Shown here in pieces: positions 1 to 64,000 of a stretch of 64,000 nucleotides of DNA (positions are counted from its first letter, which is position 1; each line of letters begins with the position of its first letter). The stretch is from Syntrophomonadaceae bacterium. GTDB lineage: Bacteria; Bacillota; PH28-bin88. Location: positions 130,919 to 194,918 of the forward strand of contig JAGXSE010000066.1 in assembly GCA_018333865.1 (NCBI GenBank), written 5' to 3'. The notes under the pieces were generated by a model. The model was not told where the DNA came from. It saw only the letters and a program-made list of their open reading frames with translations, and did not search any database. The position numbers and the translations under genes are program-made.

Positions 1-328
1 TCCTCTCTCGAAAGACGGCTTTGGTTTCATCAAGGTCTGCCTCCAATACCTCCGCCACCGTGTCCATCACAGGTCCACCTTCCCACTGCTGCTTGATCAG
101 ATAAATGGAACCGACTCCGCAGTCTAGCGGCTGAGACAGCACCTCAAAACCAATATGCTTGGGGTGCCACATGAGGTATCGTTCATTGGTGCGGTTCAGG
201 AAATTCCATAACAACATCCGCGGGGTCACTCCACTAACCTCATTAACACAGGTCAGTTCTATCTTACTGTTGTCGATAACCCTTACCTTGGTATTTGGCA
301 TATAGCTGAATTCTTCAAAAAAAGCCAT
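1..328 (-). CDS. DAPG-hydrolase (PhlG)-like protein, N-terminal part
   Basis: This gene runs off the left edge, so only about 109 N-terminal residues are visible. It starts MAFFEEFSYMPN with the ribosome site AAGGAGA a few bases upstream. The stretch GVTPRMLLWNF, then ERYLMWHPKH, is the pattern I associate with the 2,4-diacetylphloroglucinol hydrolase family, where a 'TPEML' segment and a 'WHP' motif occur. Known PhlG removes an acetyl group from diacetylphloroglucinol by cleaving a C-C bond. The neighbours (transhydroxylase homologue, cyclohydrolase candidate) make an acylated phloroglucinol a plausible substrate, but that is inference. The metal-binding part of the family lies in the missing C-terminal half and cannot be checked here. 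It is the last visible gene of the leftward group, 76 bp after the bicupin. Confidence 0.5.
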   Translation of the reverse strand, partial: MAFFEEFSYMPNTKVRVIDNSKIELTCVNEVSGVTPRMLLWNFLNRTNERYLMWHPKHIGFEVLSQPLDCGVGSIYLIKQQWEGGPVMDTVAEVLEADLDETKAVFRER

Positions 329-382
329 GATATCTCTCCTTTCGAGCTTCACTCAGTTTGTTTATAATTGTGCAAAAGCAGT

Positions 383-394
383 CTGTAATTACAG
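383..394. promoter_or_regulatory. 12-bp perfect palindrome between bicupin and PhlG-like gene
   Basis: CTGTAATTACAG is a perfect palindrome in the 76-bp gap between the bicupin stop and the PhlG-like start. It has no following T-run in the leftward direction, so it does not look like a terminator. It could be an operator, possibly for the nearby TrmB-type regulator. This is a sequence observation only. Confidence 0.3.
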
Positions 395-404
395 CCTTTT
401 TTTC

Positions 405-1424
405 TCAAATCAAAATATCAAAAACACCGCTGGATAGGAACTCTTCCGGATAGTTAACCTGATGATTTTTTGTTTGCAAGACCCCGTTTGTCAGGTAACC
501 GGCGCGCTCATACAGATCGAACTGAGGCGGGCTGGCACAACCGGAGGCAATAAACTTCGTATCACCTCCTCCGGTACCGTGCTTGACATTTGCCGGTGCA
601 TACAAAATGTCGCCGGCAGCCATATCAATCCACCTGCTCTCAAGGTAGCCCTTGCCTCTCCCGGCGACACAGTAGATTGCGTCTTCGGAGATAGGGTGAT
701 AATGGGGCTGAAATACCTGATAGGGAAGATGAAAGGCTACGTGCTGGTTGCACAATCTGGTGCCAATGCCTGGCCACAGGACAAACCTCATTTCGGAAAT
801 GAATTTTGTGAATGGTACTCCTGTAAAAATATTAAAAATTCCGCCACTTTGGCTAACACTTTCCGCGCCTTTCAAATAACCCCGTTCGGCTCCCCCCAAG
901 TCGTTTGGCCGCATCAAACACTCGCTGGTCAGTTCGCCATGCTTGGAACTGAGCAACAACTGGTCAACCTTCCCATAATTAATGGACCCATCCTGAAATA
1001 ACCCAATTTTTTGATAGTAATCCATCGGCGGAGGGCAGTTGAAAGATAAAATAACCAAGTCTTCCTTTGCGCGGGAACTGTTGCGGAATGCATGGGCGCA
1101 GTTATGAGGTACGTAAACAACATTGCCGGCGGCGATTTCATTCCATTTATTAATTAGCTTTACTTCGCCGGAACCTCTGATGCAGATCATACTTTTTTCT
1201 GTGATCGGATGGGAGATATCGTCGAAAGTCGCTCCTGGCGCACAGGTATGGGTATGGAAGCTGACCATGCGGGTACCATTTCCCGGCCAGCCAATTAGCC
1301 TGGTTTTACAACCCTCCCCCTCAATTACTTCGATGCCTTCATTAATACTAAAAAGGGCTCCCCTGGTAGCTATTTCTGCGATAGAACGGTTATGTGCCCT
1401 GGCAGGATCATTGTTAAACACCAA
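405..1424 (-). CDS. Two-domain cupin (bicupin) protein
   Basis: A 339-residue protein with two cupin domains. The first (about residues 45-130) has FHTHTCAPG then VVYVPHNCAHAF. The second (about 215-315) has QPHYHPISEDAIYC then ILYAPANVKHG. Both carry the spaced His/Glu/His sets expected for metal binding, and the second set looks the more complete. Bicupins include gentisate-type dioxygenases, oxalate decarboxylases and sugar or keto-acid isomerases. Nothing here identifies the substrate, and an oxygenase is unlikely in a strict anaerobe. Position next to phloroglucinol-type genes suggests an isomerase, hydrolase or decarboxylase acting on a polyhydroxylated ring or ring-opened product. It reads toward the PhlG-like gene and may share its transcript. 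No sigma-54 promoter was convincing upstream. Confidence 0.75.
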   Translation of the reverse strand: MVFNNDPARAHNRSIAEIATRGALFSINEGIEVIEGEGCKTRLIGWPGNGTRMVSFHTHTCAPGATFDDISHPITEKSMICIRGSGEVKLINKWNEIAAGNVVYVPHNCAHAFRNSSRAKEDLVILSFNCPPPMDYYQKIGLFQDGSINYGKVDQLLLSSKHGELTSECLMRPNDLGGAERGYLKGAESVSQSGGIFNIFTGVPFTKFISEMRFVLWPGIGTRLCNQHVAFHLPYQVFQPHYHPISEDAIYCVAGRGKGYLESRWIDMAAGDILYAPANVKHGTGGGDTKFIASGCASPPQFDLYERAGYLTNGVLQTKNHQVNYPEEFLSSGVFDILI

Positions 1425-1527
1425 TCTCCATCCCCTTTAACGTAAGTTTTGTCTCAAACTCAAGTCAAGCGAATATCCCCGGCAAATTGCTGCCCCCAGG
1501 CTGTTTCCCGGCAAACTGGAATAAGAC

Positions 1528-2376
1528 TTATACCTTTTCCGGACTGTTATTGACTTTATCCTTATCAAGACATATCAACAATTCCAGATCCTGTCCGTAG
1601 AGATCGCTAATCACGTCGAACGCTTTGTTCAAGATCTTGTTGACATAGATGTCGTGACGAATATAGTTTGCGATAACCCGGACAATGGCTTTGTTTGACG
1701 TCCAAAATCCCTCCCAATCCCGGCCACTTTCCTGGCTCATCAACAACCCGTAACTGTCATCCACACTAAGGAGCAGTTCTGACCCATGGCGCACGTACAT
1801 ATTAGACAACTTCACGTGGCGGTAGACCTGCCCGACCGGCCAGAACCCGTTGCCGGCCGGATCATCCCCCATCTGCATACTGATAATGCTGACACCCCTT
1901 GTTTTGGCAGCAAACAAATTGCCGGCCAAATCCTCGATTTGCGGAGTCCACATGGAAACCAGCACCTGCCGGTCGGCCCGCTCAATCAGTTCCCGGGCCT
2001 TTTGCATTAGATTATCATAGCCACGAATATGCCAGAGCACTTCTACGCTCGGCCTTACGGTTACTTCCTCAAGTTGCTTGGCAATGCTATCCAGGGTTCT
2101 TTCATAGCGGCCCCGGTGCAACTTGATAAACTCTTCCGTTGGCAAAGGTTCATACATTATCGGGTCGCTGTTAACAGGTACTGCCAGACCTTTGTCTGCC
2201 AGGCGGGACAATGTTTCATAAACACGGGCGGCCGGTACGCCTGAATTCTTGCTTACTTCCTGGGCCTTGGCCGGATGTTGCTTTAGTAAAGCCACATATG
2301 CCTTGGCTTCATAGATGGAAAGCCCCAGTTCCGCTAGAGCATGATATAATGAATCTCCGGTCCTCATTTCGTGCAA
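1528..2376 (-). CDS. TrmB-family transcriptional regulator
   Basis: 282 residues. The N-terminal 80 residues form a winged helix typical of TrmB: LSIYEAKAYVALL, then SGVPAARVYETLSRLADKGL. The C-terminal part (about 110-265) is the TrmB sensor domain with a phospholipase-D-like fold (VLVSMWTPQIEDL, ending in a FWTSN segment). The start is a TTG at 2376, chosen because GGAGGAG lies six bases upstream; the ATG three codons later is too far from it. TrmB proteins are best known as sugar-responsive regulators in archaea, with bacterial members in anaerobes. It sits between the bicupin and the transhydroxylase homologue, so it may control one or both. An imperfect inverted repeat lies directly upstream. 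Confidence 0.85.
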   Translation of the reverse strand: MHEMRTGDSLYHALAELGLSIYEAKAYVALLKQHPAKAQEVSKNSGVPAARVYETLSRLADKGLAVPVNSDPIMYEPLPTEEFIKLHRGRYERTLDSIAKQLEEVTVRPSVEVLWHIRGYDNLMQKARELIERADRQVLVSMWTPQIEDLAGNLFAAKTRGVSIISMQMGDDPAGNGFWPVGQVYRHVKLSNMYVRHGSELLLSVDDSYGLLMSQESGRDWEGFWTSNKAIVRVIANYIRHDIYVNKILNKAFDVISDLYGQDLELLICLDKDKVNNSPEKV

Positions 2377-2396
2377 CAGATTCTCCTCCGTTTTTA

Positions 2397-2432
2397 CTAT
2401 TATAGTGGTTATATAATTTACTACTACAATAG
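2397..2432. promoter_or_regulatory. Inverted repeat upstream of the TrmB gene, possible autoregulatory operator
   Basis: CTATTATAGT (2397-2406) and ACTACAATAG (2423-2432) form 10-bp arms with one mismatch, separated by 16 bp, in the short gap before the TrmB-type start. One arm overlaps a TATAAT-like sequence on the minus strand. This fits an operator for the TrmB protein itself, but binding is inferred only. Confidence 0.4.
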
Positions 2433-2473
2433 CAATTTACCTGCTGAATATTTCACAGTTTTCAAAAATATTT

Positions 2474-5428
2474 TCACTCGCTCCATTTTCGCATCTCAAC
2501 CAGGCATGAGTTTGCCGCCATGGCGTGGGACTTTTTGATTGCCATCCGGCTGGGTGTGAGCAGGTTGATACACCCGCCCCGGTCGGCAGACTCTCCTGGT
2601 TTTCCCACTGGATCATAGATGGCGGAAGATTCGTAGGAATGAATTGTGCCTGGCCGCACCCGCTCTGTTAACTGAGCGGCGCAAATTACCGCACCCCGGT
2701 CATTAAACACTTCGACCAGATCCTTTTCCTTGATCCCCCGCTGAGCCGCGTCCAAGGGGTTTATGCGCACGATCCAGAAGTAATAAGCGCCGATCAGCAC
2801 CCTGTGATCCTTGATGTCATTAATAGTGCTGCCCTTCCCGTCGCTCTGGGTGTGGAATGTAAAGCGCGGATGGGGGGATATGAGCTGCAGCGGATACTTG
2901 GCATACAGCTCGGCAGTATGGGGACCTTCCCAAGCTGGGTTGTACTTTAGAATCGGCGGCCGCTCCGGGTCATCTGGATCAAATCGTTTCAGGCTGGAAG
3001 ATTCAAATTCCAGCTTGCCGGATTGGGTCTGCAGGCCCCGGCGCATTCCTTCATTGTAGTCGCCTGGCAGCGGAGTTAACTCCGGCGTATCCTTAGGACG
3101 GCCCTCGGCAAACCAGCGGTAGGAGACAGGGTCACGGCGCCCCTCTGCTGGTGCGGGCACCACAAAATAGCCCTTCTTGAGAAACTGCTTCCAGGAGATA
3201 AAGCGGGGCAAATCAGTGGCATCAAAATACCTCTTGCACCAGTCCAGCTCTGTGGCACCCTCAGAGAAGGGAATAGCCACCCCCAACCGTTTGGCTAGCT
3301 CAAGGAAGATTTGAAAATCTGACTTTGATTCGCCTAAGGGTTCGATGCATTTATGCTGCATTACGACCACCCGGTGATTGCACTGGGTAAAAGCATGCTG
3401 GATATAACCGCCGCAATTGGCAAACTCGCTGATATCCCAACGCTCGAAGTTGGTGCAAGCCGGCAAAATAATATCGGCAAATTTGGCTTCCCCTTCGAAC
3501 CAGATCGACTGGTTAACCACAAACTCCAGTTCTTCAGTCCGGTACATTTTTACATAACGGTTGGTGTCAACCATGGTGCCAATATGGGAACCGCCGTATT
3601 TATAATATATTTTGACTCTGGAATGCCCGGGTGCGGGGTAGGCAAACTTCATAAACTGGCCTTCAATGGTTTTGGAGTCTGTCGGGTAACCATCGCATTT
3701 GCCTTCCATGATGGCCTCCGGGATTTTTAGCCGGGGCACAGCTTGAGATACCGTGTTCATGCTCAGTATTTGCGGCATCCGCTGGTACATGTTGATGGCT
3801 GCGGCAGTACCCACAATGTCTCCCGAAAAGCCGCCTTCGGCGTAACCAGGAAAGTAAAACCGGGTGTCCACCGGTGTTCCCTGCTGCAGGCAGCCCATGT
3901 TAATCCCCGGCTTCCCCAGTCCTTGCATCGCCATCAGGCAGACCATGCCTCTGGCCCAGTCGGTTCCTGTGGCAGTTCGGCAAGCGCCACCAAAACCGAT
4001 GATGCCACCGGCTGCCAGGTAGGTCTTTTTTTTCCCCCACTCCCGCGCCAAGGCCCTTACATCCTTGGCCGGCACTCCGGTTTCACTTTCCTGCCATTCC
4101 GGGGTTTTCGGAATGCCATCCTCTTCGCCTAATATATAATCCCGCCACTTTTCAAACCCCACGGTGCGCTCTGCTACATATTCCTTGTCGTACAGGTCTT
4201 CCGTGATCCAGGTATAGGCGATGGCCAAAACCATTGCACTGTCGGTTCCCGGTTTCGGTGCCAGCCACTTGCCGCCCAGTAAAGTTGCGGTATGGTTATA
4301 GTAGGGGTCGATATGCACGAATTTGATACCCAACTCCTTAAGCCACTGGCGGCGTACAGTCCCTTCATGGGCACCATAAACGCCGCTGGTTGCTTCCGGG
4401 TCGCTGGACCAAAATACGATCATTTCACAGTTTTGCAGGCAGTCTTCTACTGTTCCGTAAGTCTCTCCGCCACCGTTACGGGCGCTTTGTCCCCAGTGAT
4501 GGACTGCTCCCCAAAACCACCCCTCCCAGCTGTCAGGGTTATGTACGACCGGTGTCCAGCCGATAGTGTTAAAAAACCTCATCCTGGCGCTCAGCCAATA
4601 GCCCAAGGATCCCCAGGTATGGTGTGACCCGCTGCCGTTCATAATGGCTCCGGGGCCATAATCTCTTTTGACCCGCTTTATTTCTTTGGCAACAATGTCG
4701 AGGGCTTCATCCCAGCTAATCCGTTCATAGGCCGATATCCCGCGGTTTTGACAGTTTCTTTCCCCGTTGGGATCAAAATCCACCCGCTTCATGGGATAAA
4801 GCAACCGGTCCGGCGAATAGACCATAGACCTCCAAGCTAAAGTATGGGAGCTGACGGTTGTTTTTCGCGGCGGAGAAAAACTTCTGCCCCGGGCTTTGAT
4901 GGTCCATGGCTGAGCATCTTTTTCGTCAAACTCGATGGGGGTGATGCGGATGATTTTCCCATCTTGCACATAAACAAAGACAGGCCCGCCATTCGTATTG
5001 CTGGTATACCTTTTAACACCTTTTTCTAGCTCAAGCCCGTAGACCATCCCGGCCGTCAACATCATACTTAAGGTTTCCGAAAACCAGATCGTCAGTTCAT
5101 CAGGCCCTGCCATTTCCATCTGAAAACTCTTGGCGGCACTGATAAAGTCCAGCATATTGCGATTGGGCTGCATCAGCCTGGCAGCTACAGCAGCAGTATC
5201 AAAGGACATGCCAATATCCGGCCCGGGATGCAATCCGGCTTTTGAGCTGACGCGACCGTCCTGAAAAACAAAGTACCTGCCCTGGGAATTGTCCCGCAGC
5301 TTGATCTGAGCCACCATGTTTTTTTCTTTCAGCCGGCCGGCGAAACCGGCATGCCGCTTAGCTGTCAGCCGCAGCAGTTTTTCCAAAGCGTAAAGGACTG
5401 CAGCGAATTGCATTTGCTTAAGGGGCAT
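2474..5428 (-). CDS. Transhydroxylase-like molybdopterin oxidoreductase with N-terminal SCP2-like domain
   Basis: 984 residues. Residues about 135-984 align throughout with my memory of the large subunit of Pelobacter acidigallici pyrogallol-phloroglucinol transhydroxylase (875 aa), a bis-MGD enzyme that moves a hydroxyl group between polyphenols. Conserved equivalents of its active site are seen: H269 (TH His144), Y277 (Tyr152), D299-S300-W301 (Asp174, Mo ligand Ser175, Trp176) and the FPGY tyrosine (Tyr404). The equivalent of TH Arg153 is Trp278, which may change the substrate. Like TH alpha it has no N-terminal FeS cluster motif. No FeS beta subunit (AthB-like) is encoded nearby. Residues about 1-130 are an additional domain resembling SCP2 sterol-carrier folds ([22 protein letters not shown]). 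No Tat signal is visible, so it is probably cytoplasmic. A sigma-54 promoter lies about 70 bp upstream. Confidence 0.85.
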
Positions 5429-5494
5429 GGGGACACCTCCTCTAGTGTTCTGCCTGTCTTGCTTATTAACCTGATTAACCTTATTAAACTTTAA

Positions 5495-5510
5495 AGCAAG
5501 ATTTATGCCA
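5495..5510 (-). promoter_or_regulatory. Sigma-54 (-24/-12) promoter for the transhydroxylase-like gene
   Basis: On the minus strand the sequence is TGGCATAAATCTTGCT. The GG (5509-5508) and GC (5497-5496) dinucleotides are separated by exactly 10 nt, matching the consensus TGGCAC-N5-TTGC closely. The transcript would start near 5485 and read into the gene beginning at 5428. The sigma-54 activator encoded just upstream at 5919-7478 is the likely regulator. Confidence 0.85.
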
Positions 5511-5885
5511 GGAACAGATGTTTACCGTTCAAGAGGCAAAAGACAAGAACAAGAAGAGGAAGAAAGCAAGATGGATAAGCGGTTTTAGTCCCTAAGCATC
5601 TGGCTCTTGCGTCCCGCGTCCTCATTTCTGGCAGGTGTGTCCAGGTCAAGAAGCAAGGGACAAGAACAAGAAAAGATAAGAGCCAGGCAGTCAAGAGCAG
5701 ACAAGAGAACCGTCCCCTTGTCTCTCCCCATAATACGAAATTGAATTGCTTTGATTATTAAATAAAAAAAGCCACCATATCAATCCTTTTTTCTGATACA
5801 TTTTTGCATTAATTACAATTCGATCATGGTTCATTTTACCGGAGCAACAAATTGTGTCCCAATCATTTACCTGTTGTTGCCGCAT
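5511..5885. other. Intergenic region between sigma-54 activator and transhydroxylase-like gene
   Basis: About 375 bp without a convincing gene. It contains A/G-rich degenerate repeats (acaagaacaagaa at about 5541 and 5661) and the palindromic repeat GAGAACCGTCCCC inside GACAAG/CTTGTC arms near 5699-5722. It must also hold any activator-binding sites for the -24/-12 promoter, but I could not pick out a clear dyad other than the repeat. Short open frames here have no plausible start or composition. Confidence 0.5.
5699..5724. repeat. Dispersed GAACCGTCCCC palindromic repeat
   Basis: The arms GACAAG (5699-5704) and CTTGTC (5717-5722) enclose AGAACCGTCCCC. The same core appears at 20690-20700 and, on the other strand, at 28412-28424. 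This is a dispersed repeat family in this genome, probably non-coding. Confidence 0.6.
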
Positions 5886-5914
5886 AAAAAAAAGAGTTCG
5901 CACGAACTCTTTTT
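5886..5914 (-). terminator. Rho-independent terminator of the sigma-54 activator gene
   Basis: On the minus strand, AAGAGTTCG, a two-base loop and CGAACTCTT form a perfect stem followed by a run of eight T residues. It starts 5 bp after the stop codon of the activator, so the activator transcript should end here and the transhydroxylase-like gene needs its own promoter. Confidence 0.9.
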
Positions 5915-5918
5915 CATA

Positions 5919-7478
5919 TTAATCGTATAAATGATCTCTGTCATAGATCCCTAATGTCTTGGCTTTCCTGAATACAGTCGGCTGGCTTACTCCGAGGGCT
6001 TTAGCGGCTTTATGGGTACTCTTGTATTTTTGCAGGGCTTTTTGAATAATTTTTCTCTCTAATAATTTTACCGCCTCTTGCAGCGATGTATTATCCCCTT
6101 CATATAAAGCCGGGTCAAAATCTGCTGGCAGCATGTTCAGCACATGGACATTGGTGATTTTTTCTTCAGGCACGATAACGATCAGGCGTTCAATAACATT
6201 TTCCAATTCGCGGATATTCCCCGGCCAGTCGTAACTTTCCAGCATTTCGAAGGCAGAATAATCCAGCACTTTGTTTTTCATGTAGTGATTATTGAACTTC
6301 TTCAAAAAATGATCCGCCAGTATCGGGATATCTGCAATCCTCTGCCGTAAAGGTGGAATCTTGATCGGCACTACGTTTAATCTGTAGTAAAGGTCTTCCC
6401 GGAATGTTCCTGCTTTTATTGATTGTTCCAAGTCTTTATTGGTAGTGGCTATAATCCTGACATCTAATTTGATCGTGCGCGTATCCCCTAAGCGCACCAG
6501 TTCTTTTTCCTGGATCACCCTTAATAGTTTTGACTGCAGCTTCAAAGGCATTTCGGCAATTTCATCCAGAAGAATGGTTCCGCAATTGGCCATTTCAAAA
6601 AAACCTGGCTTGCATTTGCTTTGCGCACCTGTAAAGGCACCTTTTTCATAGCCAAACAGTTCAGATTCCAACAGGGTCTCTGGAATTGCCGCGCAGTTTA
6701 CCTTAATATAAGGTCCGTTTCGTCTATGGCTGTTTCTCACAATTTCCCTGGCCACAACTTCTTTGCCCACTCCGGTCTCACCGGTGATTAAAATCGAGGC
6801 ATCCACCTTTGCCACTTGGACAATCAAGCCCTTGACCAGCATAATGCTTGGGCTTTTGCCAATCAGCGACAACTTGTCCAATTCTTGCTGCCGCAAATAT
6901 TTGATTTCATCCAGGTATTTCTGGTTTTCTTCTTCCGAACGCTCTAATTCTTCCTTAAATCGCACCAATTCTGTAATATCTCTGATGACAGTGAGCACTT
7001 CCACCAGCTCACCCCTGCTGTTAAACAGCGGGTTGCTTGTAGCCAAAACTTTTTTATTGCTCCTGACAATTGTGCACATGGCTGAGGTTTTTTTGCATGC
7101 ACTCAATGCTTGCATACTGGTCTCTTTTTCAAAGATCCTTTTTTCCAGCAAAACCTGCACCGGCTTACCAATCAATTCTCTTTGCTCGATCCCGGTCATT
7201 TCCATATAAACCTTGTTTACGGCAACAATGGCACCCTTTTTGTCGATCACATAGATCCCGTCGTAAATTGCATCTCCGATTGCCAGGGCGTGGATTTCTC
7301 TCTCTTTCAATCGTTCAAATTCCGCCACTACTTCTTTTAAAGAGGTTTGCCCATGTTCATATTCCTGCAGCAAGAGCCAAACAAATTCCCTCAAGCTCAT
7401 ACCCTTGTCCCCGGCCATTTGCCTCAGTCTTTCATCCAAATCCCGATCAATACTTAGCTCCCGCAACTCACCTGCCAC
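5919..7478 (-). CDS. Sigma-54-dependent transcriptional activator (PAS, AAA+, Fis-type HTH)
   Basis: About 519 residues from the chosen start. An N-terminal segment (LRELSIDRDLDERL through SLREFVWLLL) resembles a ribbon-helix-helix module. A PAS domain follows (about 60-175, IYVIDKKGAIVAVN), then the AAA+ domain with Walker A GETGVGKE, the sigma-54 contact GAFTGA, Walker B ILLDEI and an arginine-rich sensor region. A C-terminal Fis-type helix-turn-helix (THKAAKALGVSQPTVFRKAK) ends the protein. The GTG at 7478 is preferred because AAGGAG lies eight bases upstream; the longer TTG start at 7499 would place that site inside the gene. The PAS domain suggests direct sensing of a small molecule, plausibly a polyphenol. 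Its targets are probably the two -24/-12 promoters at 5495 and 12533. Confidence 0.92.
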   Translation of the reverse strand: MAGELRELSIDRDLDERLRQMAGDKGMSLREFVWLLLQEYEHGQTSLKEVVAEFERLKEREIHALAIGDAIYDGIYVIDKKGAIVAVNKVYMEMTGIEQRELIGKPVQVLLEKRIFEKETSMQALSACKKTSAMCTIVRSNKKVLATSNPLFNSRGELVEVLTVIRDITELVRFKEELERSEEENQKYLDEIKYLRQQELDKLSLIGKSPSIMLVKGLIVQVAKVDASILITGETGVGKEVVAREIVRNSHRRNGPYIKVNCAAIPETLLESELFGYEKGAFTGAQSKCKPGFFEMANCGTILLDEIAEMPLKLQSKLLRVIQEKELVRLGDTRTIKLDVRIIATTNKDLEQSIKAGTFREDLYYRLNVVPIKIPPLRQRIADIPILADHFLKKFNNHYMKNKVLDYSAFEMLESYDWPGNIRELENVIERLIVIVPEEKITNVHVLNMLPADFDPALYEGDNTSLQEAVKLLERKIIQKALQKYKSTHKAAKALGVSQPTVFRKAKTLGIYDRDHLYD

Positions 7479-7638
7479 AGCGTTCTCTCCTTCCAGCAAT
7501 CCGCTTGCGCCTGACGGTAAGCAGGTACTATGCTACTGCAATCCGGCAATACAATATTATATCTTGTAAAGACATCATAAGCTAACCACACAAGTTATGT
7601 AAAGATTTCCGCCCCAATGAAATTTTATACCGGCACCT

Positions 7639-8412
7639 TTACTCCGCCCGGCTGATAATGTACCTGTAGGGGTCCACTTCTTCCCGCAAGATATTGAGCT
7701 CCTCCTCCGTGGGAGGGTCAGTAACAGTAAGGTCATGGATCCATAACAACTCGAAGCCTGTGTTGGCCAGGATCTGCTCCCTGGTTACGCCAGGATGGAT
7801 GCTCTCGACCTGCATCCGGCAGGTCTTTCGATCATAGCCGATCACACACAGGTCTGTGATAACCTTATAAGGGCCGGTCCCCGGCGGCAGGCCTGCGGCC
7901 TCCCGCGCCCCCGGCCCGGTGAGGTATCCGGGAGTAGTGATAAAGTCGCATTTGGCCACAAACCGCTTGGGATTTTGCACCGTCATCACCATGGTGCGCC
8001 AGCATAAAGAGGCCAGGTCGTTAGCCCCGCCGCTACCAGGCAGGCGCACCTTCGGCCGGCTGTGGTCTGTCCCAATCATGGTGGAGTTTAAGTTGCCGTA
8101 CATGTCGATCTGGGCCCCGCCGAGGAAGGTATAGTCGACCATTCCCCGCTGGCAGGTCTCCATGATCTCTGGCATGCTGCCGGCAGCCAAGGCTTTGTGG
8201 AAGGTGCGGGAATCTCCTACTGAAATAGGCATGGAGGGCAATAACGGACCCATCCCGCCGGCTTCAAACAAGACTAAGAGGTTGGGGGCGGTGGTTTTCT
8301 GGGCCAGCATGGCAGCGGCACACGGCGCCCCGGTGCCCACCACCACGATGCTTTCGTCCTCCAGGTTCCTTGCTGCCAGGCAGATCATCAGCTCGATGCT
8401 GTTATAGGTCAT
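7639..8412 (-). CDS. CoA-transferase family I, beta subunit (glutaconate CoA-transferase B-like)
   Basis: 257 residues of the glutaconate-CoA-transferase beta/IpdB family. The motif LLVLFEAGGMGP places a glutamate at residue 50, where class I CoA-transferases carry the catalytic Glu that forms the acyl-CoA thioester; this favours a true transferase over the related ring-opening hydrolase IpdB, which lacks it. GSGGAND is also family-typical. The start overlaps the alpha-subunit stop by ATGA (8409-8412), so the two are translationally coupled. In this cluster it could activate triacetate (3,5-dioxohexanoate) or 3-hydroxy-5-oxohexanoate as a CoA thioester. Substrate assignment is inferred. It is the last gene of the operon, followed by a 160-bp gap before the activator. 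Confidence 0.85.
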   Translation of the reverse strand: MTYNSIELMICLAARNLEDESIVVVGTGAPCAAAMLAQKTTAPNLLVLFEAGGMGPLLPSMPISVGDSRTFHKALAAGSMPEIMETCQRGMVDYTFLGGAQIDMYGNLNSTMIGTDHSRPKVRLPGSGGANDLASLCWRTMVMTVQNPKRFVAKCDFITTPGYLTGPGAREAAGLPPGTGPYKVITDLCVIGYDRKTCRMQVESIHPGVTREQILANTGFELLWIHDLTVTDPPTEEELNILREEVDPYRYIISRAE

Positions 8413-9416
8413 TTTGCTTCCCCCTCGCTGGTCTTGCTGCTGTTTAAAAGTTCCAGCTGTCTTAGCCCGGGCATCTTTTTAAGGCCGCCGGACAGCTCCA
8501 GGTATTGGTTAAAGTCTGTTGTGTGATAGATGTATTTGTCCATAAACTCTTGATGGGTTTTTTGGGTTTTCTCTGCCTCCAGCCACTCTCTTATATGCTC
8601 TTCATCGGAAAAGTATTCGTAGGGCATGTTGCCGGGGTAGGAGCCGTAGGGCACCTGGATGACGGCATCGACGCAGTAGAAGGGGATAACCGTCCGGTCT
8701 GGCTGCCGCCGGATCTCCTCATGTGGTATCAGGCGCTCGGCAGTAATGATGAGTTTTTTGGCGGCTCTGGCCATGTCCTGGTCGGAGACGATGATGCCGT
8801 CGATCTGGCAGTTACCGTACACGTCGGCCCGGTGCACATGGATGAGGCCTACATCCGGGTATAAAGCGGGCAAGGCTGCCAGCTTGATACCGGTGTAGGG
8901 GCAGGTGATCTCTTTCATGGCGCTGTACCTGGCGGTGTCTGTTCCCAGCATGACGCGGGCCGGCAAAAAGGGGACGCCCATTGCTGCTGCCTTGTACCGC
9001 CAGGCCAGGGCGGCATTGCTCCATTCCACAGCCTTGATCTGCCCGGTTTCATAGGCCTGGCGAGCAACCTTGGAGAGGCCGCGGGCTTCCAGACCCACCA
9101 CGTAGGCCACGTCGCACCGGTCTACGCATTGGCCAGCGGCTAAAATCTGCATGTCGTGGGTGGCGGTATGGCCGGATAAGCCCAGGTTTTTCTTTCGCTG
9201 GCGCACTATCTCGTGCAACACGGCGGCGGGTATGCGGTTGGTCCCAAACCCGCCCACGGCTATATAGTCGCCGTCTTTAATCAGCGCCTCCACTGCTTTT
9301 TGTACTGTGGTTACCTTATCTCTCATCTGCCTGGTCTTGTGCCGGAAAAACTCGCGGGCCTTGTCCGCATCGGGGTCCATAAATAACTGGTTTTTGCCCG
9401 CAGCTTCTATGTCCAT
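8409..9416 (-). CDS. CoA-transferase family I, alpha subunit (glutaconate CoA-transferase A-like)
   Basis: About 335 residues. Visible family features are the GGFGTNRIPAAVLHEIVR loop for CoA binding, GLSGHTATHDMQIL, and HVHRADVYGNCQI. It pairs with the downstream beta subunit, which it overlaps by four bases. The ATG at 9416 is chosen because AGAGGTG precedes it; a GTG at 9428 is an alternative adding four residues. The extended N-terminus (about 40 residues before KVTTVQKAVEALI) is longer than in typical GctA. The known C. scatologenes phloroglucinol route uses a triacetate acetoacetate-lyase instead; here a CoA-transferase takes the corresponding place. Confidence 0.83.
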   Translation of the reverse strand: MDIEAAGKNQLFMDPDADKAREFFRHKTRQMRDKVTTVQKAVEALIKDGDYIAVGGFGTNRIPAAVLHEIVRQRKKNLGLSGHTATHDMQILAAGQCVDRCDVAYVVGLEARGLSKVARQAYETGQIKAVEWSNAALAWRYKAAAMGVPFLPARVMLGTDTARYSAMKEITCPYTGIKLAALPALYPDVGLIHVHRADVYGNCQIDGIIVSDQDMARAAKKLIITAERLIPHEEIRRQPDRTVIPFYCVDAVIQVPYGSYPGNMPYEYFSDEEHIREWLEAEKTQKTHQEFMDKYIYHTTDFNQYLELSGGLKKMPGLRQLELLNSSKTSEGEAK

Positions 9417-9530
9417 TCCGTAGTTCACCTCTGTCTCAGTGTTGTTGGATTAGCTTGTTATAATCCAATTCTTCGCCCCGCAGACAAAACCTTCTTTTCC
9501 ACACAATGTTCTTAAAATATCATTTCTGCT

Positions 9531-10331
9531 TTAGGTTGTGCCGTACCTGTATACCCTTGGCGGCACATTGTTGAGATCTTGTTCATCGATAAAGGCCACC
9601 AGTCGAACGATAGAACCGTCACCCATGTACCATCGGATTGGGAACCCGGCAATTGTTACCCGTTTCCCCACAACCATTTCAATGTCGCCGCCGACATTTT
9701 CCCAGCCCATGATGCCATTTCCGAACAACAAGTTATGGCAGGGCTCCCATTCAGGAAAGTCTTCAAGTACATCTTTGCCAGTCTCTCTTTTATATTCTGC
9801 GCAGATATCCCGGCGGAGCGGGCCGGGCCCGTGGGGTGCAATTGCTGTATGGAGAGGATGATCGAGGGCTTGCTGGTCAACCCCTACGGCCTTTACCCCT
9901 TTCTCAACAAACCATTCCCCGGCTTCCCTTCCCAATCCCGGAGAATAAAGAAAATACTTCTGGCTGTCTCCCCAATGACGGTGCCAGCCCGTATGAATGA
10001 TCACAATATCGCCCTTTTCAATTTTGGGAGTAGCATTTTCTAAATCCTTAGCCGTGATCAGCTCCCATTTTTTCTTGGGAATATCTACAACCACACCTGT
10101 ACCATAGTATTTCTCCAAGGGAATCTCGTGGGTATACTCTTTTCCTTCAATTACATGACCCGGAGAGTCCGCATGGGTAGTGCAATGCATTACAGTGGTG
10201 ACCTTTTGCGAAAGCACTCCGGACTTGGCCATATAATGCATTCTTTCAATTTTAACATCCTCAAAATACGGCCATAAAGGACACTTATCTCCGAAAGGAT
10301 GGCTTAAGTCTACCAGTTTTTGTTTGCCCAT
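9531..10331 (-). CDS. Cyclase-family hydrolase, candidate dihydrophloroglucinol cyclohydrolase
   Basis: 266 residues of the metal-dependent cyclase/kynurenine-formamidase-like family. The signature is clear: LVDLSHPFGDKCPLWP near the N-terminus, MHCTTHADSPGHV (the HxxxD-type metal site, about residues 48-58), and GDIVIIHTGWHRHW. Members hydrolyse amide, ester or activated C-C bonds. The dihydrophloroglucinol cyclohydrolase of anaerobic phloroglucinol degraders is, as I recall, a Mn-dependent member of this family, opening dihydrophloroglucinol to 3-hydroxy-5-oxohexanoate. Neighbouring SDR and hydroxyacyl dehydrogenase genes fit the steps before and after. Strong ribosome site AAGGGGGAG upstream. 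An unrelated cyclase function cannot be excluded from sequence alone. Confidence 0.72.
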   Translation of the reverse strand: MGKQKLVDLSHPFGDKCPLWPYFEDVKIERMHYMAKSGVLSQKVTTVMHCTTHADSPGHVIEGKEYTHEIPLEKYYGTGVVVDIPKKKWELITAKDLENATPKIEKGDIVIIHTGWHRHWGDSQKYFLYSPGLGREAGEWFVEKGVKAVGVDQQALDHPLHTAIAPHGPGPLRRDICAEYKRETGKDVLEDFPEWEPCHNLLFGNGIMGWENVGGDIEMVVGKRVTIAGFPIRWYMGDGSIVRLVAFIDEQDLNNVPPRVYRYGTT

Positions 10332-10359
10332 CTGTTTCTCCCCCTTAAATAATTTGAAG

Positions 10360-11301
10360 TTATGTGTTATTCTTGTTCAATTTCAAAAGATGTTCTATCA
10401 GTCTGTTTTTTGAGGCAACGGTCTCTTCGCTGGTCCAGCTTTGGAAGCCCTGGCCCGTCTTAAAACCAAGTTCATTTCTAGCTACTTTCGCTTCTAACAA
10501 CGGTGATGCGTCCGGAGAGTTCTCCAGGTGTTTCAGGATGTACTTGTGGATGGCCAAGGTTAAATCGAGACCTACCATATCCGCAGTTTCTATTGGCCCC
10601 AGCACCGGCAGCCTCATCCCAAAACCGTACTTGATGCACTCGTCCACCGTTTCTGCGTCCGCAATGCCTTTTTCGACAATTGAAATTGCTTCCCGCCAGA
10701 GCGCGTGCTGCAGCCTGTTGCCAACAAACCCTGGCACGTCTTTGTTCACCCGCACAGGGTGTTTGCCAACCATTTTCAGCAATTTAACTGTTTCGTCCAT
10801 CGCTTGATCCGAGGTGTTTTCTGTTTTAATTACTTCAACCAGGGGAACGAGAAAAGGCGGATTCCAGAAATGCGCCCCTAAAATTCTTTCCTGACATCTG
10901 GTTTTTGCTCCGATCTCCGCAATACTCATCACCGAAGTATTGGTGGCCAAAACCGTTTCCACCGGGCAAACGGAATCCATCTGGCGGAAAATCTGTTGTT
11001 TCAATTCCAGATCCTCAAATACACACTCAATAACGAATTGAACGTCTGTTAGCGCCAGTTCAAAGTCCATAATCGGGTGGATTTTTCCGAGGATTGTTTC
11101 CATTTCGGCAAGATTTCCAATGCCGCTTTTTGCCATCATTTCCAGGTTGTTACGAATGCCGGCCAAAGCCTTGGGCAAAGCTCCCTCCATAGCATCATAG
11201 AGTTTTACATGATACCCCTTGGAAGCAAAGACCAGCGCGATCCCGCTGCCCATCATCCCGGCTCCGATTATGGCTACATTCTGAACACTTCTGGCTTCCA
11301 C
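10360..11301 (-). CDS. 3-hydroxyacyl-CoA dehydrogenase-type enzyme, candidate 3-hydroxy-5-oxohexanoate dehydrogenase
   Basis: 313 residues. The N-terminal Rossmann fold shows GAGMMGSG; the catalytic segment has ATNTSVMSIAEI and GAHFWNPPFLVPLVEV with the expected His, and the C-terminal domain follows with DVPGFVGNRLQHALWREA. This is the family that includes 3-hydroxybutyryl-CoA dehydrogenase. Start is GTG at 11301 with GAGGAGGGG upstream. In this context it is a good candidate for oxidising (S)-3-hydroxy-5-oxohexanoate (or its CoA ester) to the 3,5-diketo compound. A general beta-oxidation role is the alternative. There is a 22-bp gap from the SDR gene before it. Confidence 0.8.
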   Translation of the reverse strand: MEARSVQNVAIIGAGMMGSGIALVFASKGYHVKLYDAMEGALPKALAGIRNNLEMMAKSGIGNLAEMETILGKIHPIMDFELALTDVQFVIECVFEDLELKQQIFRQMDSVCPVETVLATNTSVMSIAEIGAKTRCQERILGAHFWNPPFLVPLVEVIKTENTSDQAMDETVKLLKMVGKHPVRVNKDVPGFVGNRLQHALWREAISIVEKGIADAETVDECIKYGFGMRLPVLGPIETADMVGLDLTLAIHKYILKHLENSPDASPLLEAKVARNELGFKTGQGFQSWTSEETVASKNRLIEHLLKLNKNNT

Positions 11302-11323
11302 TGCTACCCCTCCTCAAGTTAAA

Positions 11324-12118
11324 TCAGCCTGCGTGAGACCCTCCGTCCACATACAGAATATGACCGGTTACCATTTCTGCAGCATTTGAGGCAAGGAACA
11401 CGGTAGCGCCAATGAAATCTTCCGGCTCTGCCGCCCGTCCCCACGGGATTCTCTCCATAAAGATTTTGTACAGCTTCTCATCTTCCAGAACCTGTTTGGT
11501 CAATGGCGTCCAAAAGATGCACGGCGCTACGGAATTTACGTTGATGCGATGCTTTGCCCATTCAATTGCCAGCTGCCTTGTCATCAAGTGCACAGCCCCT
11601 TTACTGGTCCCATACCCGGCATACCCTCCTGGATGCCCCAATAACCCTCTGATTGAAGAGACTGTGATTATTTTACCTCCCGTTTTTTGCTCAATCATTT
11701 TTTTCCCAACTGTTTTGCAGCAGATAAAGGTCCCTTTGACATTGATGTCCATAATTTTTTGCCACTCAGCAACGGGAAATTCTTCTGCGGGGAACCGGCT
11801 GGCGATACCAGCAGCCGCAACCAGAATATCTATCTTGCCAAAGGCCGCAACAGTCTTGGCCACCATTTCCTTAACGCTATCCTCATCAGCCACGTCGCAC
11901 GAAACAGCCATGGCGCGTTTTCCCAGTTTTTCTACCTCCAAAGCAGTATCTTCCAAACTTGCCAGGGTCCTGCTGGTAACCACTATATCAGCGCCATATG
12001 CTGCCAATCCGATGGCAGCAGCCCTGCCGAAACCACCTGAACCACCTGTAACAACTGCAACCTTTCCGTTTAAGTCGAACAGCCCTTTAATATCCCCCAG
12101 GCCTTTTGTTGCTCTCAT
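11324..12118 (-). CDS. Short-chain dehydrogenase/reductase, candidate phloroglucinol reductase
   Basis: 264 residues with all classical SDR features: TGGSGGFGRA (cofactor-binding glycines), NAG-type AAAG segment, a catalytic Ser in ITVSSIRG, and YGTSK (the Tyr-x3-Lys pair). The segment VVTSRTLASLE after beta-2, with an Arg following a Ser, suggests NADP(H) preference. Phloroglucinol reductases are NADPH-dependent SDRs that dearomatise phloroglucinol to dihydrophloroglucinol, and the neighbouring cyclohydrolase candidate would take the product. FabG-like or gluconate 5-dehydrogenase-like reductases look similar, so the specific role rests on context. Ribosome site GAGGGAG is eight bases upstream. 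Confidence 0.75.
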   Translation of the reverse strand: MRATKGLGDIKGLFDLNGKVAVVTGGSGGFGRAAAIGLAAYGADIVVTSRTLASLEDTALEVEKLGKRAMAVSCDVADEDSVKEMVAKTVAAFGKIDILVAAAGIASRFPAEEFPVAEWQKIMDINVKGTFICCKTVGKKMIEQKTGGKIITVSSIRGLLGHPGGYAGYGTSKGAVHLMTRQLAIEWAKHRINVNSVAPCIFWTPLTKQVLEDEKLYKIFMERIPWGRAAEPEDFIGATVFLASNAAEMVTGHILYVDGGSHAG

Positions 12119-12147
12119 AATTTTCTCTCCCTCAAGATAGTTTTTGT

Positions 12148-12486
12148 TTAAGCAGGATAGTTGTAAATTACCAGCATGCTTGCCGGTTGATTGGTTTTAT
12201 TAATAATTTCTCTGCCTTCTAAGGGAGCGATATGGATCGAATCCCATTTTCTTAAAGTAAATTCTTCAGCTTCAGATTTAACGGTAAGTTCTCCATCCAG
12301 GATAAAATACACTTTATCACCAGGCGGATGAGCAAAATCGGCCCCGCCACCGGGCAGGAAATGAGAAAGTCCGATCCAAAAACTCTGGCAATTAGTCTCC
12401 TCACGACCATGCAGTTTTAGTGCCACCATTTTGGAGTGGCCCGGGGCTTCATATGGTTCGACGTCTTGCAGTTCCACTTTTTTCAT
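12148..12486 (-). CDS. Small single-domain cupin protein
   Basis: 112 residues forming one cupin barrel: LSHFLPGGGADFAHPPGDKVYFILDGELTV is interrupted by Gly-rich turns, and the second motif reads WDSIHIAPLEGREI. Metal-ligand histidines are fewer than in typical cupins (one His in ADFAHPPGDK and one near IHIAP), so metal binding is uncertain. It is the first gene of the sigma-54 operon with a strong site GAAAGGAGG. Possible roles are a ring isomerase, a dihydro-intermediate tautomerase or a ligand-binding accessory protein. I do not recognise a specific function. Confidence 0.7.
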   Translation of the reverse strand: MKKVELQDVEPYEAPGHSKMVALKLHGREETNCQSFWIGLSHFLPGGGADFAHPPGDKVYFILDGELTVKSEAEEFTLRKWDSIHIAPLEGREIINKTNQPASMLVIYNYPA

Positions 12487-12532
12487 ATCTTTAGCAAACC
12501 TCCTTTCAGCCTAGGTTGTTTTTATTTTCTTA

Positions 12533-12548
12533 TGCAATATACATGCCA
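12533..12548 (-). promoter_or_regulatory. Sigma-54 (-24/-12) promoter of the phloroglucinol-type operon
   Basis: On the minus strand it reads TGGCATGTATATTGCA. GG (12547-12546) and GC (12535-12534) are 10 nt apart, and the -12 half TTGCA is a full consensus match. Transcription would begin near 12522, giving a leader of about 36 nt before the small cupin. The TGGCAT half is identical to that of the promoter at 5495-5510. Confidence 0.88.
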
Positions 12549-12599
12549 AAAAAGTTCTTAATATTAATGAAGGATTAGAAACAGCTGGTAATACATTTA

Positions 12600-12659
12600 T
12601 GCATTGATTTTTCCTGCCTGGCTTTTAAACAGTTCAAACTAACTCCCCTTGTCAATGCA
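12600..12659. promoter_or_regulatory. Inverted repeat, candidate upstream activating sequence
   Basis: TGCATTGA (12600-12607) and TCAATGCA (12652-12659) are perfect inverted 8-bp arms separated by 44 bp, lying about 50-110 bp upstream of the -24/-12 promoter. That is the usual distance for binding sites of sigma-54 activators. A matching site was not found upstream of the second promoter. Confidence 0.45.
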
Positions 12660-12697
12660 ATTTTTAATCACATTAATCCATTGTTGTATCAAAATCA

Positions 12698-12731
12698 AGG
12701 GCCGCCCCGTTTGAGGCGACCCCTTGGCCCT
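12698..12731 (-). terminator. Possible terminator after the alpha/beta hydrolase gene
   Basis: AGGGCC (12698-12703) pairs with GGCCCT (12726-12731), with an additional inner CGCC/GGCG pairing. On the minus strand it is followed by TTGATTTTGA, a weak U-rich tail. It would separate the hydrolase transcript from the sigma-54 operon. Confidence 0.45.
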
Positions 12732-12807
12732 GATGTTTTCCCCTAATGTCTGTCGCGATAATTTTTTTTAGAAAATGAATACCGGTCAATACCAATGATA
12801 TTGCATT

Positions 12808-13569
12808 TTAGAGTGCCCGCAAAAAGTTACAGATAGCCTCATTAACGGCCTGGGGCTGCTCCAGCATGGCCATGTGGGCTGTTCCCGGCAGCAATAACAG
12901 TTTCGCCGCCGCAATGTTTTCCGCCAGGTACCGGGAATAATTGACCGGGGTCGCCAGATCGTCCAGGCCGCAGATTACCAAGGTGGGGGTGACAATATCT
13001 CCCAGCCGGGACATGACATCGAACCGGTCGCAGGCCAGGAAATCGGCATACCTCACCGCCGGATCTAAAGCCATGGCTTCCTCTACTCCCTTTTCCACCA
13101 GCTCAGGCGGTGCTGCGGGCGAATAGGACATCCGGGCCCATTCCGCCCGGAATTCCCCGTTGCGATAACTCTCCAGCCTGGCCGGATCGACTTTAAGCTT
13201 GGCGCCTGTGCTCACCAGGATTAACCCTGTTAAACAGGATTGGTAGGTCAGGGCAAAATCCAGGGCAATGGCGCCACCCATGGAATGTCCGGCCAGGACG
13301 AACTTTTTCAGCCCCAGGCTGTCTGCGAACTGTTTTACCCACTCCCGGTATAAAAAAACCTGATCACAGGGCTGCCCGCCGGACAAACCGTGCCCCGGCA
13401 GATCCAAGGCAAAGGGGGAGTAGTCGCCGGCCAGGGCCTTGACCTGGTGGCGCCAGCGGCTGCTATTCCCGCCTGCGCCATGCACCAGTACTATTTTTTG
13501 CTCCCGCCCTGGTTCGCTCTCGCCGGGATCGTAGAAAATATTCACTCCGCTAACATTAACTGTAGGCAT
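12808..13569 (-). CDS. Alpha/beta-fold hydrolase
   Basis: 253 residues from MPTVNVSG. The fold is clear: VLVHGAGGNSSRW (oxyanion-hole HG), LDLPGHGLS, nucleophile elbow GHSMGG, a late acid residue in VICGLDDLATP, and catalytic His in PGTAHMAM. The start at 13569 is supported by GGAGGTGATGGG just upstream; an in-frame start 24 codons earlier has no ribosome site. The family includes esterases, lipases and C-C hydrolases such as meta-cleavage and beta-diketone hydrolases. Since it sits next to the phloroglucinol-type operon, de-esterification of a phenolic ester (for example a gallate ester) is possible but unproven. It appears to be a separate transcript. Confidence 0.88.
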   Translation of the reverse strand: MPTVNVSGVNIFYDPGESEPGREQKIVLVHGAGGNSSRWRHQVKALAGDYSPFALDLPGHGLSGGQPCDQVFLYREWVKQFADSLGLKKFVLAGHSMGGAIALDFALTYQSCLTGLILVSTGAKLKVDPARLESYRNGEFRAEWARMSYSPAAPPELVEKGVEEAMALDPAVRYADFLACDRFDVMSRLGDIVTPTLVICGLDDLATPVNYSRYLAENIAAAKLLLLPGTAHMAMLEQPQAVNEAICNFLRAL

Positions 13570-13650
13570 CCCATCACCTCCTGACAGATTATTTTGATTC
13601 TTTGCCAGGGGACATGGTTGTTGACAATTGTTTCTAGGCATTAAAATACA

Positions 13651-13706
13651 TTAAGTTGCCCTAAACCGGATGATGTCGTCAATAACCCCGTCCCCTCGAC
13701 AACCAC
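13651..13706. repeat. Dispersed repeat (gttgccctaaaccgg ... ccccgtcccctcgacaac)
   Basis: About 55 bp beginning ttaagttgccctaaaccgg and ending with ccccgtcccctcgacaac. A near-identical copy in the opposite orientation lies at about 15097-15138. It belongs to the GGGGACGG-type repeats of this window and lies between two minus-strand genes. Confidence 0.7.
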
Positions 13707-13753
13707 TCGACAACCATTGTTAGTGTTGAACCGGCTCTGGCAAGTATTTTGCT

Positions 13754-14224
13754 TTAGGCATCGTTTCTGGCTAAACGCCGTTGAAAGTAGATGAAAATCG
13801 GTAGAGGAATAGCGATCCATCCAAAACTCTTAACCAGAGCATTTTTTGCTCTTGCACTTTGTCTTTCTTTTTCTGCTGCCACCATTGCATTATATCTTTC
13901 TTTTAACTCTTCTTCAGAAAGATTGGCTTCTTGAGGGACTTCGCCAGGGACACGTGGCTTTTCATGGCCCCAACGCTTAAAGTCCTCGAAAGATTGAAAG
14001 TGTGGCTGAGGGGCAACGATATCCGCAATCGCCATGAACATCCCTACACTCCCGCCAATAGTCATCATCAACGTAGCAAACAGCACTAAATATATATAAA
14101 CATGCTTAATCATTTCTGCTCCCCTTTCTTTGGATTGAACCTTCACTCCGGCGACCGCCATAATAACCAGTATAACCAGTACTATAATTACAGCCACCAC
14201 TAACAATGATAACGAACCAGCCAT
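13754..14224 (-). CDS. Small membrane protein of unknown function
   Basis: Up to 156 residues. Hydrophobic segments lie at about 5-27 (LLVVAVIIVLVILVIMAV), 41-68 (YIYLVLFATLMMTIGG) and 130-146 (FGWIAIPLPIFIYF), with a charged loop between the last two (about 70-128) rich in Glu and Lys. The start is uncertain: the ATG at 14224 has only a weak site, while the ATG at 14113 (residue 38) has AAAGGGGAGCAGAA and would give a 119-residue protein with two membrane segments. If the second start is right, the first segment belongs to untranslated sequence or a separate small peptide. I do not recognise a family with confidence. It precedes no operon partner closely. Confidence 0.6.
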   Translation of the reverse strand: MAGSLSLLVVAVIIVLVILVIMAVAGVKVQSKERGAEMIKHVYIYLVLFATLMMTIGGSVGMFMAIADIVAPQPHFQSFEDFKRWGHEKPRVPGEVPQEANLSEEELKERYNAMVAAEKERQSARAKNALVKSFGWIAIPLPIFIYFQRRLARNDA

Positions 14225-14293
14225 TTTTCATCTCTTTTCTGCTCTCAGCCGGATTGTAATTGGAGCTTCACCGCACTGCCCATAAGAGCGTCA

Positions 14294-14752
14294 TTATTGT
14301 GCGTTATTATTTTGATAATTATCTATAAGCCGAACAAAAGGCATATCGTTTCTCACAGAGTTATATAGTCGGCGATCTGCCGTAACTAGTTCGCTTCCCA
14401 TGAGCTTAGCGGATATAATATAGGAAGCATCATAAGATGATATGTTGAATTTGCTGCAGATATAAAATATTTCCAATGGGTGATTTTCTATATCCACCCA
14501 TTTTATCTGTAAACCTGACAATTCCTCAACCAATTTTTCGAGGTTCTCTTGACTTATCCTGCCGCGCCTTTTAGCTATAAGACAGGAATTCAGCAATTCC
14601 AAAATAATTAAACTGGGGCCGTAAAAGTCAACTTTACCCAGAGCATAATCTTTCATCAGCAGTTTGGCTTGATCCGAGGCTTCATCGGGAAATACCGCAC
14701 ACAATATTGCACTTGCGTCTGCTACGATATTCAAATTATTCACTTCTTTCAA
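14294..14752 (-). CDS. PIN-domain toxin (VapC-type ribonuclease)
   Basis: 152 residues. The PIN fold is indicated by the conserved acidic residues: IVADASAIL (Asp12), LIILELLN (Glu), SSYDASYI and ELVTADRRLY. These form the Mg-dependent RNase site, and related VapC toxins cleave tRNA or rRNA. The start overlaps the antitoxin gene by 17 bp (14736-14752), typical of toxin-antitoxin pairs. No sign of truncation. Confidence 0.88.
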   Translation of the reverse strand: MKEVNNLNIVADASAILCAVFPDEASDQAKLLMKDYALGKVDFYGPSLIILELLNSCLIAKRRGRISQENLEKLVEELSGLQIKWVDIENHPLEIFYICSKFNISSYDASYIISAKLMGSELVTADRRLYNSVRNDMPFVRLIDNYQNNNAQ

Positions 14753-14993
14753 GTTCAGCTTTAGATGCTGTATAAACCTCTTTTGCAGTGATTCCCGAGT
14801 CCTTTAAAGTATTGGCTAACTCTTGTAAAGCGATATAACTTTTTATGCGGTTTAAGCTGATATATTCGCTATAAGGCAATATAGCTGCGACAGGTTCACC
14901 CTTTTTTTTGATCACTATGCTTTGATGTTCTTCCACCTGGCGCACCAGTTCAAGAAACTTTTTCTTTGCATCGCCTACATTGACATTTAACAC
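14736..14993 (-). CDS. Phd/YefM-type antitoxin
   Basis: 85 residues starting with GTG at 14993 behind GGGAGGTG. The N-terminal part, NVGDAKKKFLELVRQVEE followed by VIKKKGEPVAAILPYSEY, is the Phd/YefM DNA-binding fold. The C-terminal part (AKEVYTASKAELER) would wrap around and block the PIN toxin. A palindromic operator lies directly upstream. Confidence 0.88.
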   Translation of the reverse strand: MLNVNVGDAKKKFLELVRQVEEHQSIVIKKKGEPVAAILPYSEYISLNRIKSYIALQELANTLKDSGITAKEVYTASKAELERSE

Positions 14994-15013
14994 AAATGAG
15001 CACCTCCCTTGAC

Positions 15014-15038
15014 TATATTATATGACCATTATAATATA
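15014..15038. promoter_or_regulatory. Palindromic operator of the toxin-antitoxin operon
   Basis: TATATTATA (15014-15022) and TATAATATA (15030-15038) are perfect 9-bp inverted arms around a 7-bp spacer, 20-45 bp before the antitoxin start. They overlap a TATAAT-like -10 element on the minus strand. This fits conditional autorepression by the antitoxin. Confidence 0.65.
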
Positions 15039-15050
15039 AAGGCAAGAGGG

Positions 15051-15204
15051 TTGCCAAGGGGGTTGGGTTGCCCGAAGGGACTGGGGTTGCCCGAAGGGAC
15101 GGGGTTATTGACAACACCTTCCGGTTTAGGGCAACTTAGATTGGGATGAGTATTTTTATGCCAGGAAATAAGTGTCAACAACCCCGTCCCCTCGACAACT
15201 GTGG
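15051..15204. repeat. GGGGACGG-type repeat cluster
   Basis: Two tandem copies of gttgcccgaagggac (15067-15081 and 15086-15100) lead into ggacggggttattgacaac. The inverse ccaggaaataagtgtcaacaa, with ccccgtcccc, follows at 15161-15192. The middle part (15097-15138) is the inverted copy of the element at 13651-13706. It fills the space between the antitoxin and glmS, and no gene is seen here. Confidence 0.7.
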
Positions 15205-15268
15205 ACAGATATACTGTTGGCGTAGTCATGCGGCCGGAGGGTAACCGCCCCCGGCCGCATGAACCAAT

Positions 15269-17095
15269 TTATTCGACAGTTACACTTTTGGCGAGATTTC
15301 TGGGTTTATCAACGTCGCAGTCCCGGCAGATAGCGGCGTAGTAGGCCAATAACTGCAGGGGCACCACGGTAAGGACCGGTGTGATCAGGGGGTTAGCCTC
15401 CGGCAGGTAGAAGACTTCGTCCACTGCTTTGGCGATTTCTTTGCTGCCCGGAAGTGTGAGGGCGGTGACATAGGCACCGCGGGCCTTAACCTCGGTGATG
15501 TTGCTGACCATTTTGTCATAGAGGTCGGGTTGGGTGGCCAGGGCAATTACCGGCACTCCTTCAGTTATCAGGGCCAGGGTACCGTGTTTAAGCTCGCCGG
15601 CAGCATAGGCCTCGGCATGGATATAGGAAATTTCCTTCAATTTCAGTGAGCCTTCTAAAGCTACGGCATAGTCCAGGCCCCGGCCGATGAAGAAAGCATC
15701 ATCCCATTGGGATATTCTTTCCGCCCATTTCTTGATCGTACTTTCTTGGGCCAGCACATCGTGGACCTGCTGGGGAAGGCTCTGCAATGCCTTTGCCAGT
15801 TCTACGGCTGCCTCAGGAGCAATAGTCCCCCTGGCCTGACCCAGGAAGCCGGCCAGGAGATACATCGCTTCCAACTGGGTGATATAGGCCTTGGTTGAAG
15901 CTACGGCTATTTCCGGTCCGGCCATGGTATAGATCACATCATGGGCTTCCCGGGCAATCGAACTCCCCACCACGTTGGTGACTGCAACTACCCGCGAGCC
16001 CCGTTGTTTGGCGGCCCTTAAACCGGCCAGGGTATCTGCGGTTTCACCCGACTGGCTGATAATCACTGTTAAGGTGTTCTCATCTACCAGAGGATCCCGG
16101 TAGCGAAACTCGGAGGCAATATCCACTTCTACCGGCATCCGCACCAGTTTTTCCATGATATATTTACCGACAATCCCGGCATGAGCAGCTGTTCCGCAGG
16201 CCACGACTGCAACTTTTTGCAGGGAGCGGATCTGGGCCAAAGTGAGTCTTACTTCCGGCAAGAGGACCGTGCCGTCTTCTTTCAGCCTGCCGCCAATCGT
16301 ATCCCGCAAGGCCCGGGGCTGCTCATGGATCTCCTTTAACATAAAGTGGGGATACCCGGCCTTTTCCGCTGCCTGCAGGTCCCACTGCACATAGAAGGGT
16401 TTTCTGGTAACCTGCTGTCCGTTTTGATCATAAACGGTCGCATCTGCCGCAGTCAGCACTGCTACTTCGTGGTCTTCCAGGATCAGGGCATTTCTGGTAT
16501 GGTTTAAAAGGGCCGGAATGTCGGATGCCAGGAAGGTTTCTCCCTGCCCCAAGCCAATAATCAGGGGGACGTCTTTTCGCACCGCTACAATTTTCTCAGG
16601 ATCCTTGGCACACAAGACTGCCATGGCATAGGAGCCTTCCAGCCTGGCGACGGCCTGCTGGACGGCAGCCAAAAGGTCCCCCTGGTAGAACTGTTCTACT
16701 AAGTGAGGTAAGACTTCGGTATCGGTTTCCGAGCGAAAAGAATGCCCCTGTTCAAGCAGCCACTCTTTTAAAGGCTGGAAGTTTTCGATTATCCCGTTAT
16801 GGACAACGGCGATTTGCCCCTGGCAATCCAAATGGGGATGGGCATTGCTGTCGGATGGCTTTCCGTGGGTAGCCCACCGGGTATGGCCAATCCCGATACT
16901 GCCTTCAGGCGTTTCCCCATTTAAAGCTTCCGCCAGCGAACTTAGTTTTCCCTCCTTTTTCACTACTTTCAACTGCTGTTCTTCCATCGCCACGATCCCT
17001 GCCGAATCATAGCCTCGATATTCTAATTTTTTTAAACCCTCCAGCAAGATTGGGGCAGCTTGCTGGTGGCCTACATAACCAACGATACCGCACAT
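15269..17095 (-). CDS. glmS: Glutamine-fructose-6-phosphate aminotransferase (isomerizing)
   Basis: 608 residues from MCGIVGYVGHQ. This enzyme makes glucosamine-6-phosphate from fructose-6-phosphate and glutamine, the first step toward UDP-GlcNAc. Cys2 after processing is the glutaminase nucleophile, which fixes the start at 17095; GGGAG lies eight bases upstream, and a GTG three codons earlier would mask the Cys. The N-terminal half has GHTRWATHG and ETDTEVLPHL. The C-terminal SIS domains have SQSGETADT and the ending DKPRNLAKSVTVE, the usual C-terminus. Expression is controlled by the glmS ribozyme at about 17311-17475, which here is about 215 bp away from the start. Confidence 0.97.
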   Translation of the reverse strand: MCGIVGYVGHQQAAPILLEGLKKLEYRGYDSAGIVAMEEQQLKVVKKEGKLSSLAEALNGETPEGSIGIGHTRWATHGKPSDSNAHPHLDCQGQIAVVHNGIIENFQPLKEWLLEQGHSFRSETDTEVLPHLVEQFYQGDLLAAVQQAVARLEGSYAMAVLCAKDPEKIVAVRKDVPLIIGLGQGETFLASDIPALLNHTRNALILEDHEVAVLTAADATVYDQNGQQVTRKPFYVQWDLQAAEKAGYPHFMLKEIHEQPRALRDTIGGRLKEDGTVLLPEVRLTLAQIRSLQKVAVVACGTAAHAGIVGKYIMEKLVRMPVEVDIASEFRYRDPLVDENTLTVIISQSGETADTLAGLRAAKQRGSRVVAVTNVVGSSIAREAHDVIYTMAGPEIAVASTKAYITQLEAMYLLAGFLGQARGTIAPEAAVELAKALQSLPQQVHDVLAQESTIKKWAERISQWDDAFFIGRGLDYAVALEGSLKLKEISYIHAEAYAAGELKHGTLALITEGVPVIALATQPDLYDKMVSNITEVKARGAYVTALTLPGSKEIAKAVDEVFYLPEANPLITPVLTVVPLQLLAYYAAICRDCDVDKPRNLAKSVTVE

Positions 17096-17109
17096 GGGGT
17101 TCACTCCCT

Positions 17110-17305
17110 TTTTTATTATCTAGACTTAGCATTCAGTAGTCAGACCCCCACGCCACCTATGGCGGCACCATCAGAGGAACGAAAATGGGGTCTATTTTCA
17201 GGGCAGTAGTCAGTATTCAGTAGCAAGTAGCCTGTCGTAAGAGACGCAGAGTTTGCCCTCTTTGTACTTTTAAATTCTGACCACTGAATTCTGAATACTG
17301 ATTTC
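17110..17305. repeat. Inverted-repeat-bounded insert between glmS and its ribozyme
   Basis: A stretch with repeated gcagtagtcagtattcagtag-type units: cattcagtagtcag at about 17129, cagtattcagtag at about 17211 and, inverted, ctgaattctgaatactg at about 17284-17300. The opposed ends (cagtagtcag versus ctgaccactg) suggest a MITE-like element or the ends of a decayed insertion. It separates the ribozyme from the glmS coding region. No gene is present. Confidence 0.55.
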
Positions 17306-17310
17306 ATGTT

Positions 17311-17475
17311 TGGTCACCAACACCCTTTGGCGCCGGGATTGCTCCCGGAATTTGCGGTGTCTTTCCGGCCTGACCGGGCCGAGGGGCATCCGCCGATTTT
17401 CGATCAACCCCTACCTCGTCAACCACTCCGTCAAAAACCTTTGCCGGGTGGTTCAGGCGCTTACTGGGGCAAACT
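17311..17475 (-). ncRNA. glmS ribozyme-riboswitch
   Basis: The minus strand contains the conserved glmS core in order: AGCGCCTGAACCACCCGG, GACGAGGTAGGGGTTGATC, CGGCGGATGCCCC, then CCGCAAATTCCGGGAGCAA followed by CGGCGCCAAAGGGTGTT. The known self-cleavage site, just before GCGCC, would lie between 17461 and 17460. Binding of glucosamine-6-phosphate triggers cleavage and loss of the glmS message. The match is unambiguous by eye. Confidence 0.95.
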
Positions 17476-17547
17476 GGCTTCTCACTAAATCACCCCTTTC
17501 ATAGTTCTTGCACTTTTTGGCATCACCTCCTTCACTTCTGAATAGCA

Positions 17548-18885
17548 CTACAGCCTCTTGGCAGCCTCCGCTATTCCCCCTACTAACCGCTCCAATTGGG
17601 CCTGATCCGGGCCCTCGGCCATAATGCGGAGCAGGGACTCGGTACCGGAGGGCCGCACCAGCAAACGGCCCTGACTCCCTAAGATTTGTTCAGCCCGGGC
17701 CAATGCCGCCATTAATTCCGGATCAGATAGAGCCTTGGTTTTGTCCTTCACCGGCACATTAACTAAGACCTGTGGGAATTTGGTCATCTGGGCTGCCAAC
17801 TCAGCCAGGCTGCGGGAAGAGCTGGCCATGATCCTGATGAGCTGCAGGCCGGTCAAAAGGCCGTCCCCGGTGGTATTGTGCTCCAGGGAAATAATGTGGC
17901 CGGACTGTTCGCCGCCCAGCACGGCCTTGCTATGCAGCATTTCTTCTAAAACATAACGGTCGCCTACTTTAGTTTTTTTAGCCTTGATGCCGGCTTTTTC
18001 TAATGCCTGAAAAAGCCCCAGGTTGCTCATTACTGTAACCACAACAGTATTGCCGGCCAGTTTTTGATGCTGCTGCAAGTCCAAAGCATAGGCGACTAAG
18101 ATTTGGTCGCCGTCTACCAGATTGCCATTGGCATCCACCGCCAGCACCCGGTCGGCATCCCCGTCGAAGGCCAGGCCTAAATCAGCGCCTTTTTCCACTA
18201 CGGCGTGGCAGAGCGCCTCCGGATGGGTAGAACCGCACCCGGCGTTAATATTTACCCCATCAGGCATGTTAAAAATTGGATACACCTGCAGGCCCAAAGA
18301 TTCCAATAGTCGCGGCGCTACACTGCTAGCTGCCCCATTCGCGCAATCTACAACAACCTTAATTCCGGCAGCATTATTAACTGTTCTGTGTAAGGAATCC
18401 AGATAGAGTTCGATTGCCTCAATCTGATCGGTAACCTGTCCGATTCTATCAGCGGTAGGGCGGGGCAAATTATCTGCCTCAGCAAGAACCAGTTTTTCAA
18501 TTTCCAGTTCCAATGCATCGGGCAGTTTATAGCCGTTACCGGCAAAGAATTTGATGCCGTTATCACTGTAATGGTTGTGGGAAGCCGAAATCATTACACC
18601 GGCAGTGGCTGCCAGGGCTTTTGTCAAATAGGCCAAGGCCGGGGTAGGCAAAATACCCAGGTTGATCACTTTTGCTCCTACAGAACAAAGACCAGCAGTC
18701 AAAGCTGCCTGCAGCATATCCCCCGAGATGCGAGTGTCCCTGCCTACGGCAATAGTTGGTCTCGTTGTTGCCTTGGCCAGAACATCGGCCCCTGCCCTGC
18801 CCAACCGGTAAGCCAGTTCCGGAGTTAAGTCCTTGTTTGCCACTCCTCTTACGCCATCAGTACCAAATAATGTCACTTTTGTCAA
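17548..18885 (-). CDS. glmM: Phosphoglucosamine mutase
   Basis: 445 residues, the normal length. It interconverts glucosamine-6-phosphate and glucosamine-1-phosphate. Visible motifs are FGTDGVRG at the N-terminus, the phosphoserine loop MISASHNHYSDNG, the Mg loop AFDGDADR and the phosphate-binding RPSGTESLLRIM near the C-terminus. The start is TTG at 18885 close to GGAGG, or GTG three codons on; the difference is small. It follows cdaA and cdaR in the common Firmicute order, but an FAD oxidoreductase gene is inserted between cdaR and glmM. Confidence 0.96.
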   Translation of the reverse strand: MTKVTLFGTDGVRGVANKDLTPELAYRLGRAGADVLAKATTRPTIAVGRDTRISGDMLQAALTAGLCSVGAKVINLGILPTPALAYLTKALAATAGVMISASHNHYSDNGIKFFAGNGYKLPDALELEIEKLVLAEADNLPRPTADRIGQVTDQIEAIELYLDSLHRTVNNAAGIKVVVDCANGAASSVAPRLLESLGLQVYPIFNMPDGVNINAGCGSTHPEALCHAVVEKGADLGLAFDGDADRVLAVDANGNLVDGDQILVAYALDLQQHQKLAGNTVVVTVMSNLGLFQALEKAGIKAKKTKVGDRYVLEEMLHSKAVLGGEQSGHIISLEHNTTGDGLLTGLQLIRIMASSSRSLAELAAQMTKFPQVLVNVPVKDKTKALSDPELMAALARAEQILGSQGRLLVRPSGTESLLRIMAEGPDQAQLERLVGGIAEAAKRL

Positions 18886-18897
18886 GTACCTCCTCTG

Positions 18898-20517
18898 TCA
18901 GATCTGTTTTTCAGGCAGAGTATACCGCCGGATGATCGCCTCAGCCACCTTGATGCCATCTACGGCAGCGCTGATTATTCCTCCGGCATAACCAGCGCCC
19001 TCACCTGCCGGATACAGGCCTGGTGTATTAATAGAACAGCAATCTTCATCCCTCAGGATACGCAAGGGGGCAGAAGTGCGGGTTTCTACCCCGGTTAATA
19101 CGGCCTTATCCTTGGCAAACCCGCTGATCTTGCGATCAAAATCCTGCAAGGCTTCCGCCAATACTTCCCCGATTTCCTTTGGCAGGATTTCTCTTAAGTT
19201 TGCGGGAACGGTCCCGGGTAAATAACTGGGAATAAGGCCCGGAGGCAGTTGTGACGGCTGGCGGTCCGCCAAAAAATCCGCCACTGGTTGCACAGGTGCC
19301 TTAAATCCGCCTCCGCCAGCACTGAAAGCTGATCTTTCCAAAGCCCTCTGAAAATAGATGCCGGCCAGAGGATGTCCGGAATTGAAGTCTACTTTGTCTA
19401 CGTTTACTACCACTGCGCTGTTGGCAACCCCCGTTGCCCGGTCATGCCTACTCATCCCATTTGTTACCACCCCTGCAGTTTCAGAGGCAGCAGCCACAAC
19501 CTGACCACCGGGGCACATACAAAAAGTATAGGCATTGCGCTGATGTTGCCTGCTGTGGCAAGTTAAATGGTAATCAGCGGGACCAAGCTTCGGATGACCG
19601 GCAAAATCGCCATACTGGGAATGGTCAATCAGGGATTGGGGATGCTCAATCCTTAGACCGATGGCAAATGGTTTTTGTTCCATTGCGACTTCATGTTCTA
19701 ATAGCCAGCTGTAAGTATCTCTGGCACTGTGGCCGATAGCCATTACCACTGCACCGGCAGGAATTTCTTTGTTTCTATTAACTGTTATTCCCACCACTCG
19801 CCGGTTTTTCTCCTGCAAAAGTCCAGTTGCCCTGGCCCCAAACTGCACCCGTCCTCCCATCTGCAATAACTGCCGGCGAAGTCCTTCCACCACTTCGCGC
19901 AGGATATCAGTACCGATATGGGGCTTGTGGAGCCATGTAATCTCTTCCGGAGCCCCTGCCGCAACCAAGCGGTTCAGTACTTCATCCACCCGGTGATCTT
20001 TAATGCGGGTTGTCAGTTTGCCATCAGAGAAGGTGCCGGCTCCCCCTTCACCAAACTGGACATTAGATTCCAAATTAAGTTCACCGGTCTGCCAAAAATT
20101 GAGCACGTCCCGGGTCCGCTGTCTTACCTCCGGGCCTCGTTCCAATAACAGCGGGCGGTAACCAAACTCAGCCAGTTTCAGGGCAGCAAAAATCCCTGCC
20201 GGGCCGGCGCCTATTACAACCGGAGGCCAAGCCAGGGGTTGACTTCCTCTGTTCAGAGGCAGGGTTGGTCTTTCGTTAATCAATCCTACACCCGGCAGGT
20301 TTTTACCCAGCACTTTCCGGCCAACGGCTTCCTTTACCAGCACCTCGACAGTATAAACGAAACCTATCTGCCTCCGCCGTGCATCAACAGATTGCCGGAG
20401 TACCCATAGGCTGTGGATGTTTTCCGGGCTGATGCCTATCCTCTTTGCTACCCCTGTTAATATATCCTCCCGGCTGTGCTCAAGTTCCAGCCGCAGTTCC
20501 GCTATCCTTAACTTCAT
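18898..20517 (-). CDS. NAD(P)/FAD-dependent oxidoreductase
   Basis: 539 residues. An N-terminal domain of about 95 residues (KLRIAELRLELEHSRED) precedes the FAD-binding motif VVIGAGPAGIFAALKLAEFG. Further family features are QFGEGGAGTFSDGKL, MAIGHSARDTY, and the C-terminal FAD segment GLYPAGEGAGYAGGIISAAVDG. This is the widespread uncharacterised 'FAD-dependent dehydrogenase' family (COG2509 type). No function is known with certainty. It lies between cdaR and glmM with 12 bp to glmM, so the pair is likely cotranscribed. Confidence 0.85.
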   Translation of the reverse strand: MKLRIAELRLELEHSREDILTGVAKRIGISPENIHSLWVLRQSVDARRRQIGFVYTVEVLVKEAVGRKVLGKNLPGVGLINERPTLPLNRGSQPLAWPPVVIGAGPAGIFAALKLAEFGYRPLLLERGPEVRQRTRDVLNFWQTGELNLESNVQFGEGGAGTFSDGKLTTRIKDHRVDEVLNRLVAAGAPEEITWLHKPHIGTDILREVVEGLRRQLLQMGGRVQFGARATGLLQEKNRRVVGITVNRNKEIPAGAVVMAIGHSARDTYSWLLEHEVAMEQKPFAIGLRIEHPQSLIDHSQYGDFAGHPKLGPADYHLTCHSRQHQRNAYTFCMCPGGQVVAAASETAGVVTNGMSRHDRATGVANSAVVVNVDKVDFNSGHPLAGIYFQRALERSAFSAGGGGFKAPVQPVADFLADRQPSQLPPGLIPSYLPGTVPANLREILPKEIGEVLAEALQDFDRKISGFAKDKAVLTGVETRTSAPLRILRDEDCCSINTPGLYPAGEGAGYAGGIISAAVDGIKVAEAIIRRYTLPEKQI

Positions 20518-20599
20518 GCTCTTAACTACACCTCAAAAGAAACATTATCAACAATTTCCCGTCTAAATTACTAGCATCCCTAGGGGTGACAATAATATG

Positions 20600-20641
20600 C
20601 CCGGGTGAGGCTTAGCATAGTGGCATCCTATGTCACCCGGG
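20600..20641. repeat. Strong intergenic hairpin without T-run
   Basis: CCCGGGTGA (20600-20608) pairs perfectly with TCACCCGGG (20633-20641), and CATAG/CTATG can extend the inner stem. There is no U-tract on either side, so it is not a typical terminator. It may be a REP-like palindrome or an RNA-processing element between cdaR and the FAD oxidoreductase. Confidence 0.5.
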
Positions 20642-20715
20642 GTAGAAAGGTGCCTCAAGCTGCACTGTTTTTGATCAAATTCAATTCAAGAACCGTCCCT
20701 GGATTTACCCTGGAT

Positions 20716-21648
20716 TTACCTCTGAAGGGGGGCGATTTCAATAATTGCCTTTACCGGGCGGATTAAAACAGCCTCAACATTCTCCGGCAAAGCTAAAGGG
20801 ATATCCTGCACCACATCAGTATTGGAGCCATTTAGCTCAATAGGAACAGTCAAAACATAATCAATCGCATCCAGCAATGCCTGTTCTCCGGTAATAGTAA
20901 CCACATCGGGTTCTAAAATAATTCTTTTAACATGGTGGCCCCTGGCAGGGTTTCCTTTTACGTTTGCACGAATACGGACAACTTTTTCAGGCATCTCTCT
21001 GATTACTGGAATGATTACTTCCACCGACATCGGGTTTAAATTAACCCAATCCCAGGCCCTGCTGCCCTCCTTCTCTGAGGCCACTCGCACTGGCAGTTCG
21101 CGGCGGATAGTATTCCTGGTTCCATCAAGATTAATCGCAACATAGGCTGTATTAATCTGCTCCAGGTAACCCCCCGGCCCGGTAACCACAACTTCCGCTG
21201 GCCGGATCACCGGTTCCCTGGCCTTATAACCGGAAGCAGCTCTCCCTTCAAAGGTAACCATTACCGGCACCTGCTTTTCCCTCAGATTGTCCACTGTAAT
21301 GCTGGCCTGGGTTGGTGTAATATTAACCAAACTTACTCCCGAAGGCAGGGAAACCTGCACCTGGAGCAAGTGGACCCCCTCCTTGAACTGGCTCATCTCC
21401 ACAAAGGCTTGAATATCCCTTGAGGTAACATCCCGGATCAATCCTTCCCTGCCCTCGATGCGGATATTTACTATATTAGGCCCTTCTGACACCACTAAAT
21501 CCGCTGGGAGATGGCGGACTTCCAAAGGAACTGTAAGCACATGCTCTACTGCCGGATTTTTATCTTCAGCTACATATATCCAAAGCCCAAGAGCCAGCAG
21601 AATAGACAAAATCCGGTACAGCATGTTGGTACGGAACCAGGCGCCCAT
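20716..21648 (-). CDS. cdaR: CdaR/YbbR-domain regulator of diadenylate cyclase
   Basis: 310 residues. One N-terminal membrane segment (YRILSILLALGLWIYVA, about 11-27) is followed by extracellular YbbR-type repeats, recognised by VPLEVRHLP, VPVMVTFEG and VPIELNG. CdaR anchors to the membrane and modulates CdaA. It begins 3 bp after the cdaA stop, so the two are coupled. Order cdaA-cdaR-glmM is standard in Firmicutes. Confidence 0.92.
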   Translation of the reverse strand: MGAWFRTNMLYRILSILLALGLWIYVAEDKNPAVEHVLTVPLEVRHLPADLVVSEGPNIVNIRIEGREGLIRDVTSRDIQAFVEMSQFKEGVHLLQVQVSLPSGVSLVNITPTQASITVDNLREKQVPVMVTFEGRAASGYKAREPVIRPAEVVVTGPGGYLEQINTAYVAINLDGTRNTIRRELPVRVASEKEGSRAWDWVNLNPMSVEVIIPVIREMPEKVVRIRANVKGNPARGHHVKRIILEPDVVTITGEQALLDAIDYVLTVPIELNGSNTDVVQDIPLALPENVEAVLIRPVKAIIEIAPLQR

Positions 21649-21651
21649 AGG

Positions 21652-22476
21652 CTATGACCTCCAATGCCAGAAAGAATGGTTGCTATTGTTTTTAGGCAGC
21701 AAAAGGTTCTCCAGCATTTCCTTCAGGTTTTTTTCATCAAGGTACCGGGTTAAACGGCCCTCATCAGCCACAGAGATGGTACCGGTTTCTTCAGATACTA
21801 CGATCGCAACCGCATCAGAAATTTCCGTAATCCCCAAAGCAGCCCGATGCCTGGTTCCCAGCTGCTTGCTCAGGTAAGGGATATCGGTTAAAGGTAGAAA
21901 ACAGGCAGCAGCAACCAGTCTGTCACCTCTGATTATTGAGGCCCCATCATGAAAAGGGGTATTCGGGGAAAAAATATTTACGAGCAGTTCGCTGGACAAA
22001 AATCCATCCACCTTGATGCCTGTTTCAATATAATCATTAAGACCGATTTCTCTTTCTATTACTATCAGCGCTCCGGTCTTGGTCTTGGCCAAAACTTGTA
22101 CAGCTCTGATTATTTCATTAATCAGGCGAGACATGTCTTCAACACCCAGGAAGGTGATGGAACCAGAGAAAAGCTTGCCCCGGCCTAACCGCTCTAAAGC
22201 CCGGCGCAGCTCCGGCTGGAACACCACCGGTAAGGCCACAAGAATAATTAATTGCAGCTGAGATAAAACCCACCCGATAGTTGCCAGATTAAGGGCCTTG
22301 GCCAGGAAAGCAGCAATAACCAGCACAACCAGGCCCTTGATGAGCTGAACAGCTCTGGTTCCCTTAATCAGCATAATCAATTTATAGATGAAAAAAGCCA
22401 CCAGGCTGACGTCAAGGATGAGGCGCAAGACATCCAGCAAATCAAAAGTCTTGATATATGACCAAAGGGTCATCAT
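21652..22476 (-). CDS. cdaA: Diadenylate cyclase (c-di-AMP synthase)
   Basis: 274 residues from MMTLWSYIKTF. Three membrane helices (about 15-80) precede the DAC domain with FHDGASIIRGDR and GTRHRAALGITE, which hold the catalytic DGA and RHR motifs. The enzyme makes c-di-AMP from two ATP and controls cell-wall and potassium balance. The start at 22476 follows GGAGGTGTTAGA; the longer open frame upstream has no ribosome site. First gene of the cdaA-cdaR unit and divergent from the DUF881 genes. Confidence 0.95.
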   Translation of the reverse strand: MMTLWSYIKTFDLLDVLRLILDVSLVAFFIYKLIMLIKGTRAVQLIKGLVVLVIAAFLAKALNLATIGWVLSQLQLIILVALPVVFQPELRRALERLGRGKLFSGSITFLGVEDMSRLINEIIRAVQVLAKTKTGALIVIEREIGLNDYIETGIKVDGFLSSELLVNIFSPNTPFHDGASIIRGDRLVAAACFLPLTDIPYLSKQLGTRHRAALGITEISDAVAIVVSEETGTISVADEGRLTRYLDEKNLKEMLENLLLPKNNSNHSFWHWRS

Positions 22477-22692
22477 TCTAACACCTCCAACCTTGAGACA
22501 CTTACAATTATTATGCCATATAAAACAAAGCAAACAACCTGTTTGACTGTAAATCTTTTCGACAATTTACAGGTCATTTCCTTGTAGTCCAATAAATTTA
22601 CCGCAGTATATTTCTGGATTGTTTCAACTTATTGTTAGTTGCCGAGTTGTGCTGATTAAGTTAAAATTGAGGCAATAGGGGGGGGGTAGCAA

Positions 22693-23433
22693 ATGGCCAA
22701 TAAACGCCGAGGGCAAATTTATTTAACTATTTTATGCATAGTTACCGGCATGTTAATTGCGTGGCAGTATGCACTGACTGTTTCTGCGTCGGCAGGTGCC
22801 CCCAAAGGCAGGAACGCGATGCTTGTTTCGGTGATTGAAGGACTGGAAGCCGAAACATTAGTGTTGCAAGAAAAAATCCTTGACCTAAGGAAGCAGCTCG
22901 ATGCCCTCCACGACGCCCAACTGGATGACGAAGAGGAAATCACTGGTTTGCAGGAAGAACTGCAGTGGCTACGCAGCATCGCGGCCTTAACAGAGGTGCA
23001 TGGCCCGGGTATTACTGTCACTTTAGATGACAATGTGGCCGGTTCAAACGCAGCAAGGAATCTGCCGGACTATAACCCAAACAATTTTATCATTCATGAC
23101 AAGAATATTTTATACCTGGTAAACGAGATCAGGCGGGCAGGGGCTGAGGCTATTGCCATCAACAATCAACGAATAGTTGCTGTTTCCGATATTCGCTGTG
23201 TCGGGCCGGTTATTTTCGTAAACTCTACCCGGATGGCTCCGCCTTATATTATCCAGGCTATCGGCGACCCTGAGCGCCTGGAAAAACTCGTATCCATGGG
23301 AGAGGAATTCACCTATTTAAAATATAAGGATTTTCCGATTAGGCTGGTAAGGGAAACAGTAATCTCTCTCCCGGCATATATCGGCGGTTATAGCCTGAAC
23401 AGTGTCCAAAAAGCGCCGGAAGGAGGATCCTAG
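22693..23433 (+). CDS. DUF881 protein
   Basis: 246 residues. A signal-anchor helix (IYLTILCIVTGMLIAWQYAL) is followed by a coiled coil (about 45-95) and the DUF881 domain with VHGPGITVTLDDN, NEIRRAGAEAIAINNQRI and AIGDPERLEKL. DUF881 proteins are common near division or cell-wall genes in Firmicutes; function is unknown. A run of nine G residues (22678-22686) stands where the ribosome site should be. The last base of its stop is the first base of the next gene. Confidence 0.9.
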   Translation: MANKRRGQIYLTILCIVTGMLIAWQYALTVSASAGAPKGRNAMLVSVIEGLEAETLVLQEKILDLRKQLDALHDAQLDDEEEITGLQEELQWLRSIAALTEVHGPGITVTLDDNVAGSNAARNLPDYNPNNFIIHDKNILYLVNEIRRAGAEAIAINNQRIVAVSDIRCVGPVIFVNSTRMAPPYIIQAIGDPERLEKLVSMGEEFTYLKYKDFPIRLVRETVISLPAYIGGYSLNSVQKAPEGGS

Positions 23434-24206
23434 TGGCAATTAATAACAAAAGGTCTCCTCTGGCAAGGTGGCAGGTAACTTTTACAATTGTCCTGCTATT
23501 TACGGGGATTATGCTTTCGATGCAATTCCGCACCCAGCAGGACTTCCGGCAAACCCTGGCTGCCCAGAAAACTGAAGACTTGGTAGTAATTTGGAAAAGA
23601 CTGCTGGACAAAAGAGAGCGACTAGAGCAGGAAGTTGAAGGGCTCCGGAGAGAAAAGCTGCTTTTAGAGCAAAAGTCAACTGCCGGTTTGGATTCCCTTT
23701 CTCAGGTAACAGCTGGCTTGGAACGATTACGGATGTCTCAGGGATTAATCCCGGTGAAAGGACCTGGTGTCACCATCACGCTTATTGGCGACGCCCCTCT
23801 TTTATATCTGGACTTAGTAGATTTAGTTAATGAGTTGTGGGCTAGCGGAGCCGAAGCAATGGCCATCAACGACCACCGGCTCATTTCTGCCTCTGCTTTT
23901 GACGACAGGGAAGGAATCGATAATATTTATATCACAGTCAATGGGGAACGGCTGTACTTCCCGATAGTGGTGAAAGCCATCGGGGATCCGCCTACACTGC
24001 AAACAGGTTTAAGCTTCCCGGGAGGTATCGTCGATAACTTCCGCACCTACGGAATTACCCTGAATATTCAGCAGCACACGGAATTAATAATTCCGTCGGC
24101 GAAAAATTTATCTTCCTGGATCCATGCCCAGGCAGGACCCGCGCCACCTCCGCCGCCCCCGCAGCTAAATCAGGAAGTTGTTTCCGGGGAAACGGCCAAA
24201 CCATAG
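23433..24206 (+). CDS. DUF881 protein, second copy
   Basis: 257 residues starting with GTG at 23433 behind GGAGGATCCTA. It has the same layout as its neighbour: a membrane anchor (VTFTIVLLFTGIMLSM), a coiled coil (about 40-90) and a DUF881 core (PVKGPGVTITLIGD, VNELWASGAEAMAINDHRL, VKAIGDPPTLQTGL). A proline-rich tail ends the protein. The two genes are a tandem duplication and are followed by a strong terminator. Confidence 0.9.
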   Translation: MAINNKRSPLARWQVTFTIVLLFTGIMLSMQFRTQQDFRQTLAAQKTEDLVVIWKRLLDKRERLEQEVEGLRREKLLLEQKSTAGLDSLSQVTAGLERLRMSQGLIPVKGPGVTITLIGDAPLLYLDLVDLVNELWASGAEAMAINDHRLISASAFDDREGIDNIYITVNGERLYFPIVVKAIGDPPTLQTGLSFPGGIVDNFRTYGITLNIQQHTELIIPSAKNLSSWIHAQAGPAPPPPPPQLNQEVVSGETAKP

Positions 24207-24268
24207 CACAGGACTAAGACCAGCCCCATCAGCCGGCACCAATTACAAATCCCTATGGGGCCATACCC

Positions 24269-24313
24269 GCCGGACCTAATGCAACCTTGGTTGCGGAAGG
24301 CTCCGGCTTTTTT
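24269..24313 (+). terminator. Rho-independent terminator after the DUF881 genes
   Basis: GCCGGA (24269-24274) pairs with TCCGGC (24302-24307), with an inner CAACC/GGTTG stem, followed by six T residues. It separates the rightward DUF881 genes from the convergent GTPase gene. Confidence 0.85.
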
Positions 24314-24375
24314 AATATCAGAACCGCGCCTGCGATTGGTTATACGTCTACCCCTTGACGTTTTGACCAACTATT

Positions 24376-25347
24376 TTAAACAATAAGCTCTACCACATCA
24401 TGATCTGCCAGAACATATTCCCGGGGAACCGACTGCCCGTCAAACTTGGCTGAGCCCCAAATACGAGCGCCTTTCAGCCGCTCGGGAAAGTCCCGGTGGA
24501 TCAGGTAAGCCAGGTCAAGGATACTGCTTCCCTCAGGTAAAACCATGGGAGCGGTACGGTCCGCCTCCTTGCCTGGAGCCCTTGTGTATACCCGGATCAC
24601 TTCAATCATTTGAAACAGCCGGTTTTTAAGCTGCTCCAGGTTAATACCCGTCCGGGCGGAAACCAGCATTAATTCCGGCATCGCAGGAATTAATTCCCGC
24701 ATAATCTCCGCATTCCCGGCACTGCCGGGGAGATCACCTTTATTGGCAGCTATCAGAACCGGGATACCTTCAGCCCTCTTTTGCGCAGGCTCGGAGCCAA
24801 TGATCCGCTTGGCCTGCAAATAGTCTAAAGCGATCTGTACCTGCTCTGGGCAGTCTCCATCCGATGCATCGACAACAAGCAAGATTGCATCCGCCCTGCG
24901 CAAAAGGCCGCTTAATCCCGGCGGATGGGTATCCGCAGTTATAGGCGGAAGATCGACAAGTTGGACCATCACATTTTCATAAGGCATCATTCCTGTTACC
25001 GGGATGGTGGTTGTAAAGGGATAGTCGCCGACCTGAACTTTGGCCCGGGTAAGGCTCCCAACCAGAGAGGACTTGCCGGTGTTCGGGCAACCGAATACCG
25101 CCACCTGGCCCGCCCCCTCTTTGGGAATGTTAAAGGGGTCGAAACGGGCCGAGGTCTTTTTCTTTTCCCCTTCTTTTCTGAGCTTGGCCAGGCGGCTTTT
25201 TATATCTGCCTGAAGTTTTTCGGTCCCCTTATGCTTAGGAATTACCGCCAGCATATCTTCCAGAGCGGCGACCTTGTCTTCCACACTGGCGGCTTTTTTG
25301 TAAGCTTCTTCCGCAATGTAGTACTGGGGGGTAAGGTTGGCCGGCAT
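24376..25347 (-). CDS. TGS-domain GTPase (Obg/DRG-like)
   Basis: 323 residues. An N-terminal helical part (about 1-70, rich in Lys and Glu) precedes a GTPase domain with G1 GCPNTGKSSL, G3 VDLPP, and G4 AANKGD. The C-terminal TGS domain runs from about 255 (EGSSILDLAYLIHRDF to HDVVELIV). This arrangement resembles DRG/Obg GTPases that bind ribosomes or RNA. The G3 element is DLPP instead of the usual DTPG. It is probably a stand-alone gene, convergent with the DUF881 genes. Confidence 0.85.
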   Translation of the reverse strand: MPANLTPQYYIAEEAYKKAASVEDKVAALEDMLAVIPKHKGTEKLQADIKSRLAKLRKEGEKKKTSARFDPFNIPKEGAGQVAVFGCPNTGKSSLVGSLTRAKVQVGDYPFTTTIPVTGMMPYENVMVQLVDLPPITADTHPPGLSGLLRRADAILLVVDASDGDCPEQVQIALDYLQAKRIIGSEPAQKRAEGIPVLIAANKGDLPGSAGNAEIMRELIPAMPELMLVSARTGINLEQLKNRLFQMIEVIRVYTRAPGKEADRTAPMVLPEGSSILDLAYLIHRDFPERLKGARIWGSAKFDGQSVPREYVLADHDVVELIV

Positions 25348-25407
25348 GCTAGTCTACCTCCCTAATCCTGTTAAGGCATTGCTAACCAGTAATTAGCCTT
25401 TTGCTAT

Positions 25408-26667
25408 TTACAACTTTTCCGATGCTACCGCCAAGGGCTTTTCCGCCTCATATGCCTTTGCCAAAACATCAACAAGATGAACCACCTGTTGTTTATGCCC
25501 GCCTATATTTAGCCGGCCCTGGATGCGCAGCATACAGGCCGGGCAAGCCGTCACCACTGTATCCACTCCGGCCTTAATAACACCTGCCAGCTTCCGCTGA
25601 CTTATTTTAGCGGCTATTTCCGGATAAAACCCCTGGAACATTCCACCTGCACCACAGCAGCTATCAGCACCCTCCATTTCCACATATTCAATTCCCGGCA
25701 GACTGGTTAAAATCCTTCTTGGCTGAACGGCAATTCCCTGGGACCTGATCAGATGGCAAGGGTCATGGTAGGTTACCTTGCCATAAATCCCTGGCAGCGA
25801 AGTCAAATCAACCTGCAATGTGTCAACCAGAAACTTGGTAATGTCGACAGTCTTAGCGGACAGTTTTTGGGCAGCCTCGTTTTCAAGCAGATCGCCATAG
25901 TTTTTGAGCATTGATCCACATGAAGCACAGCCAGTAACAACGACATCAACATCCAGCTTGTTAAATAGCTCTATATTATGTCTAGCCAATTCCCCAAAGG
26001 TTTTGCCCTCACCGTAAACAAACTGCGGTGTGCCGCAGCAGCGTTGCTCTTTCGGCACTACTACTGCTACGTTATTGGCATGCAGTACCTTTACAAGATT
26101 CCTGGCTGTAGGAACTATGGTATGGCTCATGAGACACCCGACAAAAAACGCTGCCTTGAGCCTGGGATTTTTTAATCCAGGCAGTTTTTGGGAGCTATTT
26201 ATAAAGCTTTCGTCTGCTACCGGCAGTCCTGCAAGGTCAATACCTCTGAACTCACGGAACCATTTCTTGTCTTTAATCATTTTCAGGGACCTGAAAGCCA
26301 TTTTCTGCATGGTATTACTGGGAAAGACCCTTCTTAAGGCTATGCTTTTCGCAAGTGGGAGCCCTTTAGTTGCTGCAAGATCCTGCCGGGCAGCCAGTAT
26401 CAACTTTGCGGTAGGTACTGCGCTGGGGCAAGTCTTTGTACACTCCAGGCAAAGTGTGCAGCTGTTAACGGCGTCTTCATAAAACCTGCTTCTCGCTAAA
26501 ACACCGTCTGCCACAGCCTTAATTAGCCTGATCCTGCCGCGGGCACAATTAAATTCATTCAAAGTTGCCTTATAAACCCGGCATGTGGCCTGGCAGAAAC
26601 CACACTTGTTGCAGCTGTTGAGTTTTTCATATATTTCTTTGGTTTTTAATATGTTCATGCCGCTCAC
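25408..26667 (-). CDS. Iron-sulfur subunit of a glycolate/lactate oxidase-type complex (GlcF-like)
   Basis: 419 residues. Two [4Fe-4S] ferredoxin motifs near the N-terminus (CNKCGFCQATC and CTLCLECTKTC) are followed by two CCG domains (VTGCASCGSM with CCGTPQF, and DSCCGAGGMF). Such proteins accept electrons from a GlcD-type flavoprotein. It overlaps the GlcD-like gene by ATGA (26664-26667), so they form a unit. Electron acceptor and substrate are not evident. Confidence 0.9.
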   Translation of the reverse strand: MSGMNILKTKEIYEKLNSCNKCGFCQATCRVYKATLNEFNCARGRIRLIKAVADGVLARSRFYEDAVNSCTLCLECTKTCPSAVPTAKLILAARQDLAATKGLPLAKSIALRRVFPSNTMQKMAFRSLKMIKDKKWFREFRGIDLAGLPVADESFINSSQKLPGLKNPRLKAAFFVGCLMSHTIVPTARNLVKVLHANNVAVVVPKEQRCCGTPQFVYGEGKTFGELARHNIELFNKLDVDVVVTGCASCGSMLKNYGDLLENEAAQKLSAKTVDITKFLVDTLQVDLTSLPGIYGKVTYHDPCHLIRSQGIAVQPRRILTSLPGIEYVEMEGADSCCGAGGMFQGFYPEIAAKISQRKLAGVIKAGVDTVVTACPACMLRIQGRLNIGGHKQQVVHLVDVLAKAYEAEKPLAVASEKL

Positions 26668-28037
26668 ACCCCCACTACTTTTCCGGGATTCAAAATATTA
26701 TTAGGGTCGAACAGCCTTTTAATGCCTTTCATTAAATTAAGCGCCGTGGCCGAAAACTCCCACTCCAAATAGGGCAGTTTTAGGCTGCCAATTCCATGTT
26801 CACCGCTTAAAGTACCTCCAAGTTCCAGGGCAGCCCTGCAGATTTCACCCTCCGCCTCGTGAACCTTTGCTACCTCCGCCGGGTCTCTTTCATCAAATAA
26901 GACCAGCGGGTGCAGGTTTCCGTCACCGGCATGGGCCAGAACTCCAATCGGCAGCTGGTATTTCTGGGAAATTTCTACTATCTTATTGACTATTGCGGGC
27001 ATTTTATTTCTCGGCACAGTAACGTCCTGCAGGGAATAGGAAGGCCTCCTGCGAGCCACGGCACCTATCACGGTACGCCTTGCAACCCAGAGCTGGTCAA
27101 CCTCCGCCGCAGATGTTGCCAATTTGAACTCGCGCATCTTATTTTTCCGGCAAAGCTCACGGATGGTTTCAACCTGTCTGGGCAAGTCTTCCTGATAACC
27201 GTCCACCTCGATTAACAATATGGCGGCAGCATCCCTGGGCAGACCTGCCCTGGTATGATCCTCAGCACAATTGATCAAGAGGTTATCCATCATTTCCAAG
27301 GTAGTTGGCACAATGCCCTCACCAACCATATCCGCTACCGCGTTAGTGGCATCTTCAATCCTGGCAAATGAGCACAGCATGGTTTTTTTGGCTGCGGGAA
27401 GAGGACTGATGCCGACAATTATCTTGGTAAATACTCCGAGTATCCCTTCTGAGCCAATCATCAGCCTGGTCAGGTCGTAGCCATCGGTGACCGGTTTGTT
27501 TTTGCTGCCCGTCATGACCACTTCCCCCGTGGGAAGCACCACCTCCAAACCGCGGATATAATCCCTGGTTACACCATATTTCAAACATCTGGGGCCACCG
27601 GCGCATTCGCCCACATTGCCGCCAATGGTACAGACTTTCATGCTGGCCGGGTCGGGCGGGTAATAGTAGCCCAGGGGAGCCAGCACTTCCTGAAAATCTG
27701 CATTTACCAGCCCTGGCTCAACTACCGCCAAAAGATTGTTTGTGTCAATTTCCAGGATGCGGTTCATCCTGGTGAGGTTAAGCACTATTCCTCCCCGCCA
27801 TGGTACGGAGCCGCCGCTTAAGTTTGTTCCCGCCCCCCTTGAGACAACCGGTATCAATTCGCGATTAGCAAGCTTGATAACCTGCGCGACTTCCTCTGTG
27901 CTTCCGGGAAAAACAACCGCATCGGGAGGATATTGTGTAAGAGTTGCATCATAGCCATAGACCAGGTTTTCATCGCATTTGCAATACATAGTTCCCACAA
28001 TTTTTTTCAACTCGGCAGTTACAGCTGAAGACAGCAC
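26664..28037 (-). CDS. FAD-linked oxidase, GlcD type (glycolate/D-lactate dehydrogenase)
   Basis: 457 residues. PCMH FAD-binding features are SRGAGTNLSGGSVP, the PPDPAS substrate loop, GGNVGECAGGPRCLKYG, and a C-terminal FAD-linked oxidase domain with GHAGDGNLHPL and LSGEHGIG. These fit glycolate or D-lactate dehydrogenases and related 2-hydroxyacid dehydrogenases. The GTG at 28037 is chosen since GAGGGAGG precedes it; a longer frame to 28082 would overlap the previous gene and lacks a site. It forms a complex with the GlcF- and GlcE-like neighbours. Confidence 0.92.
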   Translation of the reverse strand: MLSSAVTAELKKIVGTMYCKCDENLVYGYDATLTQYPPDAVVFPGSTEEVAQVIKLANRELIPVVSRGAGTNLSGGSVPWRGGIVLNLTRMNRILEIDTNNLLAVVEPGLVNADFQEVLAPLGYYYPPDPASMKVCTIGGNVGECAGGPRCLKYGVTRDYIRGLEVVLPTGEVVMTGSKNKPVTDGYDLTRLMIGSEGILGVFTKIIVGISPLPAAKKTMLCSFARIEDATNAVADMVGEGIVPTTLEMMDNLLINCAEDHTRAGLPRDAAAILLIEVDGYQEDLPRQVETIRELCRKNKMREFKLATSAAEVDQLWVARRTVIGAVARRRPSYSLQDVTVPRNKMPAIVNKIVEISQKYQLPIGVLAHAGDGNLHPLVLFDERDPAEVAKVHEAEGEICRAALELGGTLSGEHGIGSLKLPYLEWEFSATALNLMKGIKRLFDPNNILNPGKVVGV

Positions 28038-28053
28038 TTTAATTCCCTCCCTC

Positions 28054-29304
28054 TTAACCCACCATGATCCCATGCGGATCAAATAGGCGCCTTAAACCAG
28101 CCTCAAGCTGCTTAAGTTCCCCAATATGGGATAATATCCCAATCTTTTCGCCGGCCATTCTCCCACCTATGAGGCGCAGTTCTTTTAACACCATTTCTTC
28201 AAATTGCATCAGGCCGGATAAATCCTGAGCATCAATAAACACATCCATTGCTACCACACCACAATGGATAATCATCTCATGGGAAATTCCAGCCTGCCCG
28301 GCGGCCTTATCTAAGATCCCAATGAGGAGTTGGGTTTTGGCCGGGAGAACGGTAAAGCTATATGTTGGCGGATAAGCATGTGCCCTGGAGAAATAGCCGC
28401 TCCACACACATGGGGACGGTTCTTTTGTGCTCTTTTCGATCTCATTTTCCTCACTTATAATCTGTCGCCTTTTAATTCCATATTTCTGGTAAACAACATC
28501 TATTTCGGCCAATTGGCGCTGCAAGGACTCCGCAAAGCCTTCAACTTCAGTTAAAACAGCGATTTGCCCTTTTTCAATACCGGGCAGCTGCATTTCCAAG
28601 GCCAACCGGGACGTGATAACTTCATTGCGGGCCGGGAGCAATCCCCGAGGCCCCAGGCTATTGGTCGCGTTGACAGCATCAAGCAGGCTGCTGGCACTCG
28701 CAATTAACAGTTTGCGCGCTTTTGGCTTTGGCAAGAGGCGCACAAGCACCCTTGTAATAATACCCAACTGAGAATGTGAGCCAATAAACAGTCCCATCAG
28801 GTCAAGCCCTGATACGCACTTAATGTTCTTACCCCCCACACTCAGAACTTCGCCGGTAGGCAGAACTGCTTCCACACCCAAAATGTACTCTCTCCATTTT
28901 CCGTACCTGCCGGTGTTAAGGCCCGTATGGTTTGCGGCAATAGCTTCGATCATGGGTGAAGTATAGTCCCAGATTGATATAGGAGGAAAATAAAAACCCT
29001 GTTTTTTCATCTTTGCCTGAAAAGTACTCAAAACAATTCCTGACATTACCGAGGCAGTCAAATTTTCTTTGTCTACCTCAATTATTTCGTTCATCTTGCT
29101 TAAATCCAGTATCAATACAGGTTCCCGCACGTTTGCTCCGGCTCCGGACTTTTTAACTACAACTTTAGCGTTGTTTTCATGGGCCAGTTTTACAATACTG
29201 CTTACTTGACCGGTACTGGCGGGAAAAACAAGCATATTGCCCTTTTCCTCTACATATTGACCTGCTCCAAGAATTGCCGGCAGTTTAGCCCACCAATCTT
29301 TCAT
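28054..29304 (-). CDS. FAD-binding oxidase subunit, GlcE-like
   Basis: 416 residues with a degenerate FAD_binding_4 domain: [27 protein letters not shown], then [15 protein letters not shown]. The C-terminal region ends with [11 protein letters not shown]. It is shorter and more divergent than the GlcD-like neighbour, fitting a GlcE-type second flavin subunit. Residues about 290-305 ([13 protein letters not shown]) are coded by the dispersed GGGGACGGTTCTTTTGTGC repeat, an unusual intragenic copy. It overlaps carB by four bases and so probably shares transcription with carAB. Confidence 0.8.
28412..28435. repeat. Intragenic copy of the GGGGACGGTTCTTTTGT repeat
   Basis: ggggacggttcttttgtgc with flanking bases matches the core of the repeats at 5705 and 20690. 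It lies within the GlcE-like open frame and is read in frame. It may be an old insertion accommodated in a loop. Confidence 0.6.
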
Positions 29305-32300
29305 CCTGTCACCTCTTTCGGATTAAAATTTTCGCATACCTGACGGTGGTACTCCTGAATCGACTTGATACCCATTTGTTTCTGGTTTAGCCTTTCTATC
29401 GCCGTCACAGCTGCCAGAGCCCCTGCCATTGTTGTAGTATAGGATACCCGGTGCTGGATCGCAGTTCTCCGGATGGAAAATGAGTCCTTCTGGGCCTGGG
29501 CACCGGTTACAGTATTGATCACAAAATCCACTTCTTTGTTTTTAATCGCGTCTACCACGTGGGGTCTGCCTTCGGCTACTTTATTGATCACCTCTGCATC
29601 AAGTCCACGCTCCTGCAGAAATTTGGCCGTACCCCTGGTAGCCATGATTTTAAAGCCTTGACACAACAGCCTGGCGGCAATATTCGCCGCCTGTTCTTTA
29701 TCTCTGTCCTTGACACTGATGAAGATCTTGCCTGAAGAAGGGATTCTGTTCTGGCTCGCCGCCTGGGCCTTGGCATAGGCCAGGCCAAAGTCCTCGTCGA
29801 TCCCCATTACTTCTCCTGTTGATTTCATCTCTGGCCCCAGGATCACATCTACTCCCGGAAACTTATTGAAGGGAAAAACTGCCTCTTTAACCGCAACAAA
29901 CGGTATTTCCACTTCTTTGTTCAAACCAATCTCAGCCAGGCTATGGCCCAAAAGCGCTTTGGTCGCCAATTTGGCAAAAGGTATTCCGGTCGCCTTGCTG
30001 ACAAAAGGGATCGTGCGGGAAGCCCGCGGATTGACCTCCAGGATGTAAACAGCTTCGTTTTTTACAGCATACTGGACATTCATCAACCCCCGCACACCAA
30101 GCTCAGCCGCCAGGGCTTTTGTCTGGCTCTTGATTTCCTCCAGCACCGCGCTCTGCAGGGAACGCGGCGGCAGGGAGCATGCCGAATCGCCGGAATGAAT
30201 ACCAGCTTCTTCAATATGCTCCATGATCCCGGCAATAACCGTGTCTTTGCCGTCTGAGATCACGTCCACATCAACTTCCACAGCATCCTCCAGGTATTCG
30301 TCAATCAGCACCGGATGTTCAGGGGATGCTTCAAGTGCCCGCCGCATGTAGTCCTGTAGGCCTGCGTCGTCATAAACAATCTCCATCGCTCTCCCGCCGA
30401 GAACGTAGGAAGGGCGGACAATCACCGGGTAGCCAAGGCTTTTGACAGATAGCAAGGCTTCTGCTACCGAAGTTGCGGTAACGCTTTCCGGTTGCCTTAA
30501 ATTCAGTTTGTGCACCAGTTCTTTAAAACGTCCCCTGTTCTCCGACCGGTCAATCGCTTCATGAGAGGTGCCGAGAATCTTTACTCCCGCTTCCCACAAA
30601 GGAACGGCCAGCTTCAGCGGCGTCTGACCGCCAAACTGCAAAATCACTCCTTCCGGCTTTTCCAGCTCAATAATATTCAACACATCCTCTGCGGTGAGGG
30701 GTTCAAAATAAAGCCTGTCCGCCGTATCATAGTCTGTGCTTACTGTTTCCGGATTGCAGTTGATCATAATCGCTTCATAACCCAGTTCCTGGCAGGCAAA
30801 AACAGCATGGACGCAGCAGAAGTCAAATTCAATTCCTTGCCCGATTCTATTGGGCCCGGAACCCAGAATAATGATTTTAGACCGCCCGGAATCGACCGCC
30901 TCGCATTGGGCGGTGGCAGTCTGTTCCCCGGCCTGATAATAAGGCCTTTCGTAAGTGGAATAAAAATACGGAGTATAGGCCTTAAACTCTCCGGCACAAG
31001 TATCTACCATCTTATAAACCGGATAGATGCCAAATTCCTTGCGCCAGCTTCGGATTACCCCCTCTGCAACACCTGCAAGTTCACCGATCCTCAGGTCGGA
31101 AAAGCCGTATTCCTTGGCTCTCCGCAAAAGCTCAGGTGGCAACGTAACAGTTTTTCCGTCTTTTTTCCGGGCGAAGCAGGCTATTTCGCTTTCCAGGGAA
31201 ACCATCTGCCGGATGTTGCACAAAAACCAGGGGTCCACACCGGAAAGCTTGCTGATCTCATCAACAGACAGGCCTCGCCTGAAAGCCTCCGTAATGTACC
31301 AGAACCGTTCGCTGCCTGGAATCATCAGTGATCTGCGCAATTCAGCCAGATCTCCTTCCTTGCGTTCCAACCCATAATTTCCCTTTTCCAGGCTCCTGAC
31401 AGCCTTGCATAGCGCTTCTTTAAAGGTCCGGCCAATCGACATTACCTCGCCCACCGACTTCATTTGGGTCATCAAGGTTCTGTCCGCCTCCGGAAACTTC
31501 TCGAAAGCAAAGCGCGGAAATTTAACCACCACATAATCAATCGCCGGCTCAAAGGAAGCAGGAGTCTCTCTGGTAATGTCATTGGGGATTTCGTCCAAAG
31601 TCAGGCCGACTGATAGCTTGGCCGCTACTTTAGCAATCGGAAAACCAGTCGCCTTGGAAGCCAGGGCCGAGCTTCTGGAAACCCTGGGGTTCATCTCAAT
31701 CACTACCATCCGGCCATTTGCCGGGTTGACGGCAAATTGAACATTGGCCCCGCCGGTCTCCACACCTACTTCCCGCATGATCGCAATACCTGCGTGCCTC
31801 ATCTGCTGGTATTCCTTATCTGTCATGGTCTGCGCCGGCGCTACAGTGATGCTGTCGCCGGTGTGAATGCCCATGGCGTCAAAATTTTCAATGGAACAGA
31901 TTACCAGCGCGTTATCAATTCTATCCCGCATCAGTTCCAGCTCGTATTCCTTCCAACCTAAAACCGACTCTTCCACCAGCACCTGACGCGTCATGCTGAG
32001 CTCCAAACCACTTGCCAGGATGGATTTGAATTCATCGATATTATAAGCAATCCCGCTCCCCGTACCCCCTAAAGTAAAAGCTGGGCGCAAAATAGCCGGA
32101 AAGCCGATTTCCTTTATAATTTCCATGCCCTCGGCTAACGAGTTCACCGCCACGCTTTTGGGTACCTCTAAACCAATTCTCTTCATCGCCAGCTTAAAAA
32201 GCTCCCGGTCTTCCGCCTTTTTGATGGTTTCCAGGCGCGCCCCGATCAATTCCACGCCGAACCTGTCCAGCACCCCTTTTTCAGCCAGTTCTACCGCCAG

Positions 32301-32591
32301 ATTAAGTCCCGTCTGCCCGCCAATGTTCGGCAAGAGAGCGTCTGGTCTTTCCCGCTCAATAATTTTTTCTAACATCTCTGTGTTCAAAGGCTCAATATAT
32401 ACAGCATCGGCCGTTTCCGGATCAGTCATGATCGTGGCTGGATTGGAATTGACCAGGACAACCGTATAGCCTTCCTCGCGCAACGCTTTGCAGGCCTGGG
32501 TGCCGGAATAGTCGAATTCGCATGCCTGGCCGATCACAATCGGCCCCGAGCCGATCACAAGTATTTTTTTTAGATCCGTCCTTTTCGGCAT
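29301..32591 (-). CDS. carB: Carbamoyl-phosphate synthase, large subunit
   Basis: 1096 residues, normal length. Makes carbamoyl phosphate for pyrimidines and arginine using two ATP and ammonia from CarA. Two ATP-grasp halves are visible: first half [20 protein letters not shown], second half [19 protein letters not shown], and each has the NPR(V/A)SRSSAL or [16 protein letters not shown] segment. The C-terminal MGS-like allosteric domain begins about 965 with [13 protein letters not shown]. It starts on the last base of carA (TAATG). Confidence 0.97.
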
Positions 32592-33727
32592 TACCCTCTG
32601 CCTCCAATCATTTCTTTAAACCTGCTAAAAAGATGGATCGCATCATATGGCCCTGGTCCGGCTTCCGGATGGTGCTGAACGGAAAAGACTGGCAGTTCCG
32701 TATGGCGCATCCCTTCTTCTGTCCCATCGTACAGGTTTTTATGCGTCAGCCGGGCTTGACCCCCCAAGCTGCCGATATCCACACAGTAGTTATGGTTTTG
32801 CGCTGTAATTTCGACCCGGCCTGTTTCCAGGTCCACCACGGGATGATTCCCGCCGTGATGCCCGAACTTAAGCTTGTATGTCCGGCCACCCATTGCCAAC
32901 CCCAAGATCTGATGTCCCAGGCAAATGCCAAACAGCGGCTTTTTATCCAGCAGTTTTTTAGCGCTTGCAACAGCATAGGTCACTGTGGCCGGGTCGCCAG
33001 GCCCATTGCTTAAAACCACACCATCGCAGTCCATCTCCAGCACTTCTTCGGCCGGTGTGAGCGCCGGCACCACTGTCACAGCAAAACCGGCTGCTGCCAG
33101 ACAACGCAAGATACTGTATTTAACACCCAGGTCGTATACCACTACCTTAAGCTCTGCTTCGCTCTTATCTGTTAGATTGTACCACGGCCGGCAATCCTGC
33201 GGCCAACGATATGGTTTATCCGTCGAAACCTCCTGCACCAGATCAACTGCCCTGATCTCCGGGTGCGCCCTGACTTTTACAAGCAAGCTTTGGACATCAA
33301 AATCGACCGTGGAGATAATCCCCATCTGTGAACCGTAATTGCGCAGATGAATTGTTAAAGCCCGGGTATCAATTCCTTGAATGCCGACAATCCCTTGATC
33401 TTGCATGTAACCGCCCAGTGACTTGCAACCCGCATTGCCTCCGCCGGCACGCCAATTACTGGGAAAATCAAGGTATTCCTTCACCACAAGGCCTTCTGCC
33501 TGCACGCCTCCGGCAGACTCCACATCCTCGTCGTTAACGCCGTAATTACCGATCTGGGTGTAGGTCATTGCCACAATCTGTCCTTTGTAGGAGGGGTCGG
33601 TTAAGATCTCCTGATAACCGATCATCGAGGTGTTAAATACCACCTCTCCAATTGTTTCTCCTGCTGCCCCAAAGTTTGTTCCCTCAAAAACAGTCCCATC
33701 GGCCAGGACCAATACTGCCCTGTTCAT
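32591..33727 (-). CDS. carA: Carbamoyl-phosphate synthase, small (glutaminase) subunit
   Basis: 378 residues. The N-terminal domain has [14 protein letters not shown] and the class I glutaminase triad is seen as Cys in [12 protein letters not shown] and His-Glu in [11 protein letters not shown]. The protein supplies ammonia from glutamine to CarB. The upstream leader has a PyrR-type attenuator and a sigma-70 promoter. Confidence 0.97.
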
Positions 33728-33868
33728 AGTTTTCTCCCTTCTTCCCGGTATTCTTTAGCTCTGTTTACTGCGATTGCATCAGGCTCATAAGCACCTTTGA
33801 ACTTTCGCCTAATCACAGGCTTGCAAAGAGATTTAAAGAACCATTTTCGGGATGGCTATCCAGGCAAC
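33728..33868. other. Leader between attenuator and carA
   Basis: About 140 bp of the carA 5' untranslated leader, downstream of the attenuator stem. I see no gene or further motif here apart from the carA ribosome site GGGAGAAAA. Confidence 0.4.
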
Positions 33869-33908
33869 AAAAAAGGCCAACCGCACGGTATATACCGCCT
33901 GTCAGCCT
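33869..33908 (-). terminator. Attenuator terminator of carAB
   Basis: On the minus strand AGGC (33908 down) pairs with GCCT around an extended CGGTATATACCG palindrome, then six T residues. This is an intrinsic terminator inside the carA leader; the PyrR-box sequence lies directly upstream. Confidence 0.85.
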
Positions 33909-33935
33909 GAAAAAATATCATCCTTCACAGCCAAA

Positions 33936-33966
33936 GCCTCCTTTTTAGCCTCACAGGACTAAGTTA
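33936..33966 (-). promoter_or_regulatory. PyrR-binding RNA element of carAB
   Basis: The minus strand reads TTAAGTCCTGTGAGGCTAAAAAGG, close to the PyrR anti-antiterminator pattern with AGUCCnGnGAGGCU followed by AAGG. It lies about 25 nt upstream of the attenuator stem. When UMP-bound PyrR binds, termination would be favoured. The carA leader therefore follows the classic pyr-operon pattern. Confidence 0.85.
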
Positions 33967-33986
33967 AAGGTGCCCACTTGCGATGA

Positions 33987-34015
33987 ATGTTATCATAAAG
34001 ATTTCCGCCCGTCAA
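33987..34015 (-). promoter_or_regulatory. Sigma-70-type promoter of carAB
   Basis: TTGACG (34015-34010) and TAACAT (33992-33987) are separated by 17 bp on the minus strand, 20-50 bp before the PyrR element. The -10 overlaps TATGAT, a second possible reading. Confidence 0.7.
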
Positions 34016-34067
34016 CAAAAAAGTGGCCTGTCGAAAAAGCTTCAAACTATTCCTTGCACATTGATTG

Positions 34068-34113
34068 AATTGGGAGCGGGAGCGGCTAAAGATCGCCAAC
34101 TATCCCAATTTTT
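34068..34113. terminator. Hairpin after cimA with T-run on the plus strand
   Basis: AATTGGGA (about 34068-34075) pairs with TCCCAATT (about 34104-34111), then TTTTTTT on the plus strand. It lies just after the cimA stop. The T-run is on the plus side, so it would stop rightward transcription better than the leftward ilv-leu transcript. Role uncertain. Confidence 0.4.
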
Positions 34114-34121
34114 TTCCAGCG

Positions 34122-35726
34122 CTATGCCTGATCGGCAACTCTGGCGATGGGCGGTGCCAGGGCGGATAGCGCCGTGCGTTTTAGCAGGAGATAATTCATG
34201 CTATCCACCAGGGCCTGCCAGCTTGCTTCGATGATGTTTTCGGAAACACCGACGGTACTCCAGCTGGACTGTCTGTCTCTGGATTCGATCAAGACCCGCA
34301 CCTTGGCTTCTGTGCCGTCTTTTTCCTCCAACACCCGCACTTTATAATCTGTTAAATGCATTTCTTTAATACCGGGGTAAAATTCTTCCAGGGCCTTGCG
34401 CAGGGCATTGTCCAGAGCATTGACCGGCCCCTTGCCTTCAGCGGCCGTATGGACAATCGCTTCATTTACCCGTATTTTCATCACCGCTTCGGAAATCAGG
34501 TTTTCACCCGCCCGCTTTTCCACCAAGACCTTAAAAGACTCCAGCTTGAAAGTCGGCCAGTAGCGGCCCAATACCCTTTGCATCAGCAATTCCAGGGATG
34601 CTTCCGCTCCTTCGAACTGGTATCCCAGGTGTTCCAGTTGTTTTATTTCCTCTACCAGACCCCTGATCGCTTTTTCATCCAGCATAAGGCCCATTTCCTC
34701 CGCTTTGAACCGGAGGCTGGCCGCACCCGCCAGCTCCGAAACCAGCACCCGCCGCTGATTGCCAACTGTTTCAGGGGACATGTGCTCATAGGTCTGCGAG
34801 TTTTTCATTACAGCGCTGGCATGGATCCCTCCCTTGTGAGCAAAGGCGCTGATGCCCACAAAGGGCAGATTCCCTGGTTGGACCACATTAGCTATCTCGC
34901 TGGCATAACGGGCTACTTCAGTTAGCCGCTGCAGGTGTCCGGGCGGTAAGACCTGGTAACCCAGCTTGGCCTCCAGGTTAGAAATAACGGAACAGAGGCT
35001 GGCATTTCCACAACGTTCACCCCAGCCGTTAACAGTACCCTGGACCTGCCGGGCGCCGGCCAGAACCGCTGCCAGGGAATTTGCCACTGCCAGGTCGCTG
35101 TCGTTATGGGTATGAATTCCTAAAGAGACAGCTGGTATTTGGGAGATCACTTCTTTTACTGTCTGTTCTATCTGAAAGGGCATGCTGCCGCCGTTGGTGT
35201 CGCAAAGGACCAGCCAGTCCGCCCCGGCTTCCCTGGCAGCAATCAGAGTATCCAGAGCATATATGGGATTACAGCGGAAACCGTCAAAAAAGTGCTCGGC
35301 ATCATAAATCACTTCCAGCCCATGATCTTTCAGGTAAAAAACGGACTCCCTGATCATGGCCAGGTTCTCCGCCAGGGTGGTGGAAAGGGCCTGGGTCACG
35401 TGCAAATCCCAGCTTTTACCTACCAAAGTTACTACAGATGTCCCGCTATGGATCAGAGCCAGAATATTTGGGTCCAGATCTACCCTGGCCCCGGGCCGCC
35501 TGGTGCTGCCGAAGGCGGCCAGTTTGGCATGGCAAAGGGGCAGGTGGCGGGCCCGGCGAAAAAACTCCAAGTCTTTGGGGTTGGATCCAGGCCAGCCCCC
35601 TTCAATATAGTCGACACCAAGGTAGTCAAGTTTGGCGGCTATTTTCAATTTATCCTCTACCGTCAAACTGATGCCTTCACCTTGGGTGCCGTCCCTTAAA
35701 GTTGTGTCATAGACAAATATTTTCAT
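34122..35726 (-). CDS. cimA: (R)-citramalate synthase
   Basis: 534 residues. Condenses pyruvate and acetyl-CoA to citramalate, opening the threonine-independent route to isoleucine. DTTLRDGTQGEGIS and WPGSNPKD are typical of CimA; the metal site shows [17 protein letters not shown]. The C-terminal LeuA-dimer regulatory domain (about 400-525) would bind isoleucine. LeuBCD, encoded just upstream, carry out the next steps. Last gene of the operon, 9 bp after leuB. Confidence 0.94.
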   Translation of the reverse strand: MKIFVYDTTLRDGTQGEGISLTVEDKLKIAAKLDYLGVDYIEGGWPGSNPKDLEFFRRARHLPLCHAKLAAFGSTRRPGARVDLDPNILALIHSGTSVVTLVGKSWDLHVTQALSTTLAENLAMIRESVFYLKDHGLEVIYDAEHFFDGFRCNPIYALDTLIAAREAGADWLVLCDTNGGSMPFQIEQTVKEVISQIPAVSLGIHTHNDSDLAVANSLAAVLAGARQVQGTVNGWGERCGNASLCSVISNLEAKLGYQVLPPGHLQRLTEVARYASEIANVVQPGNLPFVGISAFAHKGGIHASAVMKNSQTYEHMSPETVGNQRRVLVSELAGAASLRFKAEEMGLMLDEKAIRGLVEEIKQLEHLGYQFEGAEASLELLMQRVLGRYWPTFKLESFKVLVEKRAGENLISEAVMKIRVNEAIVHTAAEGKGPVNALDNALRKALEEFYPGIKEMHLTDYKVRVLEEKDGTEAKVRVLIESRDRQSSWSTVGVSENIIEASWQALVDSMNYLLLKRTALSALAPPIARVADQA

Positions 35727-35735
35727 GCTTTTTCC

Positions 35736-36809
35736 TCAAGTTGATAAGGCTCGGAGCACCAGGTTCCCCATCGCCTGAGTATTTACAGCTTCCTGTCCGG
35801 TTACCGCCAGATCCGCAGTGCGGTGGCCATCTTTCAGCACTTGTTCAACTGCCCGGCGGATGCTGGCTGCAGCTTCCAACTGGTTAAAGCTGTTCTCCAG
35901 CATCAAGGCTGCCGAAAGGATCGTGGCTAAGGGGTTGGCTTTCCCCTGGCCGGCAATGTCCGGCGCTGACCCGTGGGCAGGTTCGTAAAGGGCTACTTCT
36001 CCCCCGATACTCGCTGAGGCCAGCATGCCGATCGAGCCTGAGAGCATGGAGGCCTGGTCTGTCAGGATGTCGCCAAACATGTTTTCGGTTACAATCACAT
36101 CAAACTGGCGCGGATTCCGCACCAGCTGCATGGCGCAGTTATCCACATACATGTGATTAAGCAAAACCCCGGGAAACTCTTTCTTAACCTCGTTAACTAT
36201 TTCCCGCCACATCCGGGAACTCTCCAGGACGTTGGCCTTGTCAACCGAAGTCACCATACCCCGGCGTTTCTCAGCCATTAAGAAAGCCAGGCGGGCAATC
36301 CGGCGGACTTCCTGTTCTGTATAGACAAGGGTATCGATAGCCACCTGCCCGGCAGGGGTGTGTTCCCTTTTCTTCTCGCCAAAGTACAGTCCCCCGGTCA
36401 ATTCCCTGATCACCAAAAGGTCTGTCCCGGACACAACTTCCCGCTTCAGGGCGGAAGCCTCCTCCAGGGAAGCGAACAAGTAAACGGGACGCAAGTTAGC
36501 ATAAAGCCCTAGTTTTTTCCGTAAAGGCAAAAGTGCCCCAACTTCCGGCCGCAGGTGAACGGGATAATCGTCCCACTTAGGCCCGCCAACTGCTCCCAGC
36601 AATATGGCCTGGCTCTGGCGGCAGAGTTCCAGGGTTTCTTCCGGCAAGGGATGCCCGACGGCATCCAGGGCCGCCCCGCCGATTAATCCGACAGAGAATT
36701 TAACTCTGAAACCATAGGTCTGCCCCACTTTTTCCAGGACCATCATTGCTTCCGGGATAATTTCCGGGCCAATGCCATCCCCTGGCAGAATCGCTACTTT
36801 ATACTCCAT
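35736..36809 (-). CDS. leuB: 3-isopropylmalate dehydrogenase
   Basis: 357 residues, normal length. Oxidative decarboxylation of 3-isopropylmalate (and of 3-methylmalate in the citramalate route). Visible: [10 protein letters not shown], the substrate segment [32 protein letters not shown] and [21 protein letters not shown]. It begins inside the last 11 bases of leuD, so the two are coupled. Confidence 0.97.
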
Positions 36810-37302
36810 TCTTTTTCATCCTCTCTGCCACGTAGTTCATCAGGCCGCCGGCGGCAATCAGCTGCTGCATAAACTCCGGAAAAGGGCTAGCCTGGTACTT
36901 TTCGTTTTTAGACAAATTGGTGATTATTCCTGTAGCGGCGTCAATTTCCAGGAGATCCCCCTCCTGGATCGCCGCAGAGGCTGCAGGCGATTCAAAAATA
37001 GGCAGCCCGATATTAAAAGAATTGCGGTAGAAAATCCGGGCAAAGGATTGGGCCACCACGCAGGAGACACCAGCTGCCTTGAGTGCAATCGGGGCATGTT
37101 CCCGGGAACTGCCGCAGCCGAAGTTTTTTCCGGCCACAATGATGTCGCCTTTTTGCACCTTGGCGGCAAAAGTGGGGTCGGCATCCTCCATACAGTGGCG
37201 GGCCATTTCCGCTGGGTCAATGGTATTCATGTATCTCGCCGGAATAATAGCATCTGTATCCACATCGTGGCCGAACTTCCATACACGTCCTGTAATTTTC
37301 AT
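36799..37302 (-). CDS. leuD: 3-isopropylmalate dehydratase, small subunit
   Basis: 167 residues from [21 protein letters not shown]. The start codon shares one base with the leuC stop (TAATG) and is preceded by [26 protein letters not shown] is the LeuD swivelling-domain signature. Works with LeuC. The longer frame upstream is leuC sequence in another frame. Confidence 0.97.
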
Positions 37303-38567
37303 TAGCCAACCACCTCCTCTGGAGCGCTTATTTTGCCGGTTACGGCACTGGCGGCCGCCACTGCCGGGCCGGTTAAGTAAACTTCGCTTTCGGGATGTCC
37401 CATTCGCCCGACAAAATTGCGGTTTGTAGTAGACACTGCCCGCTCGCCTTTGGCTAAAATCCCCATATAACCGCCCAGACACGGCCCGCAGGTGGGGGTG
37501 CTGACCACAGCGCCGGCCTTGATAAATGTTTCCACTAAGCCCTCATGGACCGCTTGCAGGTAAATAGCCTGAGTACCGGGAATAATGATCAGCCGCACAT
37601 CCGGGTGGACGCTTTTGCCCTGCAAGACCTGGGCAGCTTCCCGCAGGTCCTGGATGCGGCCGTTGGTGCAAGAACCGATCACAACCTGGTCAATAGCAAC
37701 ATTGCCTACCTGGCTTACTGCTCTGGCGTTCTCCGGGGAATGGGGCAGGGCAACTTGCGGTTCCAGCTTGCTTACGTCATACTCAACCACCCGTGTATAC
37801 ACGGCATCCGGGTCGCTGTTATAGAGGCGGTAAGGCCGTTTCGCCCGTGGCTTAATATATGCCAAAACTGCCTCATCGGGGATAAACATCCCCGCCTTGC
37901 CGCCGGCTTCAATAGCCATGTTGGCCATGGTGAAGCGGCCGTCCATCGGGAGGCTGTCAATAACTTCCCCGGTAAACTCCATGGACATGTAGCGGGCCCC
38001 GTCAACTCCAATATCACCTATTGTATGTAGGATCAAGTCCTTGCCCCCTACCCAGGGTTTAAGTTTGCCATGATAGATAAATTTGATTGTTTCAGGCACC
38101 TTGAACCAGGCCTCGCCTGTAGCCATGGCGGCTGCCATATCGGTGCTGCCTACCCCCGTGGCAAAGGCTCCCAAAGCGCCATAGGTCACGGTATGGGAAT
38201 CGGCGCCGATAATCAGGTCCCCGGGCAGGGCCAAACCTGCTTCCGGCAACAGGCAGTGCTCAATACCCATCCGCCCCACTTCAAAATAGTTGGTAATCTT
38301 GTGTTTTTTAGCAAATTCCCGCAAGGTCTTGGCAAGTTCCGCCGACTTGATGTCCTTATTTGGGGTAAAATGGTCAGGAACCAGCACAATGGCTTCCGGA
38401 TTAAAAACCCGGTCCAGACCCAGTTTTTCGAATTCCTTGATGGCTACCGGAGCCGTAATATCATTGCCTAAAACCACATCAACCCTGGCAATGATTAACT
38501 GTCCTGGAGACACCTGAGCCAGCCCCGCGTGATCGGCCAGGATCTTCTCCGCAATGGTCATTCCCAT
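37302..38567 (-). CDS. leuC: 3-isopropylmalate dehydratase, large subunit
   Basis: 421 residues, the short LeuC form typical of archaea and clostridia. Aconitase-type [4Fe-4S] protein: cluster cysteines in VIGSCTNGR and [12 protein letters not shown]; other motifs are [14 protein letters not shown] and [23 protein letters not shown]. Isomerises 2- and 3-isopropylmalate, and citramalate to methylmalate when CimA is used. Confidence 0.97.
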
Positions 38568-38585
38568 AATTATTCCCCTCCCATC

Positions 38586-40127
38586 CTACTTTCCGTTATT
38601 CCCATTTATATTTCCCTCACCGATCTCATAGAAAATCTTGTTGATGGCATTGATATAGGCTTTGGCGCTGGCCTCGATGATGTCAGTGCTGATCCCCCGG
38701 CCTACGAATACCTTGCCTTTGTACTCAACCTTTACCGTAACCTCGCCGATTGCGTCCTTACCGCCGGTTACGGCACTTAAGGCATAGTGTTTCAGGTATA
38801 CATTAACACCGGAGATCTTATCCACTACCTTAAACACGGCATCCACCGGCCCGTCACCAACGGCGGCCTCGCTGACCAGAGTTTCGCCCACAAGGATGCT
38901 CAAGGTGGCGGTTGGCACCACCTGGTTGCCACTGGAAACATGCATCGACTGTAAACGGTACTTCTCCGGCATCGACCTGGCCTCGGCATCGACAATTGCC
39001 TCCAGGTCTTTATCAGCCAGTTCCTTTTTGCGATCGGCCAGATCTTTAAAGCGGGCAAAGGCCTTTTCCAGCTCCTGTTCATTCAGCCTGTAGCCCAGTT
39101 CTTCCAGCCGCTGTTTAAAGGCATGACGGCCGGAGTGTTTGCCTAAAACAATATTGTTTACCACCAGGCCGATCATGGCCGGATTCATAATTTCGTAAGT
39201 AGATCGCTCTTTCAAAACCCCGTCCTGGTGGATGCCGGACTCATGAGCAAAAGCATTCTTGCCCACAATTGCCTTGTTGTATTGAATTGGCATTCCGGTC
39301 AGGGTGCTGACCAGCTTGCTGGTGCGGTAGATCTCCTCGGTAACGATGCCGGTATAAAAGGGGTACAGGTCCTTCCGGGTGTGGAGGGCCATCACAATTT
39401 CTTCGATGGCAGTATTCCCGGCCCGCTCCCCAATGCCGTTGATAGCACCCTCGATTTGTTCAGCGCCATTTTCCAGGGCTGCCAGGGAATTCGCCACCGC
39501 CAGGCCCAGGTCGTTATGGCAATGGACGCTTAGAATAGCTTTATCCATGTTAGGAACTCTTTCCTTGATCGAGCGGATAAACAGACCAAATTCCAGTGGT
39601 GTGCCATAGCCAACCGTATCCGGAATATTGATCACGGTAGCTCCGGCATCAATAGCCCTTTCCACCACCCGGCACATGAAGTCGAGGTCGGTCCGGGAAC
39701 CGTCTTCCGGGGAAAACTCCACATCAGAGGTATACCTCTTGGCATGGCGGATGCCTCTCACCAGGGCATCCAAAACCTCTTCCCTGGTCATCCGCAACTT
39801 GTATTTCAAGTGGATGTCCGAAGTAGCCAAAAAGGTATGGATGCGGGGCCTGGCCGAGTATTTAACCGCTTCCCAGGCCCGGTCGATGTCCTTTTCGCCG
39901 ACTCTGGCCAGGGCCGCTATGATCGGGCCCTGCACTTCTCTGGCAACAGCCGTAACGGCATCAAAGTCACCCTTGGAGGCAATGGGGAAGCCGGCCTCCA
40001 CCACATCCACCTTTAATTTTGCCAGCTGGTGGGCAATCTCCAGCTTTTCTTTAATGTTCAGGCTGACACCAGGGGATTGTTCACCGTCCCGCAGGGTGGT
40101 GTCAAAGATGTACACCCGTTTGCTCAT
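38586..40127 (-). CDS. leuA: 2-isopropylmalate synthase
   Basis: 513 residues. First committed step of leucine synthesis. N-terminal [17 protein letters not shown], metal motif [16 protein letters not shown] and [16 protein letters not shown] are present; the C-terminal LeuA regulatory domain (about 390-500) is complete, so feedback by leucine is likely. The [12 protein letters not shown] segment separates it from CimA. Confidence 0.97.
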
Positions 40128-40132
40128 GATTC

Positions 40133-41815
40133 TTATTCCTCCCCCTGCTCAAATTCAATCATTTCCTGCAAGCCTTTGGCGTTTGGCACCATGGGATAAA
40201 CCATTTCACACCTCTTGATCAGGCATTCAATTATTGTCAGGCGCTTGTTGTTCAGAGCTTCTGCCAGAACCGGCCTCACTTCGCTTTTATCCGCTATTTG
40301 ATAGGCGGCCGCGCCATAACAAAGAGCCAGTTTCATGAAATCCGGGTTGCCGGTGTATTCGATGCCGATATAGCGGTTGTCGCAGTAATGCCGCTGCAAC
40401 TGGCGCACCATGCCCAGATTATTGTTATTTAAGAGGAGGATTTTTACCGGCAGGTTCTGTTCCACTGCCGTGGCCATTTCAGCCAGATGCATCTGGAAGC
40501 TGCCATCCCCTGTTACTGTAACCACCAGGGCATCGGGATCCGCCAATTGAGCGCCAATAGCCGCCGGGAAACCATAGCCCATTGTGCCAAGACCGCCAGA
40601 GGTCAGGAAACTGCCCGGGCGAGCAAAACCGTAATACTGGGCCGTCCACATCTGGTGCTGACCCACGTCAGCAGTAACAATGGCCTGGTGGCGGGAAAGC
40701 TCGCCTAACTGTTCAATAATATACTGGGGGCGAAGCTCATTTCCGTCCCGCCGGTACCGCAAGGGACGCTCTTCCTTTAACACCTGAATCCGGTCCAGCC
40801 AGGATTGCCGCCGGGCCGGGGCGGTCAATCTGAGCACTTCCCTCATTACCAGGCTCAATTCACCTACAATGGGCAGGTTAACTTCCACGTTTTTTCCAAT
40901 CTCTGCAGGGTCAATATCTACATGGACTTTTTTTGCCTGCGGCGCGAATTTGTCGATCAGGCCGGTAACCCTGTCATCAAACCGGACGCCTAGGCCGATA
41001 ATCAGATCCGCTTCACCCACTGCCAGGTTGGCACAGGGCCGGCCGTGGAGGCCCAGCATACCCAAAGCCAGGGGGTGAATTTCAGGAAAGCTCCCCAGGC
41101 CCATCAGGGTTGTGGTCACCGGCGCGCTGATAGCTAGAGCCAGCTGCACCAGCAAATCAGACGCTTTGGAGCTGACGATGCCTCCGCCGGCGTAAATCAA
41201 TGGGCGTTCAGCTTCTTCGATGAGTCTGACCAGGTTTTTGATCTGGGTGGGATGGCCCTGGTAGTTTGGCTTATACCCTTTCAGGTCAACCTCTACCGGG
41301 GCTTTAACCAGGCATTCCGCCACGGCAACATCTTTCGGAATATCCACCAGCACAGGGCCAGGACGGCCGGTGCCGGCGATATGAAAAGCCTCTTTTAAGA
41401 TCCTGGGCAGGTCATTAACGTCCTTTACCAGGTAATTATGCTTGGTAATGGGAATAGTGATTCCGGTGATGTCAACCTCCTGGAAGGCGTCAGTCCCCAC
41501 CATCGAAGTTGGCACCTGACCGGTAATGGCCACCAGCGGGATTGAGTCCATATAGGCCGTGGCCAGGCCGGTAACCAGGTTGGTAGCGCCGGGACCAGAG
41601 GTGGCAAGGCAAACCCCCGGCTGCCCCTTGATCCTGGCATACCCGCTGGCGGCATGAACTCCCGCCTGTTCAAGGCGCACCAGCACATGGCGGATGCCTG
41701 AATCATACAGGGCATCATAAACCGGCAGAACGCTTCCCCCTGGGATGCCGAATACCGTATCAACCCCTGCTTCTTTCAGGCACTTGATCAAGGCCTGAGC
41801 TCCTGAGATTCCCAA
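40133..41815 (-). CDS. ilvB: Acetolactate synthase, large subunit (first copy, downstream of ilvN)
   Basis: 560 residues from the TTG at 41815, chosen because GGAGGT lies eight bases before; an upstream ATG at 41866 has no good site. ThDP enzyme with [15 protein letters not shown], the conserved EQ of [14 protein letters not shown], and ThDP motif [15 protein letters not shown] ending in NNNNLGM. It condenses two pyruvates, or pyruvate with 2-oxobutyrate. Paralogue of the copy at 42428. C-terminal region ends [15 protein letters not shown], giving a full-length protein. Confidence 0.93.
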
Positions 41816-41940
41816 AATAAAAGCACCTCCGTTCATCGAAAGGAAAGCCGAGCAAAAAGCCGCCAATCGGTTTTCCGGATTTGATATGGAATAACCCTGA
41901 CTCTCGAACAGAATACCATCAATTTCCGGTTGTCAGAGCC

Positions 41941-42420
41941 TTACTTTGGCCCCCGGACCATGGCGATCTTGCCGGTGCGGACCACTTCCCTGATGCCAAA
42001 GGGCCTTAATGCGCTTTCAATGGCATTAATCTTGCCCTCATCGCCAGTGGCCTCAATGATCAGGGAGTTTTTTCCAATGTCTACGATCCGGGCCCGGAAA
42101 ATATCAACGATTTGCATGATTTCCCCCCGGGCAGCCGGGTCAGCATTAACCTTGATTAAAAATAGCTCCCTGTCCACGTATTCTTCGCTGGTGATATCCG
42201 TCAGTTTGATCACATCGATCAACTTATAAAGCTGTTTGCCTACCTGTTCGATTACCCGGTCGTCCCCTTCCACCACGATCGTCATCCGGGAGATAGCCGG
42301 ATTCTCAGTCCGCCCCACAGCCAGGCTGTCGATATTGTACCCCCGCCGGCTAAAAAGTCCGGCAATGCGGGTCAGCACCCCGGGGCGGTTCTCAACCAGC
42401 ACAGCTAAGGTGTGTTTCAA
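41941..42420 (-). CDS. ilvN: Acetolactate synthase, small regulatory subunit
   Basis: 159 residues. An N-terminal ACT domain ([22 protein letters not shown]) binds valine and regulates the large subunit; the C-terminal ALS_ss_C domain follows from about residue 85. It lies between the two large-subunit genes, so which one it serves is not evident from position. Name could equally be ilvH. Confidence 0.95.
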
Positions 42421-42427
42421 TTAAACT

Positions 42428-44095
42428 CTACCTCCCCAACATTTTGTTCAGGGAACCTCCAGCGGGAACCATGGGAAACACGTTTTCTTCCCGTTCAACT
42501 ACAAATTCAATCAGAAAAGCCTCCGGGGTATTAAATGCCAGTTCCAGCGCCGGGCGGACTTCCTCCGGTTTTTCCACGCGGATTCCCTTGATGCCGTAGG
42601 CATCCGCCAGCTTAATAAAATCGGGCCCTCCATCGGCTATATCCGTGTGTGAATAGCGGCGGCCAAAAAACAGCTCCTGCCACTGGCGGACCATTCCCAG
42701 GTACTGGTTGTTGATAAGGGCGATTTTTACCGGCAATCCGTACTGCCGGATGGTAGCTAACTCCTGGGACATCATCTGAATACTGCCGTCTCCGGCAATG
42801 TCGATCACCAGGGCATCGGGTTTTGCCACCTGAGCTCCTACAGCTGCCGGAAGTCCAAATCCCATGGTCCCCAGGCCGCCGGAAGAGATGAACCTGCGGG
42901 GATAGTGACAGCAGCAATACTGAGCTGCCCACATCTGGTGCTGGCCTACGTCGGTGGTAATAATCGCCTCGCCTCTGGTAAGGTGGTTAATCTGCTCAAT
43001 TACATACTGGGGTTTCAAAGAGGCGCCGTCCTGTGTGTATTTTAAGGGGAACTCCCGCCGCCAGCGGTAAACCTGATCCCGCCACTTTGAATAATCCCTC
43101 GCTTCTACCAGTTGGATAAGCTGCTGCAGCACAAACTTCACATCGCCCACAATGGGAACATCTACCCGTACATTCTTACCAATCTCGGCGGCATCTATAT
43201 CGACGTGAATTATTTTTGCTTTTGGGGCAAAAGTGTCAACTCTACCCGTCACCCGATCGTCAAAACGCATGCCTAAAGAAATAAGCAAATCACAGGCGGA
43301 AATAGCGTAGTTGGCATAGGCGGTGCCATGCATCCCCGGCATTCCCAGACTTAGAAGATGATTTTCCGGGAATACACCTTTGGCCATTAAGGTGGAAGTA
43401 ACAGGTATACCAAGCTTTTCAGCCAGATCCAGCAGTTCCGGGGCTGCTCCGGCATTGACAGCGCCTCCGCCGGCCACAATCACCGGCCGGCTGGCCTCCG
43501 CCAGCATTTGGGCTGCCTGTTTAATCTGGCAATAATTGCCGTTTTTTGGTATTCGATAGCCTGGCACATCAAGCTTTTGGGGGTAAAAAAATTCCGCTTT
43601 AGCCGCCGCAATGTCCTTTGGCAAATCTATAATTACCGGCCCCGGCCGGCCGGTGGAAGCCAGGAAAAAGGCCTCCTGCACGATTCCGGCAATATCTTTT
43701 ACATCCTTCACCAAGTAGCTGTATTTGGTCACCGGCAGAGTGATCCCGGTGATATCCGCCTCCTGGAAGGAATCTTTCCCTACCATGTCCAGGGCCACCT
43801 GGCCGGTAATGGCTACCAGAGGAACAGAGTCCATATAAGCATTGGCAATACCAGTTACCAGATTGGTAGCTCCCGGCCCAGAGGTGGCAATCACTACTCC
43901 CGGCTTGCCTGTAACCCTGGCATAGGCATCTGCCGCATGGGCAGCTCCCTGTTCATGCCTCGTTAAAATATGTTTTAATTTCTCCGCCCGGAAAATGGCG
44001 TCATATAAGGCCAATACTGCTCCTCCCGGGTAACCGAAAACCATGTCAACCCCTTCCATCTCCAGGGCCTTGATCAGGATATCCGCTCCGGTCAT
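42428..44095 (-). CDS. ilvB: Acetolactate synthase, large subunit (second copy, upstream of ilvN)
   Basis: 555 residues. Same domain order as the other copy: FGYPGGAVLALYDAIF, RHEQGAAHAADAYAR with the ThDP glutamate, [10 protein letters not shown], and GDGSIQMMSQELAT then NNQYLGMVRQWQELFF. The last motif (LGMVRQWQELFF) is that of classical biosynthetic IlvB, while the other copy has [12 protein letters not shown]. It is the likeliest partner of IlvN, 7 bp downstream. Confidence 0.95.
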   Translation of the reverse strand: MTGADILIKALEMEGVDMVFGYPGGAVLALYDAIFRAEKLKHILTRHEQGAAHAADAYARVTGKPGVVIATSGPGATNLVTGIANAYMDSVPLVAITGQVALDMVGKDSFQEADITGITLPVTKYSYLVKDVKDIAGIVQEAFFLASTGRPGPVIIDLPKDIAAAKAEFFYPQKLDVPGYRIPKNGNYCQIKQAAQMLAEASRPVIVAGGGAVNAGAAPELLDLAEKLGIPVTSTLMAKGVFPENHLLSLGMPGMHGTAYANYAISACDLLISLGMRFDDRVTGRVDTFAPKAKIIHVDIDAAEIGKNVRVDVPIVGDVKFVLQQLIQLVEARDYSKWRDQVYRWRREFPLKYTQDGASLKPQYVIEQINHLTRGEAIITTDVGQHQMWAAQYCCCHYPRRFISSGGLGTMGFGLPAAVGAQVAKPDALVIDIAGDGSIQMMSQELATIRQYGLPVKIALINNQYLGMVRQWQELFFGRRYSHTDIADGGPDFIKLADAYGIKGIRVEKPEEVRPALELAFNTPEAFLIEFVVEREENVFPMVPAGGSLNKMLGR

Positions 44096-44159
44096 CTCTT
44101 GACCGTTTTCCTTGGCTGCAAAATTCCCAAGTTAACCGCCTCCGTTTTTGATTTATCAT

Positions 44160-44275
44160 AGACAGCTACCCGCTCTAATACCCCCGCTTCTTAAAGCGGT
44201 GGGATAAGAGCGGTTACGCTGCTATATTAACTGGCTCTAAGCTTCAGTGGGGGTAACAATCCCCCTCTGAAGCCA
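44160..44275. mobile_element. IS200/IS605-type palindromic end or PATE-like remnant
   Basis: Two hairpins: CCGCTT-ctta-AAGCGG with flanking C/G runs (44182-44203) and GCTTCAG-T-GGGGG-taacaat-CCCCC-T-CTGAAGC (44241-44273). No transposase is present. Single-strand hairpin ends of this kind are typical of IS200/IS605 elements and their short non-autonomous derivatives. Related sequence agagcgggtagct recurs at about 47357. It lies between ilvE and ilvB. Confidence 0.6.
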
Positions 44276-44338
44276 AGACCCAGTTGAAATTGTTACGACC
44301 GGTAGTCAGAGTGACTATTGACCGGCTGGAAGCCGGCG

Positions 44339-45223
44339 CTACTGGCTGCCGTTTATAAAAGGGCCATCGATTTTGGTCAATTCCCGGAAACTGTGGATCA
44401 GGTCTGCTGTGACTGGTCCGGGCTTGCCATCGCCAATCTGGCGGCCGTCGATTTTCACTACCGGAATAACTTCTGCCGCTGTCCCGGTCAGGAAACACTC
44501 ATCAGCAATGTAAAGGTCATGCCTGGTAAAAACTTGTTCCCGCACAGTGATGTTCTGATCTAAGGCCAAATTCATCACCGTATTCCGGGTGATACCTTCC
44601 AAAATTCCCACAAAGGCCGGCGGCGTGATTAACACACCGTTTTTCACAATAAAGATATTGTCGCCGGTGGCTTCCGCCACATAGCCTTCATTATTCAGCA
44701 TGATGGCCTCGGGAACGCCGGCCAGATTAGCCTCAATCCTGGCCATAATATTATTGAGGTAGTTTAAAGACTTAATCCGTGGGTTTAAGGCCTCAGGGAT
44801 ATTCCGACGGGTGGCCACTGTAATTACTTCCATCCCTTTGCTGTAAAGCTCCTCGGGATAAAGCCGGATGCTGGCCGCTATGCAAAAAACCATCGACCGG
44901 GGACATTTTCGCGGGTCAAGGCCCAGGTCGCCCTTGCCCCTGGTTACCACCAGACGAATATACCCTTCCGTTAAACTGTTAGCCCGTAAGCTGTCTAAAA
45001 CCACCTTTTCCATTTCTTCCTTAGCCAGATCTATCTTCAGATCAATGGATTGAGCTGACTCGTATAAGCGGTCAATATGTTCCTTTAACTTGAATACGCG
45101 GCCATGGTAAGCGCGGATGCCCTCGAACACGCCATCCCCGTATAAAAGGCCGTGATCAAAAACTGATACTCTTGCTTCTTCTTCCGGTACAAACTTTCCG
45201 TCAAAATAAATTATAAGCCCCAT
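44339..45223 (-). CDS. ilvE: Branched-chain amino acid aminotransferase
   Basis: 294 residues from MGLIIYFDGKFVPEEEA, behind GGGAGG; the longer frame upstream overlaps the T-box leader. A fold-type IV PLP enzyme: DHGLLYGDGVFEGIRAY, the PLP lysine in INPRIKSLNYLNN (Lys of IKSLNY), and EATGDNIFIVK. It performs the last step for leucine, isoleucine and valine. First gene after the T-box. Confidence 0.95.
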   Translation of the reverse strand: MGLIIYFDGKFVPEEEARVSVFDHGLLYGDGVFEGIRAYHGRVFKLKEHIDRLYESAQSIDLKIDLAKEEMEKVVLDSLRANSLTEGYIRLVVTRGKGDLGLDPRKCPRSMVFCIAASIRLYPEELYSKGMEVITVATRRNIPEALNPRIKSLNYLNNIMARIEANLAGVPEAIMLNNEGYVAEATGDNIFIVKNGVLITPPAFVGILEGITRNTVMNLALDQNITVREQVFTRHDLYIADECFLTGTAAEVIPVVKIDGRQIGDGKPGPVTADLIHSFRELTKIDGPFINGSQ

Positions 45224-45254
45224 TTCTTCCCCTCCCTGATTAATTTTTGTTTCA

Positions 45255-45545
45255 TTTTGCTGTCCTGATGCAAAATAAAAAATCCTCCCTCCCCAACAGA
45301 ACTTATTTCTGTCAGGGACGAGAGAACCCCGCGGTACCACCCTGGTTACTGCTTAAGCAGCCACTTTTAGTGCTTTCGCACCAGCTGATAACGGTTGCAA
45401 CCGGCCCAGCCTACTATAGTTCGGTGAGCACCTAGGAAGAGAGACACCAAGTATCGTTTAGGCACCGGCTTCCACCCGCCCGGTTCGCTGTCGCCCAGGG
45501 ACCATACCTGACACGGCTTCCATCATCGCTTGTAGCTTTATAGTA
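45255..45545 (-). ncRNA. T-box leader upstream of the ilv-leu operon
   Basis: Minus strand contains the T-box sequence AGGGTGGTACCGCGG (about 45343-45329), the distal-loop region GGGTGGAAGCCGG, and the start element AGCGATGATGGAAGCC. After the T-box, ACAGAA/TTCTGT with CCC/GGGG forms a terminator followed by a run of T residues (45261-45282). Uncharged tRNA would stabilise the antiterminator. The specifier codon is not assignable with confidence by eye; GTC (Val) and CTC (Leu) both occur in the expected stretch. Confidence 0.92.
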
Positions 45546-45636
45546 ATTTTAATGAATAGTATATGCAAAAGTCTGCCATCTGTCAATCAGGAAAACTAAA
45601 AACCTAAAAATATAATCCTTGAACAAAAACCCTGCC

Positions 45637-45822
45637 TTAAAGCCTTCCCTTCGGCAGGAGATTTTCCAAATCAGCTACGGGAACCTCAACAATAATGGTA
45701 TTGTTATAGAGAGCCTTGAGCACCGCCACACACTCGCCCTTTTCACCGGCTTTAAAATCAATAATGCAGTAAGCAATATCATTTTTACGGGACTTATTGG
45801 TAACCAGATCGCCGATACGCAT
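45637..45822 (-). CDS. Small protein resembling the YabG N-terminus
   Basis: 61 residues from MRIGDLVTNKSRKND. The start follows AAGGGGTG by eight bases. The pattern IGDLVTNKSRKNDIAYCIIDF, cut here, then GECVAVLKALYNNTIIVEVPVADLE, looks like the SH3-like N-terminal region of the sporulation peptidase YabG, without the peptidase part. Function unknown; conservation as a free-standing protein is not known to me. Confidence 0.55.
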   Translation of the reverse strand: MRIGDLVTNKSRKNDIAYCIIDFKAGEKGECVAVLKALYNNTIIVEVPVADLENLLPKGRL

Positions 45823-45895
45823 AGCACTCACCCCTTATTAACATATGCACCCATTGGGACGAAAGTGCCAGGGTTTGAAAACGCGGATTATTTTA

Positions 45896-46126
45896 CTAAC
45901 ACCCGGAACAGCCACTGCAGCTTGAGGCACTGCATCCTCCCCCGGGAGACCCGCTGCCCGGAGAGGCACTGCTTTTCCCGCCTTTATTATATAAAAAACC
46001 GGTAAAGAGCTGTCGCGCTTCCTTTGCCCCGCAACCAGGGCAGGCGGCCATCTCCCTGTCTTTAATCGCCAGGAACTGGGAAAATTTTTGGCCGCACTTG
46101 GTGCACAAAAAGTCATAGGTGGGCAT
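45896..46126 (-). CDS. FmdB-family zinc-ribbon protein
   Basis: 76 residues from MPTYDFLCTKCGQKF. FmdB-type zinc ribbon: CTKCG at the start and CPGCGAKEARQ for the second pair of cysteines. A low-complexity tail rich in Gly, Ser and Cys ends SCSGCSGC, like many FmdB-family proteins. The role of the family is unclear (possibly nucleic-acid or metal binding). The start at 46126 is preferred; an in-frame start ten codons earlier lacks the family N-terminus. Confidence 0.88.
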   Translation of the reverse strand: MPTYDFLCTKCGQKFSQFLAIKDREMAACPGCGAKEARQLFTGFLYNKGGKSSASPGSGSPGGGCSASSCSGCSGC

Positions 46127-46145
46127 AAAAAGTTCACTCCTTGGC

Positions 46146-47279
46146 CTAAATAGCATTGTGCTGGCTGTATTTTGTTTGTTGGATCAAGGCTAGGGTCTCT
46201 TCCAAGCTAAACACTTTTTCTATTAGAATACGCGGTTCCTCAGCAAGCGCTACCTCATAAGCCTGGGTCAGAGGCTGCATCTGGGGGCCAAACATTATTC
46301 GCACTGTCGGACGATGGGTCATTCCCTTGGGAGTGTTGATCACAACTCCGGCATGGCCACTGCTCAACATTAGCAGAGTTCCCACCGGATACAAGGCCAC
46401 ATTGGAGAGAAATGCCTGAATTAACCCGTAGTCAAACAGATAGTTGCCTGAGCCGGCAAGCATCTCAAAAGCCTCATAAGGCTGGTAGGCCTTTCTATAT
46501 ACTCTGTCCGCAGTCAAGGCATCATAAACATCTATCATTCCAACAATCCTGGAAAACTCGTGGATGCCCTCGGCGGTCAATCCATTGGGATAACCGCTGC
46601 CGTTATACTTCTCATGATGCTGGTAGGCCACCAGGGCTGAAAGATGGCTAATATCCCGTTGGACTTTCAGGATCTCATAACCATACAAAGAATGCTGCTT
46701 TATTTCCGCAAACTCTTTTGAAGTCAGGGCAGCGGGCTTGTTCAAAATAGCATTGGACACCCGGACCTTGCCAATATCATGCAACAGGGCGCCAACCCCC
46801 AAGAGTTCCAAGTCTTTTTTTGGATAGTTTAAGGAGATGGCAGTCAGCAGGCATAGAACGCAGACATTCACCGAATGGGAGAAGGTATAGTCATCCACGG
46901 TGCGGATATCGGTCAGGTTTACTACTACATCTTTGCTTACGAGCAGGTTGTTAACTATATCGGTAACCGTCTTTTTTATTTTTTCCTGATCTATCGCCGG
47001 ATTAACTTCACCACCCGGCCGGGACAATAAGGACAGCTGCTGCTTTACTACTTTAACGGCAGATACCCTAACCTGTTCCGGAATTACATCATCTACTTCC
47101 GCCTCTGGCATGAGCGGGTCATCCACATAAACAGAAGAGACCCCTAAATTTTTAAGGTGGGTTATATAAACAGGTTTAAGCTCCTTGCCGCTATTGATCA
47201 AAAGCATGCCATCTGCCGAATAGACTGAACGGGCGACAATCATACCCGGCTGCAGAAGCTCCAGTGGCAGCCTGCGCAA
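46146..47279 (-). CDS. HD-GYP domain protein (putative c-di-GMP phosphodiesterase)
   Basis: 377 residues. TTG start at 47279. Central HD-GYP domain (about 115-290): LLHDIGKVRVSNAIL (HD), HHEKYNGSGYPNGL (GYP). An N-terminal segment of about 110 residues has no clear family. The C-terminal part (about 290-377, YPVGTLLMLSSG) may be a small sensory domain. Such enzymes hydrolyse c-di-GMP. Metal-binding HD residues are present, so activity is expected. Confidence 0.9.
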   Translation of the reverse strand: MRRLPLELLQPGMIVARSVYSADGMLLINSGKELKPVYITHLKNLGVSSVYVDDPLMPEAEVDDVIPEQVRVSAVKVVKQQLSLLSRPGGEVNPAIDQEKIKKTVTDIVNNLLVSKDVVVNLTDIRTVDDYTFSHSVNVCVLCLLTAISLNYPKKDLELLGVGALLHDIGKVRVSNAILNKPAALTSKEFAEIKQHSLYGYEILKVQRDISHLSALVAYQHHEKYNGSGYPNGLTAEGIHEFSRIVGMIDVYDALTADRVYRKAYQPYEAFEMLAGSGNYLFDYGLIQAFLSNVALYPVGTLLMLSSGHAGVVINTPKGMTHRPTVRIMFGPQMQPLTQAYEVALAEEPRILIEKVFSLEETLALIQQTKYSQHNAI

Positions 47280-47354
47280 GGCCTATCCCCCCATTCAACT
47301 GAGTCTTGGGTTCAATAGGGAATTGCTACCCTCAGCTTTTGCTTAGATCCAGCT

Positions 47355-47380
47355 TTCTAGAGCGGGTAGCTATCTGTGAG
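47355..47380. repeat. Fragment related to the 44160 palindromic element
   Basis: tctagagcgggtagctatctgtgag matches the reverse complement of the start of the 44160 element (tagacagctacccgctctaat) with a few changes. It lies in the gap between the HD-GYP gene and the 2-oxoacid oxidoreductase operon. Confidence 0.5.
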
Positions 47381-47439
47381 AAAAATTTTCCGTTTTTTGT
47401 GCAATATTATATAATTCTGCATGTTAGTGATATTTCCTG

Positions 47440-47495
47440 TCGAAAAAATAAAAAAAGAAAAAATATAGGGCCCCAGGGATAATCCTGCGAGCCCT
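47440..47495 (-). terminator. Terminator after the 2-oxoacid:ferredoxin oxidoreductase operon
   Basis: AGGGC (47495-47491) pairs with GCCCT (47471-47467) with an inner CAGG/CCTG stem, followed on the minus strand by long T-rich stretches to about 47440. It begins 8 bp after the last stop. Confidence 0.85.
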
Positions 47496-47503
47496 TGACA
47501 ACC

Positions 47504-48361
47504 TTAATCCTCTTTTTTTTCTTCCTGCCTCTTTAAGTATCCTGCCACTTCATCGGTCATGAACTCTTCAAAAGCATAGTAGTCTTTTTCCGCTTCCTTT
47601 GCCACCTTGATGGTTTGATTGGGGGGAAACTTCAGGTTGGTAGGGCACGGGGCATAAATTTGGACATAGGTTGGGCCAAGCTCACGTGCGATCAGAATTG
47701 CGTTGCTAACCACCCTCCCTAACTTGCGGGGGCTTGCCACCGTTACCCGCGCACCGTAAACACAACCAGACACCTTGGCCATTTCAAAAACCGGCACTTT
47801 AGGAAATTTCTTGCCTGTAGGCGCCATGTTCAGGATCTGTCCCTGCACAGTCATACCACTTTCCTGGCCGCCGGTATTACCATATACTTCATTATCCACC
47901 ATAATTGTGGTGATTTTTTCCCGCCTGAACCAGGAATGCAGGGTTAAGTCCAGACCGATATCTGCTATCCCGCCATCACCCACCAGCACCACCACATCTT
48001 TGTGTTGATGGGGAAAACGGATTTGCAGCATTCTTTTCAGTCCGGAGGCCACCGCATTTTGATTGCCAAAAGCAGTATTCGAGTAATTTACCGCAGTCTG
48101 GACCAGCCCGAAAAAGGAACATCCAGGGGTGCCGATAATTATAGTATCCTCGGGTGCCGGCAAAGCGGCGACCGCCAACCTGATCCCCAGGGATACCCCG
48201 CACCCTGCACAGTGAGGATGTTCCTCGATTATTTCTTTAAAGGTGCCCAAATCCTCCACCCTCTTTTTCTCAAAAAAGGGCCCCTGGGCCACCAGGTCCT
48301 GGTATTCTTTTGGCAATAAATCCGCAAACTCCTCAACCGGAGTAATGATCTTGGTCGACAT
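47504..48361 (-). CDS. 2-oxoacid:ferredoxin oxidoreductase, beta subunit (copy 1)
   Basis: 285 residues. ThDP- and FeS-binding beta subunit: EEHPHCAGCGVSLG gives cluster cysteines; VVVLVGDGGIADIGLDLTLHSWFRREKIT and DNEVYGNTGGQESG are the ThDP-Mg motif. Works with the alpha, gamma and delta subunits to cleave a 2-oxoacid, producing acyl-CoA, CO2 and reduced ferredoxin. Paralogue of the gene at 50523, with which it shares most motifs. Substrate cannot be fixed; pyruvate is likely. Confidence 0.9.
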   Translation of the reverse strand: MSTKIITPVEEFADLLPKEYQDLVAQGPFFEKKRVEDLGTFKEIIEEHPHCAGCGVSLGIRLAVAALPAPEDTIIIGTPGCSFFGLVQTAVNYSNTAFGNQNAVASGLKRMLQIRFPHQHKDVVVLVGDGGIADIGLDLTLHSWFRREKITTIMVDNEVYGNTGGQESGMTVQGQILNMAPTGKKFPKVPVFEMAKVSGCVYGARVTVASPRKLGRVVSNAILIARELGPTYVQIYAPCPTNLKFPPNQTIKVAKEAEKDYYAFEEFMTDEVAGYLKRQEEKKED

Positions 48362-48449
48362 TGCTTGCCTCCTTTGCTCCAGCCCAGCACTCAGTCTCGT
48401 GATCGTGGGATGACGCCTGTTGTGTTTTGCCCAACGTAACCTGTCCCGC

Positions 48450-49622
48450 TTATTGTTTGCGATTGAGTGCTGGACGGGTGCTCAGAGCATTTTGCACTTC
48501 ATTGACGATCAGTTCTGTGGGCATCGTCATGCCGCCGAATACTCTGGGTCCGCCTACTACCCTTTCATTGTTATTAAGGGCAGCCTTGATCTCTCTGGCC
48601 AGCCAGCCCCCGGCATTGAATTCCGGCACCACAATCAAATCCGCCTGAGCCGTGGCAGCGACAATTTCGTTGGCAGGGAAAGGGCGAATTGATTTAATTT
48701 TAATCAGGCCCGCGTCGATGCCTTGAGCCTGTAAAACCTTCAGGGCCTCCCTGCATTGGGAAACAGCAGTGCCGGAAGCGGCCAGCAAGATTTTCGCACC
48801 AGGGTTTTCTGTTTCTAAAAGGCCGCCCAAATAGCGGTGAATGTATTTCTTGGCCCGTTCGGCTGCCGCCAGTATCTCTTGATGCCAACTGGCATTGGCA
48901 GCAAAACTGATAAAATTACTTTTATTCAGCAAGGGATCCCGGACAATCCTTATTGGTGGGGTTTCCATGTCAAAAGCAGGGACCGGTGCCCGCCCTGAGT
49001 CGTAAGCTGGTAATTTAATATCTTCCGGCGGAAGCATCACCCGATCCCTGGTATGGGTCACAAAAAAACCATCGGCAAAGACGCCCACCGGCAGATGCAC
49101 ATCAGTGTTTTCTGTAATGACATAGGCCTTCAGAATCATGTCAAAAAAATCCTGGGCATTCTCGGCATGAAACATCATCATCCCTGTATCCAAAAGCATT
49201 GCCATTTCAATGTTTTCCGGCTGGATCGAAGGCGGCAGGGCAACGCCCCGGCACATAAAGGCACAAACAATAGGCTGGCGGGAGCCGGCCCACACCGGAA
49301 ACATTTCCATCGCCCGCAAAGTCCCTGGGCCGCTGGTGGCGGTGAATACCCGCCCGCCTCCCAATGCAGCTCCATGAATTGCAGCCATGACAGCGAATTC
49401 GTTTTCCGCCCGGTAGTAGTCTTTCAAATAACCATTGGCAAATAAATCGCCTACCAGGTGCATGCTTTCACTTTGCGGGGTGATCGGATACGCAATAGCC
49501 ATATCCACATTTGCCCTTTTTATTGCCTCCGCAACTGCCTCACTGCCGGTGATAAATACCTGCTCCCTTGGGCTTTCAAATAACAAGTGCTCCGGATCAA
49601 CCACTCGCTGTTCCCTGATCAT
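48450..49622 (-). CDS. 2-oxoacid:ferredoxin oxidoreductase, alpha subunit (copy 1)
   Basis: 390 residues. N-terminal pyrimidine-binding domain: GSEAVAEAIKRANVDMAIAYPITPQSE, then ENEFAVMAAIHGAALGGGRVFTATSGPG. The C-terminal transketolase-C-like domain holds LLAASGTAVSQCREAL and IKSIRPFP. Paralogue of the copy at 51380. A 10-bp inverted repeat spans its end and the gap to beta (48384-48473). Confidence 0.9.
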   Translation of the reverse strand: MIREQRVVDPEHLLFESPREQVFITGSEAVAEAIKRANVDMAIAYPITPQSESMHLVGDLFANGYLKDYYRAENEFAVMAAIHGAALGGGRVFTATSGPGTLRAMEMFPVWAGSRQPIVCAFMCRGVALPPSIQPENIEMAMLLDTGMMMFHAENAQDFFDMILKAYVITENTDVHLPVGVFADGFFVTHTRDRVMLPPEDIKLPAYDSGRAPVPAFDMETPPIRIVRDPLLNKSNFISFAANASWHQEILAAAERAKKYIHRYLGGLLETENPGAKILLAASGTAVSQCREALKVLQAQGIDAGLIKIKSIRPFPANEIVAATAQADLIVVPEFNAGGWLAREIKAALNNNERVVGGPRVFGGMTMPTELIVNEVQNALSTRPALNRKQ

Positions 49623-49636
49623 TTACCTGGTACCTC

Positions 49637-49831
49637 CTAAACACCGCCAACAGTCAAAGCTTCCTTGGGACAAGTTGAAACACATAGCCCGCAGCCTTTG
49701 CAGCGGTTTTCATTTACTGTCACTTTTTTGTCTGTCTTGATTAAGATCAGAACATTGGGATCGGGACAACTATAAATACATAGTTTGCACCCGGTGCATT
49801 TTTCCACATCAACCTTAGCCACAGCATACAT
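49637..49831 (-). CDS. 2-oxoacid:ferredoxin oxidoreductase, delta (ferredoxin) subunit
   Basis: 64 residues with two [4Fe-4S] motifs: CTGCKLCIYSCPDPN and CKGCGLCVSTCP. Short 8Fe-ferredoxin that passes electrons out of the complex. It is the only delta subunit for the two alpha/beta sets. Confidence 0.92.
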   Translation of the reverse strand: MYAVAKVDVEKCTGCKLCIYSCPDPNVLILIKTDKKVTVNENRCKGCGLCVSTCPKEALTVGGV

Positions 49832-49854
49832 GGGTTACCCGCCTCCTTATCTCC

Positions 49855-50526
49855 TTATGCTTGCAGAGGAAACTCTTTAAGTGATTTACTGGCTTTTTCA
49901 AAAACTTCCATATTCTTTTCGATCAGTTGGGATGTCTTGGCGAATTTGCTTTTCATGGTATCGTCCAGGGCCGCAGTGGTGCCGGAAGCAATAAATTTGC
50001 CGCCGCCGAACCTCTCCGCCAAAGACTGCTTGATCGCCTCTTGCGATATGAGACCAGTTACTCCCAGCCATGCGCCCAGCATCGCGATATTGGTAGACAG
50101 TTCAGTACCCCCTACCTCCTGAGCGATCTGGGTGGCAGGCACATAGTATACTTTAGCTTTAATAGCGGCTAGCTTCGCCAGGTCTTCTTTATCTAAATTC
50201 AGAAACTCATTGGAGTTGATAATCAGGATACCTTCGGGCTGTAAACCCTCGAAAAAAGGCATGGTGTAACATTTTCCCATAGTTATTACATCGGGATGGA
50301 AAATCATGATTATATTAGGAAAAAGGATTTCTCCCCGCTCATAAATCTCACTTGTATCAATCCGGACATAGCTTTCAGCGGGAGCTAACCGCTTTTCTGC
50401 ACCAAAAAATGGGTTTACGGTACTCACCAAGCCCTCCCGGGTAGCGGCTGCACCCAAAATATGGGCAGCGGTAACCACACCCTGTCCGCCTAAACCGGAC
50501 ATGCGGATCCACATTTTTTCCCTCAT
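49855..50526 (-). CDS. 2-oxoacid:ferredoxin oxidoreductase, gamma subunit
   Basis: 223 residues. SGLGGQGVVTAAHILGAAATREG is the gamma-subunit motif, and NPFFGAEKRLAPAESYVRI follows. It starts inside the last four bases of beta copy 2 (ATGA). One gamma for two alpha/beta pairs. The C-terminal 40 residues (KFAKTSQLIEKNMEV) are helical and charged. Confidence 0.92.
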   Translation of the reverse strand: MREKMWIRMSGLGGQGVVTAAHILGAAATREGLVSTVNPFFGAEKRLAPAESYVRIDTSEIYERGEILFPNIIMIFHPDVITMGKCYTMPFFEGLQPEGILIINSNEFLNLDKEDLAKLAAIKAKVYYVPATQIAQEVGGTELSTNIAMLGAWLGVTGLISQEAIKQSLAERFGGGKFIASGTTAALDDTMKSKFAKTSQLIEKNMEVFEKASKSLKEFPLQA

Positions 50527-51383
50527 TCTTTCTTTCCCTCCTCAATCAGAGCCAATAATTCCTGGGCTGCCGGCGCAATATATTCCTTGTATTGGAAGGT
50601 GCCTTCCTTTTCCCTCTGCTTGATTCTGGCCACAGTCTCCTTGGGCGGGAATTTATAGTTGGTGGGACAGGGGGAGAACACCTGCAGATAGGTAGGTCCT
50701 GTCTCCCTGGCAACCAGAATGGCTCGCTTGACCGCCCTCTCCAAGCGCTTGGGCTGGGCTGGGGCAACAGCCGCTACATAGGCGCAGCCGGCTTCGCGGG
50801 CGATTTCCGGCAAGGAGAGCTTGGGAAATTTCTTCCCGGTGGGAGCCATGTTCAGCACCGTACCTAAAGTTGACATGCCGCTTTCCTGGCCGCCGGTGTT
50901 GGCATAGGCCTCATTATCCAGCATGATGGTGGTGATGTTTTCTCTTCTAAACCAGGAATGCATCACCATATCCAAGCCGATATCGGCGGTGGCTCCGTCT
51001 CCGGCAATTACTACCACATCCTTAACTCTGCCGGGATAACGAAGTTTCAAAGCCCGTTTCAGGCCAGATGCAACTGCGTTCTGGTTGCCGAAAAGAGAAT
51101 GGATATTATGCACGGCAACCTGCGGAAAAGCCAGGGAGCTGCAGCCGGTGGAACCTACGATCACGGTATCCTCAGGATTGGGCAAAGACGCCAGGATGAG
51201 GCGCAAAGAAAGGGCCAATCCACAGCCGGCACAAAGGGGGTGTTCTTCCAGGAGTTCCTTAAAGGTCCCCAGGTCAGATATGCCATAACCTTTTTCATAG
51301 GGTCCATGCTCTACCAATTCCCGGTACTCGGCCGGCATAATGTCCTCAAAGCCTGGAGCAATCGTGATCAGGCCTTTATTCAC
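50523..51383 (-). CDS. 2-oxoacid:ferredoxin oxidoreductase, beta subunit (copy 2)
   Basis: 286 residues starting with GTG at 51383, eight bases behind GGAGG; a frame-start at 51392 would overlap that site. Features: EEHPLCAGCGLALSLR, VIAGDGATADIGLDMVMHSWFRRENIT and NTGGQESGM. Overlaps alpha copy 2 by GTGA. Together with it this pair may be a distinct enzyme from copy 1. Confidence 0.9.
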   Translation of the reverse strand: MNKGLITIAPGFEDIMPAEYRELVEHGPYEKGYGISDLGTFKELLEEHPLCAGCGLALSLRLILASLPNPEDTVIVGSTGCSSLAFPQVAVHNIHSLFGNQNAVASGLKRALKLRYPGRVKDVVVIAGDGATADIGLDMVMHSWFRRENITTIMLDNEAYANTGGQESGMSTLGTVLNMAPTGKKFPKLSLPEIAREAGCAYVAAVAPAQPKRLERAVKRAILVARETGPTYLQVFSPCPTNYKFPPKETVARIKQREKEGTFQYKEYIAPAAQELLALIEEGKKE

Positions 51384-52522
51384 GCGGAACACCTCCTAAT
51401 TTCTGCCAAAATCATTTCGGGTGGCATGGTCATCCCGCCAAATACCCTGGGCCCGCCTACTACTTTGGTAGTATCATCCAACGAAGATTTAATCTCCCTG
51501 CTTAACCAGCCTACCCGGTTGAACTCCGGCACGATCAAAGCCTTGGCCTTTTGGGTGAGGCTTCTGATCTCTTTGACAGGGAAAGGCCGGATGCTCTTGA
51601 TCTTGATCAGGCCGACATCGATGCCTTCCTGGCGGGCTATCTTGATCGCGTCCCTGCTTTGAGATACCGCTGTGCCAGAGGCAACGATGAGAATTTCAGC
51701 CTCTTCGTTTTCCGCCTCTACCAGTCCCCCCAGGTACTTATCCACATGTTTTCGCGCCCGCTCTGCGGCGGCCATGATTTCTTGCTGCCAGGAAGCATGC
51801 GCGGCATAGCTGATAAAGTTGCTTTTCATCACGAAGGGGTCCCGCATCTGCCTGAGCGGAACAGTCTCCATGTCCATCGTTGGCACCGGTGCGCTGTGGG
51901 GATCGTAGGGAGGCAGTTTAATATTCGCCTGGGGCATCGCCACCTTATCCCTGGTATGGGTGACAAAAAACCCATCGGCAAAGACACCGGCCGGAATATG
52001 CACATCGGTTTTCTCTGCAATGACAAAGGCCTTTAATATCATATCATATAAATCCTGACCATTTTCAGCGTGGAACATCATGATCCCGGTGTCCAGCAAT
52101 GCTGCCATTTCAATGGTATCGGGCTGGATGGAGAGCGGAGAATTAACCCCCCTGGTCATAAAGGCGCAAACAATAGGAAGCCTGGCACCGGCCCAGGTGG
52201 GAAACATCTCAAAGGCCCGGTATGTTCCCGGCCCTCCGGTTGCGGTAAAGATCCGCACTCCCCCCATGGAAGCGCCTGCCACCGCAGACATTACCGCAAA
52301 TTCGTTCTCTCCGCGATAATATTCCTTCAGGTAACCCTCGGCATAGATGTCCCCCACCAGGTGCATGCTTTCCGACTGGGGAGTGATGGGATAAGAGATG
52401 GCCATGTCCACATTGGCTCTCTTGATCGCTTCCTTAACCGCTTCACTTCCGGTGATAAAGTGCTCTTCCCGCCCAGCCTGAAAGAGCAGGTGATCTGGCG
52501 TTACTACTTTCTGTTCAATCAT
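51380..52522 (-). CDS. 2-oxoacid:ferredoxin oxidoreductase, alpha subunit (copy 2)
   Basis: 380 residues from MIEQKVVTPDHLLFQ. Sequence closely follows copy 1: AYPITP becomes SYPITPQSE, and ENEFAVMSAVAGASMGGVRIFTATGGPG. The start overlaps the preceding gene by eight bases and has AAAGAGGG nearby. The pair alpha2/beta2 lies upstream of gamma and delta in the same transcript. Confidence 0.9.
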   Translation of the reverse strand: MIEQKVVTPDHLLFQAGREEHFITGSEAVKEAIKRANVDMAISYPITPQSESMHLVGDIYAEGYLKEYYRGENEFAVMSAVAGASMGGVRIFTATGGPGTYRAFEMFPTWAGARLPIVCAFMTRGVNSPLSIQPDTIEMAALLDTGIMMFHAENGQDLYDMILKAFVIAEKTDVHIPAGVFADGFFVTHTRDKVAMPQANIKLPPYDPHSAPVPTMDMETVPLRQMRDPFVMKSNFISYAAHASWQQEIMAAAERARKHVDKYLGGLVEAENEEAEILIVASGTAVSQSRDAIKIARQEGIDVGLIKIKSIRPFPVKEIRSLTQKAKALIVPEFNRVGWLSREIKSSLDDTTKVVGGPRVFGGMTMPPEMILAEIRRCSA

Positions 52523-53096
52523 GCAAAGCCCTCTTTTCCTTTGCAATTTCGGTAAGTTTTTGAATTTCCTTCAAACCGGCATCCCGCAGGCTGATCATGG
52601 CATCTTCATGTCCTTCTTCGCCACAGAGGGCAATAGTGTAACAAGAGGTGCCGCCACGGATGATCTTCAAGGCCATGTTCGCATAGTGGCAGTGAACTCC
52701 CACAAAAAAGCAAACATCTATTTTGTTGTGCCATATAGTTAAGTTGGGGTGATTAGGATTGATCTCGACATTAGGATCAATCATCGGGTATTTGGGCCGG
52801 TAATCCGGCATGGGAATAATTTTAGCGCCCAATGCTTCAGCCAATTCTTTTACTGCTTTTGCTCTTTCAGCTACTCCCTCTTTCCATGCCCAGAGGATCT
52901 TGGGACCCGGGAAAAAAACCGGATTTTTGGCCGCTAAGGCTTTCTCAATAATCTTTTGCATCGCCACTTCTTCCGGAACTATCTCTCCTTCTACCAAGGC
53001 CTCGCCTTTTTCTGGCAGGACCACTCCCATGGAAGCGGCTGCCGGCGGCAGGTAGCCTTCGGGTCCGGCCAGAACCCTGTACTCAGTTGTTAACAT
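52515..53096 (-). CDS. CO dehydrogenase/acetyl-CoA synthase epsilon-like (CdhB-family) protein
   Basis: 193 residues. The core AKNPVFFPGPKILWAWKEG, KIDVCFFVGVHCHYANMALKIIRGG and a Rossmann-like outline resemble the CdhB/ACS-epsilon family (COG1880 type) of methanogens, found in some Firmicutes as a companion of 2-oxoacid oxidoreductases. The role there is unknown; FAD or nucleotide binding is possible. First gene of the seven-gene operon, overlapping alpha copy 2 by eight bases. Confidence 0.75.
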   Translation of the reverse strand: MLTTEYRVLAGPEGYLPPAAASMGVVLPEKGEALVEGEIVPEEVAMQKIIEKALAAKNPVFFPGPKILWAWKEGVAERAKAVKELAEALGAKIIPMPDYRPKYPMIDPNVEINPNHPNLTIWHNKIDVCFFVGVHCHYANMALKIIRGGTSCYTIALCGEEGHEDAMISLRDAGLKEIQKLTEIAKEKRALHD

Positions 53097-53425
53097 TTAC
53101 TTCCCTCCTGTAAACTTTGCGTTAGTTAAGCTGTTCAACTTCGGCAAAACTTTTTTCCTGATCAAATACAAAATAAAAATGAGTCGAAATGATTGGTTGT
53201 ACGAATACCCTCATTATTATACACTAATAATTTTCTTTAGGGGAGACTTTTTATTGTCTAGTTGTACATAATATATAAGATAGCCCAAAATTTATAGTCA
53301 AGCCTTTTTTCGCCCCTCTTCATGCGTGGGGGGCAAGAGGGCAGAGTTTAGGTTAAGCTACAGCAGACATAAATTTTTTTCACTAACATGCACGATAACG
53401 ACAGGCCCCATCAAGTTCTAACGGT
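53097..53425. other. Intergenic region upstream of the 2-oxoacid oxidoreductase operon
   Basis: About 330 bp without a gene. It holds a sigma-70-type promoter (53272-53301) and a second TATAAT at about 53215. A hairpin CCCTCTT/AAGAGGG (about 53315-53341) is also present but lacks a T-tail in either direction, so it does not look like the MoaD-gene terminator. Confidence 0.5.
53272..53301 (-). promoter_or_regulatory. Sigma-70-type promoter of the 2-oxoacid oxidoreductase operon
   Basis: TTGACT (53301-53296) and TATATA (53277-53272) are separated by 18 bp on the minus strand, about 180 bp before the CdhB-like start. The spacing and sequences are acceptable, not perfect. Confidence 0.5.
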
Positions 53426-53665
53426 TCAACCTCCGTCTAACGGCCGGAAAATCGCCAACCGGTCCCCGTCAAGCAGCACCCTGTCGGCTGAGGCAGCAGC
53501 CCCGTTAACTACAACCAATATTTCCTGCACAACTGGGATGTTCAACTGGGCCAGCAACTGGGCTATTGTAACACCCTCTTCCCCAGTATAAGAGAAGGTT
53601 GACTTGCCAGGAACCGGCGAATACTTTTGCAGGTCAGCAAAAAGCTGTACTTGCACAACTGGCAT
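53426..53665 (-). CDS. MoaD/ThiS-family sulfur carrier protein
   Basis: 79 residues ending PLDGG. The C-terminal Gly-Gly is the adenylation and sulfur-transfer site of ubiquitin-like sulfur carriers; VVQVQLFADLQKYSPV, then GVTIAQLLAQLNIP and GDRLAIFRPLDGG are typical. Whether it serves molybdopterin, tungstopterin or thiamin synthesis is unclear. No MoaE-like partner is nearby. It follows the SDR gene by 14 bp and appears to be last in the operon. Confidence 0.88.
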   Translation of the reverse strand: MPVVQVQLFADLQKYSPVPGKSTFSYTGEEGVTIAQLLAQLNIPVVQEILVVVNGAAASADRVLLDGDRLAIFRPLDGG

Positions 53666-53679
53666 CAGACCACTTCCTT

Positions 53680-54426
53680 TTAATCCATTAAGATACCGCC
53701 ATTGATATTCATGGTCTCACCGGTGATAAAAGCGGCTGCGGGGGAACAGAGGAAAAGGATAGCCTCCGCCACTTCCTCTGCTTCGCCCATCCGGCCCAGA
53801 GGAATGGATTTAGTCATCGCGGCCTGAGTCGCTTCCGGCCAGACAGCAGTCATATCAGTAGCAATCGGGCCCGGAGCCACCGCATTTACCCGGATGCCAT
53901 ACGGAGCCCCTAATCTGGCCATGGACATGGTAAGGCAGATGACTCCTGCCTTGGAGGCCGCATAATGGGCCCCCGCCGCTATACCTCCTACTTTTCCGGC
54001 CAGAGAAGCAATGCTTACAATACAGCCTGATTTAGCTTCCATCATCATTTTCATGGCGGCTTGGGAACAAAGGAAAGTCCCCTTCAAGTTTATATCCATC
54101 ATCCGGTCCCATGCCGCTTCCGATAATTCAATAAAGGGAACAATTTCACAGATCCCGGCACAGTTGACCAATATATCTATCCTGCCATAAGCCTCTTTTA
54201 CCCGGGCAGCCATTTCCGCCACCTCAAGCGAACTGGCCACATCCACTTTTACGGCTAAGTGATTGCCCCCATCCCGGGCGATTTCCGCAACGGTCTGTTG
54301 GGCTAAACCAAAATCCAGGTCTGCTACAACCACCTGGGCGCCTTCTTTGGCAAACAACAGGGCTACAGCCTTGCCGATGCCCTTGCCTCCGCCGGTTATA
54401 ACCGCTACCTTTTCTCTCAGCTTCAT
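53680..54426 (-). CDS. Short-chain dehydrogenase/reductase
   Basis: 248 residues. Classical SDR: TGGGKGIGKA, NCAGICE, catalytic IVSIASLAG and YAASKAG. The acidic residue in VVVADLDFG after beta-2 favours NAD(H). It could act on acetoin, butanediol, sugars or fatty-acyl substrates. Its start overlaps the lipB stop by ATGA, so it belongs to the same operon as the lipoyl enzyme complex. Confidence 0.85.
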   Translation of the reverse strand: MKLREKVAVITGGGKGIGKAVALLFAKEGAQVVVADLDFGLAQQTVAEIARDGGNHLAVKVDVASSLEVAEMAARVKEAYGRIDILVNCAGICEIVPFIELSEAAWDRMMDINLKGTFLCSQAAMKMMMEAKSGCIVSIASLAGKVGGIAAGAHYAASKAGVICLTMSMARLGAPYGIRVNAVAPGPIATDMTAVWPEATQAAMTKSIPLGRMGEAEEVAEAILFLCSPAAAFITGETMNINGGILMD

Positions 54427-55103
54427 TCTTTTTCACCTCGACTTCGAATTTTGTCCCCGATCACGGCGAGATTAAACACCTGAGCAAAATGGACGGCTAC
54501 CCGTGCGGAAACCTCGCGCCAATCTGGCGCCTGCGGCAAGAGCTCCGCCAGGGAGGTAACCCGTTTATCCCGGATGCCGCAAGGGTGAATCAGGCTGAAA
54601 TGACTCAAATCAGGGTCCACATTCAGGGCAAAACCATGAAAAGTCACCCACTTTTTTACCCCAATGCCGATGGCGGCAATTTTGGCGTCTGCCACCCATA
54701 CGCCGGTATAGCCTGGAGCCCGGTGCCCGGCCAGGCCAAAGCCGGCTAAAGTCCTGATCAACACCTCTTCCAACCGGCGCAGGTAATCCTTCACATCTTT
54801 TCCGTGGCGATCCAGGTGCAGGACAGGATAACCCACCAGCTGCCCCGGCCCATGATAGGCAACATCACCGCCTCTGTCAGCGGAATAGATCTCAATACCT
54901 GCCTGAGCAAGGGCCTGGGGGCTGGCTAAAATGTTGCCCCTGTCCCCCGCCGCGCCGATAGTCAACAAAGGAGGGTGCTCGGTCAGGATCAGGGTATCGC
55001 CCCTCTCCCCCTGGATTACTTCAGCGGCCAGTCTTTTTTGCAACTGGCACGCCTCCAGGTAACCCATCCGTCCTGCCTCGATCAACCAGCCCCGCTCCAG
55101 CAT
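54423..55103 (-). CDS. lipB: Octanoyltransferase (lipoyl-ACP:protein transferase)
   Basis: 226 residues, normal length. Transfers octanoyl groups from ACP to lipoyl domains. Motifs: YLEACQLQKRL, LTEHPPLLTIG, RGGDVAYHGPGQLVGYPVL and IGVKKWVTFHGFALNV, with the nucleophilic Cys in SLIHPCGIRDKRVTSLAEL. No LipA gene is seen here, so lipoyl synthase must be encoded elsewhere. Directly follows the E3 gene. Confidence 0.93.
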   Translation of the reverse strand: MLERGWLIEAGRMGYLEACQLQKRLAAEVIQGERGDTLILTEHPPLLTIGAAGDRGNILASPQALAQAGIEIYSADRGGDVAYHGPGQLVGYPVLHLDRHGKDVKDYLRRLEEVLIRTLAGFGLAGHRAPGYTGVWVADAKIAAIGIGVKKWVTFHGFALNVDPDLSHFSLIHPCGIRDKRVTSLAELLPQAPDWREVSARVAVHFAQVFNLAVIGDKIRSRGEKE

Positions 55104-55121
55104 GACGTTCTCCCCCGCCGT

Positions 55122-56552
55122 CTAAATATGGATGGCTTTACCCACCACTGTGTGCGCTGCTTCCATGATGGCCTCGGCCAGGGTGGGATGGGCGTGAATG
55201 GTGTGAGCGATCTCCGCCGCTGTCAGTTCGGCCTGCATGGCCAGGGTCAGTTCAGCGATCAGGTCGGTGGCCCTGGGGCCAACCAGGTGGGCCCCCAGGA
55301 TCTCCCCGAACTCTTCGTCACAAACCAGTTTGACCATGCCCTCCTGCTCACCCATGGCAATGGCCTTGCCGTTGGCGTTGTATGGAAACTTCCCGACCTT
55401 TACCTTTTTGCCCTGTTCTTTTGCTTCTTTTTCCGTCAGCCCTACCCCGGCTACCTCCGGCGAGGTGTAAATACAGCCAGGGACAAACCTCAGGTCAGCC
55501 TCCTGGGAGCCGCCCAGGGCGTTTACTGCGGCCACCATCCCCTGGGCAGCAGCCACATGGGCCAAGAGGATGCCCCCGGTCACATCTCCCACCGCATACA
55601 CTCCCGGAATATTGGTCTCCATTTTCCCATTCACCAGGATTTTTCCTCTTTCTACCTTAACATTGGTATTTTCCAGCCCCAACCCTGCGGTATAGGGTTT
55701 GCGGCCTGCCGCTATTAACACAAGGGCAGAGGTAATGGATTGTTCCTGACCGTCTTTGGAGAGCCGCACCAATTTATCGTCCTGATTCTCCCCGTCGCTG
55801 ATGCTTATGATTCTGGCCCCGGTGATGCACTTAATCCCTTTTTTTACTAGGGCCTTTTCCAAGACCCCCACTATTTCCTCATCCATAACAGGCAAGAGCC
55901 TTGGCATCATTTCCACCAAAGTAACCTTGCTCCCTAAACTACTGAAAATGGAAGCAAATTCCACCCCGATCGCCCCGCCGCCGATAATCAGGAGGCTGGG
56001 CGGGACTTCTTTAAGATCAAGTGCTTCATCGCTGGTGACCACCCGGCTACCGTCCGCGCCGGGAACCGGCAAGGGAGCAGGTTCCGAGCCGGTGGCAATA
56101 ATTACTTTTCCGGGAAAGAGGGTCTCTGGCAGGCCGTCAGCACGGGTCACTTCCACTTTTTTATCGGCTAAAAACCTGGCCTTGCCCTTAATCACTCTTA
56201 TCTTGTTGGAGGACATTAAATATTCCACGCCTTTTACCAGCCGGGTAACCACCTGGTTTTTCCGGGCCATCATGCGGGCAAAGTCGATCTTAAAACCGTC
56301 CACCATCACACCCATGGAATGAGCCTTGCCCAAGCTGTCCACCAGCTCGGCGCTTTTTAACAAGGCCTTGGTGGGGATACAGCCCCGGTTTAAACAGGTC
56401 CCCCCTAGCCTGTCCTGCTCGACCAGCGTAACCTGTGCTCCCAGCTGGGCAGCCTTCACCGCGGCCACGTAGCCGCCAACGCCGCCGCCAATGATCAGGA
56501 GAGGGGCAATATCTGCAACTGCATTTTCTCGCAGTCCTGTTTCAGTAACCAA
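55122..56552 (-). CDS. lpdA: Dihydrolipoyl dehydrogenase (E3)
   Basis: 476 residues. FAD motif IIGGGVGGYVAAVKAAQLG, redox-active cysteines in LGGTCLNRGCIPTK, NAD motif IGGGAIGVEFASIFSSLG and C-terminal HAHPTLAEAIMEA with the catalytic His-Glu. Reoxidises the dihydrolipoyl arm of E2. Gene order on the minus strand is E1alpha, E1beta, E2, E3, lipB. Confidence 0.96.
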   Translation of the reverse strand: MVTETGLRENAVADIAPLLIIGGGVGGYVAAVKAAQLGAQVTLVEQDRLGGTCLNRGCIPTKALLKSAELVDSLGKAHSMGVMVDGFKIDFARMMARKNQVVTRLVKGVEYLMSSNKIRVIKGKARFLADKKVEVTRADGLPETLFPGKVIIATGSEPAPLPVPGADGSRVVTSDEALDLKEVPPSLLIIGGGAIGVEFASIFSSLGSKVTLVEMMPRLLPVMDEEIVGVLEKALVKKGIKCITGARIISISDGENQDDKLVRLSKDGQEQSITSALVLIAAGRKPYTAGLGLENTNVKVERGKILVNGKMETNIPGVYAVGDVTGGILLAHVAAAQGMVAAVNALGGSQEADLRFVPGCIYTSPEVAGVGLTEKEAKEQGKKVKVGKFPYNANGKAIAMGEQEGMVKLVCDEEFGEILGAHLVGPRATDLIAELTLAMQAELTAAEIAHTIHAHPTLAEAIMEAAHTVVGKAIHI

Positions 56553-56573
56553 TCTGATCCCTCTTTTCGCAAG

Positions 56574-57887
56574 TTACGTCAAAAGTAATAGCGGCTTTTC
56601 CAAGAGTTCTTTTATCCGCTTAAGGAAGCGGGCCGCCGGAGCTCCGTCAATTACCCGGTGATCAAAGGAAAGGCTCAAGCTCATCATCGTCCTGACAACT
56701 ACTTGCCCATCTACCGCAACCGGCTTTGCCACCATGCGCCCAATTCCCAGGATGCCGCTTTCCGGCTGGTTAATTATAGGTGTGAAGGTATCGATCTCAA
56801 ACATGCCCAGGTTGCTGATGGTAAAAGTGCCCTCACTCATTTCATCTGGCAAGAGCTTGCCAGCCCTAGCCTTATCTACCAATTTTTTGGACTCGATGCA
56901 GATTTCCGCCAGAGATTTGCTCTGGGCCCGTTTAAGAACCGGGACCACCAAACCGTTCTCCGCATCCACTGCTACCCCAATGTTAATATCCTCCTGCAAG
57001 TGAATTGCGTTTTCCTGCAGGGTCGCGTTCATCAGGGGATGTTCGGACAGGGCCCGGGACACCACTTTTATAATTATATCATTATAGGACAACTTATGGC
57101 CCGTTATTTTTTCAATTTCCGGCAACAGTTGTTTCCGCAAACTAATGGTCTCCGTCATGTCTACCTCGGTATTCAGGGTAACATGAGGAGCCGTCTGGCT
57201 GCTGGCAGCCATGCGCTGGGCAATTATTTTACGAATTCCGCTGAAAGGGATAGTGCGGGCTATGGGTTTCACCGCCACAACCGGGACCGGTGGGGCAAGA
57301 GCCTGTTCGACATCTTTTTTCATCACCTTCCCATGGGTGCCGGAACCACAAATACCGCCCACTTCTATCCCAGAGGCAAGAGCAACTTTTTGCGCCAGCG
57401 GGCTGATTCTGACAGCAGTCGCCAAAGCCGCATATGCCAGGACATCCCTTTCCACAATCCTGCCATTAGGTCCGGTACCCTGAATCGGGCTGTATTCAAT
57501 CCCTTTCTCCCGGGCAGCTTTTTTGGCCCGGGGGGAGATAAAAATCCTTTGTCCAGGCTCCCGGTGAATCTGTTCCAGGGCTGGAACAACTTCAGGCTTA
57601 GCGGAGGCAGGCGCTTTTTCCTGCCCCGAAGCAATAGCCACTACCTCGCCTGGTTCCGTTATGTAGGCGATCACGGCAGTAACAGGAACCGTTATCCCTG
57701 CCGCCACCAGGATTTTGCCCAAGATACCCGTAGTTTGGGCCTCCACCTCGATGGTGGCTTTATCTGTCGTCACTTCAAACAGGGGCTGCCCCTTTGCTAC
57801 CGGCTCGCCTTCCCCAACGAGCCAGCGGACAATTGTCCCTTCCGTCATGGTTAAGCCCAAGCTGGGCATGATCACTTTAGTCGCCAT
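56574..57887 (-). CDS. 2-oxoacid/acetoin dehydrogenase E2 with two E3-binding domains
   Basis: 437 residues. Lipoyl domain (about 1-78, lipoyl Lys43 in TDKATIE), then two peripheral-subunit-binding domains: residues about 117-150 (ISPRAKKAAREKGI) and 160-197 (ISPLAQKVALASGI), then the acyltransferase domain (about 210-437) with SFDHRVIDGAPAARF. The tandem E3-binding domains are less usual; one lipoyl domain is standard. It acyl-transfers from E1 to CoA. Substrate may be pyruvate, acetoin or a branched 2-oxoacid. Confidence 0.93.
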   Translation of the reverse strand: MATKVIMPSLGLTMTEGTIVRWLVGEGEPVAKGQPLFEVTTDKATIEVEAQTTGILGKILVAAGITVPVTAVIAYITEPGEVVAIASGQEKAPASAKPEVVPALEQIHREPGQRIFISPRAKKAAREKGIEYSPIQGTGPNGRIVERDVLAYAALATAVRISPLAQKVALASGIEVGGICGSGTHGKVMKKDVEQALAPPVPVVAVKPIARTIPFSGIRKIIAQRMAASSQTAPHVTLNTEVDMTETISLRKQLLPEIEKITGHKLSYNDIIIKVVSRALSEHPLMNATLQENAIHLQEDINIGVAVDAENGLVVPVLKRAQSKSLAEICIESKKLVDKARAGKLLPDEMSEGTFTISNLGMFEIDTFTPIINQPESGILGIGRMVAKPVAVDGQVVVRTMMSLSLSFDHRVIDGAPAARFLKRIKELLEKPLLLLT

Positions 57888-57911
57888 TAATTCCCCTCCT
57901 TGGCCACACCG

Positions 57912-58883
57912 TTAAATGATTCGTTTGACTGCCTCAATAACATCCTTTTCCTGGGGCAGAGTTGCCATTTCCAGCTTACCGTTATAGGGGATGGGCACAT
58001 CCAGGGCTGCCACCCTCTGCACCGGCGCATCCAGGTAATCGAAGGCCTCCTCCATGACCTGGGCTGCCAGGTCCGCTCCCGCGCCGCAGCGCCGATGCGC
58101 CTCATGGCAGATGACCAGCCGGCCGGTCTTCTGCACCGATCGGATGACTGCAGCCAAGTCCAGGGGCACCAAGGTTTTCAGGTCGATGACTTCGGCATCG
58201 ATCCCTTCTTGTGCTAATTCTTCGGCTGCTTTTAAAGTCTTTAAAAGCATGAGAGAATAAGACACCAGGGTGATATCCTTTCCTTCCCGCTTCACCTCAG
58301 CCTGACCAAAAGGAATGGTATAGTCTCCGTCAGGCACTATTCCCTTTGTGGCATAGAGGAGCTTGTGTTCCAGGAAAAGCACCGGGTTATCGTCTCTGAT
58401 GGCTGTTTTTAAAAGACCCTTGGCATCTTTAGGGGTAGCGGGCAGGACTACTTTGATACCAGGCACATGGGTAAACCAGGCCTCCAGGCTTTGGGAGTGC
58501 TGGGCGGCATTTCCCCGTCCACCGCCTTGCTGGGTACGGATCACCATCGGCAGCTTGGCCTTGCCGCCGAACATATACCTGAGCTTGGCCATTTGGTTGG
58601 CAATCTGATCCATGGCTACCGCGGTAAAGTCAACATACATCAATTCCGCCACCGGCCTGGTCCCGGTGACCGAAGCGCCAATCGCCGCTCCCACAAATCC
58701 CGCCTCAGAAATAGGGGTGTTTCTCACCCGCTTCGGGCCAAATTCCTGAAACAACCCTTTAGTCACCTGGAAGATCCCGCCGTGCAGCCCAATATCTTCC
58801 CCCATGATAAAGACATTTGGATCCCTATGCATCTCTTCCCGCAGGGCCTCTGTTAAAGCCTGCAGGTAGGTAATTTCACGCAT
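57912..58883 (-). CDS. 2-oxoacid/acetoin dehydrogenase E1 beta
   Basis: 323 residues. Transketolase-like beta subunit: MGEDIGLHGGIFQVTKGL, RVRNTPISEAGFVGAAIGA, QQGGGRGNAAQHSQSLEAWF. Forms the alpha2beta2 ThDP enzyme with the next gene. AcoB and PdhB are similar at this level, so the substrate is open. Confidence 0.93.
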   Translation of the reverse strand: MREITYLQALTEALREEMHRDPNVFIMGEDIGLHGGIFQVTKGLFQEFGPKRVRNTPISEAGFVGAAIGASVTGTRPVAELMYVDFTAVAMDQIANQMAKLRYMFGGKAKLPMVIRTQQGGGRGNAAQHSQSLEAWFTHVPGIKVVLPATPKDAKGLLKTAIRDDNPVLFLEHKLLYATKGIVPDGDYTIPFGQAEVKREGKDITLVSYSLMLLKTLKAAEELAQEGIDAEVIDLKTLVPLDLAAVIRSVQKTGRLVICHEAHRRCGAGADLAAQVMEEAFDYLDAPVQRVAALDVPIPYNGKLEMATLPQEKDVIEAVKRII

Positions 58884-58904
58884 TAAAAGTTTCCCCTCCC
58901 TCTT

Positions 58905-59867
58905 TTAGCTGGCAAAGACATCTTGGAGCAGGTCTTCTGGCGATGGTTCCGGACTCTCCAGAGCAAAGGCGCTGGCCGCCGCAATCGCCTGCTCGACCTG
59001 CCGATGAATTTGCTCCAATTCTGTCTGGGCGGCGATGCCTTCTCCCACCAAGACTTTGGCCAGATGTTGGATGGGATCCCGCTCTTTCCACTGGCGCAGT
59101 TCCTCGTCACTCCGGTAAACACAAGGATCGCCCTTGTAATGCCCCTCATGCCGGTAAGTCTTGCATTCCAGGAGGGTAGGTCCTGCCCCGGCCCTGGCTC
59201 TGGCCACCGCCTGACAGGCCGCCTGGTAAACGGCCCGCACATCGTTGCCATCCACAATTACTCCGGGGATATTATAGGCTTTGGCCCGGTCGGCAATATC
59301 CGTTACCGCCACCGCTTCTTTAGCCGGGACAGTGATGCCGTACAGGTTATTTTCGCAAACAAAAAGCACCGGCAGCCGCCAGATTGCCGCCAAATTCATG
59401 GACTCGTGAAAAACCCCCTGATTGGTTGCGCCATCACCGAAAAAAGCCACCGCCACCTGATCCGTCCCCCGGTACTGGGAAGACAAGGCTGCGCCGACAG
59501 CGACAGGAATTCCTGCCGCTACAATACCATTGGCCCCCAGGTTGCCGGTATCCAGATCGGCGATGTGCATGGAACCTCCCTTGCCCTTGCAGCAACCGGT
59601 AGCCTTCCCCAAGAGCTCGGCCATGGTCCGGTTAATATCGGTTCCTTTAGCCAGGCAATGGCCATGCCCCCGGTGGGTGCTGACGATATAATCATCCTGC
59701 CGCAGGGCATGGCATACCCCGACTGCCACCGCCTCTTCGCCGATATAAAGGTGCATGGAGCCCCGGATCAGGCCTTGAGTAAAAAACTCAATGGCCTTTT
59801 CTTCGAACCGGCGGATCTTGACCATATCTTCGTACATTATTAACAACTTATCGCTAGATAGTTCCAA
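58905..59867 (-). CDS. 2-oxoacid/acetoin dehydrogenase E1 alpha
   Basis: 320 residues. ThDP motif FFGDGATNQGVFHESMNLAAIW ends in NNLYGIT; HLYIGEEAVAVGVCHAL and STHRGHGHCLAKG match E1alpha proteins of the acetoin dehydrogenase type. The phosphorylation-loop region (TYRHEGHYKGDPCVYR) is compact as in AcoA. First gene of the enzyme-complex operon downstream of the alcohol dehydrogenase. Confidence 0.93.
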   Translation of the reverse strand: MELSSDKLLIMYEDMVKIRRFEEKAIEFFTQGLIRGSMHLYIGEEAVAVGVCHALRQDDYIVSTHRGHGHCLAKGTDINRTMAELLGKATGCCKGKGGSMHIADLDTGNLGANGIVAAGIPVAVGAALSSQYRGTDQVAVAFFGDGATNQGVFHESMNLAAIWRLPVLFVCENNLYGITVPAKEAVAVTDIADRAKAYNIPGVIVDGNDVRAVYQAACQAVARARAGAGPTLLECKTYRHEGHYKGDPCVYRSDEELRQWKERDPIQHLAKVLVGEGIAAQTELEQIHRQVEQAIAAASAFALESPEPSPEDLLQDVFAS

Positions 59868-59895
59868 CTAGCTTCCCTCCTGCACTAAAAATACG

Positions 59896-60927
59896 TTAAG
59901 GAATTAAAAGGCCTTTGATGCCTTTTCCGCTGGCGATGGTTTCGAAGGCTATCTCCCATTCATCCAAAGGAAACTTGTGGGTTATAAGAGGATCGACCCG
60001 CACCTGGCCGCTGCCGATCATCGCCAGTGCCCGCTCCCAATCCAGATATTTAGAACTGAAGCTGAAGGCCACGTCTATCGCCTTGAATACCGCCGAAGAC
60101 CATATGATGCCTTGTTTGCCAACCTCAGGAATTCCCAGGGCAATGATCCGGCCTTGGGGCCGTACCATGGCAATGGCTTGATTGATAGTGACATCAAGCC
60201 CGGCGCACTCTACCACCACATCTGCCCCTCCTCCGCCGGTAAGGTTTTGCACCAGTTCAAGCGGATCTTCTTCGGCGATATTAATTACATGGTCAATACC
60301 CAGATTCCTGGCTACCGGCAGCCTTAAGTCCGCATCGGATGGAGCGCCGGTGATTACGACCCTGGCGCCGCAGCTTTTGGCGATCTGGGCACATAAAAGA
60401 CCTACAGGCCCTGGGCCCAAGACTACCACCAGATCCCCCGGCAGTACCCGTCCCCGGTCCAGCATGGCTTGGGCGGCAATGGCCGTAGGCTCCACCACCG
60501 CTGCCTGTTCAAATGAGACATTATCGGGGATTCTGTGGAGCAAGGCTGCCGGCATAGTGATAAACCCGGCAAAACACCCGTCAATTCCCCATCCCGGCGC
60601 CCGCTTGGAAAGACAGATCTGCAAATTGCCTGTGCGACAATGGCGGCAATTGCCACAGGCCCTGGTATGGAGCTCGCTCACAACCCGGTCCCCTACTTGC
60701 CAGCCAGAAACCCTATCTCCTAATCCGGCAATTTCCCCGGCAAACTCATGCCCCAGGATTACCGGCGGCCAGTAAGGAAATTGATCGCTTAAGATATGAA
60801 TATCACTCCCGCAAATCCCGCCGGCCATAACCTTGATTAATACCTCTCCAGGCCCCGGGCGGGGCTCCTGCACCTCTCTGATTTCAACCAGACCCGGCCC
60901 TTTAGCCATTTTAACCAACGCCCGCAT
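59896..60927 (-). CDS. Zinc-dependent alcohol dehydrogenase (MDR family)
   Basis: 343 residues. Catalytic zinc ligands in GGICGSDIHIL and GHEFAGEIAGLG; structural zinc set CGNCRHCRTGNLQIC; NAD(P)-binding LGPGPVGLLCAQIAKSCGA. Resembles sorbitol/threonine/butanediol dehydrogenases. It is the most upstream gene on the minus strand and could produce the 2-oxo or acetoin substrate of the complex that follows 28 bp away. Divergent from the LarA-like gene. Confidence 0.9.
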   Translation of the reverse strand: MRALVKMAKGPGLVEIREVQEPRPGPGEVLIKVMAGGICGSDIHILSDQFPYWPPVILGHEFAGEIAGLGDRVSGWQVGDRVVSELHTRACGNCRHCRTGNLQICLSKRAPGWGIDGCFAGFITMPAALLHRIPDNVSFEQAAVVEPTAIAAQAMLDRGRVLPGDLVVVLGPGPVGLLCAQIAKSCGARVVITGAPSDADLRLPVARNLGIDHVINIAEEDPLELVQNLTGGGGADVVVECAGLDVTINQAIAMVRPQGRIIALGIPEVGKQGIIWSSAVFKAIDVAFSFSSKYLDWERALAMIGSGQVRVDPLITHKFPLDEWEIAFETIASGKGIKGLLIP

Positions 60928-61026
60928 CAGCTCACCTCTTATCGTCGTTTTTAAACATCACAAAAACTGCAGAACAGATTCAACACACCGTTATCAACGG
61001 AAAAGACCGCAAAACATTAATTTTCG

Positions 61027-61058
61027 GAATGCAGACACAGAATAAAAATTCTGCATTC
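61027..61058. promoter_or_regulatory. Nested inverted repeats in the divergent promoter region
   Basis: GAATGCAG (61027-61034) and CTGCATTC (61051-61058) are perfect 8-bp arms; inside them CAGAAT-AAAA-ATTCTG (61038-61053) is a second perfect palindrome. They occupy the 224-bp gap between the divergent alcohol dehydrogenase and LarA-like genes, the natural place for a shared operator. Confidence 0.6.
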
Positions 61059-61151
61059 ACACCAAAAAACCTTCCTTCTTATCCCCAAAACCATCGATTT
61101 CTGGTATAGTAATCATTAATAGCCAGAATTAAGGAGATGGAGGCTAAGCAG

Positions 61152-62405
61152 ATGCAGGAAATATCCCTCGGATACGGCAAAACCAAATTGTCCTTTACAG
61201 TGCCCCAGACAAATCTTTTGGGCATTATCACACCTAAACAGACTGCAGCTTTAGCTTCACCGGATGCTCTGCTTAAGCAGGCTTTGGCTTCTCCTATCGG
61301 CTGTCCGCCTTTAAAAGATATTGTCCAGCCTGGTGAAAAAATTGCTGTGATCATCAGCGATATTACCCGCCCTTGCCCTACCGCTTTGATGCTCCCTCCC
61401 CTCTTGGCCGAGCTGAACACGGCCGGGATTCCGGACTCCGATATTACCATTATATCCGCTTTAGGCATCCATCGCCCCCACCGGGAAGAAGAGATCCCAA
61501 AGCTTTTGGGATCCTGCTTTGGCCGGGTTAATTTTATGGATGCCTGGGGTGAGGACTACCGGCAAGTAGGAGTCAGCAATAGAGGCACTCCTTTCCGGGT
61601 TTTTGGCCCGGTGGTTGACGCTGACCGCAGGATTTGCCTGGGAAATATCGAATATCATTATTTTGTGGGTTACAGCGGCGGAGTTAAGGCAATTATTCCA
61701 GGAACCGCCGACCGGGCTACAATCCAGGCCAACCACCGGATGATGCTGGAAGAAGGCGCTCAGGCCGGCTGCCTTGAAGGCAACCCTGTCCGCCAGGACT
61801 TAGAAGAAATTACCCGGTTTCTAGCCATTGATTTTATCTTAAACGTAGTCCTGGACGAGAACAAACAAGTGTTAAAGGCCTTTGCCGGACACCACCGGCT
61901 GGCCCACCGGGAAGGCTGCTTGTTTTTGGACCAGATGTACAGCGTCCACTTGCCTGAAAAGGCGGACATCGTAGTTGCCGCCACCGGAGGGTTTCCGAAA
62001 GATATTAATGTTTACCAGGCGCAGAAGGCCCTGGACAATGCCCGGCTGGCTGTAAAGCCTGAGGGGATCATTATCTGGGTCGCAGAGTGCACAGAAGGCC
62101 TGGGCGAGGAGGTCTTTGCCGAATGGATCGAGCAGGCAGCCGGGCCTAAAGATATTATCCGCCGGATAAAGGCTGAGTTTCAGCTCGGCGGCCACAAAGC
62201 GGCGGCAATTGCGGCAACAGCAAATCATTGCCAAATTTTTATGGTATCCGCCTTGCCGGAGGAACTGGCTGTCAGGCTCTTTGTCCAGCCTTTTGCCACT
62301 ATTGAAGAAGCATTGGCGGCAGCTTTCATTCGCAAGGGACAACAGGCTAAGGTTTTAGTTATGCCGGTAGCCCCTTCAACCCTGCCTTTAACCCCAAAGG
62401 ATTGA
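61152..62405 (+). CDS. LarA-family (lactate racemase-like, nickel-pincer) protein
   Basis: 417 residues from MQEISLGYGK. The start at 61152 follows GGAGG by eight bases; the ATG at 61137 has no room for a ribosome site. DUF2088/LarA features: ISDITRPCPT, ALGIHRPH, and GNIEYHYFVGYSGGVKAIIPGTA, which contains the family His and the Lys that anchors the pincer cofactor. LarA members racemise or epimerise 2-hydroxyacids or sugars. No LarB, LarC or LarE gene is visible in the window, so cofactor synthesis would be elsewhere. Linkage with the FGGY kinase suggests a sugar-acid or polyol substrate. Confidence 0.87.
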   Translation: MQEISLGYGKTKLSFTVPQTNLLGIITPKQTAALASPDALLKQALASPIGCPPLKDIVQPGEKIAVIISDITRPCPTALMLPPLLAELNTAGIPDSDITIISALGIHRPHREEEIPKLLGSCFGRVNFMDAWGEDYRQVGVSNRGTPFRVFGPVVDADRRICLGNIEYHYFVGYSGGVKAIIPGTADRATIQANHRMMLEEGAQAGCLEGNPVRQDLEEITRFLAIDFILNVVLDENKQVLKAFAGHHRLAHREGCLFLDQMYSVHLPEKADIVVAATGGFPKDINVYQAQKALDNARLAVKPEGIIIWVAECTEGLGEEVFAEWIEQAAGPKDIIRRIKAEFQLGGHKAAAIAATANHCQIFMVSALPEELAVRLFVQPFATIEEALAAAFIRKGQQAKVLVMPVAPSTLPLTPKD

Positions 62406-62444
62406 TAATACTACTATATTTACAGATTTCCAGGAGGTGCCGTA

Positions 62445-63989
62445 TTGAAAAACGATGCATTTATTGGCGCTGATATCGGGACAGGCAGTTGCAAGGTGGT
62501 AGCCTTTGACCAGGGGGGCACCATGCTGGCTCTCCAGTCGTTGGAGTACCCCACATTATACCCTCAATCCGGTTTTGCCGAACAAGACCCCAAGGTTATC
62601 TTAAACTCACTGGCCGAATGCTTAAAACTTGTGGCCGCTCAGCTTAAAAACCTTAATTATCAGATTGGGGCTATCGGGTTTAGTTCCTATTTTCACAGTG
62701 TACTGGCTGTTGATAAAAATAACGAGCCCCTCACCAACTGTTTAGTCTGGGCTGACAGCCGCAGCGTCGGGCTGGTGGAAGAGATAAAAAAAGCTACTCC
62801 CCCCAATGCCTGGTACAGCCGGACCGGCTGCCAGCTGCACCCGATGTACCCGCCAGGAAAGATACTGTGGTGGAAACAGAATTTACCAGAGATTTTTAAT
62901 AAAACTGCCAAGTTTTTGTCTATAAAAGAGTATATTGTATCCGAACTTTTTGGCACATACCTGGTGGATACCTCCCTGGCCTCGGCATCCGGCTTGTTTA
63001 ACTTTAACACTATGACCTGGGATGCTGAAATCCTGGACTATGTGGGGATTAACTCCCGCCACCTGTCAGAGCCTGTTTCCTCTCAGACAATCCTCCGGGG
63101 TCTCAGGCCCCATTGGGCCGCAGCCACAGGCATCGACCAGTCGGTTCCCTGGGTCATCGGCGCAGGGGACGGTGTCCTGTCCAGCGTCGGTACCGGAACA
63201 GTAATCCCCGGAGTGATGACAGCCATGATCGGCACCAGCGGAGCCCTGCGGGTGCTGTCTCCCATACCCCGAGTAGATCCCAAGGGCCGCACCTGGTGCT
63301 ACCACCTGACCGGCGACATGTGGGTCTTGGGGGGAGCCATCAACAGCGGCGGCATTGTCTATCGTTGGTTCCGGGATAAATTTGCCGGCGAGTTCAAGCA
63401 GGGAACGGAACCCCCGCCCTATGAAATTTTAAACCAGATGGTGGATGCGGTCCCGCTGGGGGCAGCCGGGATGCTGCTTTTGCCCCACCTTTCCGGAGAA
63501 CGCAGCCCCTACTGGAATGCCAATGCCAGAGGCGTACTCTTCGGTATCGGGCTGGAACATAATAAATCCCATTTGGCCCGGGCGATTATCGAAGGTATTA
63601 CCTACGCCATGTACAGCGTGTTTGTGGCCCTGGAAGAGCTTACTGGCCAATCCCAGGAAATCCGGGCTACCGGCGGCTTTGCCCGGTCAAAGTCCTGGCT
63701 TGAAATCGTTAGTGATGTCTTCGGCCGGGAAGTCAAGGTACCGCAGGTGCTGGAGGGGTCTGCCTTCGGCGCCGCCATCCTGGCCATGGTAGCTTTGGGA
63801 TACCTGCCCGATATACAATCTGCCAGGAAAATGGTCACCATCGGAGAAACCATTCAGCCGAACATGGACAACAACGAGAAATATGGGAAACTGTTTGCCT
63901 TATATGAACGCATTTACTGGAAGCTGCAAGAAGAGTTTGCGCTGATGGCTGACCTAAGAAAAGAACTGACTGGAGGCAGCAAAACATGA
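62445..63989 (+). CDS. FGGY-family carbohydrate kinase
   Basis: 514 residues starting with TTG at 62445, behind CAGGAGGT. N-terminal ATP-binding core IGADIGTGSCKVVAFDQ, substrate region GFSSYFHSVLAVD and WADSR, C-terminal MIGTSGALRV, LLLPHLSGERSPYWNANARG and ATGGFARSKSWLEIVSDVFG. Resembles gluconokinases and xylulokinases. It shares ATGA with the next gene. The sugar is not identifiable from the visible residues. Confidence 0.92.
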   Translation: MKNDAFIGADIGTGSCKVVAFDQGGTMLALQSLEYPTLYPQSGFAEQDPKVILNSLAECLKLVAAQLKNLNYQIGAIGFSSYFHSVLAVDKNNEPLTNCLVWADSRSVGLVEEIKKATPPNAWYSRTGCQLHPMYPPGKILWWKQNLPEIFNKTAKFLSIKEYIVSELFGTYLVDTSLASASGLFNFNTMTWDAEILDYVGINSRHLSEPVSSQTILRGLRPHWAAATGIDQSVPWVIGAGDGVLSSVGTGTVIPGVMTAMIGTSGALRVLSPIPRVDPKGRTWCYHLTGDMWVLGGAINSGGIVYRWFRDKFAGEFKQGTEPPPYEILNQMVDAVPLGAAGMLLLPHLSGERSPYWNANARGVLFGIGLEHNKSHLARAIIEGITYAMYSVFVALEELTGQSQEIRATGGFARSKSWLEIVSDVFGREVKVPQVLEGSAFGAAILAMVALGYLPDIQSARKMVTIGETIQPNMDNNEKYGKLFALYERIYWKLQEEFALMADLRKELTGGSKT

Positions 63990-64000
63990 CCAATACCCTT
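63986..64000 (+). CDS. Start of a further gene (partial, first five codons)
   Basis: ATG at 63986 overlaps the kinase stop (ATGA) and follows GGAGGCAGCAAAAC. Only MTNTL is visible before the window ends. The overlap suggests it belongs to the LarA-kinase operon. Confidence 0.6.

Follow-up and report, generated by a model that had tools for sequence, protein, structure and literature searches.

Within the window, a stretch of 64,000 nucleotides from a Syntrophomonadaceae bacterium, seven open reading frames form a compact operon on the minus strand (53096–47504) in the order delta (CdhB-like), alpha1, beta1, gamma, ferredoxin, alpha2 and beta2. An earlier sequence-only reading had described this operon, and all seven reading frames are indeed present at these coordinates on one strand, with neighbouring genes overlapping by at most 13 bases or separated by gaps of at most 88 bases. 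The first gene (52515–53096) codes for the CdhB-like subunit of 193 aa, which matches PF02552 with 146 bits and represents the PorD/ForD-type delta of five-subunit 2-oxoacid:ferredoxin oxidoreductases (OFOR). It is followed by alpha1 (51380–52522, 380 aa), whose start is better set at 52522 and which thereby overlaps the 3′ end of the delta gene by 8 bases, and by the TPP-binding beta1 (50523–51392, 289 aa), both assigned to a putative pyruvate-type core. The gamma subunit (49855–50526, 223 aa; PF01558 134 bits, TIGR02175 PorC_KorC above cut-off) and an 8Fe ferredoxin subunit (49637–49831, 64 aa) with two Fer4 domains and 8 Cys are common to both cores. The latter subunit is named PorE/ForE in the five-subunit scheme and delta in the four-subunit scheme. 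The second core consists of alpha2 (48450–49622, 390 aa) and the TPP-binding beta2 (47504–48361, 285 aa). Upstream of the operon and on the same strand an AT-rich leader (53097–53425) with a GGAGGG ribosome-binding site before delta is probably, to judge from its sequence, the operon's own promoter region. A scan for consensus promoters revealed no excess, and an Rfam scan of 44–56 kb of the window led to nothing.

The Pfam matches of all seven products lie far above the cut-offs and comprise PF02552, POR_N together with PFOR_II in both alphas, TPP_enzyme_C in both betas, the POR gamma domain and a 2×[4Fe-4S] ferredoxin. YPITP and ENEF are kept in both alphas. Both betas likewise retain the GDG...N motif for TPP and all four cysteines of the cluster. 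The gene order is kept in many other genomes, so the arrangement is not a matter of chance. Alpha, beta, gamma and 2×[4Fe-4S] subunits encoded together with a PF02552 subunit in one operon make up the gene set of a five-subunit-type OFOR and, judged by sequence, genes one to five encode a complete enzyme of this type, which is known in purified form from Hydrogenobacter and Aquifex. Five-subunit pyruvate and 2-oxoglutarate:ferredoxin oxidoreductases (POR and OGOR) are an already known, carbon-fixing and seldom studied kind of enzyme. The alphas and betas group with the five-subunit POR and OGOR of Nitrospira and Nitrospina in a tree which was calculated without Hydrogenobacter and Aquifex sequences and whose substrate labels are taken from the Nitrospira/Nitrospina annotations. 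The nearest solved alphas and betas are those of the four-subunit POR 9bt4 and the oxalate oxidoreductase 5c4i, enzymes which differ in the active-site loop and are not known to possess a CdhB-like subunit. Two further enzyme types were rejected: the NCBIfam alpha and beta models of oxalate oxidoreductase reach 128 and 116 bits against cut-offs of 500 and 590, and the model scores for phenylglyoxylate dehydrogenase are far below the cut-offs.

The CdhB-like protein shares PF02552 and a similar fold with CdhB, the epsilon subunit of archaeal ACDS and of hybrid bacterial CODH/ACS. ACDS epsilon 9c0s_C is among its best fold matches (E 4e-4). Against the PDB phmmer gave no match, but a profile search did. 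However, a true CdhB can be dismissed, as the gene sits in an OFOR operon and not with CdhA/CdhC. The genome's true CdhB is encoded elsewhere (locus L156) and only 24 % identical to the window protein; bacterial CODH versions of CdhB show 21–24 % identity, and the partner of the window protein is an OFOR. In active five-subunit complexes of Aquifex an extra CODH-epsilon-like subunit was detected by gel and mass spectrometry and its role called intriguing (PMC10052474), and the deltas of Leptospirillum OFORs belong to PF02552 (PMC2607301). The protein is thus the established extra subunit PorD/ForD and adds no new link, and a stray gene or novel C1 bridge was dropped as an explanation (PMC10052474). 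The anticipated co-occurrence with such operons was confirmed, since the gene adjoins OFOR genes in nearly all of 80 related loci. By analogy with CODH epsilon, which buries the D-cluster (PMC11474084), it is proposed that the subunit would be a Rossmann-type cap, covering or arranging an exposed low-potential cluster together with the docking site for its electron partner.

Among the full-length PF02552 genes of the phylum sample (n = 37), 26 lie beside OFOR, 8 beside Sec-type formate dehydrogenase with NuoE/NuoF and 3 beside CODH/ACS; the count leaves out weak matches in proteins of about 350–750 aa, which probably represent the middle domains of TPP enzymes, whose fold is similar. The association with formate dehydrogenase was not found in the literature searched. 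The sequence-only reading had suggested that the CdhB-like subunit may tie 2-oxoacid cleavage to C1 metabolism. The subunit alone makes no such tie and the neighbourhoods of related operons favour carboxylation, but a looser tie through the subunit family is real, as PF02552 genes in the phylum sample stand only beside these three enzymes. For five-subunit OFORs of aerobes it was proposed that this subunit mainly gives oxygen tolerance. Such a role is unlikely here: Bacillota that carry this type also have CODH/ACS and a formate dehydrogenase of the Sec type, both usual in anaerobes, and the occurrence of PF02552 with three distinct CO2-reducing enzymes, in genomes of anaerobe type, speaks against a general role in oxygen tolerance. 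The five-subunit forms of H. thermophilus do sustain aerobic growth, as cited in PMC8115632 and PMC3578206, but the aerobe Nitrospina has an OGOR (locus L139) without the CdhB-like subunit (PMC3578206). Tentatively, PF02552 proteins might serve ferredoxin-linked enzymes of CO2 reduction in general as an auxiliary subunit, in OFOR as well as in CODH/ACS and in selenocysteine formate dehydrogenase with NuoE/NuoF. Their invariant Cys136, Cys158 and His163, absent from the methanogen epsilon, would form a redox or metal site. In alkaliphilic or serpentinite-associated bacteria they would then be part of a carbon-assimilation island, in which pyruvate and 2-oxoglutarate cores can be exchanged on one helper set.

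In Hydrogenobacter thermophilus and Aquifex aeolicus, POR and OGOR (porEDABG, forDABGE) contain the same five subunit families as the operon of the window, including the CODH-epsilon-like one. However, they are encoded in two separate five-gene clusters, whereas the window has one helper set for two cores, and those organisms are aerobic reductive-TCA autotrophs, whereas the host of the window is a bacterium with CODH/ACS. The order E-A-B-G-D (E, CdhB-like; D, ferredoxin) is shared with Nitrospira and Nitrospina, whose POR clusters show 57–66 % identity to delta and alpha1 of the window. Where the window has alpha2-beta2, a separate second (OGOR) cluster stands in Nitrospira, Nitrospina and Leptospirillum with their five-subunit OFORs. 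The host genome, estimated to be 100 % complete, encodes 10 non-IOR alphas versus 9 non-IOR gammas, and since all other alphas adjoin their own gamma, only the two alphas of the window share one. No spare gamma for the second core exists in this genome; these counts rule out a separate gamma and ferredoxin elsewhere and bear out the claim that both pairs have gamma, ferredoxin and CdhB-like subunit in common. The single operon with its single helper set would also suit an obligate mixed complex, a dimer with one alpha1-beta1 and one alpha2-beta2 half and two carboxylations per particle. Such a particle is improbable, because both E-A1-B1-G-D cassettes without A2B2 and E-G-D-A2-B2 cassettes without A1B1 exist in other genomes (the A2-only form for instance in Acetivibrio alkalicellulosi), so neither core generally needs the other. 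The five-gene cassette E-A-B-G-D itself recurs in the related loci. From the two possibilities first considered, a heteromeric complex or interchangeable cores, the latter is therefore favoured.

Alpha1 falls on the side of the E-containing Nitrospira/Nitrospina POR clusters (support 81 and 73 in two analyses), and the GDGA...NEAYAN motif of beta1 and T144 of alpha1 are POR-type signatures. The N. marina alpha peptide TPSFFTGSEVIK, used for the POR assignment in Nitrospira (PMC8115632), matches Nitrospira POR in 12/12 positions. We infer from these sequences a pyruvate-type core, which together with gamma, ferredoxin and CdhB-like subunit would form a pyruvate:ferredoxin oxidoreductase. Alpha2-beta2 would dock on the same three helpers, presumably as an oxidoreductase for 2-oxoglutarate or a similar larger 2-oxoacid. 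The second pair forms a separate conserved lineage with full support, but its grouping with OGOR has a tree support of only about 73–81, and a placement of A2 with the Bacillota POR is not rejected by the AU test (p 0.47). Letters shared with OGOR are alpha T144N, by which alpha2 has N instead of T in its SIQP[DE]xIEM loop, as well as beta A134G and A164G, and the GDGG...NEVYGN motif of beta2. In the phylum sample of 18 genomes A2B2 occurs in 11, an OGOR cluster in 7 and both in 0; in a second, partly overlapping set of 27 genomes the numbers are 13, 8 and 0. This complementary presence favours alpha2-beta2 as a stand-in for the separate OGOR cluster. Counted by family, however, the pattern in the phylum sample shrinks to one OGOR family against five A2 families (P 0.17). 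The class-level survey covers 3 genomes only. A considerable, though smaller, chance remains with a pyruvate-type isoenzyme or an enzyme for 2-oxobutyrate, branched-chain or aromatic 2-oxoacids: 19 alpha columns are shared by A2 and POR versus 4 by A2 and OGOR, and ilv/leu genes are located near the operon. Furthermore, with fixed changes peculiar to A2 (the RGVALPPSIQPEN loop, A90H, L123Q), the second core may act on a 2-oxoacid other than pyruvate and 2-oxoglutarate.

OFORs are reversible, and an enzyme that oxidises 2-oxoacids, e.g. from amino-acid breakdown, and reduces ferredoxin would fit organic-acid use in a genome with many OFORs and with PDH-type genes upstream of the operon; ilv/leu genes complete its flanks, in which bicarbonate genes were not found. 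The operon is not the sole route, as the genome already encodes several KOR-like enzymes and one POR-like enzyme of the four-subunit kind. Yet a catabolic function is rather doubtful, since related operons adjoin bicarbonate-transporter and other genes, among them SbtA, SbtB/PII and MpsC as well as pyruvate carboxylase, PurE/PurK and formate dehydrogenase, with bicarbonate/carboxylation genes at 22/45 non-Nitrospira loci, and those five-subunit enzymes that have been characterised biochemically work in the reductive TCA cycle (PMC10052474). These neighbours make CO2 fixation the likely direction. In both cores electrons would pass from the ferredoxin subunit via the beta [4Fe-4S] cluster to TPP, and acetyl-CoA or succinyl-CoA, CO2 and reduced ferredoxin would yield the 2-oxoacid.

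Given the gene set, its conservation, the common gamma, ferredoxin and CdhB-like subunit and the occurrence of each core without the other, the locus is with reasonable probability an OFOR operon of the five-subunit type to which a second core, exchangeable with the first, has been added. A1B1 would be of the pyruvate type and A2B2 of the 2-oxoglutarate type or for a similar larger 2-oxoacid, both mainly carboxylating, with the CdhB-like subunit as cluster cap. For the role of this subunit, POR alone, OGOR alone, the two-core operon, formate dehydrogenase and CODH provide natural comparisons. The two-core operon is a simple system to test whether OFOR helpers serve cores of differing substrate range, and helper sharing among such cores would be useful for engineered CO2 fixation.

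The seven genes of the 2-oxoacid:ferredoxin oxidoreductase (OFOR) operon follow one another in the same orientation on the minus strand, adjacent ones overlapping or being separated by at most 88 bases. They encode a CdhB-like protein (52515-53096; Pfam PF02552), alpha1 (51380-52522; POR_N/PFOR_II), beta1 (50523-51392; TPP_enzyme_C), gamma (49855-50526; PF01558), a double 4Fe-4S ferredoxin (49637-49831), alpha2 (48450-49622; POR_N/PFOR_II) and beta2 (47504-48361; TPP_enzyme_C). Beta1 and beta2 each retain the TPP motif and all four cysteines of the cluster, so that both cores look active as judged by sequence. The alphas and betas score below every NCBIfam equivalog cut-off; the models that come closest are mainly those for pyruvate synthase. 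An AT-rich spacer of 329 bases separates the operon from upstream PDH-type genes. These lie on the same strand (53426-59867; ThiS-like, short-chain dehydrogenase, LipB-like, dihydrolipoamide dehydrogenase-like, E2, E1 beta, E1 alpha) and by reading, with the ThiS-like gene alone scanned, form a lipoate-dependent 2-oxoacid dehydrogenase cluster. Downstream follow an HD-GYP-like gene (by reading) and an ilv/leu operon, in which acetolactate synthase large-subunit-like genes (40133-41866 and 42428-44095) flank one small-subunit-like gene. The window also holds a large molybdopterin oxidoreductase-like gene near 3-hydroxyacyl-CoA dehydrogenase-like, CoA-transferase-like and cyclase-like genes (2474-11301).

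When the CdhB-like protein was scanned against 84,980 species genomes, 312 relatives were confirmed. The best 80 of these were examined; they belong to Bacillota, Thermodesulfobacteriota, Nitrospirota, Nitrospinota, Elusimicrobiota, Chromatiaceae and others. Reading frames, Pfam domains and related loci show that the two-pair operon described in the sequence-only reading is real and conserved, and the co-occurrence of the CdhB-like gene with OFOR operons, proposed there as a check, holds as well: nearly all loci of the best 80 whose contig permits have the order CdhB-like-alpha1-beta1-gamma-ferredoxin. Many Bacillota and Desulfobotulus add alpha2-beta2 at the end, with a DUF6671 gene inserted in L028 and L037, and three loci (L041, L042, L044) carry this pair in front. 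Two Acetivibrionaceae (L055, L062) have CdhB-like-gamma-ferredoxin-alpha2-beta2, and no alpha1-type gene was found in their genomes. The DUF6671 gene recurs beside or within the cassette (also L051, L057, L058, L061, L066), and five loci (L038, L052, L054, L055, L062) have a DUF4914 gene in common.

POR_N occurs at 12 loci of the window's genome and PF01558 at 11; in both sets two are IOR-type. Out of ten non-IOR alphas, eight each have a gamma to themselves (in one case as a fusion), and the remaining two, both in the window, have the last one in common, as had been claimed; no spare gamma for the second core was found among the PF01558 loci. The earlier alternatives were a heteromeric complex and interchangeable cores. 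The latter are favoured, mainly because gene orders of related loci show each core with the same helpers in the absence of the other.

As to substrates, Nitrospira and Nitrospina have two OFOR clusters each. The N. marina pyruvate-type (POR) alpha peptide TPSFFTGSEVIK (PMC8115632) matches the alpha1-resembling Nitrospira cluster (12/12 in several genomes). The Nitrospina 2-oxoglutarate-type enzyme (OGOR) reportedly lacks the CdhB-like subunit (PMC3578206), as does the second Nitrospina cluster (L139). With labels taken from these two cases, the suggested phylogeny makes alpha1/beta1 probable members of the POR side and places alpha2/beta2 in a separate, fully supported group, joined to OGOR with support of 80 (alpha), 86/76 (beta) and 81 (joined); alpha2 with Bacillota POR is not rejected (AU test, p 0.47). 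The alpha loop reads QPDT in POR, QPEN in alpha2 and QPDN in OGOR; nearly all POR betas have GDGA and NE[AL]YAN, those of the A2 and OGOR types GDGG and NEVYGN. A2 also carries private changes. In a phylum sample of 398 genomes these clusters are present in 18: 11 of them carry A2B2, seven a separate OGOR-type cluster (the OGOR alpha of G291 being cut by a contig end) and none both; in a partly overlapping 27-genome set the counts are 13, eight and none, with six having neither. The chance of zero overlap is 3e-5 and 1e-3 treating genomes as independent, which they are not, and 0.17 by family. A2B2 is, with somewhat better than even probability, a functional stand-in for OGOR.

At least one gene for the SbtA bicarbonate transporter, SbtB/PII, MpsC, PurE/PurK or two-subunit pyruvate carboxylase lies within 10 kb of 22/45 non-Nitrospira loci. 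PurK, pyruvate carboxylase and SbtA all act on bicarbonate; MpsC, which annotation assigns to a Na+-translocating system, may be tied to inorganic carbon. For several source organisms the origin is a serpentinite or alkaline site (record names; PMC7325909, PMC6305446). Together, neighbours and origins point to an OFOR running toward carboxylation when CO2 is scarce. None of these genes adjoins the window's own operon, so that its enzyme is taken to be carboxylating from its relatives.

Five-subunit PFOR and OGOR are known from Aquifex and Hydrogenobacter, where one subunit, named delta, resembles CODH/ACS epsilon and in Aquifex was found together with the active enzyme (PMC10052474); Leptospirillum OFOR deltas were placed in PF02552 (PMC2607301), the only mention of this family by name in the largely open-access literature searched. 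The window's CdhB-like protein is of the same kind, and in the naming of the Aquifex and Leptospirillum papers the ferredoxin becomes the epsilon subunit. The five-subunit OFOR is a known kind; the two-core form with common helpers is, as far as the literature searched shows, a new variant. The AlphaFold model of the CdhB-like protein (mean pLDDT 84) has methanogen CODH epsilon 9c0s_C as best match by E-value (4e-4, TM-score 0.52), and a profile built from 79 relatives recovers the 3cf4 and 9c0q epsilons by sequence.

CODH epsilon is a Rossmann-fold chain burying the D-cluster (PMC11474084), and in an ethanotroph the zeta subunit, which transfers electrons, is located at the junction of alpha and epsilon (PMC11493965). 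By analogy, the CdhB-like subunit may cap an exposed low-potential cluster and aid docking of electron partners, which would favour CO2 reduction. A general role in oxygen tolerance is a poor fit to the spread of the subunit among genomes carrying CODH/ACS.

All 37 full-length PF02552 genes of the phylum sample adjoin OFOR (26), a formate dehydrogenase (FDH) of FdhF, NuoE and NuoF (8, each in a different genome) or CODH/ACS (3). The window's genome has one per enzyme kind, the FDH operon (L157:6716-12649, contig C2) reading FdhF-CdhB-like-NuoE-NuoF with an in-frame TGA in the FdhF motif DCCARLUHAP. Its CODH/ACS locus (L156:3370-13848, contig C37) is a bacterial hybrid, CdhA, CdhB and CdhC adjoining a second prismane/CODH-type and an AcsB-like protein. 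Another CODH/ACS cluster (L196:4680-15001) contains an NADH module: CdhA-CdhB, NuoE, NuoF, an FdhF-like large protein, then CdhC. In genome G117 (contig C7; L201, L202) the seven-gene OFOR operon with inserted DUF6671 is followed immediately by NuoE-NuoF-FdhF and another PF02552 gene. The FDH-type proteins form one clade and resemble the OFOR versions more than the CODH ones (identity to the window protein is 44-50% for FDH versions and 21-24% for CODH versions). Cys136, Cys158 and His163 are invariant in 79/79 relatives, including bacterial CODH versions; equivalents were not seen in the methanogen epsilon compared. No description of the PF02552-FDH association was found in the same literature. 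The recurrence of PF02552 across three enzymes is a more interesting result than the two-core operon itself.
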